A program made the translations under genes and the position numbers. Below are positions 1 to 64,000 of a stretch of 64,000 bases of DNA, piece by piece. This DNA comes from Liolophura sinensis (taxonomy: Eukaryota; Mollusca; Polyplacophora; Chitonida; Chitonidae): NCBI RefSeq assembly GCF_032854445.1, contig NC_088303.1, forward strand, positions 33,363,501 to 33,427,500, in the 5' to 3' direction. How positions within the stretch are numbered: position 1 is the first letter of the stretch; each line of letters begins with the position of its first letter. Under the pieces are notes generated by a model. The model did not search any database. It was not told the DNA's origin and was given only the letters and a program-made list of their open reading frames with translations.

Positions 1-983
1 CTCATGCAATATTTTAATTTAATAAATTAAACTGGCGGAAGAGAAGACCACCTTGAAGAATGCCAGTGCTGAATTGATATCGACGTGTTTTAGTATTCTT
101 AAAAGGCAGTAAATTGTCTTATAGCTACAGTGTCTATAATTAACATTTATTTTTCATAAGAATATATTTTTGTTTGTGCACAATATTATGATAATTGTTT
201 AATTCCTCCAACAAGCCGTGCAGACTGTACAGTTATGAGACCGTGCCTTTATTATATTTTCCAGCTAGGGCTGTGGTTAATTTAGTGTAAGTCTGATAGA
301 GATAGCCTCTGGGAAGAAGGCTGTGTTGGGTGACCCTGTAAAAAACACTGGTGTAATAGAATGTACATGACATTTGAATAGGCTTGTTACAGGATAAATT
401 ACTACAAAAAAACTTGTCCACACAAAAGGAATAGAGATAATAGTGTCTGACCAATTGTACATGGAGCAGAACAAATCTCCTCTTTTTTTTTTTGGGCTGG
501 TGGACATGGGTCTGTGTTACAAACCTCGATGTTAAAACACCGTGTTATCTCTGTCATCTGAAAGCTCCAGTCTGAGGGAGCCTTTATATGAATATAGTAG
601 AGAGCAATTGTGATAGCAAAGCGGGTGCACTTTGGGATTTTAATGCCTAACTAAAGGATTCAGTGATATGATGACTCACACTGGGCCTCTTTTGTCGCTC
701 CATGATTTGGAACCAGTCTATCCGTATGCTACTATTGTATGCTCAGCAAATAGTCAGTCAAAGAACTTTCCTCAAATATAAACTTCCAAGAGTTCATGTT
801 GTAAGCCTAGCATTATAACAAGGATAAAGGTGAGCAAGATTTTGAATGAGGTACCAGTTCACGGTCATTGGATGGTCATTGGTTGCGGGTTTTCCGGCGA
901 GGGCAATATGCTTCTATTAAGTGTGCATGCAACTGGAAGTTAACATTCACCTTTGTACATGTATGTGTGTGCGCGTGCGTGTA

Positions 984-1021
<38 letters not shown>

Positions 1022-2174
1022 CATATGTACATATATATATATATATGTATATCCATTCATGGGTATCTGAATACACATTCAAATCTCTTCAGGATGAGTG
1101 TAGATCATAGACTTTTGAACAGACTTCATTCCTTGCTGCCATTGTGCCCGCTTTGATGCTAATCCCATCACACATTTTTAAAATGCATATTTAAATGTAA
1201 TCTTTGTAAAAATAGGCCAGATGAAAAACATTTTTAGTGCTCACAGTGCTGAGAACATCAGCAAATAATATGAACAATTGGTGTAGCTGGGTCAGGATGA
1301 TGAACTTTTGAAATAGAATGGAAGATCATGCATTTACTTTTTAATAGCTATTTAGGCCAAATGAATCGGTTTAAAGAATAACTTCAGAAATCCTATGTAG
1401 ATGGAATTCTTTTGGCATAGTTTTCAGTAGTATTGTCACAGTTTACAGTGGTTTTAAGAGCTGAGTTAGGCCGAACAAAAATGTATCATATCAGTAGCAC
1501 AAGACTAACTGCCAGTAATTGCTACAATTAACTGCTTTTTCACTGGTGCATTCCTTTGCCTTTTTTATCTGTACATGTGTCCTTAAATTAGAATTTATGC
1601 ATTTTGAGTGAGGGTGATCAGTAAAGTTAAACCATGTTTGCTTGTTGATACGATACTGTTGATACTAGATGATGAAACTTTATCAGCCTTCAAATCATTG
1701 CCCCTCTTTTATCATTTAATCCCAAACCAAGGCTGATAATAAGAAATCTCAGTCATCATGCACATACAAGGACTTGAATGATTAGTGTAGATTATTTTCT
1801 CATTAGATTTACATGATCTCTGATACAAGTACATTGTGCTGGTGACAAGTACATTGTGCTAGTGAACGCCTAAAATTTTTCACATGATTAAATTGCACAT
1901 TTTACCTAATTCTGAGAGTTCTATTGACCATAAAAGGTGTTTTGAGGTTTGTTTGGAAGGAAATAGGATGATATCAAAAAAATTGCAAGTTTCCGCCACA
2001 ATAGTATTATTTTACGACATTTATTTGCCTTTATGGGGGCAATTTTTGGTCACTTCCCAGATACATGTGCATAAACAACATTAGTGTACTACATGTACCC
2101 ATGATACATGTTAAAATCCTCTCCAGATCCACATGCTGTATCCTGACTTATGTTTTCCTCTTTTGACTCCACAG
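1..2174. other. Upstream intron or flank of SH2 adaptor gene
   Basis: No coding exon was recognised here. The stretch precedes the first recognisable exon of the SH2 gene. That exon opens with a splice acceptor and one base of a split codon, so this DNA is probably intron. It contains a dinucleotide microsatellite at 958-1055 and otherwise AT-rich unique-looking sequence. Open frames over the microsatellite are products of the simple repeat. Confidence 0.5.
958..1055. repeat. (GT)n/(AT)n compound microsatellite
   Basis: A run of GT dinucleotides with a few interruptions passes directly into AT dinucleotides. It reads open on both strands only because of its periodicity. Confidence 0.95.
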
Positions 2175-2261
2175 GCTTGACTCGTTACGGAACCTAGACA
2201 GAAGTTACATAGAAGATGAGTCTTTGAGGCATTGTTCCTGGTATCAACCTGGTATACCAAG
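2175..2261 (+). CDS. SH2 gene, exon encoding start of SH2 domain
   Basis: The acceptor 'ctccacag' precedes the exon and the donor 'gtaggtaat' follows it. It carries one base of a preceding codon and ends two bases into an Arg codon (AG, completed by A in the next exon). The translation includes 'SYIEDESLRHCSWYQPGIP', with the Trp that opens the SH2 fold. Confidence 0.85.
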
Positions 2262-5200
2262 GTAGGTAATTGCCTAATCCACCTAGGGTCAGCTAATGGA
2301 AGGTTTCACATTCCTGTAATAAAAATCAGACACACAAAACATTACAGATTGCATTCCCTGATATCGTTCATTGTAAGCCTTACTGCGTTATGCCATCACA
2401 CACAAGATGCAGGTTCAAACCCGACCTTGGGCAGATTGTCCCCTCTCTTAGTCTTTGTGGGGGGCTTTGGTTAAATTAAACAATTAATGACTTATGTAGC
2501 CATTTACCCAGTCCACCAGTCGTTAATGGAAAACCATGCACTTCATCGTCTCGCTAATTTGGTGTGCATATATCTGTGGAAAAGTTCATCAGTAACCTGC
2601 CAAATGTCGGCTGAGAGTCCGGATTCCTTCTACCATTGTGTAGGTGAGGATAGCTTTAATCAACCATCAAATAAATAATCAACTTTTAACTTGTTTTTGA
2701 CTCCTTCATGATAACACCCGACTTGTAATATCCTATTTGCTGTACATTACATCTACATGTCTGTTAAATATATATGCATTCACAGGCTAAGTCCGTCAGA
2801 TTTCTCCATGTACAGCTGTATGTACATTTGTAACACAAATGTGACATTTTTTTTTACATAGTTGAGAAGAGTAGCACGTTTTATTTGCATGATTTTGACG
2901 TGTATATCTTTATCATGTCGATATGTTAGTCGTAACTTATCGTCATAGAATGTGATTAGCTGATAGCTAAACATGCGGTTCACTGGCCATCAGCATACTA
3001 ACTAATACATGCTTTAAGTTATCTGTATGTCATATTCTCAGTTTAATGGCTTCAGCGATTAAGACAGTATGGGGTGTTCGAGAAATTTGTTTTGTGCGAT
3101 ACATATCGCAGTGATTGTTGTTTCCTCTGCTTGTTTGTAGAGAGATAGCTCTTGATATTCTACAGCAAGAGGAGATTGGATCGTTTATTGTTCGCGACAG
3201 TACAACACATCCTGGCTGCTACGCTCTGTCTGTCAAAGTGCCAAAGTTTGAAAATCCTTCAGGGATTTCACATTATCTTATCCTGAAGACTCAAAGGGGG
3301 GTCAAATTGAAGGTAAGAAACGTGCCGAAGAGGCATCTTTTTTCTTTCTTTTTTTTCTGGACCGTACTCCGTTTGCCCCCTTGGCTGCTTTTTGTATCAC
3401 AGGCTCAATACATACCCTAGGGTGGGGTTTCTGTTTTGCTTGTCACTCAGAATTAAAGAAGTATTTGCAGCTTTCTCCTTGTGTACATTGTTGTCCCGGT
3501 TTTGCTATTTGCACCGTAGTAGCAGGAGTTATGCAGGGAACGCTTTTATTGGCCAATCCTTGAAGCCTGTACAGATGTGGTTGACTTGTGTGCTGAGCTG
3601 ATTTTGTCTTTATGTTGCCATGTACGTATATTGACAGCGTGGGGCACTGGTTATAATGTGAAGTAAGTTAGTTATAAGGGGACACTTAGGCTGAATATAA
3701 TAGATAGTGAAATCACAACAGCATGAACTTGTCTACTACAATGTATTACCATGCTTTGAATCTGTAATCTATGTCATATGAAATTCAAAGTCAGGTTTTT
3801 GATACGAGAGGTTATTAGTACAGACAGTTTAAATAAATGATAGTGGTTTAACACCATGGAAGCAATATTTCAGCCATATTTCAGCCATATATGAAAGCTT
3901 GAAGTGCATGTAGCAGCCTTACTTGAATATGAACTTGTTAAAATTCAGTGGGGTTGACTTTCTTTTCCATTGCTCTTTCGATTAAAATAAGACAAGACAA
4001 AAAGAAAATATTTTGTTAATATTTTATTTTTCATCCATTGAACTCAATTAATATCTTAAGAGCAGTCTTGTCTAGAATAGTCTAATTAGGTGACATAACT
4101 TTAGGTGACATGGGAATATGGGAATAAGGAGGAGTTGCATGTGACAGCTCATAAGATCAGTAGCGCCTCAGCCATAGTGGTGGGATGAATATGTAGAATA
4201 TATGGCAGAATTGCTCCAAAATGGCTACCTATTTCTTCAGCCTTTTCAAATTTTGCAAGGTGTTCGTTTAAGCATATTCTGGAGGCATTATTTTGTGTAG
4301 ACTGATATAAATTATACTTTTGCAGAAACCCTGAAATTGGCTAATCTGACCAAGTTAGTTTTGTCTCCAAAATCATATTTAAAATGTTCACAAGTTGCAC
4401 TGAAAGTTGCTTTTATAAGAAAAGATTGAGGAATTAGGGTACCAAATGTAGGTGAGGTAAACTCAGGTACCTGTTCACTGTACCTGCACATATATGTGAA
4501 AGTGTGCATTTCCATACATTGTGTCAGCACCTAGCATCGCTATATGTAACATTAGATTAGTTACATGTATATGTAGTTATGACTGAGGTTGTTAGAACTT
4601 GATGCTCCGTACAGTGCATTTTATCCCTGGATTTGTTGAATCTATACAATTGCCAGGGGGCATGACTATGTCACCTCGAAATTGAGCTACTGAGACGTAT
4701 TGTTATTGACATCAACAATTACCTTTGAACTTCATACTTACATGAACTGTATTCAGTTAGAGCTGGGGTCAGTGCTTACATTTTCAGGCAAAAATTAACA
4801 TAACCAGGGGCGTACTTTCTGCGTTGTTAGTCGGACTGGAAAATCATGCTCATTGTACAGTTAAAAAATATATCATGGGAAAATATGTAGAACAATGCTC
4901 TTGTGTGCAAATTTAGTGCACACTTGACATATATTTTTTTTAATTAAAAACTGAACTTATGAAAAAAAAAATGTAGAGATTTATTCAACTTTATGAGCTG
5001 GTTATTATATACACAACATCTGTATGCATATGTAACTCTCAAAGCTTTTGGGTGCTCTCAGACAAAAAAAGGAATGTTTGTGAATTCTCTTCTGAGACAT
5101 ATTGTAGTGGGAAGATTTGCTATCATTTTTCCTTTTTTTTTTTTTTAAATTTCTTCACCAAAAAATTCATGTTTATTCCTTGTGTATGCTAGAAAATCTA

Positions 5201-5628
5201 GAAATTTAGTACATGAAAAATATTCACTGCCAAAGAATTGAAAATGATTTTTATAATTAAGCTCAGCATTTTCTGACTTTTATTTGCCTGTAAAAGTTCA
5301 CCTTTTTGAGGTGAAATTTCAGGTCAGAGACAGAAATATGCCTATCTGTTTCCGAAATGTTTATCTGTTAAGCAGTGTGTGACCTGTGTTAGTAATTCTG
5401 TTGTTGTGTTGTGTTTGTTGACAGGGTCTGGACAAGGAGTGGTCTAACCTGACAGCCTTAGTCACCCACCATACGGTTATGCCGGAGATGTTACCTTGTA
5501 CCTTGAGGTTACCCCGCAACAACAAGAACCCCACGTTTAAGGCCACGGATAAGGACGATAAGGAAGAGGATCCAGATTATCAGAGATTATCTGATTTCAC
5601 CTCCATGATGGACTCTCTCAAAATGTGA
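2175..5628 (+). CDS. SH2-domain adaptor protein, C-terminal part (3 exons)
   Basis: Three exons, 2175-2261, 3141-3312 and 5425-5628, join in consistent phase (2, then 0) and encode about 153 residues ending at TGA 5626-5628. The product holds a complete SH2 domain. It opens with the conserved Trp of 'CSWYQPGIPR'. The phosphotyrosine-binding Arg sits in 'GSFIVRDS', followed by 'YALSVKV', 'SHYLILKT' and 'LTALVTHHTVMPEMLPC'. A short charged tail with 'DYQRL' follows and the protein ends in 'SLKM'. The SH2 core, with its 'GVKLKG' and 'LPC.LRLP' elements, resembles the tensin and EGFR-adapter (insect EGFRAP) class more than SHB or BCAR3. Such proteins bind phosphotyrosines on receptors in the cytoplasm. 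The N-terminal part lies before the window, so domain order and exact orthology are open. The SH2 call is firm; the subfamily is inference. Confidence 0.88.
2262..3140 (+). other. Intron of SH2 gene, with an old SINE
   Basis: A GT-AG intron (gtaggt ... ttgtag). Much of its first half is a diverged tRNA-derived SINE, listed separately. The rest is AT-rich and unremarkable. Confidence 0.8.
2345..2680 (+). mobile_element. Old tRNA-derived SINE, family B
   Basis: A B-box-like 'GGTTCAAACCC' at about 2412 is followed by 'ccttgggcagattgt'. The middle part reads 'cagtaacctgccaaatgtcgg', then 'tccggattccttctacc', and the element ends in 'aaataaataatc'. The same order of blocks recurs at about 10.13-10.49 kb. 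In part it also recurs at 9.34, 11.75, 17.64, 44.22 and 45.12 kb. It is strongly diverged, hence old. Confidence 0.6.
3141..3312 (+). CDS. SH2 gene, central SH2 exon
   Basis: The acceptor 'ttgtttgtag' and donor 'gtaagaaac' flank an exon of 57 codons plus the last base of a split Arg. It carries the phosphotyrosine-binding Arg in 'FIVRDS' and the strand 'SHYLILKTQRGVKLK'. It ends in phase 0. Confidence 0.92.
3313..5424 (+). other. Intron of SH2 gene, with a MITE
   Basis: A GT-AG intron ending in 'gtttgttgacag'. It contains a family-A MITE near 4.23-4.44 kb and several T-rich runs. No exon was seen. Confidence 0.8.
4227..4442. mobile_element. MITE family A, copy 1
   Basis: The left end is 'atttcttcagccttttcaa' and the right end is 'gattgaggaattagggt', a degenerate terminal inverted repeat. 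The interior has 'ttgcaaggtgttcgttt', 'tctggaggcattattttgtg' and 'gtctccaaaatcatattt', shared with copies at 9.42, 10.80, 22.65, 33.60, 36.43, 37.42 and 44.99 kb. Confidence 0.75.
5425..5628 (+). CDS. SH2 gene, terminal coding exon
   Basis: Acceptor 'ttgttgacag'. The exon reads 'GLDKEWSNLTALVTHHTV', which completes the SH2 domain with 'MPEMLPCTLRLPRNN', then an acidic/basic linker and 'DYQRLSDFTSMMDSLKM' before TGA. The tyrosine in 'DPDYQRL' is a possible phosphosite (inference). Confidence 0.92.
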   Translation, partial: GLDKEWSNLTALVTHHTVMPEMLPCTLRLPRNNKNPTFKATDKDDKEEDPDYQRLSDFTSMMDSLKM

Positions 5629-8440
5629 TAGCCGAAATCGGAGTAAGAGAAATGATATCCATTGTCAAATTCTACACCTACCAATATTTTAGATGTTCAG
5701 ATGTCGACAAAAACAAAGTTTTTATAATCCGCAAGAGTGGTCGATGTCTTTTGTGAAGAACTGGTCAGCGTGCATAGAGGTTATAATAGGTAAGAGAGTC
5801 AACAAGGAGAGGAAAAATTCATAATCATTCGTTAGATTCTGTGAGTTTACACAGTGTTTGCAGAGATACGGAGAGTAAGTACTGTTGATTTGGCTCTTGT
5901 GTACAGCCCAAAGGAAATCATTGACTTCTTTAAGCTGATATTATCTGAATCCCTTTGTGGCAACAATGTGAATTACAGCAACCTTTCTCTATTGGCTGTG
6001 AGGGTGCTTCAAACACACTGGACGCTATGAAGTGCAATGATGCGGTGTTGCATGAAGGACACATTTTCACAACTGAGCTGGTTTTCATATAGTGGCACTC
6101 GAGTAGAGTACAAGCCAGTGCTAGTAACCAGACACAAGCTGTTAACGCGCATGTCGGCAGAAAACCAGTAGAAAAACTGATTTCATTTGCATCAGTCATT
6201 TTAGTTTGTTAAGAGTTTATGTGCCATCTCAAAAAGGACTCAGCTAGTTGACTACAAACTGTGCAATTTCTTTGCTATTTGACCTGGTGTGTGATTCAGG
6301 TAATAACATCAGCATATTGGCAGATCCCTGTACGCTTACAGCTACCGATAATCATGACCTGCCTTTTCCGAAGGTTCGGTGGACTTCAAGTGTTCGACAG
6401 TTGTGTGAATGACCTTTGACACAGTGTGTGGGTTTGAAAACTGCATGTGTGTAATCGCTAGGATGTGATTTTGTCTGTTATTAGCATTATTTATAAAAAA
6501 AAATATTTATAAGGCATGTCTTTTTCCATGTGCGTAATGCAGGTGTGTTGTGATGAATATAGTTAATATTGTGTAGATGAAATAGAGGTGTACATTCTCC
6601 TATAGGCAAGCTTCACCACTCCGCAGTATTACAAAACATCACTTCACAGTCTATATAGAGCTATATGATATAGCTTCCAAACAATGCTTAAACTGCATAC
6701 AAGTAGCTACCTTGTATCAGTACCATTAGAAATAAGTTCCACAATCGCATATAGATGCATGTATTCTTGCTATCAAATGAAAATATAGAGGTACATGTAT
6801 CTGTTTGTATAACAGATATGATTATTTAAAAAAGCAATTTGCAAAACAATAAAAAAAAAGTAAGCAGTGCAGAAGTCCATGTAAATATGGGTTGGCATTT
6901 TTTGACATCTTACTGTGATGAAAGATGGTACAAATTGTTAAGTAGCGGTGCAGCTCTTGTAAGGTGTATGTAACAAAAAAACTATTACTATGTAACAAAA
7001 AAATGAGTACTATTATTCACTTAAAGTTTAGCTTTTTTCAAGCAACACCGGCCAAACTTCAAGTGAAACACAGTATACTGGATTAGATATGGTCATGGAC
7101 AGTTTAGGCTTTCCTTTATGTAAATGTGTCTTCTGCAAAAGTAACTACTTGTATTAGACGTATATATGAAACTTTTATCTGTCTCTTTACTCGATCATGG
7201 TGTTGTAACATGTACACGTCACAGAATCCTACTACATGTTCTGTACCTTAGCAAGTCTACATACATAACAATTTGTATACATCTAAGTGTTGGCAACTTG
7301 ATTTTTGTATTTCAGGAGTGGTTATGCAAGTCTTATTTGTCAGTTACACATGTACCTTACCTACATGTACATATGTTGAATCTTTTTACGGTTTTGAAAA
7401 GTATATTTTCAAAAGGAAAGTTTTTAATTTGACCATATCTACTTTTATAGTATTCTATCTATTTGGTTTAAATTGTCTTCTTTTCGTACAGTTTAAGAAA
7501 GAAATTGAATAGGTTATTGTGAAAAAAGAAAATCTATTTAACTGACGTAAGCTAGATACACTGTTGTTAATTTATATGCAAATATTAATGATATATAATT
7601 GTATAGGATCCAGGTGTAATATGTAAATTACTACCTTCAAACTTACATGTATCGCTGCTCCACGTTATCAACTTCGCCTTCAAATTTTGTACTTTACAAA
7701 TGTGTACACAGTGGTTGTGTTGTATTTAATGTTCACGATGTACAGTGTGAATACAGAATCCTGTCCGTCTGTCTGTATATCTGTATGTATGTACATTTTA
7801 CTTTGTAGCAGATGTAAATATTTGCATCTATAGGAAATGTACATCTATGTATTATGCAAAATAGTGCACTTGCGTATAATATATAGGCATCACCTGATTG
7901 GGTAAGGGAGACTACTCCTTGAGAGATATCACACAGGCAAGAATTCCTTCTTTACATTTATACAGGCTGCATTTTCACAGTTGTCATGACACAACCAAAT
8001 AGACTTTGTGAGGAGGTGCATGGACATGTGGTTGTTTACTAAAACAAATGGAGATATTCTATGAAAGAGTCTGAACTACACAGCTTTCCTTTTAGGTATG
8101 CATATATACATGTTACCTTTCTTTTTAAGTTTATTTCAAATTTCAAACAAAAAACATGTTCCAGCATCTTTCAAATACATAGTCAGCACAGTTTATTTCA
8201 CTGATTTTATTTCTTGTGTGATTTAATAAAACCAGTTGTGTAGTCAACAGCTGACTATACAAAAATTTTAATAAGTGGCTTGAGATCCTGTCTGCACATA
8301 CGATATTGTGCATGTAAAGCACTAAAGATGTCGGGTATTTCATGGGTTGTGTTCTTTTTTTTTTTCTTTTCCAAGCATTCTACGCATTGTTGTGTAATAT
8401 GTGCTATGTATAAATAAATGTTATGCCTTTCATGCTTCCT
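5629..8440 (+). other. Probable 3' UTR of SH2 gene
   Basis: AT-rich sequence without introns or recognisable repeats follows the stop codon. A canonical AATAAA lies at 8413-8418 and is the best candidate 3' end; an earlier AATAAA-like run lies near 6847. No insertion of the local SINE or MITE families was seen in these 2.8 kb, in contrast with the flanking DNA. That fits a long transcribed UTR. Confidence 0.55.
8413..8418 (+). promoter_or_regulatory. Candidate polyadenylation signal of SH2 gene
   Basis: AATAAA inside 'tataaataaatg', followed within about 25 bases by T/G-rich sequence. This is a plausible cleavage region; assignment is by position only. Confidence 0.45.
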
Positions 8441-9052
8441 TGTGATATATTCTTACCCATTTCCTCAAATGAGAACTAATTCAATCCTGAAGTGCAAAAA
8501 TGGTGAAATAGAAAGACAATTACACATGCATTGTGTTACATGTACGGTAGGCCCTACATTAACTGTTTGCTTTATGCCAAGCACAAAGACCATTTCTTTG
8601 TTTGGTAAATGTTTTGTAGGCATGCAGATTTGCTTGTTAAAAAGGCCATGTAGGAAGAATTCTAGGTGTAGATTCATTGGTTTGTTGTTACTTTTGCAAC
8701 TGATTATGTTTCTTGAGGAATTCTTGTTACAGAGACTAGAAAATTGTTAGAATGAAACAGTTTTGAACCAGAAAAAAAAATTCTGGATAATACAATTGGT
8801 CAAATGATCATGTCCTGTTTGTTTTTGGTGATCTGTTAAGTTATTTTACGTTATGAGGGTTTGTTTTCGCTTTGAAGAGTTTGTAACACTGCATTAAAAT
8901 ATTGATAAACATCCATCAAGATATTGAAAACCAGTTTCGTGTTTAAATAAATGCCTATGTTGGACAGCCTTGTCCGTTAATCCTGTCTGGGTGTTCACTC
9001 TTTCTTAGCGTTTGTTTAGTGTCAGATCATGACTACATTGGCTCATGTCAGA

Positions 9053-9175
9053 TTGATTGATTGATTGATTGATTGGTATGTAAGGTTGCACCCATGAATT
9101 TTTGAGTTGTATGACCGTGAAATCGGAGGGCCTGGAGTAAACCTTCGCCTGAAACCCTGGAATTTGCATGGATTG
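9053..9175 (-). mobile_element. SINE family B tail, reverse orientation
   Basis: Begins with a (TTGA)n run corresponding to the 3' simple tail read backwards. It then has 'ggagggcctggagtaaacc', the reverse of the 'ggtttactccgg...' block in other family-B copies. Strongly degraded. Confidence 0.5.
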
Positions 9176-9339
9176 AATGATTGGATGAGTCTCTCAAGGA
9201 GACTCACACTGACAGTAACATACAAAAGAATGTTTTAGCATTTTGGAAGATCAAATTTCAGTTGTCTGACAAGGTGCAGTTAAATCCTCTATTGTTTCTC
9301 TTCCATCAGTATAGTATGCAAATATGTACGTCACATGTG

Positions 9340-9412
9340 GGGAAGTTTGTTAGTAACTTGCCAAGGTTGATGGTTTATGCCAGACACTCCAGTTTCCCCC
9401 ACTCATAAAACT
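9340..9412 (+). mobile_element. SINE family B fragment
   Basis: 'agtaacttgccaaggttg', 'ggtttatgccagacactcc' and 'gtttcccccactcataaaac' appear in the family order. It is joined immediately to a family-A MITE at 9421. Confidence 0.6.
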
Positions 9413-9420
9413 GACCATTA

Positions 9421-9570
9421 CTGTAATTCTTCAACCTTTTCGCATGTTTGCAAGGTGTTTATTCACACATATTCTGAAAACATTATTCTGTGTACGCTGA
9501 TTAAACATTTTGTGAAACTGGCCAATCCAACAAGTGTGGGCTTTGTCTCCAAAATCAAATTGAACTGGAG
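9421..9570. mobile_element. MITE family A, copy 2 (right end missing)
   Basis: Starts 'ctgtaattcttcaacctttt', followed by 'gcatgtttgcaaggtgttta' and the shared interior through 'gtctccaaaatcaaattg'. The mirrored right terminus is not found, so the copy is truncated. Confidence 0.75.
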
Positions 9571-10129
9571 AAATGCAAAATCAGACAACGATTTATCCAT
9601 TCAACTGTGTACTGTCATAGCTCCAAAATTCCTAGTGCACTGGAAAGCAGACAGCCTACACAGGTGAATGAGAAGTGAAATATTCTTGACTACAGTGTAA
9701 AACACCAATCAAATTAAAAAACATAAGTCACTTGTGAATGTGTTCTAAGGGAAATAACTGTGGCCATACATCTAAGGGTAATGTTAGCAAGAGTAGTCTC
9801 CACTATATTGCTATACATGTAACCTTACACGTGCTGTAACATACACTGATTACGGGGTAGTTACTAACTGCATGAAGGCCTGTCACTTTACACTGCACTC
9901 ACCAGTTATGAAATGATATCGGAAGAATTCCGCAAAAGTCAAATACGGTGTATTCATTCAAAGGCTTCAGGTACTGGTACGGAATAATGAGGCCTGTTGT
10001 AATTACCATGTTTGACTTATGTGTACCGTTCCTTCTCATCAATAGTTGGCACCAGTATTCTAAAATGACATGCCCAAGAAAGCCAACCTGACAGCCCATA
10101 CAGTCAAAGCATACCTACACCTGGTTATG

Positions 10130-10495
10130 TATCCGTTGTGCTAAGAGCAGGCTGTGGTCTGAAGGTTATAATAAAGGTGTTACCTAAATTTCTACTCAAG
10201 GGACACACGAGGTGTGGGTTCAAAACCGATGTTGGACAGAGTTGGACTTTCTATTTGTGGTGCCTTGGTAACAATAAGCAGTTGACTGCACTTGTGTGGC
10301 CATTTGCACTGTCTTATGATTGTTGACATCCACTAATAAGCTGTGCTTAGATGTCCCATGGGGGAAACTTGCCAAAGGTTGGTGGTTTACATCTGGCACT
10401 CTGGTTTCCTCCAGCCACATTATACTGCCTGCCATCATATACTGGGTAAGTGACAAAAAGTCTTGAGTATGGTGACAAACAACAAATAAACAAAT
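10130..10495 (+). mobile_element. SINE family B, near full length
   Basis: The head has a B-box-like 'gggttcaaaaccgatgttgg', then 'ccttggtaacaataagc'. The body has 'acttgccaaaggttggtgg', 'ggcactctggtttcctcc' and 'tcttgagtatggtgacaaac'. It ends in an (AAAT)/(AAAC)-like tail. This is the clearest copy of the older SINE family in the window. Confidence 0.7.
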
Positions 10496-10802
10496 AAGTA
10501 CATAAGTCTCCTTATGCTGAGCATCAAGTCATCCTCCAAAACCACAAAGCCGTCATCGACTTGAGTGAAAATTTGAATCATTAAACTTGGTACCTTCCTT
10601 TCCTTTATTTTAGCTGAAATTTGTTTTACAATAACTTACCCAGACTTCACGATATCAAGCAATATTTTGAGTTTGTTGTGTAAAAAATCACAATTTTAAA
10701 GTGATTTGAAATTTTGACTTAAGTCTAAGATCCCTTTATGATGCTAGGGCTTAGAAGTACTTGGCTAGTACATTTGAGGCTCTTAATTAGTTCCATTTAC
10801 AT

Positions 10803-10985
10803 ACTGTTATTCCTCAACCTTTTCGTACTTGCAAGGTGTTTATTCAAGCATGTTCTGAAAGTGACATGTTTTGACTGACAAAATTATACTTTTTGTGAAG
10901 CCCTAGAACTAGCCAAGCCAACCAATGTAGTTTTTGTCTCCAAAATTAATTTAAAAATACACATTGAAAGATGCTCTTTCACCAA
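10803..10985. mobile_element. MITE family A, copy 3
   Basis: Starts 'ctgttattcctcaacctttt'. The interior matches the family, including 'gtttttgtctccaaaatta' and 'gaaagatgctctttca'. The distal terminus is replaced by a reverse tRNA-like stretch at about 11.0-11.05 kb ('tccctctaccacttgggc'). Confidence 0.7.
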
Positions 10986-11175
10986 GTCAGTGCTGAACAC
11001 TGGATCCCTGACTTACAAGGCAATCCCTCTACCACTTGGGCATCACAGTACATTTATAGCAGCGGGGCAGTTGCATGGTAATCTTCCCGATGTAATGATT
11101 ATATTTTGTACACTCACTTCGGATTGATTAATCATTGTTTAACGCCATTCTGGAAAATTATTCACCTGCTGTAAA

Positions 11176-11374
11176 TCTCCAACCTTTTCGACCCCTGAAA
11201 CACTCAATTTTTTTTCAGTGGCATTTATGCATACGATTATTTTGAAAAAGATGCTAAAATGATTCATTTGTTGTACTAAGTATGCAAGCTTCATAAAACT
11301 GTGCAAATTATTTCTGTGCACCCCAAAGTTCTCTTGAAATGTTTCAAAACATTAAAAAGGTTGAAGAATTAGGA
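11176..11374. mobile_element. MITE family D, copy 1
   Basis: Ends read 'ctccaaccttttcgacccc' and 'aaaaggttgaagaattagg'. The interior differs from family A: 'ttcataaaactgtgcaaatt', 'aaagttctcttgaaatgttt'. The same interior recurs at 12.46-12.67 kb and, partly, at 29.02-29.14 kb. Confidence 0.75.
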
Positions 11375-11739
11375 CATATTTATGGGTGCAGGAAAAACTA
11401 GTGACTCTACCCATTATATGATAGGCCCAACAGTCTTGATTAGATTTATTCTTATTAAATACTGTACATGTCATTTGTTAATCAGTTCACAGTAGTTTTG
11501 ACCCTAGTCAGCGCACTGCCATATAAACCTATGTGCTCTTTGGTGTTATCATGAGATAATGCACCTTGAATTTGTTAAATGTCTCCATGCCAGATAAAGC
11601 AAAGTCAACACGAAGCAAGGAACACAAAACTGAATCTTGAAAGGAACTTCTTGTTCCAGCACCAATATCTGTTCACACATACACATACATGTACAATTAA
11701 AAAGAGAAATTCAACAAAATGAATTCTTCAGTTATTCAT

Positions 11740-11885
11740 TTCATGGAAGTTTAATGCAGTACTCAGGAAATGTTTCACTTGTGCAATAGTGATCAGTTTA
11801 TGGGTGGAGGAAATCAGAGGGATGGAAGTAAACCATTCACCTTTGGCAAGTAAATGACCAGCTTTTCCTATGTGTGACATACATA
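11740..11885 (-). mobile_element. SINE family B fragment, reverse
   Basis: Shows 'gtactcaggaaatgtttcac', 'cagtttatgggtggagg' and 'acctttggcaagtaaatgac', the reverse of the family-B tail and body. Confidence 0.55.
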
Positions 11886-12462
11886 ATTTCACCTACAGAG
11901 CAAGGTTAAAGTGGTGGAGGGTGAACGATGTATGAAGTTCATCATACACACCAACTCAACTCAACCCAACTGCTGCATCAGGTCTTAAGTCATCGTAAAT
12001 GCCAAATAACAACGCAACTCCGCTACAATCATTATGAGTATGTAGTTCAATATTATAAGTCATCGATGAGTGGGACAAAGTCGGTATTGATCAGTTGAGC
12101 TATATTGTGTCTCAAACATATGGCTCGTTCTCGCGGTGTGATATATACCAAGTTGCAAGCCAGATTTCATGAAACATCTTCAGTTCTTTTGCTTAAGCAA
12201 AGTGTTTTGCTTCAGCAACAATACTGTACATGTACTTGTGAAATGTTTGATTTAAGCAAAAAACTACTGACTTATGAAATTTTGTGAAACCGGGCCTATG
12301 CGTCACAGCTTAAGGACTCCCAAACAAAGAGTGCAGATTGCTGAATTGTGTTGAATTTGAACGCTTTAGCATGGCCCCATGGGACGTGTTTGTCATGGCC
12401 ATGAGGTAATCCCAGTCATGCGTGCTCAAAACACCTATCTCACTAGAACTTGGACTACTAAA

Positions 12463-12668
12463 AATCTCCAACCTTTTCGACCACTAAAGCACTTTTTTCA
12501 GGGGAATTCATGCATGCTATTATCGAAGCAATGCTAGAACGATTTACTTATGTCACTAAAGATCCAAGCTTTATAAAACTGTGCAAATTATTTCTCTACA
12601 CCCTAAAGTTCTCTGAGAATGTTTCAAAATATTGGTGGTGAAGGTGGTCGAAAAGGTTCATGAATTAG
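12463..12668. mobile_element. MITE family D, copy 2
   Basis: Left end 'ctccaaccttttcgaccact' and right end 'gtcgaaaaggttcatgaatt' form the inverted repeat. The interior 'tttataaaactgtgcaaatt' and 'ctctgagaatgtttcaaaa' match the 11.18-kb copy. Confidence 0.78.
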
Positions 12669-13149
12669 GGTGCACATTAGTTATGTGGGCTTCCTTCCGG
12701 CGTCTTGATCAGTTTACAGTTGTATAAAGCCAAAAGGAAAGATAAAATCAAAGTCTCAGTTAGTCTAACACATAAACACATTTAAGTGTGCAATTATGTT
12801 TTATGTTCTACCCAAATCATATCCAGCATCTATATCACAGTGTGTTGTTTCTATACACAGCACATATGTACATGCACAAATGTCACCACCCAGTACATGT
12901 ACCAAAAAGTGCCGTCCAGGGAAAAGGTTGATCAAAAATGTATTACAACTTAAGCGAGGTATTTAATCCACACTAAAGTGTCATTTAGCTTGGGATGAGG
13001 TCGGTATTAAGATTTAAGCCTGGCTTAAGTTTCATATATTCTTGAACAACTGGCCCCTGGATCTGAAACATACATGTACTTTATGATATATATTTGATTT
13101 GTGTTCAAATTGTTTGCTCAAACAAAAATTTAGGTCACCCCTTAGTTTG

Positions 13150-13340
13150 TCTGATGCCATGTTAATTGATACACAGCTGAAATTATCACCTCTTTGTCTG
13201 TCACAATGTTAATTGATACACTTTGTAAACTGCCACTCTGTCTCTTTTTTGATGGTCACAATATTAATTGACAGACATTGGAAATTGCCACTCTGTCTCT
13301 TTTATGTCTGGTACAATTTCATCCGATAAACAGGAGAATT
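13150..13340. repeat. Short tandem array, about 47-55-bp unit
   Basis: The block 'gttaattgataca' or a close variant starts near 13161, 13208 and 13263, with a more diverged unit near 13317. Each is followed by a 'gccactctgtctcttt'-type segment. About four degenerate units. Confidence 0.65.
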
Positions 13341-14397
13341 GCCGTTTTCTTTGGACGATTGTACCTTTGCAACTTGCCCCTTTTGATTTCAATATTCTAC
13401 TGGTCTCCTATGGCACCAGACAAATCCCTAAACCAAAGAGAAACCAGCAAATTCATCGGTCAAGATCTAATTAGCTTTGACAAAACATTTGGTCAAAAGA
13501 GTGAAACAAACATGTGCATGTAGGTGTAGACATCTTCATTTGAAATAAAACATACATAAATTTATTTATTATTTATACATCAGTGAAATTCCAGTATTTC
13601 CTTCAATGATAAAAATGATATCTTCACTAGTTAGATATCACTTTTGTTATTACATTTTGCTATTACGCTGCTGGAGACCTTGACCCTTCGTGGACTGCAT
13701 CACAAGGCAGTGCACTTACGCACAATATATAGTTCGCCAAAAAAAAGAGGCAGAAATTCTTCATTTATGTAAATACCTATATTGCATTAACATTACGCAC
13801 CTTTGTAGGATGTATAATTACTTACAGTGTTTAAAACTGTAAAAAGGTTTTGTGAGTGCGGACGTGAACTAAATTGCAGCACATATAAATAGAATCAGAA
13901 AGACGACAAAGATGGCACATTGCTTATTTTTTTCACGGATGCAACAGATAAACTGATATGCATTTATATACATATAGAAAAAATGTCCAGATTAAGAAAT
14001 AGAATATTGCACAGTGAAGGCTGAATACCATATTGTTCTCGTAAAACGTAGAAATGATAACTCACTTGACGCAAAGCGTCTCTCGGGATATCATTTCCAC
14101 CTCTCACTCGAACAATATTTATGGTATTCAACCTTCACTGAGCAATATCCTCTATGCTTCCTTATATGCAAACAGTACATGCTGAAAAACGAAAATAAAA
14201 TTAAATTAAATACTCCACCGTATATTGCCCTTATCTTTGTGACTGCTGAAATATCATACATAGGTATATAGTACTGTCATGAGACATGTACTTATCTGTC
14301 AGATGTGCTGACCTACACTTATCTCCACCTTCTCATTTTCAACTGCAGCTCTGGACTACCAAAGACAGGAGACTTTAATGATTTTCCTTTTCCTAAG

Positions 14398-14550
14398 ATT
14401 TATTTATTTATTTGATTGGTGTTTTTACGCTGTACTCAAGAATATTTCACTTATACAACGGCAGCCAGCATTATGGTGGGGGGAAACAGGGCAGCGCTCG
14501 GTGGAAACCCACGTCCATCCACAGGTTGCTGCCAGACCCCTTTCCTAAGA
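14398..14550 (-). mobile_element. SINE family C (Meta-like tail), reverse
   Basis: Starts with the reversed (AAAT)n tail, then 'tgattggtgtttttacgctg', 'tactcaagaatatttcactt', 'acggcagccagcattatgg' and 'acccacgtccatccacagg'. This is the conserved 3' half of the SINE family seen complete at 48.73-48.99 kb. The tail resembles the Meta domain of bivalve SINEs as I remember it. Confidence 0.8.
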
Positions 14551-14944
14551 AACTGTGAAAAAAGTAAATATTTAGAAGCTGGTGTTGCTATTGGATGACA
14601 ATTTGTGTATCAACCCAAAGTGTTAACATGTACATTCCTCTGTGTATAATTAATTCACTGTTTTAATTTGCCTTTCATATGCAAAGGACACTGAATGGTT
14701 CTTTCCAAAATCATTAACTTGTCCAGTGTAGTATTTACTTACCTGATCTATATTCATAAATATAGCCATGACAGTTTTATGGGCAGATCTACCTTACAGT
14801 ACACATATATACACATAGCTTTAATAACAAACGCTTAACTAGAATACGTATCATCCCAATATGATCTTCTTGAGCAGAGTATTGAGCTTTTAAACTTTGA
14901 CCGTGAAAAGACGTTTAGGGTAGAATCGCCACTTTTTATACAAG

Positions 14945-15210
14945 TGTTTTGTGGAAAAGGTACATCAGAAACCAAAAATTTTTACGTCGTAAATAAATTA
15001 AAAACAATGTGCTGGTGGCCCTCACCAGACAACCTTACCTTTCATTCGAAATGATATTCTTAAAAATAGTCTACAATTGTTTTGTGGAAAAAGAACATCA
15101 GGAAAAAAAACAACATTTTTTTACGTATCGTAAATACTAGTAAATTATCAAAACACAATCTTAGGTGTGCTGCTGGCTCTCATCAGATAACTTCAATGCT
15201 GTTTTGAAGT
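14945..15210. repeat. Two-copy tandem repeat, about 134 bp
   Basis: 'gttttgtggaaaaggtacatc' at 14945 returns as 'gttttgtggaaaaagaacatc' at 15079. It is followed in both by 'ttttacg..cgtaaat', 'tgctgg.ggccctcaccagac' and the parallel 'tgctggctctcatcagata'. It lies in the probable 3' UTR of the transporter gene. Confidence 0.75.
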
Positions 15211-15211
15211 G

Positions 15212-15422
15212 CTATTCTTCGGTATAAAAGTTGTAATGCTACAGTTAACTTTTCTGTTCTTTTTTGAAGGGTTGAACTCTAAAAAAATGTTCTTCAATTT
15301 AGTACTGCTATAGCAAATCTTTCTGCACTTTTGTTTGTAGTTTGACTTGGAAACGGTATTCTTCAATGTAGTATTTCTATTGTAAATCTTTCTGATATTT
15401 TGATGGTGGTCTGACTTCGAGG
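15212..15422 (-). repeat. Tandem array spanning the SLC35C1-like stop codon
   Basis: The segment 15357-15422 encodes the last residues and the stop. A clearly related copy lies immediately next to it at about 15289-15355, and a more diverged third at about 15212-15285. Shared blocks include 'ttcttcaat.tagta', 'aaatctttctg' and 'gtttgactt'. The CTA (TAG on the minus strand) is kept in the second copy at 15308-15310. Unit length is about 67-75 bp. Confidence 0.75.
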
Positions 15423-16408
15423 TCTAGCTTTTGTTTACATTTTTCAGATCGCATTTTCACCATGGCATAGCTGACAGTCCCGAATATTGTCAGAAAATTA
15501 CCTAGCCACCAGAGGAATGTTTTGGTCTGATTGAAGTAAAGAACGGCCATGACAGTTTGTGTGACAGACTTGGCGCTGATGCTTATATGATGGGTAGTAG
15601 GACTGGTGACTTGAATCTGTAAGGCACTCACCACACCTATTAACAAGCTTAAAATCCCGGAACATGTCAATACTAACCAAAACCATGGGTCGTACATTTT
15701 CTCAGATCTGAAAACAGTTCGGAATTGTCCGGTGCTTAATAAAAGGCTAAGCAGAATAAATACGCTGTTGAAGTTGTACGAAAATGTCAACCTAAGAGAG
15801 TCTTTGTTCATAATGTCTTCTGACTTTTTCATGAAAGTTCCACCTAATGCAATGATAAGACTTGCTGCCAAGCCATAGCAGATGCCTCTCAATGGGACAT
15901 GATCTCCAATGATACCCTCCTGACTTGCCCCCAAGTAGTACCCCATCACCACCACAGAGCAACACATGGCTATTTGAATATTAATAAACGTTCCGAGGAG
16001 AAAATGAGACAATATCACCACAAAAATCAGGGTGGAGGAGCGAGCAACTTGGTAAAACGCGACTCCAATGTGCTTGAGCATGAGACTGTTGAAGAGAAGT
16101 CCACCGACGAATGTCAACGACAATATGATGATGTTTCGATGCAGCAGTCTCGAGGAAATCAGCTCCGTTCTGCGACGCCATCCCATCCAGCGTGAGAACC
16201 ACGTCACTAAACAGATCATTGCTACCACAATGCAGCACTGGTAACAGGCAATGAAAAGAATCATGTCTACCTCAGATTTCTCTCCACCCACCAAATGCTT
16301 GTTGGCGAACACCATGGAGATGGAAACAACCCAATACAAGCTGATGATACCAGCGATTCGCAATGCTTTCCGCACATATTCCGAATCCCCTGTTGCAACT
16401 GGGCCCAT
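15377..16408 (-). CDS. SLC35C1: GDP-fucose transporter, SLC35C1 family
   Basis: An uninterrupted frame of 343 residues, near the family length (human about 364). It is a nucleotide-sugar transporter of the drug/metabolite superfamily with about ten hydrophobic segments. Family blocks: 'ISLYWVVSISMVFANKHL' near the N terminus, 'FYQVARSSTLIFVVILSHFL' in the middle (keeping the Arg equivalent to the one mutated in human LAD II), 'GYYLGASQEG', 'ALQIQVTSPTTHHIS' and 'AKSVTQTVMAVLYF', then 'TKTFLWW' near the C terminus. The expected role is import of GDP-fucose into the Golgi for fucosylation. ATG 16408 opens the frame; a splice acceptor ('tattttacag' on the minus strand) lies 23 bases upstream, so the 5' UTR is split while the coding part is one exon. 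The usual 'FNVLLSYLLLKQTTS' block is altered here, so a diverged paralogue is possible. Confidence 0.93.
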   Translation of the reverse strand: MGPVATGDSEYVRKALRIAGIISLYWVVSISMVFANKHLVGGEKSEVDMILFIACYQCCIVVAMICLVTWFSRWMGWRRRTELISSRLLHRNIIILSLTFVGGLLFNSLMLKHIGVAFYQVARSSTLIFVVILSHFLLGTFINIQIAMCCSVVVMGYYLGASQEGIIGDHVPLRGICYGLAASLIIALGGTFMKKSEDIMNKDSLRLTFSYNFNSVFILLSLLLSTGQFRTVFRSEKMYDPWFWLVLTCSGILSLLIGVVSALQIQVTSPTTHHISISAKSVTQTVMAVLYFNQTKTFLWWLGNFLTIFGTVSYAMVKMRSEKCKQKLDLEVRPPSKYQKDLQ

Positions 16409-16431
16409 CGTATGCTAAGTCAGTGTACAGT
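16409..16431 (-). other. 5' UTR piece joined to the SLC35C1-like coding exon
   Basis: On the minus strand 'tttttattttacag' precedes 'ACTGTACACTG', giving an acceptor at 16432-16433 and 23 untranslated bases before ATG 16408. The upstream non-coding exon was not located with certainty. Confidence 0.6.
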
Positions 16432-16740
16432 CTGTAAAATAAAAACATGTGCGCATGTTAAGATTGGATCTTAAATTAAGAATAGGAATTAATTACTAAA
16501 TAGGGAATAGAATCTGGCATCACTTTTCACCAAGCTTCATACAGGGATTCTTCTTAAAAAAAAACAGGGAAAATAATTTAAATACATTAGGTACATGTAG
16601 TGCTTAAAGAGAGAAAATTCCTGTACCATCTTCCAGATTTTAACAACTATAACATCCATTTATTCAGGACGCGCCAATGTCATCGACATTTTGTCCTAGT
16701 CTACCAACACTTCAACTGTATCACACAAAATTGTTCATTG

Positions 16741-17070
16741 CTTCCATTGCCTAATGGTTAGAGTGTCTGCCTCAGTCAGGAGATCCCAAGATCAAACCTG
16801 GGTTGCGTCATACCTAAGACTTTCAAAAATGGTACTTGCTGCTAACTCGCAGGGCACTCAGTACTGAAAAGTTGGAGCAAGGAAACTCGACTGGTTGGCC
16901 CGTTGTCACAATAATGTGACTGGGTGAGGTTTCCTCAGCATGACACTTCAGTGGCATCAGCACTGGTGGCATGGCGTGCCACAAGAGGACACTGTACATG
17001 TACACACACCTAGGGACTTCTCGTCATCAAAAATTGCTAAATAGAAGGTTAAACCTCAAGCATACAAACA
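16741..17070 (+). mobile_element. tRNA-derived SINE, family F
   Basis: The head has an A-box-like 'taatggttagagtgtctgcc' and a B-box-like 'agatcaaacctggg'. The body includes 'gtcacaataatgtgac' and the 3' end reads 'taaacctcaagcatacaaac'. A copy at 39.04-39.25 kb shares the head and the 'ccccaagcatacat' end. Confidence 0.75.
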
Positions 17071-17640
17071 AATACAAAAAACTGTCTAACCCATGCAGAG
17101 CAGTCAGGCCACTCCACATGCTCTTCAAAAATCCATAAAATATTTATTAATTGACAGCACTGGTTACCATATGGCATCCTTCAGAATATTAAATATGACG
17201 TACATACATACATTCATACATACTGTACATGTACACACATACATTCAACGGCCCATAACTCAGTCTATGCTGATTCATTACCTAGCTTACCTGCAGTCAA
17301 CAGTTCAAATGTTGTCCCATTAACTATCTGGACACTAAACCACAACACACCAATGTGTTTTCATGATAAACACTGTCCAGCAGAAAGTAATGAAACCCAT
17401 TGCGCTCATTCAGTAAATGTTAGTATTCTTTAACAACAATGCAAAGAGTCAAATAAATAGACGGGAAGGTCAGGAATTCTGTAATTTACACTAATTAACA
17501 CATATGCAGGGCATCCACTATGAAACATTCTCCCCCTCCTATTGTTCTTTATATGTGTGCAATCCCTGAGCTCCATATATGCAGTACTTCTAGCAGTAGT
17601 TGATATACCACCGGTAATATTTACCTTAACATTGCTTCCG

Positions 17641-17745
17641 ATATTTATTTATTTATTTGACTGTTGTTTAACACCATACTCCAAAAGTTTTCACTTATTT
17701 GATGGTCAGTTTCAGGAATGGAGGAAACCCAAGTGTTCGGCGTAA
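17641..17745 (-). mobile_element. SINE family B tail, reverse
   Basis: Starts 'atttatttatttatttgact', then 'gttgtttaacaccatactcc' and 'cagtttcaggaatggaggaa'. This is the reversed 3' end of family B. Confidence 0.7.
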
Positions 17746-17829
17746 ATAACCAAATTTTGGTTATTTTCCTACGTGTAACATAGAAATATGTGTAACATAG
17801 AAACAACATAGTGTAACATAATAAAGAGG

Positions 17830-17912
17830 GGTTGCATGACCTGCCAGCCATATTGGAGTACTGCAGCTATTCCAGACCAGTTAACAGTAGTCCAATATGG
17901 CTGACAGGTTAC
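17830..17912. repeat. Imperfect inverted repeat (hairpin)
   Basis: Left arm 'tgacctgccagccatattgg' at about 17837 and right arm 'ccaatatggctgacaggtta' at about 17891. The arms are about 20 bp and largely complementary, separated by about 30 bp. Confidence 0.7.
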
Positions 17913-19380
17913 TGTTCTGTCCAGGTGATGATGTCACGTGATATTGGTAAAAGACAAGTGGTCTTCAACAATCAAGTGTTGATGACCGCTCACCGTTACC
18001 AAAGGCCTGCAAGATCAGGGGAATCTACTACATTCCTGGCCAAGGCTCTGATTCAAAACCAAGAGAGACTAACTTGTGAATTTTTTAATTTATGACATAG
18101 GACATATACACATAGGGCATCAATGAGGGAACACACCCTTCATCTATTCTTGTGCCTTACATGTACATGCCAAACCTGAGCTCAATACAGTACTTTTCAA
18201 GACGCTACACTTATTACACGATTACATTAACACTGCTTTCACCATTATTGGATGCAAATGCCGATGCTCCTCACCTGGGATGTAATAAGCTATACCTGTA
18301 CTGTGAACAGAAGAATGCAGAATTCCACAGGAAACTGATACATTTCTGTGAAAATTATGGAAGGGTTTAGCCAACAACAGCATGCATTAAACAATTTACC
18401 TGTTTGTGCATGGTAGTTCCATGAATTCAAGAGCAAACATATATGCTTTTAACATCTCACAAAAATGCACGCAAAACTGTCGATGCATCATAATGCGATA
18501 AACTAGTGAGTGCCTCTGCTGAGACATCAATCTCACTGGAAGCCAAACAGAGCCACCAACATATTCAAGATAACAGATATCCAGGCATTTGCCGTTTTAC
18601 TTGCGCCAAAAAGCATACCTCTCAAACACGGCGGTGAAAACATTACCTAAATAACATGGGAGTTATAATACAGCAGTCTGCTTCATGGCTTCGTAAGTCC
18701 AAATTTCATACGTGAAATGCAGTGATGCCCGGCGATTTCGAATGTAGGTCAGGCACATAGATACACATACATAACAATGAAGTAAACAGGGCTTCCAAAT
18801 AAGGTGCAAGTTGTTGTACCTTATGCTAGTATAAAATAACAAAACCGGTAACGTGTTTATGAGCATTTAGCTAACCAGCTATGTTTAAAATTATGAGAGG
18901 GTGTGAAGCAATTTAGATAAATCAGATACGGCGACAAAATATTTTGGTTAGACAATGTTACGTATGACTACAACTAGGGCTGAAGGAAAACAAAAACCAG
19001 TTGGACCCTTGCAGACCCATTGAAAAGGCTCTCCATCTGTCTACTCATTCAATGTTCAGCTTCCTTTTGTCCAACTACAATGCTGTCAAATGGAAAAAAA
19101 TATATACCATATCAAGGAGGTAAATCAGTTACGTATATGGATTTTTCTCTCTGTCTGTAAAACGACAGAGCAGCTAAAGTGAATCAGTGGCGTCTGATAA
19201 TAATCACAGAAGTCACACACAGACATATTGTAGCAACAGCAAAACAAATCTGCTTTGGAAAACATGTGCAGCCTCCATGGATTTCTTCTTTTCCTTTTCA
19301 AAAAATCTAATGTCAGTGTACACTATAACAAACCTGGCATATTTGACAGACGCATTCCCCATCAACTCGTGGATTTAACT

Positions 19381-19770
19381 TCGGAGATGCAATATACACC
19401 GTAAGGGGCGCTGCAAGAGTAAGGGGGTATCAAGGGTGGGACTTTTTTTCTTTTCCTAGTCAAATGTAAAGAAACAAAATTAACTTGTTACTCTTTAACA
19501 GAGAATAATTGTTTCAACCCTCGCATTATTTTTTTTTCAGGGAACAGTACATAAAGTTCAACTCCAACCACTACAAAGACACGGTGAAAAACACACAGTA
19601 AACCCAATGGATCCTCTTTTATGCTTAGAACGTCTTTTTGTTACACAGTTATGTCCCTTAGTATTCTAATGGCGGGAATGTAGCTCTTTCAGCGACATCG
19701 TCGTTTTTTAAGATAACGGGAAATCTGAAAAGCTTTTATGAGTTTCAGAAGAGAAAGGTAAGTGGCGAAC
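19381..19770. promoter_or_regulatory. Possible divergent promoter region
   Basis: This stretch sits between the minus-strand transporter and the plus-strand caspase. It contains 'taatggcgggaatg' at about 19668 (a YY1-like ATGGCG word) and 'cagcgacatcgtcg'. A strong donor 'aaaggtaagtgg' lies at about 19757 on the plus strand. It could end a first non-coding exon of the caspase transcript. Entirely positional inference; no transcript evidence. Confidence 0.25.
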
Positions 19771-22646
19771 CTGTTATGATACCGGGGCTGGATGCGTTTG
19801 GCCAGTTTTAATGTGACCTAAACCCAGCCTAGAAGTTCTAAGCAGTGTTGTGTTGTTGTTGTTCTGTTGTGCGAGCCACTTGTGTGTAACTTTGCATTCC
19901 AAGTTTATTCAGATCTAGCCATTAATACCCAAAGCAAAACTGAAACGTACAACGCTCGGCGAGAAAATGGCACATCAGTTGATGTATTTTGACAAAAAGA
20001 AACATCCCTCTAGAAGTTTAGTTAGTACTACATGTATATTATCTCAGCTAGCCTAGGACATGCCGGCTATCATGATAAATAGGTTTTGTTTTAACGTAAG
20101 GCGATTATTTTTAAAAACGTACAGGTTGCTAATGGATAGGGTGAGGTGATAAAGTGAGGCCACCGAAACTGTGGCATGCATATTTGTGCAGATCTGTACT
20201 TTGACATGATACACAAGGTAAGTACTCTGGCACTTCCCCAAGAAAAGTAAATGTAAGGATTCATAGCTCTACTAGAGTATAGGCAAAGGTAGAAACATTC
20301 AAAGCAATGGTAAACCATACACCGTTTTACACCGTATCTGATACTAAAGTAAATGAATGTCTGCAGTCCAAAACAGGTGTCAGTTTGTACAATTTGTGCC
20401 ACTTGACATGTTTGAGTAGTCAAAATTGAGCAAAACATTCCAAAATTGACTTGGCGTTTTTTAGCAAATTGTACACTATTCAGAATATAATGTCATGGTA
20501 TGTGGTCACCTGTGTTTTGAGCAAGTAATTTTATTACAGTCTAGTCCAACATAGAGGGCAGGTCCGAAAAAATTAGACTGCATCGCTTCACTGGGAATTT
20601 GAGCATTGCTGGGGACCACATCATTTATAATGTAAATTCCAACATTTGAGCAGAATTACCAAAATAACAAAAAATGTATCACAATCATCACTGTTAGGTC
20701 AAATGAGTGGTTGTTCACTCATTTTTAGGAACTCAGAGGTGATGACCCAATATTGTGAAGATGACGATGATGCGAATATTTTAAAAGTTCTCATGATTTC
20801 AGAATCATAAATGATTGTTTTTTGTATGTATCCACTTCCATGTTGTGTTGCAATGTTTCAAAATGAAATCTAATACACCATTAAATCATTTTGGATGACC
20901 TTAATATTTGTTGAGCTCGGCACTCTGAAGAGCTTGAAATATCAAACAGTTTGACCTCTGCACTTGACTGTATTTTCTGTGATAACTTAGACTAAAAACT
21001 TTTGCAATTCACCATTAATAACCTCATCAGATGATGCTGGTTTTTTTCAGTGTTATTCTGAAACTAGATTCAAACAGAATTATGGCCAGAATTCATGGAT
21101 TTGAGCCTGAGAGTTTGTAGTACCATTTTTGGACAGTTCACTGTTGTCTGCAAGAATCTAACCTGGTTGTTGTCATATCATACACATTGAGAATTGCTGG
21201 ATTAAATGTTTTCTTTGAGAAGTACAGAAGGTTTCCAGTGCATGTTCCAGTGCAACAATTAACACTCTTCATGGCATATTTATGAGCTGACGTGTATGAA
21301 AACATTACTTAGAATTAAAAAAAGGAGCATCTCAGTACAAGCGAGATTAAAACAGTTTACAGTTACAGCCTTTTGATATATATAGCACACTATACATTGT
21401 ATATGTAGATGTGTACATAACAATAACATGTAAACCATAATGAAATCAATCCTACTAAACATTTAATATGTAAAGACTTATCATCCAACACAGTTGTACA
21501 AGATGAAAACAGAATATATACATATTCATAATTCACTGCATCACAGTCTTCTCAGCTTGATTGTTCTGAATTAAAGATATTTTTGTCTTTTAAAAATTAT
21601 ATAGACACTTTCATTTCAAAGTCCTGATATGGCCTTACTGTAGTGTAGATGTACAGCTGTAGTACTGCTGATGTATCTTAAAACCACAATCATTCCTTAG
21701 AAGAATGAAACATATATCACATTTTTAATATACTTGTTAGGCTAAACAATCTAAAATTTTGCCCATGACTATGTTGGACAATATTGTCTTGATTCTGATA
21801 GTTTTATTGAACTTAGAAAGGTTTGCTGGGGTTTCTTAGGAAGGTGGGATGATATCCTGGTAGAAAATATAAGTTGTAGCGTCAAAAGGAATAATTTATG
21901 ACATGTTTGCTCGTAAAAATGTAATATTTTATAGGGTGAAAGTTTGTCATGTGACGAGTTGGATATACTTTGTGAAACACTTACCAATTAAATACATCTG
22001 TGGCAAATATATACATAAGTTTGAGAATGTTTTATTATGTTTTGAATTTCCTTTAAAATTTTATTCAGCTGCTGCTGTTTTTTAAATTTAGCTACACGTT
22101 CATCTGTATAACAGATGTTTAAATACTCTGATGCCTCTGCACTATGTGCAGCTCTCTGCAACTAGGACATCATTGAAAATATGTTTGTAGGGGTTCTACT
22201 CTAATTTTCATTATAATTTGGATATATTTTTTTTCTATTCCTTTCTCTATGTGTTAACTTCTTAAAAACCTATCTTTTTCATTAGTCGGAATGAAAAAAT
22301 TAAAGAGAACAAATTCTTACCAACTGGCCCTATTACAGAGTCGGGTAATGCCCAACAAAAATTTTTTTTAGGGTGGCCTAGTTTAGGAATCATGGTACAT
22401 ATATAACAGTAATCACACACACGTAAGATTGGAAACCCAAATAAACCCATTAGTTTAATACTCGAAGTCCATATACACGTAGATGTATGTCTGCCGCACT
22501 TGTATACTTTGGTATGCTGGCATTTTAGCCTACCTGTATAAAGTCTAAGTGTAGCTCATGTCTTACCCAGATGATCAACATCAGTGTTCAATGTCAGATA
22601 ACTGGAGCAATGTTGAATACAATGAACCATCTGCCCATAAAATATA

Positions 22647-22862
22647 CCCTAATTCCTCAACCTTTTAGCGTATGAAAAAGTAACTTTCCATGCAATTTAT
22701 GCACATTTTTAATTCGTTCTTGGGGACATACTTCATTGTTTGGATAAGCCAATTTCAGGGCTTCACAAAAAGTATAGCTTTATCAGTCAACACAGAATAA
22801 TGCCTTTAGACTATGCCTGAATAAACACCTTGTAAACTTGTGAAACGGTTGAAGAATTCGTG
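22647..22862. mobile_element. MITE family A, copy 4 (reverse)
   Basis: Left end 'ccctaattcctcaaccttt' with 'gcgtatgaaaaag' and right end 'tgaaacggttgaagaattc'. The interior 'ttcagggcttcacaaaaagt' and 'aataaacaccttgtaaactt' is the family-A body in reverse orientation. One of the best-preserved copies. Confidence 0.82.
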
Positions 22863-23191
22863 TAGTGGGTTCTGGAATGTTTTTATCAAAATTTTACTTT
22901 TTCTTTGACATTTATTGGGTTTTGGGGTTATAAAAAAAATAGCAGCAATACTCACAGTAACTTAATGTAAACCTTGGTTGATCATATTTTAACATAGGAA
23001 ATGTTAATAAATCTTCTTCTAAGTGAACAGCGTGATCAGCTTGTATGTTCTTAGTAAAGATTCACAAAGCTGTACAGATATGGTTACAAGACTACATGTA
23101 GTTACCTGATTGCTGGTAGAGTCTCATTGATCTGCATAGTTTGCCACATCGTAGGCCGACTGCTATGAATCACCTGCTTGTCAAGTCCTGA

Positions 23192-23208
23192 TACCCCCCC
23201 CCCCCCCC
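23192..23208. repeat. Poly-C tract
   Basis: An uninterrupted run of about 16 C after 'gata'. Similar tracts occur at 32.47 and 37.28 kb. Confidence 0.9.
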
Positions 23209-24514
23209 ATTGTAGAGCCCCACTGTTTATGACAGAGAGGGCTGCCTGATGTAAATTTCACTCTGACCTCTGTTTGAACAAGCTTAACCCCATGTGGTTT
23301 CTATAGCAACAGCTGGGGGGCATCTTTAGTGTGAGTAGGGAATTCCCCTTGGGTTCTGTGACAAGCTCAGGCATGTTAAGGCCTGCTTTGTTTTCAAACA
23401 ATAATATTTCAGGGTTTAAATTTTTGAAACTGACTTACTCCCATGAGACTGTCAGATGAGACTAGCATTTGTAAAAATTAGGCACTTGCAGGAATTTGTA
23501 GGAAGTGTACATCCATGCATTCGAAACTTTAAAGGAGACCTCAGGGAAGAGATGCACAAGTGTTATGTAATGTGGTAGGTGAGGCGGTCTTTGTTTCACA
23601 TCTTATATGTATGCATTTTTTGGGTCACGAAACAGGTCTGTAAGGGAAGCCTGTGACGAGATGTGGTTGATGAATAATGCTGGAGGCATGGGTTCTACAG
23701 TACCTTCACTGGGAAGCCCAGTGCTCCCACTTCATTACAATAGTTCTATAGTCTTAGTGGTCTGACACAAAAAGTTAATTTTAGCTCCATGTGTCATGCA
23801 GGGTGAAACCATGTCACTGGAGTTTTAGCGGGGAAAATGAAAGTTGGCAGTGTTTGACTACAGCTTTTAACCCAACTGTTTTATTTCATGGTCGCAGGGT
23901 TTGTCGCTTATGCTTTATTTCGTAGAGCTAGATTCCTGGAAGCCCACATTCTTAATACTCTACAAAGCATTTTCTTTTCTTTTCCTTTTTTTTACTTAAA
24001 CTGAATGTTTGTTAAATATTACTATCCTTTTTACAGTCACATTCAGTTTGCGCCAAATTATAGTTAGTTCATACCAAAGGTGTTAAGTATTTTTCATCTT
24101 GACAGGCCCATATCTTGAGAAAATTTGACCCCAAACTTTAAAGGAGACATTGTGACCGTGTGCATGAAGAAATTTTATGAAACACAACAAAATGAATCCT
24201 TCCGGGAGCTTCTGAATCTGTGAAAGAAAGAAATGTGTATGAAAACTTAACTTTTTATTGGTAAACCATCATATTTACATGTGCTTGTTAGTTTTACTAC
24301 ATCTTGGTTACATGTAGTTTGGGCACCAAGCAGTTTTGCAGCCCAAATTTTTGCCAGAACTAATATAGCTCTAGATATGGCCCTGATGGAGTTCATTTCA
24401 TTGCATATTCAGATTTTTTAAATGTTTTACTAGCCATAAACAGTAGCAAGAATGAACAAATGAGAATCCATGTATATAATTACTGAACATTTTCATATAA
24501 TGCCAAACCTGTAA

Positions 24515-24600
24515 ATGGTTGTGGGTTTCTCCCCAGTATAATTTTGGTGGCCGTCATATGAGTGAAATATTCTTGAATATGACGTTAAGAAGAAATCAGA
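24515..24600 (+). mobile_element. SINE 3' tail fragment
   Basis: 'gttgtgggtttctccccag', 'tggccgtcatatgagtgaaa' and 'tattcttgaatatgacgtta' match the conserved 3' part of families B/C. The 5' part is missing. Confidence 0.6.
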
Positions 24601-26469
24601 TTAAAGTTGTTATATTCCTTATTGCTATACGGGTGGCCAAGCATCAAGGCCGAATTGAAGGTCAAATAAGAAAACACTGTGAAAGTAATTCACTGAACTG
24701 ATTTGGCATGATCGGAAAAATTAACAGTTGGAAAACATGTTTACCAACAGATGCTAACACACATAATGACAAATACATGTAGCTTTATTCAACTGTGGAA
24801 GTACACAGACAATGTAAAATTCAACGCATTCAACCTGCATGTACAAATTGTAATAGTAGTTACAAAAACAGGCAACATGGAGAAAAAGCCTGAAAAATAA
24901 TCAACTGGGTTTGAACCAACACTACCAGATATCATATTCAGTGTGTCTAGTGCTGAAAACTACCACAGCGTCTTGATCAAGTTAGATGATGGCAATCACC
25001 CCATTCTAGTGTCCCAACTGGTTTGCCTGGGCTCAGTTCAGTTTTGAGAGCGAGCGAGGACAGAGTGCATGTAGGTGACAGGAAATGTTAGGAGATTACA
25101 TGTATTAAGATATGAAATTTTGGTCTAAATGGTTAAAAAGAATAAGTGGTGTTGTGTGTTGTTTTCTTTAAAAAAGATCCTCAGTCTAAATGGCATACGG
25201 TTTCGTAGTAACTTTTCTGTGCGAGATCCTACAGCCTGTCTCTTCCTCATGGGCATGTAAGGTCCAAACCTGAATAGAAACTGGAAACCGCGATATTTCT
25301 TTAGCGGTTTAATTTGACCTAGTAAGAGTAACATGCTTTGGGCTGGTCATGACTCAAGGTACTTGTCAAGACATTTTTTGTATATTTCACCATGTCTTTG
25401 GACTCATATACCTGATAGCACGGGGGTATTGGGGAATGCTGTCAGCATTGTTGAGAATAATCCATGATGCATTGCAAATAGGGCTGGCTTTATGTGAAAA
25501 CATGAAAATGGTCCATTGATACGTTTTAGCTGTGGAGAGGAGGGAGTTGTTCATTTTTTTAGTTTGAGTGACAGGCGGCCGACCTATGGGGCAGGTTACC
25601 TTCAGCACATTTATAGTAATACACAGTTACCTCCAAAGTCTATGTTAAATGCGCAGGCTTACATTTCTATTTCTGAAGTAGGGTGGTGTTATTTAAATAT
25701 TATTAGCAAGAAAACTTTAGGTCGTAGCTCATATCCGTTGGCGTTTAACTGAAACTTCATGTCTTGGGCTACAATTTGGTGCAAGTCTCAGATATGTAGC
25801 TTTTGTAGTTCTCGAGTTACAATCCATTGAAATCACGTGACTGAAAAAAGGTTTTTGGCCATATTTCAAAAGCAGATTCGGAATCAGCGTTGCCAAATAC
25901 ACCAGAATAGATGAAAACATTATCAAACTTAGAAGCTTTTTTATGATATCATAAGTTCGACCAGTGGCGATTTTCAGTGTGTGTCCAAGATTTTTTCAAA
26001 CTTGTTATAACTGAGATCACTGTACAAGTATATCAATTTTCAAAAGAATCCGTTCGTTGGTTTTTGAGAAGAAGATTTTTAAAGGTTTTGATTAAAATCC
26101 AAGATGGCTGCCATTTAACATGCCCAAAGTCAACGAAAAACATCCATAATTTGCCTTGTAACCATATTCGTAAAATCACCAAATTTTAGCAACATCCAAT
26201 AAAAACTTTTCTTTTTACAGCTCTTAAAGCTTTCAAAAAGCTTTAAAAAAAAAACAGAAGAAAAATAATAAAAATCCGAACGATTTCACTGCTGGGTCAC
26301 CTAATAAATACACCATATAATGCTGCTCACAGAATGTAGGCCTATCTATGCGCATGTCAATTATGCACTGCTTATGTATAATGACACCACATGTACTCCT
26401 AATTGTCTTGGTATATTGTTGCAGATAATGATGAACATATGGTTAGGTGTAGATCATTGTGTAGATAAT

Positions 26470-26692
26470 ATACATGTATCGTTTGTTGGTACATGTATCG
26501 TTTATTGGTACTTGTATCGTTTATTGGTACGTGTTTCATTTATTGTTACATGTATCGTTTATTGGAAAGAGTATCATTTATTGATACATGTGTTGTTTAT
26601 TGGTATGTGTATCGTTTATTGGTACATGTATCGTTTATTAGTACATGTATCGTTTATTGGTACTTGTATCGTTTATTGGTATGTGTACGTTT
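26470..26692. repeat. 19-bp minisatellite, about 12 units
   Basis: The unit is close to 'tgtatcgtttattggtaca', tandem with point variants. Since 19 is not a multiple of three, each unit shifts frame and the protein pattern repeats every 19 residues. This explains the long open frames over it; they are not genes. Confidence 0.92.
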
Positions 26693-27974
26693 GTTAGAAG
26701 CTTTGATGAATATTCAGATTATCATTTGTAGCTGTGGCATAGAATGTTATGAGAGTCATTTTCAGGAAAATGTCTAAATAGTGTTAAAGAACTATAAAAA
26801 AAATAGTGACTCTCAAAAGGTGATGGGAATAATGTTTTCCTTTATTACTATGTTTGCCTTAGAGGCTTCCCTCACACCAGCAAAGCAGAATTCTTAGTAG
26901 TTTTTAGCAAAACTAAAATTCAGTATTGAAGTCCTTGTCTTGGCACACTGCCACACACCACTGACCTCAGGGAGCAGATTGAGGCCGAGTATTTATTAAA
27001 GGATATGCACAATTATCCAACCAGAACACAATGTCTTAACCTATATCCATTCCTCCACTCTTCCAACCTGTCTCTCTACTCAGTTCGAAATATGATCCCC
27101 ATGGACTAATACGAAACTAATGGGATTTTGTTCAGGCTAAGGCTTCTATCAGGCTTAATTGCTAATACACATTTAAACAACTGGGCCCTGCTGTTTACCG
27201 TCTCTGTGACTTACTAAAATAACTTTATCAATAGTCACAGCTAAACACTTAATGTGTAGCCCAGAATTACTTCTACATGCAGCCAATTGAACTTAATACT
27301 TCTGTGACTTTTATCCAGTAACCTTGTCAATAGTTACACCTACTAACCACATCCAAAATAAAAGATTACTTGATGAAACAATTCTGACTTATTTTCAAAC
27401 ACATACATGTCTCACAGCCATGCACTACAGCATTTCTTTTGGCATGTTACACTGCATTGTGTTTTTCTTAAATGTAAAACGTTTACTCTGTTATTATTTT
27501 TATTATTAAGTCACCTAAAACTACCGCCATCTTTTATACTTGTACTTCCCCAGGATAGATCAAGCTATTTGTGACCTGATTTCCGCCATGCTTTATTGTC
27601 TGTAAGCATGTTTACTGTAAATATACTTATGGTGAATAAATATAATACAGTGGTAAGGTAGACATCCATATTCAGGGTATGGTGAACTACATTTTTAAAA
27701 CGAATTTTAAGTGTTCCAAATTTTTGGTAAACACTGCATCTGTAGACTAATCCCACTGAAAGCAATTTTACCAGCATCAGTGTAGATTAATTAGTAAATC
27801 ACTTTATAAAATGAAGATTATGGTCATATTGTCACGTATTTTAAGTTGAAAAACAATGAAAAAATTCTTCTGAGTTTTCTTTACATGACATAAGTGATAT
27901 TAGAAACGTAGATGAATGCTGTTTAGAAACTTACAATAAAGAAACTGTAGATGTTCATTAACATTAAACAGGCA

Positions 27975-28053
27975 TCAGTCTTTACCGTTACCACTGTTTG
28001 TCTTTGCCGTTACTTCAACTTGCAACGGTAAAGACAAAGTTTGATAACAGTAA
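27975..28053. repeat. Nested inverted repeat (hairpin)
   Basis: The inner arms 'tgtctttgccgttac' and 'gcaacggtaaagaca' are near-perfect complements around an 8-base loop. Outer arms 'gtctttaccgttaccactg' and 'ttgataacagtaaagac' extend the pairing imperfectly. Confidence 0.8.
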
Positions 28054-29017
28054 AGACACATTTTGTCAGAATTAGACTAATCTGGGCATTTAACTCTAAC
28101 AGTTAGAGCTTATAATCTCTCAAGCATGCATTAGTAACTTTGGTAGTTTCTGTAAAATGCCACATTTCTGCATAATTCAACCTATGTTGAAATGGTTAAA
28201 CGCAGCGTATTTGTATGACATTTCGGATAAATGCAGCTTTGTTGTTTTGTGCTGTCTTGTTGATGTTTAGGAACAAAATGGTTGACTAACATCCAGGTGC
28301 TTCAAAACAAATACAGTAGCTTCCCCTGTCGGCACTTAGTGACTTAAATGCTCTTGATGACCAAAATGTTAAGGGTGAAGACAATCCAAGGTCTATCAAC
28401 CTTTTTTGAAAATAATATTGTAAAAAAAATATAGCATACAAGCAAATACTCTTACTGTTATAGATTTAAATTCTTGTTTGCAACGGATAAGTTGTTTATC
28501 AGAAATTACCAGACTTTGTCACTTTTACCATGCTAATGGTATGCAATGGTCTCTTCAGAGTATATGTTACTAAATGAGTAGGGTTTTCAACAAAGTCAGT
28601 GCTATTTCATAAAAAAAAACTTGTAAACATTGTTTTTAGCATTTCATACTACACTAAACTAACAAATCATTATGTAAAAATTTGAAATTCAAAAAAAAAA
28701 AAAATGTCTACCATTATTTGTGTATTTTCCTGAAAGTGGCCCATATATACGTGTATTGTTTTGATCGGTGTTTCAAGCAGCATTATTTAGATTATAATAT
28801 GGATACAATTTACGGTAAACTTTCATTTTAATAAATGTTATAACTTAACTATTGGGTTCCCTTTCGCCATTTAATTAGTTTTTTGATTAAATTCCTTTAT
28901 TTGCCTTGTTTATTATGATATGTTCAAAGCAGTATAGGCCTCCTTGGAAATTTTTTTATATTCAAGTGCATCATTTTGTGATGAAAAACAAAAATTGTCA
29001 CAATAATTAATTATATA

Positions 29018-29138
29018 CCCTAATTCTTCAATGTTTTCATCCGTCTCTATGACCATTATTTTGAAACATTCTGAGAGAAATGTTGGGTGTAGAGAAATAA
29101 TCTTCACAGTTTTAGGAGACTTGCATCTTTATCGAACC
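29018..29138. mobile_element. MITE family D fragment (reverse)
   Basis: 'taccctaattcttcaatgt' at the left, then 'tttgaaacattctgagaga' and 'aaataatcttcacagtttta', the reverse of the family-D interior. The other end is lost where the next SINE begins. Confidence 0.65.
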
Positions 29139-29141
29139 GAC

Positions 29142-29470
29142 CCCAATAGCACAGTTGGTAGAGCGTCCTGGGTCGATTCACACCTAAGATCTTAAAAGAG
29201 GAAGATGTAACTTCCGCTCTTGGCGTTCAGCATGAAGGGGATAGTGCAACAACTGGTTGACCTGTATCAGTATAATGGCTCGAGCAGGGCGGCTTACTTG
29301 CCTTCGGTAAGTCGTCTCAGTGAAGCAGCACTCGATAAAAGAGAGCGATGGAAATCCGTCCTGCAACAAGGAGGCACATTACATGAACACTAAGGATTGC
29401 TTCGTCGTCATGTGGCTGAAAAATTGTTAAGTACGACATTAAGCCCTAAGCACTCACTCACTCACTCACT
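29142..29470 (+). mobile_element. tRNA-derived SINE, family G, (ACTC)n tail
   Basis: The head 'atagcacagttggtagagcg' is an A box and 'gggtcgattc' a B box. The body ends 'gtggctgaaaaattgttaag', 'tacgacattaagccctaagc', then (ACTC)n. The same 3' end occurs in reverse at 50.00-50.15 kb and, in variant form, at 39.19-39.25 kb. Confidence 0.82.
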
Positions 29471-30317
29471 CTTCTTTATTGACACAAATAAATCATTTTT
29501 GGGGTCATGTTCATTGTCATGGTCAGTTGTTGAAAAGGTTTACAGTATTCAAATATGTTGTATTTCATTTTCATTCAATGTTAGTTACCTGCAATTTTGA
29601 TAAATGTTAAGCCATTTCACTTTTTTTTAAGAATTTTACTTTAATACTGAAAGCTTCTTCTTATCTCACCTGTACCAAGTACAGACGTAGCTTATGTCAG
29701 ACCTTAAGCATCATAGTTGAATAAGAGCTAAATGTTAGGGGTGGTCAGGGTATTTCATTTAGACTTGGAGGAGGTCAGAGTAGAAAAGTACTTGTAGGCG
29801 ACTGAATTGAAAGTAATTATGTCACAATTACTATTGATTTAAATGGTAAGAATATTTAAAAATAGGCAGCTACGGGTAGGCAGGTATATGGAGCTCAGTT
29901 TTGCATACATGTAAAGCATGATAACACCAGGAGGTGTTCCATTGTTGATGCCTTGTGTACACACTAATTATCATAAATTACTAAATTCACTAATTCTTGT
30001 GTATTGGAATCATTGTGAAGAAAAATTTTAGGGGGTGGTATTTCAGTTTTTTTTCTAGTATTGTTCAATGCAAGACCACATCAGTGATGCTCAGTGGGCA
30101 TATTAATTACCATAAATTATGGTAAAATTTATGACTTAGTCTCTTGTGCAGTAGGATCCTTCTTATAGGAATTGTTTAAGTGATTGAGCAGAAATTTTGC
30201 GTTCGTCTCTTGAAGATGAACTCTTTGGTAGCCTTGCCACAAAAATTTATATTTGCACAGGTATCTGATGTAGAATATCAGATGAGCAATCGGATAACAT
30301 ATTTTACCTTTATTCAG

Positions 30318-30430
30318 AACAGATGGAGAAGGTGAGGTTGACTTGGCCGTAGTTAGATGCACATCTAATGTGTCTGGAAAATTCGGACTGAGAAGAAATC
30401 TTGCTGGTCTGGACAGTTTGGTGAAACAGC
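30318..30430 (+). other. Caspase gene 5' UTR in first coding exon
   Basis: An acceptor 'cctttattcag' at 30316-30317 opens the exon. The leader has short upstream ATGs: at 30323 (nine codons, then TAG) and at about 30355. This suggests an upstream non-coding exon and possible translational damping. Confidence 0.55.
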
Positions 30431-33400
30431 ATGGATACCAGGCACAAAGACATCTTGGTGACTCGCAGGCCAGAGTTGGTAGAAAATCTGAACATGAGAG
30501 ATGGTCTCTTCACCCAGCTGATCGCTCGCAAAGTTCTCAGTGGCCGAATGGTCCGGACCATACAGGTAGAGGATGAACTGATGATGGGTTTTTATTTTTA
30601 AATATAAGTATATGTGTGTATTTTTAACTCGCTAGGCATAGTATTCCTGGTCTGTCAGCTAATGGTAAATAAAGTCCCCAGCACTCAAATCTTTATTTAT
30701 TTATTTATTTATTTGATTGGTGTTTTACGCCGTACTCAAGAATATTTCACTTATACGACGGCGGCCAGTATTATGGTGGGCAGAGCCTGGGGGAAACCCA
30801 CGACCATCCGCAGGTTGTTTCAGACCTTCCCAAAAGCCAGCATGAGCTGGACTTGAACTCACAGCGACTGCATTGGTGGGCCTGAATCTTTAGCACTGTA
30901 TACATTTAACATTGTGTTAAACTGGAAAGAATTTTAAAAATATAACATGTCAAGCAAAGTATTTCTGTGTACCAGCTGGTTACAGACTGTAGGTTTCAGG
31001 CAGTCCGATTTGTTTTCATTTTATATTTATGTGGTTTTTGTATAATTTCAAATACTGTTGTGGTATCCAACAGCATGGAAAAACACCAGACCAGCAAGCG
31101 GAAGACCTGCTGAATATCCTTCCCACCAGGGGGCCGAAAGCGTTCGACTTATTCTGCGAGTCTTTGGAAGCTGACGATCAATCTGAGCTTGTGAGACTCT
31201 ATCTTCGTGGTGACGGGAATTTGGGAAAAGACGAAGATGACAGTTCATCCAGAGGAAGTACATCTCAAAAACTCGACAGATCCTCCCCAATTCTCATTGC
31301 CATACGTGAAGATGATCTCAAACGATACAATATTCAGTGTTATTCCAAATCAACACGGGAGAAAAAAGAGGAGGAATTGACTCATGGGAACCCTCCACCA
31401 TTTGAAGAAAATGAGACTAGAATGGTGTTAAAACATTACCTGTCAGAGCCCCCACCCCCATACCAGCTCAACTCAGAACAAACATTGCCCATCAAGTCGT
31501 GTACCTCTGTCGGATCTTCCTCCCACAATCCCTCTGATGTGAACAGAGCCGACAGCTTAGGTAAGTTAAATCAATTGAAATTACCTGATAGTTGATTTCG
31601 CACATTTATCTGTGACAGTTGGAAACTTCCCACCTGTGTCAGTTTCTCACCTGTGAGAGGAAGTTTCTACATCTGAAAGTTGACCTGGAACCTTCCTCAT
31701 CTTTGACAGTTGGGAACTCTACATCTGAAAGTTGACATGGAACCTTCCTCATCTTTGACAGTTGTAAATTTCCTACCTGTGACAGTTGACTAGGAGTCTT
31801 TCTTACGTTAGATGGTTTTAACTTCCCGCCTGTGACAGTTTTTTTATGAATCTTACTCATCTGTGACAATTGGAAACTTCCCACCTGTGACATTTGACAT
31901 TTGGAAACTTCCTACATGTGACAGTTGACTATGAATTATCCCTACCTTTGACAGTAAGGAACTTTCCACTTATAGGAAACTTCCTGGCCTACATACAAAT
32001 GAATCTTCCTAACAGTTAGTAATTAATAATTTTTTTTTTTTTTTTCAGTTTCGTTTAAAATTCTTCATTTTTATCATTTCATTTTCCATGCCATTCCTGA
32101 AATGGTTCATAGCATTTGTGTGTTAGTTAATTAAAGCAGCGGTTTCTGACTGGTTCATGCTAGTGGTTTCACACTTGATCAGGGGTGTGGTTTGTTACTT
32201 GATCCATTACTTGTATTTCCCCAGCTTCATTAGAGGTAATCACTAGTGTGGCTCAGCTCGTGATTAGACTTCATCAGAGTCATAGGTTTACCCGGTGGGT
32301 GCCTCTTTGTTTTTGAGATGCCCTATTCGGACAGAACTAACATGGGAGAAATAGGGAAAATAGGAGAAAATTTGAAATGAGATAGCCCGAATTCAAGTTC
32401 TGGCTGAAGCTATTATCAGGGTAATGGTTCTTCACCCATGCAGATTATACCCGCATCAACTGCATTTCCCCCCCCCCCTCCCCCCCCTTGATTGGAAGAG
32501 TACCCACTAACTTGATCACAGCAGAAGTGGTTCAGCAATACGCTGTTTTTTGAAATACATGAGTCGTGCCTTGATGAAATATTACAATAAATGTATGGTT
32601 AAGAAAACATAAAATACATGTAAACAGAGAGAATTCTATTCACTTTTCACTTCAGATACTATGAACAAACGACCTTCCACCTCCAGCTCTCACAGTAATG
32701 ACATGCCAGGTAAGTATTTAAGTCTCCAGGAAATTTGTAAAAAAATCTTAATCAGATGTCCTGAACTTCCCTGAATAAAAGTGTTTTGAGAGTATGCATC
32801 TAAAAATCTGAAAGTTCATTACCAAGAGTAAAAAAGAATATTACTCCAGTAGATCTGATCTTGTTGAAATTTGTGTTCATACATATTATGCTCAGTGTTC
32901 ACACATCTTGTTATCAGTGTGTTCACGCATCTTGTTATCAATGAGTTCACACATCTTGTTATCAATGTGTTCACACATCTTGTTATCGGTGTGCTCACGC
33001 ATCTTGTTATCAGTGTGCTCACGCATCTTGTTATCAGTGAGTTCACACATCTTGTTATCGCTGTGTGCACACATCTTGTTATCGGTGTGTGCACACGTCT
33101 TGTTATCGTTGTGCTCACATATCTTATCAACGAATTACTGTACAGTATCATGAGTGTGTTATTATGTCAGGCTATCTAATGAGTTCTACATTCTGTCTTC
33201 TCTTCTTCAGTAGCCAAGAAACATAAAGCCTGTAGCAGGGAAGCTGATCCCTGACTCGGAGGATGAAGGGATAGATTTGACAGACGGACCAGTCAATGTC
33301 AGAGTGGAGCGATGCGAAAGATACTTCTATCTTCAAAACTACAAAAGTGTAAGACATCCTCTGCTCATTACAAATGAAACAGTAAATGGACTGTTGATTT

Positions 33401-36400
33401 ATGGGAAATGTGCTGCAGTTTGAAGTATGCCGTGAAAAAAGTGTCTGCTTCAGGCATTTGAGGGCTGTCTCTTCTAACTTTTTGAACTAATCTTTTTCTA
33501 AGCTATGGACAAGAATTTCAAACTGTATTAAATCGAACACTTTTGAACTTTGTGGGTTTGTGTTGATTAAGCAAAGCAGTATTAACAAAAGAACTTTAAT
33601 TCTCCAACCTTTTCGTGTGTTTGCAAGGTGTTTATCCAAGCATATTTTGTGTGGGCTGATAAACTTATACCTCTTGTGAAGGCCTGAAATTGGGCAATCC
33701 AACCAATGTAGTTTTGTGTCTCCAAAATCAAGTTAAAAATGTGCATAAATTGCGCTGAAAGTTACTCTTTCATATGCGAAAAGGTATAGTATATAAAGGT
33801 ATAAGCTATAGTATAAGTGTTTCTAGTGTGCATGACAAATCCAACTTTTGTAAACAAAGATAAAAAAAACAGCACGTACACATACCTGTCTGTACATTAA
33901 AACATTGTAACCGTCAGCAATCAGGCACAATTTCAGTGTTGCATGAATGTGAAACGCCATTTACTGATTGCCTCTGGTTCTGCCCATGGATATTAATGCA
34001 AACTTAAAACTTGAAAATTTCATTTCATACTTCAAGCATAACAGTTGAAATAGGTGAAACGAGATCAGTCGGATAAGTAATAATTTGACTTCTGTTCTTC
34101 TCATTTACTATTAATGTCACATTGCTTTCATGTACATGTATCATGAATGAAGGAATTAATGAAACCTTTAATTGAAAAGGGTAGCTCTGTCAAATTGTGC
34201 AACTTGCTTTTCTCAGAGGCGCTCCTTTCAACAATACATGAACAAGTAGAAACAAGTGTACAATTCGATTTTTTAAACATGAAAACAGTCAAAAATACAT
34301 CACTATGTACATCGGCTGAAATCTAAAATAAATAGACGTGTTCAAATTTACTGGTTAAACTGATTTTTCAAATAGCGTGCCCTAAAAAGCGTAAGTGATG
34401 ATGCTGTTCTGTTTTATCACCAGGCATACCCCATGAACAGAATTCCCCGAGGGAACGCTATCATCCTCAATGTGAACGAGGTGGTTGGACGAGGCCCCAG
34501 GAAGGGGACGGACATTGACAGAGATAACATGAAGAACCTGCTCACCCAGCTGGACTTTGATGTGCAGGTGTACAATGACATTGATGGTCTGACAGCACGG
34601 GTGAGTACAGGCGCTCTCACACAATGGCCAGTGCGGCCATAAATAGAAGAGAATCCTTGACCAATAATAAAATATTAGTGATCAAAAAAAAAGGTAAAAA
34701 TTAAAAATAAAAATTAAGTTCAAAAAATTTTAGATGCAGTTTGAAGACGTATTTCAATATGACGTGGCTCATATGAAGTTATATTAAAGTTAATTATAAA
34801 GAAATCAAAAAATATCCTGCCCGAATCAAATATTATTTTTGTAATCTGCCACAACTGGCACAATGTCAGTGGTCAAACACTTTGTGGGTTAGGGCAGCCT
34901 TAGATAGGGATTATGTAAAATGACTTCATTTTCCAATTTAGCATTTGGGCCAGCTAATATTTTTCTTTTTATATTGCTTTGTGTTACATGCGGAGTTATG
35001 CTTTATGTCACTGTTAAAAGTAACACACACAATGTGTGGCTTAAAGCAGGTTTAAGAGTAGCTATTTACATGTAAGTGTAAAAAGCTTTGTTAAAATAAG
35101 AAATTGTAGAGAGACATTAGATAGTTACTGGGTGAGTGTTTTACACATTGTTACAAGTACATCCAGTCTTCAATCTTTTTACCTTTGTGAAAACAGAAGT
35201 TAAATGCATTCATGCCTATTCATGTATCGTATAATTTCATTTTAAGATTTAGAGTTGATGCTGTGGTTTGACAGCATGATTACTCTAAAGACTTTTGTGA
35301 TTGACACTGTGGAGTATTTTGCTTCACAGAAGTTTTTAGTTGTCAGTGAACAGTTTTGCTTTATTATCTCATTTGAAATAACCATGTGCTCCATGTATAA
35401 ATACCGTTTCACTCTCATTTCCTCTGTGCAATAAATCATGTTTTGGGATGTGCCAGTCATTTACGTACTTGTCTATTTATTTATTTCGTTATTTATTTTT
35501 TTTTTCTTTGCAGGAAATGGTGGAGAAACTGCGTGACTTTTCGCGAGAAGAGTCTCATTATGACTCCAACTGTTGCATCATAGTCTTGCTGAGTCACGGA
35601 GAGGAGGGCTATATCTTCGGTACAGATGGTCTGAAGATACCAATGTCGGGCATATTTGCCATGTTTGACAATGCTAATGCGCCAGGACTGGTGGGAAAGC
35701 CAAAAATATTTTTTGTCCAGGCTTGCAGAGGAGGTATGGTTTATTTGTTTACTTTTTTTTAATATCATTGCCTGTATGAAATGTGCTCACAGTCAGTTTA
35801 TTAAAAATGTTGCTGTCTGTCCTTCCATTTGTCATTCTCTTTGTCTTTCTGTCATCAATACATCTCTTTCAAATTTAGATCGATAGGTATTAAAGTCTGC
35901 CAACAGTAGTGCCTTGGTTAATGTGTTGAGACTTGTCACTGCTCTCTGTTATTCAATATGGCCGCAATCATCCGTCTTAAACTCCCATTTATCTGATTAT
36001 GACCTGTTTATGTTATGATGAAGTAATAAACCTCATTCACCTCAGCCTTGTTGTTGGTGATTAGCCCTAACGAATTTCTAGATGTTTCCTTTAGACATTC
36101 CCCTTGGTAGGGAACCTTTTAGCTTGTGTAGCTTTTATATGGTTGAGACTAAAAGCATGCACAGATCTATGAATAGGTTGTATGGGTAATTTCAGTGCGC
36201 TATTTTTGAACAAAAACATCTCTTAATAAAATTGGAAAATAATACATGAATGTTAAGCTTGGCCTTTGGACCGTGATTGTTCTAGGAGAATTTGGCAGGT
36301 AGACGTTTCATTTGTTCACAACAAAGATAAGAGATTCTAAAACAGTGAAGACAATACATGTTTTGTTAACACTGAATCAACGCCATACCATAAATCAGTT

Positions 36401-39400
36401 TCCCGACATAATGCATGAGCATATATACTGTTATTCTGAAAACCTTTTCACATGTTTGCAAGGCGTTTATTTAAGCGTATTCTGAAGGCAATATTGGGTG
36501 TAGCCTGATGAAATTATACTTTTTTGAGAAGCCGTAAAATTGGGTAATCCAACCAATGCCTTTTTTTCTTTTTTGGATATTTTTAATTACCAGTATAAAA
36601 TTATTATCTGCCAGTGGCAGCAAAAAAAAAAAAAACTACGGGACCGGATGATAAAAAATTTCGTACATGCCTGTACAGGAATGTAGTAAAAAGATTAAAG
36701 TTGAGAATCTTGTTTCAATGTGGGTTTAATCCCACATGATCAGGTGCCTCAGGACCTGTGACATCAACATCAGTCAATTGTAGGCAGTGCATCAGTGGCT
36801 TTGAACCAATCATTGCTACCTTATTTCCAAAAAAAAAACAAAATGTATGGACAACATTTTATTTTGATTCTTGATTTTATCTTGGTCTGCTTGCTTAGAA
36901 CCTCCATTGTCTTGTTAGGATTATGTTTCTGCTGTGTTCTTTGCTGCGACATTGGACCATAACGTAGAAACCATAGAAGGAGGTCATAAATGGGCTGGTC
37001 ATAAACGTATTGTGAGAAATCTTCGCATTGTGAAGGCTGTGATTATGCCAGCACGACCTCAGGCTATAACTGAAAAGGTTATTAAGCTGAGTTATTAATG
37101 TCAGTGTCAAATGTTTACTTCTCCGCAGGAGCGCTAGACAAAGGCGTGTCGTGTGACGAGACAGATGGTGGTACAGACATGACGGAGACTGTTGCTAGGA
37201 TACCATCTCAGTCTGATATGTTGATATGCTACCCTACACAAGAAGGTAAGAGTTGCCTCCCCTTTATAATGTTCTCCCCCCCCCCCCCCCCAAACAGTGT
37301 AGCATTTTACCTGTAATGGGTGTTGATATTCATTTACTTCATATCAAGCCCTATCACAGATGGCTTTGTTTACGAAAAGAAGTCAGAAATTAAGAAATAT
37401 AGATGCATGTTTATACTGTAATTCTTCATCCTTTTCGCATGTTTGCAGTTTTTAGCCTATTCTGAAGGCATTATTTTGTGTTGACTAGTAAAATTATACA
37501 GTTTGTGATGCTTTGCGACTGGCCAATCCAACCGATGTAGTCTTCAAATTCAGTATGTGCTCTGTGTGTTGATCTGTCATAGGTAAAAAGCTTGAGGAAT
37601 TAGGGTAGTTGAAATGAAAAGATGACATAATTTTCATCAAAGATCTACAGCATCAGGTTTGGATTGATATTGAAAAGCCTATGAAATTGGCAGCAACATA
37701 TGCCAGACAGGGCTCTTTTTTTTTTTTTTTTTTTCTTGTAATTTTTCCGAAATCCAAAGACGTTTGTGTAACTTCATCTCACGAGAATCCATGGGAATGT
37801 AAATTTAGATTCATGTAATATTCTTACACATCATTACTATTATCATTATTGTCTTAATAAAGTCACTTAGTGCTACTTTTTCTATTTTGATTCCGTGAAT
37901 TTTGGATTTAAGGGAATATTTTGAGAATCAGATTTCCAGACTCCAGTGGAAAAGGGATGCCTGTTAGAACGTTATATTCTTACTCTTCATAGATATGACT
38001 GGAGGGGCTGAGAGGGGAGGGGATTGATTTTCCGCTGAAGATTGTACCTTTATTGCTGGGTGTAAATGCCCCCTCTTCTACTTGACCATCTACTAGCGCC
38101 TTTGCCACTGTCTGTAGCCTGGGGCTCTAAACTTTGACATACTTAGATAAGCAGAGCATCACTGGATACTAGTTATTAGTAAGGAGAATAACTTTGACTG
38201 CCAGCTGACAGGCCGAAGGAAGTGTATGATCGAACACAGCTGACAGATTTAGCTCATAGATGTTTTACACCTTTAATTAAGTAGACCTTTATTTTCATTG
38301 TTATTTGCCAAAATCAATTTCATAGGTTCACTTTAGGGGAAATCCACGACAGCGTGTTCAAAGTCGACCCTAATTCTTCTAATTTTTAGGACATACATTA
38401 GTTGTGCTGAAAGCAAAGAATTACATTTCTTTGCCATTTTTTTGGAAAAGTAAAGATATAATTATGTTGTTCGTTAGATGGACTAACCATGTGAAAAAAA
38501 GAAACTAAACATTCCTGCTACATTTGCATGTATATTGACTAAAAGGAACAGACCAAGTGTTTCAAAAATTGGAAGAATTATGTACCCTAATTCTTCTTAA
38601 ATTTGGGACAGATATTAGTGGTGTTGAAAGTTGAATAGTACATTTCCTTTCTAGCCTTTTGGAAAAGTAAAGATTAGTAAAGACTTATTGCAGACTTATT
38701 TGGCCTCTGTTTCACTAAAGGGGAAATTCATACCCTATTTTCAGACTTATAACATAAGACTGTTTCACAAAATCATATCTGTGTACAGACTTATCATGTG
38801 CAAGCTGGTAAAAAAAAAAAACTGTGACTTAACATTTACTGCCTAAAAACATGCAATTAAAATGTCATCTTGTGGTCTTCTTAATAGGTTATTATGCTTG
38901 GAGGAATCGAGACAGAGGTAGCTGGTACATAGAGGGCATCGTCCAAATCTTCATGAAGTATGCCAAAAATGAAGACATCTGTGCCATGCTCAACAGGGTA
39001 AGTTCCAGAAGTGGTCATTATTTCATTAAAAAGTGCACCAATTCGGTGGCCTCATGGTTAGAGCATCTGCCTTAAAGTCGGGAGACGCAAGATTTTTTTG
39101 TATTCGGCATAATACATCAGTGGCAGCAGCACTTGGGCAGCATGGACTCGTCCTGCTACAAGAAGACACAGTAATTTTGCGCACACCTAATGACAACTCA
39201 TCATCATATGACTGAAAAATTGTCAAGTACGACCATAAACCCCAAGCATACATATATTAATTACAAAGTGTCAGTAACACACAAGTGTTTCCAGTTGTCT
39301 GTGTCCAGCAAGGCCATTTCCAAGGAAATATCACTGCATGTCATTAGGCCCCTGCCAGAATAGGATCCATCCCAAATCAGTTGGCCAAACTTTTAAACAA

Positions 39401-39955
39401 AACATTATATTGAATTGAACCTTAGTACTAGTACATCGCTACACCATGATGACATACATGCCAAGTTTGCATTTCTGCTATTTTGTCAGAAAAAAAAGTT
39501 GTGCCAAAACTATTGATATTCATTGTTAGTAAACATTTCAAGGTCAGCATTGTATTTTAATCGTCTTCAGGAATATTTTCAATAATCCGTACAGAGTTGA
39601 AATATTTATCAGCCAACAATAATTTCAGGATGAGATGCAGGATTTACAGCAATGAGTTTATCAGTGGATACAATGAATGCTATGACCATGTGTTTGCTAT
39701 GCTATAAAAAAGCTATATTTTAAATCTCCTCCTGTTAATTCAGTCTGAAGTACACGTACCTGTGAGAAATCTTAAAATTGAGACAATGCAATAAGTTAGT
39801 ACTTCCTTTTCTCCTGATAGGTCAACCACTTAGTGTCCAAGAAGTTGTCAAAAAGTTTACACTCAGAAATGGATCAGATGACGCAGATGTCGGAATACAA
39901 GAGCACCCTACGGAAACCCCATTTTTACTTCTTCCCTGGCATCGGTAGCCAGTGA
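30318..39955 (+). CDS. CASP2: Caspase-2-like initiator caspase (9 coding exons)
   Basis: The coding exons run 30431-30565, 31074-31560, 32656-32709, 33239(or 33236)-33348, 34424-34600, 35514-35733, 37129-37245, 38888-38997 and 39821-39955. They total 1545 bases, giving 514 residues. ATG 30431 has an in-frame stop just upstream (TGA 30422). The N-terminal CARD spans about residues 1-92 and includes 'LLNILPTRGPKAFDLFCESL', very like caspase-2. A linker rich in Ser, Pro and acidic residues follows. The p20 domain has Arg in 'RIPRGNAIIL', catalytic His in 'LLSHGEEG' (about 349) and catalytic Cys in 'QACRG' (about 392). The short interdomain linker has Asp-rich 'DETDGGTD', a likely processing region. 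The p10 domain has 'RGSWYIEGIVQIF' and ends 'FYFFPGIGSQ'. All catalytic residues are present, so an active initiator caspase is expected. Exon 4's start is uncertain. Confidence 0.93.
30431..30565 (+). CDS. CASP2: Caspase exon 1, first half of CARD
   Basis: 45 codons from ATG, reading 'MDTRHKDILVTRRPELVENL' onward and ending 'SGRMVRTIQ' at the donor 'gtagagg' in phase 0. It matches the first helices of caspase-2 type CARDs. Confidence 0.9.
30690..30880 (-). mobile_element. SINE family C, reverse, in caspase intron 1
   Basis: (TTTA)n, then 'gattggtgttttacgccgta', 'ctcaagaatatttcactta', 'acggcggccagtattatgg', 'gcagagcctgggggaaaccc' and 'gagctggacttgaactcaca'. The tRNA-like 5' head is mostly missing. 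Confidence 0.88.
31074..31560 (+). CDS. CASP2: Caspase exon 2, second half of CARD and linker
   Basis: Acceptor 'ggtatccaacag' and donor 'gtaagttaaa'; 162 codons plus one base. It encodes 'HGKTPDQQAEDLLNILPTRG' and the rest of the CARD. The linker includes poly-Ser/acidic stretches and a Pro-rich 'SEPPPPYQL'. The linker is longer than in vertebrate caspase-2. Confidence 0.92.
31605..32010. repeat. Degenerate minisatellite in caspase intron 2
   Basis: The words 'ctgtgacagttg' and 'ggaaacttcc(c/t)acc' recur about ten times with irregular spacing near 25-55 bp, directly after the exon 2 donor. Confidence 0.75.
32467..32488. repeat. Poly-C tract (interrupted)
   Basis: Two C-runs separated by one T inside caspase intron 2. 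Confidence 0.85.
32656..32709 (+). CDS. CASP2: Caspase exon 3, short linker exon
   Basis: 54 bases between 'tttcacttcag' and 'gtaagtattt', phase 1 to phase 1, encoding 'DTMNKRPSTSSSHSNDMP'. Ser-rich and basic; its length is a multiple of three, so it could be skipped without a frame change. Confidence 0.8.
32885..33130. repeat. 24-bp minisatellite in caspase intron 3
   Basis: About ten tandem units near 'gtgttcacacatcttgttat'+'cagt'. The 24-bp period keeps all frames open on both strands, which produces repetitive false frames of about 60-110 codons. Confidence 0.95.
33239..33348 (+). CDS. CASP2: Caspase exon 4, start of p20 region (5' end uncertain)
   Basis: Encodes 'KLIPDSEDEGIDLTDGPVNV' and 'RCERYFYLQNYKS', ending at donor 'gtaagacatc' in phase 0. 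The strongest acceptor ('tcttctcttcttcag', exon from 33211, or from 33214 after 'tag') does not match the phase 1 left by exon 3. It would give a stop in the linker. Acceptors at 33235 or 33238 ('gtag', 'gcag') match phase and keep the frame. Alternatively an unseen small exon of 3n+2 bases precedes it. Confidence 0.7.
33595..33788. mobile_element. MITE family A, copy 5, caspase intron 4
   Basis: Left 'taattctccaaccttttcg' and right 'catatgcgaaaaggtatag' with family interior 'gcaaggtgtttatccaagc', 'gtctccaaaatcaag' and 'gctgaaagttactctttca'. Confidence 0.82.
34424..34600 (+). CDS. CASP2: Caspase exon 5, p20 with substrate-binding Arg
   Basis: 59 codons, phase 0 at both ends, acceptor 'ttttatcaccag', donor 'gtgagtacag'. 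It reads 'AYPMNRIPRGNAIILNVNEV' and 'LLTQLDFDVQVYNDIDGLTA'. The Arg of 'PRG' corresponds to the S1-pocket Arg of caspases. Confidence 0.95.
35514..35733 (+). CDS. CASP2: Caspase exon 6, catalytic His and Cys
   Basis: Acceptor with long T-run then 'ctttgcag'; donor 'gtatgg'. It encodes 'CCIIVLLSHGEEGYIFGTDG' and 'GKPKIFFVQACRG', holding both members of the catalytic dyad. It leaves phase 1. Confidence 0.97.
36428..36563. mobile_element. MITE family A, copy 6 (right end missing)
   Basis: 'ctgttattctgaaaacctt', 'catgtttgcaaggcgtttat' and 'gtattctgaaggcaata' follow the family order. It stops in a T-rich run. Confidence 0.7.
37129..37245 (+). CDS. CASP2: Caspase exon 7, p20-p10 linker and p10 start
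   Basis: Acceptor 'acttctccgcag', donor 'gtaagagttg'. The reading includes 'ALDKGVSCDETDGGTDMTET' and 'ARIPSQSDMLICYPTQE'. The acidic DETD/GGTD part is a likely self-cleavage region (inference from family). Confidence 0.94.
37274..37290. repeat. Poly-C tract, just after caspase exon 7
   Basis: A run of about 16 C starting some 30 bases downstream of the donor at 37246. Confidence 0.9.
37417..37607. mobile_element. MITE family A, copy 7, caspase intron 7
   Basis: Left 'ctgtaattcttcatcctttt' and right 'agcttgaggaattagggtag', with family interior 'tctgaaggcattattttgtg' and a shortened centre. Confidence 0.8.
38368..38680. mobile_element. MITE family E, one full and one partial copy in tandem
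   Basis: Left end 'ccctaattcttctaattttt' and right end 'caaaaattggaagaattat' bound a unit of about 215 bp. Immediately after it a second copy starts 'ccctaattcttcttaaattt', with matching 'ttagtggtgttgaaagttga', and is cut short at about 38680. The interior is unlike families A and D. Confidence 0.72.
38888..38997 (+). CDS. CASP2: Caspase exon 8, p10
   Basis: Acceptor 'cttcttaatag', donor 'gtaagttcc'. It encodes 'YYAWRNRDRGSWYIEGIVQI' and ends 'ICAMLNR' in phase 0. The 'RGSWYI' block supplies the second substrate-binding site. Confidence 0.96.
39035..39255 (+). mobile_element. tRNA-derived SINE family F, caspase intron 8
   Basis: Head 'ggcctcatggttagagcatc', then 'agtcgggagacgcaaga'. The 3' end is 'tgactgaaaaattgtcaagt', 'acgaccataaaccccaagc'. 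It shares its tail with family G and its head with the 16.74-kb copy. Confidence 0.8.
39821..39955 (+). CDS. CASP2: Caspase exon 9, C terminus and stop
   Basis: Acceptor 'tttctcctgatag'. The 44 codons read 'VNHLVSKKLSKSLHSEMDQM' and end 'HFYFFPGIGSQ' before TGA 39953-39955. The 'MSEYKSTLRK' and 'FFPG' blocks are those of caspase-2 C termini. The final codons are the first unit of a tandem array. Confidence 0.95.
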   Translation, partial: VNHLVSKKLSKSLHSEMDQMTQMSEYKSTLRKPHFYFFPGIGSQ

Positions 39956-40475
39956 CTTCAATCATGTTTCTTCCGTGTAGAATGCAGTTCGGGTACAGAG
40001 TCAACCGTAGGAATACCTAGTTTTACTTCTTCCATGGTATCTGCGGCCAGTGACTTTGTGTGACTGATTAAAATCGTGTTTCTTCCATATGCAATGCAGT
40101 TCGGGTACAAAGTCATTCTAAGGAAGACCTGTCTTTACTTATTCCATGATATCTGCAAGTCAGTGACCTTGTGTGACTGATAAAAATCATGTCTCCTCCA
40201 TGTGGAGTGGATTTTGGGGATTTGGGTACAAAGTCAACATAAGCAAGTTCCATGGTGACATTTTCTTAAGTATGAACAGCAGGTGGCTTCTTTGTGAAAT
40301 AAACCTTTGTGACAGATAAAAACTCATGTGTTTCTCCACGTTGAGTGGTGTTGGGGTACGAGTCATTTCATGGAAGCCCCATTTTTACTTCTGCTTTTGT
40401 ATCGTCAGCCAGTGACTTCATTGTGACTGGTAAAAAACAAAATTGTACTTTCTGTGTGGAATATATGAAGGAATG
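39909..40475 (+). repeat. Tandem array spanning the caspase stop codon
   Basis: About five diverged units of 100-130 bp start near 39909, 40007, 40119, 40240 and 40371. Unit 1 contains the last codons and the stop. Units 2 and 5 repeat the same coding-derived words ('ttttacttcttcc.tggtatc', 'cagccagtgacttc'). All units share the downstream words 'tgtttcttcc' and 'gggtacaaagtcaa'. Confidence 0.85.
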
Positions 40476-43360
40476 ACATATGGCTCTGTGGTATCATCGT
40501 GACTGGTAAAACCATTTTTGTTTACCATTTGGAGAACAGCTTTATAAACTCTGCCAACAGTCCTTGTTTCTTCCAGGGGGTGGAGACATACATCTTGTTT
40601 TCGATCTGTTGTGAAGATACTTGTTTTCATTGTATGTGAATCTGAAGAATGTTGGGAAGTTTTATTACTTGAAGAATCTTTTTAGTAGACTAGTGAAAAA
40701 CTGTTTTATCTTTTCATTTTCATTTACATGGAATTGAGTAAGTTCCTCATGACCTTTTTATATGCCAAGAAAACAAAGATTTGCACATGTACATTGCTGA
40801 ATCATTCAAAACATTCCCTGTGAAAAGATGGTGCTAAAGTCAACACATTTGTCATCTACATTATGACATAGAAAGATGTTTTATACCTTGTTAAAAATTT
40901 GTACAATCATCGGTGAATATTTTTCATAAACTGTCTGAATACCAAACAGCTCACTAAATGAGTTCACATCCTCCATAAAAACAACATGGGAAAATTGTGC
41001 TATGTTTTATTGTATAGCTTACATGGTTAAACACTTATAAAAATTACTAAATTAATTATTCTCATCAAGACTGAGATAAATTGAGTCTTGTCATGCACTT
41101 ATTTTTCAAATTCAATGTGTAGATCTGAGATTTCATTCTTGCTATGATCTTGGAAATTATGAATACCATTGCTTATCAAGCTGTGCTAATGGGTTGTCCT
41201 AGAAGAATCTCATTTAGCAGTGGTCTTAACTGGGTACAGAATCATCACTGGTTGATTGCTATGTGTAAATTGACTCGATTTGCAACTTGTAAAATTGGTT
41301 GGCATTAGATAATCTTCCTGAAACTCTTCCACCTCAGTTGGAACTTTCAGAAGGCTTGGAAGAGCTTTTGGAAGGAGATTAGCTCAAATCAAGTGGACAG
41401 GATATATATTTTGGAAGAAAAATAGCTCAGATGGAGTGGATTGAAGAAAAGTGCAAAGCGAGTTGTTCTCTTGATTGGTCATCGTAGACTAAGCTGAAGT
41501 TTAGGTACTTTATTTGTTGTTCACTGATGTGTGACCAAGTTTTTCTGCCTTAACCCAGGATTCCCTATCTGCACTGTAGGCCAATCAGAGTTGATTCTGT
41601 AACAAGTACCAATACTTGATTGTGGGTATTGCCTTGGACCCTGTTTTTGTCTACTCACAAAGCTCACATCCAACAGGCAAAACATTGAAACATACAAATT
41701 TGTGGACTGTTAAACCCATGGCAGAGTGTGCAATATTTTACATTGCAATTCATAAATCGATTTGTTATGAGCAAGCAGTGGATCTGAGTTCTATATTTTT
41801 TGTATACATATACGTATGGCTTGAATCTATACATGCAAGTATAAATGTCTGATGGTTTCAAAGAAATAGAGGTACTATAGTACAACATGGGTACATATGC
41901 ACGCACGCCAATCTTATTTTGAATGCAAATTGACATGTACATTAATTTTAAGCTTTATTTGACTGTATACATTGAAGATTAAAATCTTCAAGCACTGTTA
42001 AAGGAGAAATAAATAGTAATTAGAACTACATGCCATCACTGCCAGTTTGTTTTGAGGATTATATTACTTTGTATTGTTTTATTATGGTCCAGTTATAAAT
42101 TTCCATTTTTTCCCTCATTTTAATGTTGAAATCTTTTGTTTTAATCCTAATAGTCACTAAGGAACAAATTGTTTAGTAATTTTATGTATATGCAGTAAGA
42201 TTTGTCCAATTTGTTTATAATTCTAGAGTTTTGTAATTCAGATATTTTTTTATTGTTGAATGCAATGATCTTTTATATATGTCCTGTACATTTTCTTCAG
42301 TTTTGTTTTCTTCTTTCTGTCTTCTTTTTTTGCTCCTATGGTGAGGATATATAACGCATTTATTCTTGCACCAAATTTTACATATGAAGAAAATACAGTA
42401 CTGGTATCACATGAGTTTTTACTGCTCTCAGTAATTGGTAGTTAAAACACAACCCTGTAGCCTGATTAGAACAAGGGGTTATGTGTACGGAAGATCCTGC
42501 CAGTTGCTACTAATATGATATTAATTGTGTTATAAAGACAAAACAGTTTTGAAAATATTTTACAAAGTTTCTCTCAGACTGTCTGCTCTTTAAAATGCTC
42601 TTTAGGGGAAACAATACGTCCTACACTGTGGAGCCAAATTGCATCTTTTGGCTCAATTGTGTAAGATTTGATTCAATATCTCGTGCTGTATTTTTGGCTA
42701 GTGTGTAAACTTCAATCTCTAGAAAACCAAAGTTAGTTTGCCTTGAAGTGTATGGTACATTTTGTTAAACGTGTACTTGTTCATTTGCTTTTCTAAATTC
42801 ATTTGCTTTTCTAAAATTTGTCAATTTTATGCTTACGTATTACTGGCAAGTTCAAGTTTTGAATATGTACCTTAAAATTCTTTTCCTTGAGAACATTACA
42901 ATCCTTGTAAATTTGACACAACCCCATCTAAAGCATTGAGCAGTCATAGTAACATGAAAATAGTTATTTGAAGGTTTATATAATGGTGAGACACTTTCAT
43001 TCTGAAGAACTGGAATGATAGTACGATTTTGCAACTTTTAGTTTTTAACGGTGGTTGCCAACTTCATTCAAGTTATAATTCCATGATTGAACAAATTTTT
43101 TCATCATACACAAACTTGTGTAATTTGATATTGCAGAAATATATGTTGTGTAGATTTTTTTTTATGTTGCTGACAGATGCCAGGTATGTTATTCGTTCAA
43201 CTCGACACCGTCTTGTGCAGATTAATCTTCAGCTGTTCAGATATGCCTTTGCAATGAAGCCTATGCCATAACTGTTTTAATTGGTCAGTCAGCCTTGCTA
43301 TGAATGTTGCCAGTACATACTTGTATTTTTTAATTATCTGTTCGTATGTACATCACCAGA
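39956..43360 (+). other. Probable caspase 3' UTR and downstream flank
   Basis: The tandem array gives way near 40.5 kb to AT-rich DNA without recognised repeats. AATAAA occurs at 40298-40303 (inside the array) and 42008-42013; either could be used. No coding frame is convincing. Confidence 0.45.
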
Positions 43361-43366
43361 TATGTA

Positions 43367-43610
43367 ATGGCCTTGTTCATACAATATAATACATGTATTA
43401 TAATTGTTTGTTCATATGCACATTGCATGACATACATGTTATGGCCTTGTCATACAATATAATACATGTATTATAATTGTTTGTTCATATGCACATTGCT
43501 TTACATACATGTAATGGCCTTGTCATACAATATAATACATGTATTATAATTGTTTGTTCATATGCACATTGCTTGTCATACATATAATGATCTTTTTCAT
43601 ACAATATAAT
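43367..43610. repeat. Tandem repeat, about 73-bp unit
   Basis: Three and a half units beginning 'aatggccttgttcatacaat', each with 'aatacatgtattataattg' and 'ttcatatgcacattgc'. Units are more than 90% alike by eye, so the expansion is recent. A diverged remnant continues to about 43.68 kb. Confidence 0.9.
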
Positions 43611-43857
43611 ACAGGTATTACATTGCTATTCATGTATTATAATTATCTGTTCATAGAATGTAATACATGTATTGCAGTATATGTATTTGTTTGCCCTTTT
43701 TTTCCCCAACCAACCAAAGATATTGACCTCATTATGTATATCCATCAACATTTGTCTATCTCAGATTTTCGGTGTGTAAAATTTCATGGGCTGGTATATC
43801 TCATGAACAGGGTCACAGTTTTTGCTCATGGAAATATAATTTATTTTCTCACTTTAA

Positions 43858-44202
43858 AGGCAAGGAAAACACTATAATGAAGTACCAGTATATATCAGAT
43901 GAAAGACCATTAAACATTTTTGATTTATTTTTTTTTCTGAAATTTTTGAGTAAAATGGTTTTAAAACATATTCCACAGTGGTCTATATAGAGATTCAGAA
44001 ATTTAGCAGTCTGTGGTTTTAGTGGCAAAAACTTCATGTGACATTCATCTCAATATGGTCAGAAAGGGCCATGGTAAAGTGTAAGGATTCAAATTCCGTT
44101 AACTAGGTTGACAAATTTTGAAAAAATAAATCCAACTCTATATGAACAGTGTTTAATGGTCTTTCATCTTATATATACTTCACATTAGTGTTTTGTTTGC
44201 CT
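43858..44202. mobile_element. Inverted-repeat element flanked by TTAA
   Basis: TTAA at 43854-43857 and 44203-44206 bracket 345 bp. The left arm 'aggcaaggaaaacactata' continues to 'agatgaaagaccattaaaca'. The right arm is its inverse: 'gtttaatggtctttcatctt' ... 'agtgttttgtttgcct'. Arms are about 60 bp with a few mismatches. No coding frame inside. TTAA duplication is characteristic of piggyBac-type transposition; the assignment is inference. Confidence 0.8.
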
Positions 44203-44209
44203 TTAATAC

Positions 44210-44345
44210 TGTGGCAGAGCAAGCCTTTCAATCGATGGGACACACAAAGTATGGTTTCAATCCTGGCCTCGGGCAGAGAATGTTCAGGCTCTCTTGCTCT
44301 GACTCTTCATGAGGCCTTGGTAACAGTAACCAACCCGAATTCATA
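44210..44345 (+). mobile_element. SINE family B head fragment
   Basis: 'gtggcagagcaagcctttca', 'gtatggtttcaatcctggcc' (B-box-like), 'tcgggcagagaatgt' and 'ccttggtaacagtaacc' match the head of the 10.13-kb copy. The 3' half is absent. Confidence 0.55.
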
Positions 44346-44987
44346 TTGGAGCACACGTTTGGAAAATCCTGAGTGCTGATGAAAAATATGCATTAACAGG
44401 CTTTGTGATTACAAGATAGTAAATATGTCTAAGCTTGGTAAAATAGCTGTTACACCTCACGATGACGAGAATTTAAATTTTGTTCAAGTCAAAAATGGCT
44501 TTGTGCGGCTTGGCTCATGAATTCTGAGTCAACAGGCAGATGAAGTTACTGTCTACAGACACTAAATAGAACACTCAGTAGGCATTCCAACTACGTAACG
44601 AAGGTGACATCTCACCTACAGCAGGACAGCCCATGTCCCATACCGCAGATCATTTATTGTACTGTGAACCAAGAAACATTTATTCAGGACAAAACTGTCG
44701 AGTTCCGATCAGTCCCATAGTGTTGTTGTGTATGTACTACTGTACTGTAGGTACTGTGCAACTGATGCTCATCAATCACAAGGTAATTACAACTGCCATT
44801 TGTCTGGACACTGTCATCAATCAAGCTGGCAGGTAAAGGACGGGACAATAGAATTGATTTCCGTGTCTGTTGTAACCTAGATAGTGGGAGATTTGTTGAC
44901 ATGGCGAACTGCGTATGCCTAGGTATCAGTAATGCTAACAGACATGTGGAAGACGTGCTGGTAATATTTAGGGGGAACAGGTACTAC

Positions 44988-45108
44988 TGTAATTCTTCAA
45001 CATTTTCTCATGTTTGCAAGGTGTTCGTTCAGGCAAAATCTACTTACAAATGCGCATAAATTAAACTGAAAGTTGCTCTTTCATATGCGGAAACGTTGGG
45101 GAATTAGG
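44988..45108. mobile_element. MITE family A, copy 8 (internally deleted)
   Basis: Left 'ctgtaattcttcaacatttt' and right 'atgcggaaacgttggggaat' ends are kept. The centre jumps from 'ggtgttcgttcaggc' straight to 'aatgcgcataaattaaactg'. Confidence 0.8.
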
Positions 45109-45117
45109 ATGCAATGA

Positions 45118-45260
45118 AGACATTTGATTGTTGTTTATGCCCCACTCAAAAACGTTATATGACGATTGTTAGTTTTACGAGGGGAAGAAACCATAGTGAC
45201 TGGTATACCAATGATGTTTGGCAAATTACTAACATTCCCACCTGTGAAATATGCATATTA
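45118..45260 (-). mobile_element. SINE family B tail and body, reverse
   Basis: 'tgattgttgtttatgcccca', 'gttagttttacgaggggaag' and 'ccaatgatgtttggcaaatt' are the reversed family-B blocks. This accounts for the first part of an open frame running to 45534. Confidence 0.6.
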
Positions 45261-45461
45261 TATCGGTGGAAAATACGTCGCCTTCGAGGAATGTTCGTTC
45301 ATAAACGGCTACAGGAAACAGCCCGTGATTTTCACCAAGCATCTTGAACACCATTCTGCAATATATTTTATCCTTGCACAATATACATTTAAAAGCTTTT
45401 ATATCCTGGACACGTCAATGTTTGTCCTTCCCTTTCTTTTTGGTTATTTGACTGAGGTTGA

Positions 45462-45610
45462 AAGTGTTGTGTTCGAAGATGGAGGAAAGATGACAAACAA
45501 GGATTTCAACATCGACCTTCTATTCTCGCCATAACAAAGATACGCGCTTGTACTGTCATGTGATCACACAGGTTAAAACAAAACCATTAAGTGACAATTA
45601 TACCGAACTA
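45462..45610 (+). repeat. Duplicated segment, copy lacking insertions
   Basis: 'gatggaggaaagatgacaaa', 'cgaccttctattctcgcc', 'gcgcttgtactgtcatgtga' and 'gtgacaattataccgaac' align in order with 48.66-48.73, 49.00-49.04 and 49.49-49.54 kb. The two large gaps in that alignment are a SINE and a foldback element. The frame through the left part ends 'NIDLLFSP' then TAA; no family recognised. Confidence 0.8.
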
Positions 45611-45899
45611 TCTGGGTGGTCTACTGTTTCGTCTCGAGCGTATGGTAGTTACGACAGGATTATGTTGTGGATTTGGGGCACAGTTCCTTGTGGATTCTAG
45701 AGATAGGTCTTCCACTTGTAAATGTGATTCTCTGGGCTGTGCTTTTGACGTGACAGAATACAACGTCTGTCATTCCATATTGATCCATCATCTAGCTGCT
45801 AGGCCTGTTTTCTTTGCGATCTGGCGAGGTTTACACAAATCTGTTTTCAACTTGTTACCTCGGTGTGGACGTTTTACACGAACCCAGTCACCAGATTTA

Positions 45900-47465
45900 A
45901 ATCGTGACTGTTTTGCACTTCGCTTTGCGTCGGTGTAACATTTAACCTTGTCTTGTTTCTTGGCAACATGCTTTGCGATTTGCTTTCGGAGGTTGCGTTG
46001 AGGATTGCAGAGAAATGTCCTACGATGTCGGATTCCGTGTCTGGACAGAAACGTTTCAAATTCATCGGAAGTGAATTGGGCACCGTTATCCGATTAACAA
46101 CATCAGGTAATCCCCAATGAGCGAAGAGGTCTTCCAAGATATGAAAAACTGCATCTGAAGTTATTCTGTTGGTCGTAGCAACTTCAGGCCATTTGGAATG
46201 GAGATCATGTACAACTAATACAGTACAACAATCTGAACTTCGCCGAAGATGTCTGTGGCAATCTCTTTCTAAGTTTGAGTTGGGCAATGGGCTGTACTGG
46301 AGGTTGAATGAGTTTTACCGATGTATCACTCAGTGCACATGGTTCACAGTTTCTCACAAAATTTTCAATGCTTATGTTAAAGGAAGGCCACCAGACGGTT
46401 TCGCGACATCTCTGTTTTATGCGAACTATGCCTGGAAGACTGTCAGGCATTACTGCTCTAGAACCACGGGCAATACACGAATCATTCCAAACATATGAGT
46501 TATATGCTCTCTGTTCTGTTGAAACATGATGAGACCATCCATTTAAAACGTAGGTTTAGATTTGTTTGAGAACTGGATCGATGTCTGAAGCTTACTTGAG
46601 ATCTTCCTGGGTGATAAGACCATCCAGATCAATTCCAATAACGTCAGCATCCTCTGTCGCCGACGTTGACACTGTTTCTTCGGAAGCGAGCTTACTGAGC
46701 ATGTCTGCTACTTCATTCTTGTTTCCACTGATATGTTCCACATCTATCAGCCCATCTGTTGATTCTCAAAGGTCTGCTCTCCGGCCGTAAGTGGGAAGAT
46801 CTTCTAGCAACCTGCGGATGGTCGTTGGTTTCCACCCACCATAATGCTGGCCGCCGTCGTATAAGTGAAATATTCTTGAGGACGGCGTAAAACACCAGTC
46901 AAATAAATAAATCAAAGGTCTGTGCCCTGGTCCAGATGTTGACAGTAATGCTTCGAGGTCTGTTCATGGTCCATGGAGATACATATGCCAGTGTTCATAT
47001 GCAAATATGCATACAAAAGCCTCGCGTTCACTATATTTCCGCTTTGTAGGCGAGAGAGTACGAGAACTAAAAGCCGCGTTCATGGTCATCCAAGATTTGC
47101 GACATACTCCTGCAGCGTATCCTGAGGTATCTAAAAAACATAGGTTGGAGCGTCAGGGTCAAAATGAGCGAGTACAAGCGGTGTGGCAATGCGCTGTTTC
47201 AGATTGGTAAACGCATTAGCGGGCTCCTGTGTCCATTTCCATGATTCAATTTTGAGGTAGACATTGGTAGAACCAAGGAATGATTGAAGTTTTGTGTGTT
47301 TGTAAGCTCTGGGAGACCCTGAATAGCTTTCGTATTTCATTCAAAGGGCACTACTCCTTTGGCTGAAATGTTGTAGCCGGCAGAGTTTTGTGAAAACTGG
47401 CACTTTTCGACGTTCATTGTCAGGTTGTTCTCCGAAATACGCTTCATGACTTCTTCCAATTATTT
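45900..47465 (-). pseudogene. Broken Ty3/gypsy-type pol remnant, antisense
   Basis: Read on the minus strand, the order is end of reverse transcriptase ('NLTMNVEKCQFSQNSAGYN' near 47.41 kb), then the connection to RNase H ('LKQRIATPLVLAHFDPDAP', 47.13-47.34 kb). The integrase zinc-binding region with 'RETVWWPSF' and 'NCEPCALS' follows (46.21-46.55 kb), then the integrase core with 'HDLHSKWPEVA' and 'DLFAHWGLPDVV' (45.9-46.29 kb). It is dead. The His pair expected before the Cys pair of the zinc finger is deleted, a frameshift interrupts the core just after 'GLPDVV', and a SINE splits it at 46.76-46.92 kb. Much of RNase H is missing. Confidence 0.85.
46757..46917 (+). mobile_element. SINE family C, 5'-truncated, inside gypsy remnant
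   Basis: 'ctccggccgtaagtgggaag', 'aacctgcggatggtcgttgg', 'taatgctggccgccgtcgta', 'aaatattcttgaggacggcg' and (AAAT)n. It lacks the tRNA-like head and interrupts the antisense pol remnant. Confidence 0.9.
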
Positions 47466-47476
47466 GTCATGACAGC

Positions 47477-47737
47477 ATGATCCTTTCCATGATCTGTGAC
47501 ATCTTCAGTGAGATGCTCACATATTTTACACCCGGACAGAATCGACGAGAAAATCTTCCGGACAACCAGCTTCCTGCTTCAGAAGTGGAAAATGAATCTG
47601 GCACTGGTGATGATGATGTAGCCAGAGAGCACATGGGGAGTGAGTCTGACTCAACCGATAGTGAACAGAATAACTTCAGACGTTCTGAGGGTAACCGACG
47701 CCCTGCTCGTCAGTTTACATATGACCCGCTGTGAGTC
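47477..47737 (+). pseudogene. Ty3/gypsy pol C-terminal tail, sense
   Basis: An 85-codon frame rich in Glu, Asp and Ser ends 'RRPARQFTYDPL' followed by TGA. That basic/'FTYD' ending is typical of the last residues of gypsy-type polyproteins. Its orientation is opposite to the pol remnant next to it, so the two come from different insertions or from an inversion. Confidence 0.65.
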
Positions 47738-48450
47738 CCTACAGTGCGATCATTGCAATGTCCTGTAGATGTACCCACCGACAGTTACTGGAATGAAATG
47801 TTAGAATCTCCTAGAGGAGAGATATTATCGTGCTCAGGTTTAACGTAGACATGATGATGCTATGTTAATCAGTAGGCTACTTAATCAGTAGTCAGACGTA
47901 GAACAAATGTAAATATGTTCATGATTCTTTAGATGTTTGAATGTATTGAGCCTTGATGTGTAAGGTTGTAAAACCCTATCGTAAGACTAAAAGTAACTCT
48001 GGAGGTTGTCGTTACCCGGTAGTGATGTATTTGTTGCATACAAGAATGTTGATCTTAGGATATTACAGGGTTGTCTCCCTTGTTAATCTTGGTAAGAATA
48101 TTTTACTATATCACTGCATTGTATACAGTTTGCTGTACTGACATAGTACGTATGTCATGTGAACTTGGACCAGTCAGAGGAGACTGAGATTTTGAATTGG
48201 ACAAGTTGTGAAATGTTATGGAAAACATTTGTTGCACTGGGGAAGAGTGTAGTGTAGAGCCTAGTCCAGTCGATATTTTATGTATCTGCGGCTATAGGAA
48301 AGTCCGAGAGGCTCTGGACTAGTTTGATTCGGCCGCTCTCCTATGTTGGAGGACGAAAGTGTCACTGCTGGCGCCGTTGGTACAGAATAAAGTCTGGGAA
48401 TAATCTGCAGCCACTTTTCCTATGTTTTTTCAGATTACCTCCACAGAGCC
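47738..48450 (+). mobile_element. Possible 3' LTR region of gypsy remnant
   Basis: Follows the polyprotein stop. A purine-rich 'ctcctagaggagaga' at about 47809 could be the polypurine tract, and 'agaataaagtctggg' at about 48384 a polyadenylation signal. No second LTR was found in the window, so the boundaries are guesses. Confidence 0.35.
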
Positions 48451-48730
48451 TGGGTCGTAACGACGTGATAGCCAGCTATAACGTGTTACAATGGTTAATG
48501 GAAATTCCAAGGCAGTGTATGAGAATTGCACGTTACCAAGCCGCAGATACGTACCGGTACTCGCTGTTCCACGCACGGTAGGCCTACAAGTGGGCCTCCT
48601 GAACTGGGCAGAAATGCCGGAGGTGGTAGGAGAAGAGATTCAGCCGTCCTCGTGGCCAAATATATGTTGTGTCCGCAGATGGAGGAAAGATGACAAAAAA
48701 CAATTTCAACGTCGATCTTCTGTTCTCACC

Positions 48731-48992
48731 GGGGTCTCCTTGGCTCTGTAGGTTAAAGCGCTAGCGCAGCGTAATGACCCAGGAGTCTCTCACCAATGCG
48801 GTCGCTGTGAGATCAAGTCCAGCTCATGCTGGCTTCCTCTCCGGCCGTAAGTGGGAAGGTCTTGCAGCAACCTTCGGATGGTCGTGGGTTTCCCCCGGGC
48901 TCTGCCCGGTTTCCACCCACCATAATGCTGGCCGCCGTCGTATAAGTGAAATATTCTTGAGTACGGTAAAACACCAGTCAAATAAATAAATA
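48731..48992 (+). mobile_element. SINE family C, full length with target duplication
   Basis: The tRNA-like head 'ccttggctctgtaggttaaa' (A box) and 'ctgtgagatcaagtcc' (B box) opens it. Then come 'gctcatgctggcttcctctc', 'cggatggtcgtgggtttccc' and a short palindrome 'cccgggctctgcccgg'. The tail 'aaatattcttgagtacgg' runs into (AAAT)n. The flanks 'ctgttctcac' (48720-48729) and 'ctattctcac' (48993-49002) are a 10-bp target duplication with one mismatch. The tail resembles the Meta domain described for bivalve SINEs (from memory, unchecked). Confidence 0.92.
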
Positions 48993-49041
48993 CTATTCTC
49001 ACGATAACAAACACATGCGCTTGTACAGTCATGTGATCACA

Positions 49042-49487
49042 TAACCCAAAGCTAAGCTGGATGTTCCGTATACCGTAACGCCTAACTTCGGTCATATCGA
49101 CTTCCACGCGGAAGATTTCGCCAAAAAAAAAAAAAACCGGCTTGAACCCCCACCTTATTTTTGCTATCTGTTTACAGGGTATGCAATTCTTAAAGAGAAG
49201 GTTGGATAGGATAAAATTTTCCCGGCTCATCACCTTGCAAGTTGAAAAAAAAAAGTTGAAAAAAAAATTCCAAAAATGGCAGACGTTAATTTGAGTTGCC
49301 CGATTCGAAGGTTTAAACCACTGGATTACTGTTGAAAGGTGGTTTACCAACGCATTTCGGGCGTTTTACGGGATCGGAGGATAGGATTAGGGTTCGAGTC
49401 AATTTTTTTAGTGAAATTGTCTGCGTGGAAGTCTATATGACCGGAGCTGGGCATTACTCTCGGAACGTTCAACTTAGCTTTGTGCTA
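49042..49487. mobile_element. Foldback element with long TIRs and 9-bp TSD
   Basis: The left arm runs 'taacccaaagctaagctgg' through 'cggtcatatcgacttccacg' to about 49.15 kb. The right arm, about 49.39-49.49 kb, is its inverse ('gcgtggaagtctatatgacc' ... 'aacttagctttgtgcta'). Arms are about 100 bp, roughly 75-80% alike. 'gtgatcaca' flanks both sides (49033-49041 and 49488-49496). Long TIRs plus a 9-bp duplication suggest a Mutator-like non-autonomous element. No coding frame. Confidence 0.82.
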
Positions 49488-49994
49488 GTGATCACAAAGG
49501 TTAGTACAAAAAAATAACTGACAGTTATACCGAACATACGAGAGTAGGACATTATAGAAAGCATACTTAAGTTTTTACTTCGTCCTACATGAAGGCTGCT
49601 TATATTAAGAGTGGAAGAAACCGCAGAAAATCGGCATTGCGGAATTTCACGGGATCCGAGCTTAACTTTTTTTCTATCTGGTCAGCCCTCGGTGACGACA
49701 TAAAGAAATTACACGTGTAACCAGAAAATTTTAAAGTAAATATATTACAAACCAGCTGCAATGGTATAGCTATAAATACCACACTACCAGGAAGAAAATG
49801 ATCTTCGCGTGTAAGTACTAAGCAATCTGATCTGAAATTACAGCCTTATCTTGAAGAGCTGAGGCAAAGAAAAAAAAAAAGAACTCTTCTGACCTTCAGA
49901 TCCTAGCTACATAGATTACCTGCACAAGTATAAAAGTTGTACAGCATTGTAAATGTCATGTATATATTAAAAATAGATATAGTCGAGGGAGTTA

Positions 49995-50155
49995 CAGCGA
50001 TAATAAAGAGTGAGTCAGTGCTTGGGGTTCAACGTCGTACTTAATTCTTCAGTCATATGACAACGAAGGAGGCTACAACTTCCTCGTTTATTGTCTCAGG
50101 TGTGACCAGGCTCAGGATTGACCCTCGATCTCCCTCCCCCGAAGCGGACCTGAGC
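49995..50155 (-). mobile_element. SINE family G tail, reverse
   Basis: 'gagtgagtcagtgcttgggg', 'ttcaacgtcgtacttaattc' and 'ttcagtcatatgacaacgaa' are the reversed 3' end of the 29.14-kb element. Confidence 0.78.
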
Positions 50156-50277
50156 ACGATAATAAAGAGAATATGACATGAATACAGGATAAATACAGTA
50201 CCCTACTGTGTACATTTATCTTCTCCCTGATTCAGACAGTTGTGGCTTTACAGATCAGGTCTTTGGTATTTTGTGTA

Positions 50278-50372
50278 ATTTATTTATTTGATTGGTGTTA
50301 TACGCCGCACTTAATTAAGCATATTCTACTAATATGACCGCGGCGGCATTATGGTGAGAGGAAACCGATATT
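50278..50372 (-). mobile_element. SINE family C tail, reverse
   Basis: 'tatttgattggtgttatacg', 'ccgcacttaattaagcatat' and 'accgcggcggcattatggtg': a diverged reversed tail. Confidence 0.75.
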
Positions 50373-50584
50373 TTGTGTAACCAATGATGTATAGAACAAG
50401 TTTTGATCATGTACATATAGCTTTGATTCAACACTTTTGATGACATGTTTAAAGAATACCGGTACCTAAAAAATGGCTTAAGTTTCTTATGCACTAGCAG
50501 GAAATTTGTGTTCATCTCGTACACCGTTGACTCCATTCGACCTAAAATATTACATAACAAAGTGGATTTTAGAAGCTATTAAAG

Positions 50585-50790
50585 GTAATGACCCAGGAGC
50601 TCTCACCAATGCGGTCGCTGTGAGTTCAAGTCCAGCTCATGCTGGCTTCCTCTCCGGCCGTACGTGGGAAGGTCTGCAAGCAACCTGCGGATGGTCGTGG
50701 GTTTCCTCCCACCATAATGCTGGCCGCCGTCGTATAAGTGATATATTCTTGAGTACAGCGTAAAACACCAATCGAATAAATAAATAAATC
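50585..50790 (+). mobile_element. SINE family C, nearly full length
   Basis: 'gtaatgacccaggagctctc', 'cgctgtgagttcaagtccag', 'cctctccggccgtacgtggg', 'cataatgctggccgccgtcg', 'tattcttgagtacagcgtaa' and (AAAT)n. Only the first part of the tRNA head is missing. Confidence 0.9.
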
Positions 50791-51600
50791 AAAACATCTA
50801 AGATTCCAAGACAGTAACTTGGTTGGTGGGGGTTAAACACAGCATGTGATCACATACATATATGCAACATATACTGTTGCACCCATTTTCAAGAGTGGCG
50901 GAAACCGGATTGTCCATCAGCGGCCACTTTCACAAAACTTCAGTCACCTTTCTCATCAATTCTTTCGTAAAAGACGTCCAGGTTATTGTGCCGTAAAATG
51001 ACGTCACTTATGAGAAGTTATGAAAAATTGATTCATAAAGTTTTATGCAAGTGACCCCAGGGTAACCCAATCTTAGGTAAGTTAATGAATCTATATCACG
51101 TTTTTTTGGTTAATACATGCACTTATCTTTCACAAAACATAGCTTTCAGTGGCCTCCAATTTTCAATGCCTACATTTTATTATTCTAATAATGTATTTCT
51201 GTGTCAACAGCTACCGTAACATAAACTCTGGAACATAAATTTAATGTGTTCTGTTTTATTTCATACTTAAAGGAGAAGAAAGCTTACATATCAAACAAAC
51301 ATCATCGAAAAGAGTATGCATTTCCTCGCAGGTGCATGCCATAAAAAAATTCTAATATGTACCCTAAGTTGCTAAATTATAAATAAAGTCAGCGCCACAA
51401 TCCGCTATGGGCGACTCCACTTTGCCTAAGAACTAGTCCTGAAGTCTTCTGTGGTGGACGAATTGCCGTCGGGAACCGCCGAGTTTACACGAACAAGCCG
51501 GCAACTTTAACGACTCTCATTGGCTGAGAGACTGAATCAGAAAACAATTAGCCTCCCTAACGGAGAACACTGGAAAGAAAAACTCATTAAGACTGGATAC
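50791..51600. other. Intergenic, nothing recognised
   Basis: Mixed-composition DNA between the last SINE and the probable 3' end of the G-beta transcript. No gene or repeat identified. Confidence 0.5.
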
Positions 51601-54600
51601 TTGGTAAAGACAAATAGCTTTATTTGACCCAATGAAAGACACACATACACAAAACATACTGGAGAGTTATGAATGGTCACAAGCCTATATAGTGATACTA
51701 TCTGCTCAGGATTATACATGTCAACTGTGCTGTTAGAACTATCCCTGCTCCCTCCCCATACAATGGGATGAGCCGGTCGCTAGGTAAAGTCAATAAACAA
51801 AAAAACCGGTTACCACCACACATTACTTTGATGCGATGTTGATCGTGGACAGCACATTTGTTGAATCTCCAAGGATTTAAATATCTGGAGCTCATCAAAA
51901 TAAATTAAGTGATAGTCGATCTGTCCTTTGTATATCAATTCCAAACATTGTACACATTATTACATACACTAGCCAACGTAAATGTCACTACAAGACTGAC
52001 TGCATTAAATTATTCCAACCACAGTGATTATTTCTGTACAGAAATTGAAAGGCTACAATAAACTTACATACAAAACCAGTTGTACCAAGGACCTATATTA
52101 CAGAATATAAACAGAGGGTGAGCATCGATTCTGCAGACCCTCTCCTCCAACATTTTCGCTCAAGACAAAATGATTAAAAAAAAAAAAATCAGTGTTCTTC
52201 CATAATTTCTCTTTACAGAGATAATTGAGTGGGCGAGTGTTAACATCAGCAACTTTGTGATGCCGAAAGACTGATCCCCAAACATATTAAAGTTTCAACT
52301 GTTTGTAACATAGGTACTCAGCATGCAACCCAATGCTTTTGGTCACGGAAAGAATTTTCTTCCAAAGTACTGTACATGATTTTGCACCAATGTAACAACG
52401 ATGAGATAGTTATGACAGGGCTGACCGTCCAGAACAAGCCTCGCACAACGATTTCAGGGCCGGCTACCATCGTTATTATGGCTCTTCCTCATCTGTGCGA
52501 GTCCGGTAGCAGCCAATGTAACAGTATTGAGAGCAAGCAGGAAGGATTCCCATTGAAACCATAAGGGCGTCTCCATAGAGGAATCTTCATTACTTACAAA
52601 CCACTGATGTTCATGAAATAAAAAAAATAAAAAAAGAACACTTTGGCTGCAAAACTTTAAGCTTCAGGGTTGGACTTCTGGTGTAAACCATTGAAAGAAA
52701 CCTAGCACTTTGTGACTTTCCTGTACTATGGGATGTTCTACTCGATGCTGAGATATCAGGTGACCTGTTAGTATATAGAACAGTTAACTTTTGTACAGTC
52801 ACCAGTCCAGTTCTCAAGAGTGTAAGGGTGGGGGTCGTGTCTTACAGTTTAACACATAGGGTATTGGGTGTTTTGACATGCCAATCTCTTAAATTTGACC
52901 AGTTCCATCATACATACACACAAGCATAATATCACCCCATGATTGAAGATGGGTGAGGTAAGGTTAAGTTATGTTGAAATCCCAGGAAGGGCACAAATAG
53001 AAACTACAACATAACTCAATGGGTCAAAGTTTAAAAAGGGGAAATCCCTGTTTACGGAGTACTCACTGCATGTCTGCCCTGGGATAGGGTCATGAGTAAG
53101 AGAGCACACCACCAAGAGTACAAACACTCGATCAGTACAGAGGCTAAAGCTAAGAATTTACAAATCTCACCACTGTTAAACCCCAAACGCTCTCAATCTG
53201 GCTTCTCGTGGGTTTCTAGGCCCTGGAAAAGCACAAAATCAGGATCGATGGATCATGCACACATCCACACACACAAATACACAAAGCCAATTGAGTTCGT
53301 GCACTTAATACAGGAATATTATCATAGTTATTATTACGTAGTATTTATTATTTATGATATGAGCAGATAAACGCCCATAATATCAAAACACTGGGTACAT
53401 TTACAAGTGCAAAAAACACAAGCCAAAACATGAAATATGATCAGGGGGTTCCTTGAACATACTCATATATATGCGGACCAACCCTTGGACAGAGCATCTC
53501 AGCGATGAGATTTAGTCTTACTAATACAGCAGAGAAGGGTCCCAGAGACTTTTTGACAATAATACCCCCAGCATAAGTCGCGACTATTGAAAATACACAA
53601 GTTACAAACGTAGTCCCTGTCCGAATAGTGGCCTGAGGATGGTCCCAGATAGTTCAAGCGAGAGTTTCAGTATGTGCACATAGGGGTGTGGGTGTTCCAT
53701 CACCTCTGCCGGCCATCTCACAGCGCCCACATAGAAATAAGTTTCTAACCCCTCCAAATTATTTATTTGCATATGATTTCACCTGCACAGCTTCTCGCAT
53801 CCACATTAAAAGATTCTAGATAGAGGCATTCGTGCACTGTCAAATGCTTGATGTGGGGCACATGTGCAACGTGACTAGCTGCCACACTTTTATGCCCTGC
53901 AAAACTTCATTTGGTTATCATGCTACTCACTGCAGAGAAGAAAGGCTACACATTGCACATTGTCATTCATACAGCACGAGTCTGTACAATAAATCAAGAT
54001 AAAATCCACTCGTACGTCATAATTATGAGGATTCGAAGGTCATCTGAAAATCCACAAGCTTCATGAAGCACAAGCTGGATAGATTATCACACAATATTGA
54101 CACTAACAAGCTACTTTTTATATATTTTTTCTTTTTTTTTTGTATGTTCATAACCCATGTGTTTATTAAATCATAAACAAAATCCAGTACATCCCTTTCT
54201 GACTAGCTAAATGTATGAGCTAATATTTAAAAGAGACTTTCCCCATGAATTTGAGCTGCATCATAAGATCTCGGTCAACAGGTGGAAAGAAAAAAAATCA
54301 GTTGTTTCTTGTTAATGTGACACTCACAGTTCTCGAGGCAAACATGTAATTAAAACAATTTAAAAGCAAAATATGTTAATGACATGCTGTACATTTAAGA
54401 ATATGAAGGAAAACACCTCAGGGTCATTTTACAGGTTACTAAGACATACAACACAAAATAAGGTTGTTACTTTGTTGATTCTGTGTCCTTTTTCTTGTAA
54501 CATTGCGTCAACCTTTCATAGGAACTACTGCAACAATGCTTCTACAACAAGACACTTTCTTACTTATCAAGGATGATATATATATATATTTATTTATATA

Positions 54601-54606
54601 TATATA

Positions 54607-54642
<36 letters not shown>

Positions 54643-55342
54643 AAGCTTTCCTTCCCATTTGAAGTGCAGGAGAGCTTTTGGTACATCCAGCTTTAAATGG
54701 GCAGAGTTCACATCCCAAACCAGTTCTCCGCAGCAATCTTGATACTGTATTCTCTGATGTCATCAGACTGCTTAAACACCATCTGCACATCCATATAAAG
54801 TTTGTCACCTAAGTGATGGTGAGCAGCCTGTGGTCTTCTCACCGCATAGACACATCACTTTCATCAATGATAACCACAGATGTCAGCCCTGCATACAGCA
54901 ATGTACCAGCCGATTGACTGCCATTGATAAGTCCGACAGGGGTCTTCTCTGGTCATAAAAAGTGCGGTACAAAATTCCCTGTTCTTCCATTGCCCAAAAG
55001 ACTTGCCTGGCAGGTAGTACCAAAATGACTAATGTCAATGACTTCCTACTCAGTTTGCCAATCATTATAACGCCCCAGCTGATCTGGTTTGCAAAGTTAG
55101 GTGCACGTCCTCCACTGTTTTTTTTTTCCCAATGGACGATAGTCACAGGGATTTATCTCCAAAGGTAAAGCAAGCGGTTAACCGTGTCAGTTGCGTGTCA
55201 TACGTACATGGTGAGAAATGATAGCATATGAAGATGAGTTGTCATTTCCCAAAAGAAAAAAAAAAAAATGGAAATAAAAATAAAATAAACAATAAGGAAA
55301 AAAAAATATTAAATTGTTGTGGTTTAAATTTCTCCTCAGTCT
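51600..55342 (-). other. Probable long 3' UTR of G-beta gene
   Basis: No SINE or MITE of the local families was seen across 3.7 kb, unlike both sides. On the minus strand AATAAA occurs near 51619-51624 ('tagctttatttgac' on plus), and others near 53341 and 54168. The region includes an (AT)/(GT) microsatellite at 54.58 kb. It is a long UTR by inference; polyadenylation site unknown. Confidence 0.5.
54576..54642. repeat. (AT)n(GT)n(AT)n microsatellite
   Basis: AT runs flank a GT run within the probable G-beta 3' UTR. Confidence 0.95.
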
Positions 55343-63186
<7,844 letters not shown>

Positions 63187-64000
63187 CTGTAAATCAAGAA
63201 AATTAATAGTAGCAGGAAACAAGGAAGATTTTAACATACACTAGTAAATCCCACAAAGGGAATACGAATATGGAGTTGTTGTCAGCGCATTAGTCTTTTA
63301 GATATATAACCAAAGATAACCAAAACTGAAGGCATGCCAGGAAGAAAGAAAAATAATGTAACCCATCCCAACAGAAAACCTAAACAAAACCTACTTAAAA
63401 TTTACCACTTTTATCCCAACATACTGAAGCACCTTTCCTGCTGGGGTTTCTTGATTTACAGTATTTATATTCTTATTTTTCAATAAACCTTTTTGTTCCA
63501 ATGACCGAGCAATACGAATCTATCAGACACGAATCGCATTCCACCAAACCTTTTAATTAGTTCTTTTAAGAGTGGGATATTTTGATTCTTCTTTGAGATC
63601 AATAAAAGCAAGATTCATACTTCATGCATGTCTTTCCTATTTGATAGCATTAGGAAACTATTTCAAAAGTACACAAAAAAAAACAAAAAATAAAATAAAA
63701 TGAAGTAATAAGTTGAGAAGGCAAATAAAATGTCCTATGAATTTAACAAAAAAAAAAAACTATAAAATAAAGAGTACTTTTATAATATTAATAGTAGAAG
63801 GTATCTTATAAATTATTATCCTGTACAAAATGAAGAAAAAAAAAAAGCACCAACAATTCATTCCACTCTTTAAAACATAAAGACAAAAAAAAACCCATGG
63901 CCAATGAAAACTTCAGATCAATATTTAACAAGAAAAAGTGAATACACCACAAAAACAGATGTATAGATATAAGCCACACAATATAGTGTAATGAGGTGAC
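63187..64000. other. G-beta intron toward the N-terminal exons
   Basis: AT- and A-rich. I looked for the 'RTLRGHLAKIY' and coiled-coil exons on the minus strand and did not see them, so they lie beyond the window. Confidence 0.55.

Follow-up and report, generated by a model that had tools for sequence, protein, structure and literature searches.

The caspase gene and its surroundings

The stretch of DNA analyzed here (the window), 64 kb from the chiton Liolophura sinensis, contains a + strand gene at about 30.4–40 kb in which Pfam recognizes a CARD plus a caspase domain. CARD (PF00619) was matched at E 1.2e-13 when probable exon 1 and exon 2 were joined by hand, and Peptidase_C14 (PF00656) at E 2.6e-57 across residues 25–257 of the 268 encoded by five joined exons, with the match ending just upstream of HFYFFPG. 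These five exons (34376–39955) form a single open frame with AG/GT borders throughout, and their translation contains the caspase motifs SHG and QACRG. The phases of the exon 2 end (31560) and the exon at 34376 disagree, and the gene model hence probably lacks a small exon. Among the best 60 of 224 PDB matches, the top chain by E-value was JF1cpCasp2 (8vp4; E 4.4e-49), with caspase-3 and CED-3 chains ranking after it. The C-terminal end of the last exon is MTQMSEYKSTLRKPHFYFFPGIGSQ-TGA, and the 8vp4 alignment pairs MSEYKSTLRKPHFYFFPG with MSEYCSTLCR-HLYLFPG; of the three alignments viewed, only that with 8vp4 reached FPG, the two caspase-3 chains ending at residues 256 and 234. A CARD, a Peptidase_C14 domain, and an MSEY.STL...FPG C terminus are common to caspase-2 and the chiton gene. 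Judged by its domains and best PDB chain, the gene is an animal caspase-2-like (CARD caspase) gene, predicted here as an incomplete model.

About 50 bp into the intron past the exon 2 donor, diverged tandem repeats with TGACAGTTGGAAACTTCC-type words occupy 31611–31957. An exon origin of these repeats was rejected: the last 71 bp of exon 2 gave no match (319/500 shuffles), and a stretch across the exon border scored at chance (211/500), with the first 40 intron bases being weakly similar to the repeats (46/500). In the last caspase intron, a stretch at 39040–39092 resembles, by eye, a tRNA-derived repeat head (ggtggcctcatggttagagcatctgcc); ARAGORN found no tRNA in the 64-kb window.

The window also contains two dispersed repeat families. 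The first, present in both orientations with 79–97% identity in the listed pairs, was found at 14393–14538, 30696–30878, 46777–46916, 48771–48992, 50260–50366, 50585–50793, and 60643–60815; several of its copies are readable as protein letters, and the single copy scanned had no Pfam match. The second (78–86% identity in the listed pairs) was found at 4233–4441, 9419–9505, 10802–10958, 22645–22858, 33640–33785, and 36426–36556. Other coding traces include a retroelement remnant at 46208–46555 on the − strand (Integrase_H2C2 PF17921, E 7.5e-09), adjoined by a frame at 45877–46314 that had no Pfam match; a 345-codon, nucleotide-sugar-transporter-like open frame at 15380–16414 on the − strand (TPT PF03151, E 6.4e-17); and a frame at 3115–3417 on the + strand with an SH2 domain (PF00017, E 2e-09). 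A G protein beta subunit (WD40_Gbeta PF25391) is represented by exon pieces on the − strand at 60281–60544 (168.1 bits, cut-off 150) and 56135–56425 (141.6 bits, below the cut-off), and repeated stretches of 67–95 bp occur near 56447–56810.

Table 1. Exons of the caspase gene, units of the array at its stop codon, and further minisatellites in the window
Feature	Position	Strand	Basis
Probable exon 1, CARD N-terminal half, MDTRHKD...RTIQ then GTAGAG	30431–30565	+	ORF; assigned by eye
Exon 2, CARD C-terminal half and linker, donor TTAG/GTAAGT	31074–31560	+	Sequence; Pfam
Caspase exon, large subunit start	34376–34600	+	Borders, frame; Pfam Peptidase_C14
Caspase exon with SHGEEG and QACRG	35514–35733	+	Translation; Pfam Peptidase_C14
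Caspase exon, large subunit end and inter-subunit region	37129–37245	+	Frame; Pfam Peptidase_C14
Caspase exon, small subunit, GYYAWRNRDRGSWYIE	38888–38997	+	Frame; Pfam Peptidase_C14
Last coding exon, VNHLVS...MSEYKSTLRKPHFYFFPGIGSQ*, TGA 39953–39955	39821–39955	+	Acceptor, frame; alignment with caspase-2 chain 8vp4
U1, likely founder: about the last 20 codons including TGA, plus 34 bp after TGA	39891–39989	+	Pairwise alignments, left-edge tests
U2; in-frame TAG before TGA copy; ATTAAA at 40067	39990–40101	+	Alignments, translation
U3; TGA copy outside the caspase register	40102–40222	+	Alignments, translation
U4, most diverged; linked to array via U3 and U2; AATAAA at 40298	40223–40353	+	Alignments
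U5; 84% identity with U1 over 49 bp around TGA (U2: 78%)	40354–40470	+	Repeat search, alignments
Partial sixth unit, with TCATCGTGACTGGTAAAA at 40494–40511	40480–40526	+	Repeat family; lag-76 and lag-190 dot-plot matches
Minisatellite, period 55	13195–13317		Tandem Repeats Finder
Minisatellite, period 19	26471–26692		Tandem Repeats Finder
Minisatellite, period 24	32873–33125		Tandem Repeats Finder
Minisatellite, period 73	43362–43620		Tandem Repeats Finder

A diverged tandem array at the caspase stop codon

Five diverged tandem units of 99–131 bp, with borders set by eye at the GGGTAC word, span 39891–40470, and a partial sixth continues to about 40526. A preliminary description of this DNA had reported such an array at the stop codon of the caspase, starting at 39909; Tandem Repeats Finder, the dot-plot, and unit alignments all confirmed the array itself, and its start was moved to about 39888–39896 and the partial sixth unit added. 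Tandem Repeats Finder reported 39960–40201 with a period of 112, 2.2 copies, 81% matches, and a score of 319, and ungapped direct repeats at spacings of 98, 112, 113, 121, 362, 114, and 76 linked copies as far as 40511. When 39780–40600 was dot-plotted against itself (all lags 30–649), 329 30-bp windows had at least 20 matches; 200 dinucleotide shuffles averaged 1.4 such windows and never exceeded 15. Better alignment than shuffled sequence, the check named in the preliminary description, was also found when the local alignment score of each unit pair was compared with 1000 shuffles: 7 of 10 pairs exceeded every shuffle, with z from 6.9 to 38.5 (U1-U2 18.4, U1-U3 6.9, U1-U5 19.5, U2-U3 38.5, U2-U5 16.2, U3-U4 12.9, and U3-U5 13.5). 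The remaining three pairs all include U4, and their scores were reached by 1/1000 (U2-U4), 27/1000 (U4-U5), and 634/1000 (U1-U4) shuffles. Membership of U1, U2, U3, and U5 is therefore secure, and U4 belongs solely through U3 and U2. Head-to-tail units of tens to about 130 bp that align above chance, as seen here, are one feature of a 3'-UTR minisatellite; the array lies directly after the stop codon, in what is presumed to be the 3' UTR. At E 0.01, nothing else within the 64-kb window matched it.

Identity among all units was 58–79%, being 58–73% between U1 and the others, 79% between U2 and U3, and 58–65% for U4. Jukes–Cantor distances were 0.24–0.41 among U1, U2, U3, and U5, and 0.48–0.61 to U4. 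GGGTAC, AGTCA, and forms of TGTGACTGATAAAA are common to U2–U5 and absent from U1, and a partial copy of TGTGACTGATAAAA occurs at 40494–40511. The unit tree (IQ-TREE, HKY+G, 200 bootstraps) grouped U2+U3 at 74% and U2+U3+U4 at 71%. The shared words and a 14-bp segment suggest that U2–U5 form one clade, which is not proved by the private differences in 96 gap-free columns (U1 7, U2 5, U3 4, U4 13, and U5 6); alternatively, U1 may have lost the 14-bp TGTGACTGATAAAA segment.

Homology to the downstream units begins inside the last exon, at about 39888–39896. Leftward extension from a GGAA anchor, summed over four units, was reached by 0/300 shuffles; singly, it was reached by 6/300 for U2, 1/300 for U3, 6/300 for U4, and 86/300 for U5, the weak case. 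Left of the Tyr codon at 39896, the summed score was no longer significant (48/300 shuffles), and the breakpoint is therefore placed inside the exon; gapped alignments of U2, U3, and U5 extend back to 39875–39888, within this nonsignificant extension. Without the anchor, the 27-bp piece of exon around this edge matched no unit head above chance (169, 350, 440, and 715 of 1000 shuffles), and so the left edge of the founder is approximate. The founder appears to comprise roughly 20 C-terminal codons, the stop codon, and 34 bp directly past the stop, because exon 39821–39890 is unrepeated (0/4 unit tails above chance; 633, 986, 987, and 973 of 1000 shuffles) and the dot-plot, which started at 39780 and thus covered the acceptor, had no match starting before 39900. 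The same two results ruled out duplication of the whole terminal exon, and the suggestion that this exon is the first unit holds in the sense that the coding end is the likely founder.

Likely direction of copying and decay of the copies

The coding unit is likely to be the founder and the downstream units its copies, because conserved caspase sequence (8vp4) can be aligned with the former and the latter read like decayed versions of it. The claim that copies keep the word 'cagccagtgacttc' including the TGA applies exactly only to U5; U1 has 'tagccagtgacttc', U2 and U3 keep CAGTGAC, and U4 lacks the TGA there. A TGA in the caspase register is found only in U1, U2, and U5. Read in this register, U2 gives RVNRRNT*FYFFHGICGQ*, with an internal TAG; U3 (KVILRKTCLYLFHDICKSVTLC) and U4 (KVNISKFHGDIFLSMNSRWLLC) read through the stop position; and U5 gives RVISWKPHFYFCFCIVSQ*, in which FCFC replaces FFPG and FPG is lost. 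An open frame together with FPG is found in none of U2–U5, and the spare in-frame ends proposed in the preliminary description were accordingly not found among these units. Mismatches to U1 at codon positions 1, 2, and 3 were 6/21, 6/21, and 8/22 in U2; 6/21, 6/21, and 9/22 in U3; 11/21, 8/21, and 11/22 in U4; and 5/20, 8/21, and 6/21 in U5. Differences of U2–U5 are not concentrated at third positions, and this even spread would be as expected of untranslated DNA, with 20–22 sites per position giving little power. The uncalibrated Jukes–Cantor distances of 0.24–0.61 suggest that the array is probably old, and it would then be expected to be common to related species.

Very probably, this is an old, small minisatellite-like array in the presumed 3' UTR, produced by a duplication that spanned the stop codon and by subsequent expansion and decay of untranslated copies. 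The founding event would have been a tandem duplication of about 100–115 bp across the stop codon. Such a duplication would be harmless: the first, upstream copy retains both frame and stop, later copies all lie past the stop, and the protein would be unaltered. The freed copies may then have multiplied via slippage or unequal crossing over and would have decayed without coding constraint, a decay that is seen in these five units. Nothing points to recent conversion between array and coding end, because the features of U2–U5 are missing in U1 and U1 is less similar to the other units than U2 is to U3.

Possible function and wider meaning

Certain features of the array would suit a regulatory module of the 3' UTR, with the units serving as alternative poly(A) signals or as binding sites through which caspase mRNA is tuned. 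The ATTAAA of U2 and AATAAA of U4 are the only such hexamers from the stop codon to 41978 and would predict 3' ends within the array, and the presence of TGTGACTGATAAAA forms in all four downstream units and in the partial copy, not in U1, could be a hint of a selected element. However, two hexamers, compared with 0.47 expected (P 0.088, 2000 first-order simulations), are not clearly above chance; no unit folded better than shuffles (0/5; z 0.13, −0.58, 0.27, 1.15, and 0.01), a short CAGT...ACTG hairpin being predicted for U3 and U5; no Rfam family reached its gathering score within the 64-kb window; and U4 has drifted to the lowest identities in the array. In a search of 39800–40600 for RNA elements, the sole match at E up to 1 was a bacterial sRNA model (19.9 bits, cut-off 50), which was taken as chance. 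We consider such a module unlikely, and the earlier proposal that the array supplies UTR elements was not borne out by the hexamer, folding, and Rfam results; the array is probably without a dedicated function, and the copies may at most lengthen the UTR and possibly supply candidate poly(A) signals. A more elaborate version, in which copies of the coding end form a working 3'-UTR module with poly(A) sites and a repeated element, unit number tunes the amount of an apoptotic caspase, and the array occasionally donates a new C terminus, is more doubtful still.

Insertion of a dispersed element at the gene end, so that this element and not the gene itself would be the source of the similarity, appears highly improbable: dispersed repeats abound in the window, but the array had no other match in the window, which was the only sequence searched, and conserved caspase coding sequence can be aligned with its first unit. 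Least credible of all is replacement of the caspase C terminus by unequal exchange with, or conversion from, the array, as had also been suggested; the 49 bp over which U1 and U5 still agree make exchange conceivable, but no unit of U2–U5 combines an open register with FPG, U1 falls below the U2-U3 identity in every comparison, and the U2–U5 features are absent from it.

The preferred reading, an array founded by duplication across the stop codon, makes it an ordinary byproduct of tandem duplication, that is, a general consequence and not a caspase device. Minisatellites and variable number tandem repeats (VNTRs) are known in 3' UTRs, e.g., in the human dopamine transporter gene, with its 40-bp repeat. 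Like these, the chiton array consists of short tandem units in an untranslated gene end; unlike them, its founder is identifiable as coding sequence with a stop codon, and its units are far more diverged. For human genes located in segmental duplications, internal tandem repeats have been described that fall in introns as well as in coding sequence and UTRs, Table 2 giving 13 exonic cases in UTRs and coding units of 63–228 bp (PMC2812944). Those repeats lie within genes, as the chiton array presumably does; in the parts of that report consulted, no stop-spanning unit was noticed, and the term "stop codon" is absent from its main text. Neither a stop-spanning array in a caspase nor an array next to a caspase-2 stop codon was found among the titles and abstract starts listed in searches of open-access literature, which is weak evidence of absence. 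Searches for relatives gave 22 pattern hits in bacterial and archaeal contigs and 1 in viral contigs, none of them confirmed, and are uninformative on animal orthologues.

By our own count of Tandem Repeats Finder results, the 64 kb contain ten tandem-repeat loci with a period of at least 19 bp, the caspase array included; two neighboring arrays at 31.7–31.9 kb were taken as one, and about half of the loci have just two copies. Were arrays placed at random, on the order of one stop codon per hundred would lie within a founding unit, according to a hand estimate from this one window. The chiton caspase offers a clear case in which a tandem duplication that includes the stop codon turns coding sequence into 3' flank with the protein unaltered. 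Should such events be as frequent as the local array density implies, UTRs would commonly grow in a neutral manner through repeats derived from coding sequence, and coding-like matches past stop codons would warrant caution.
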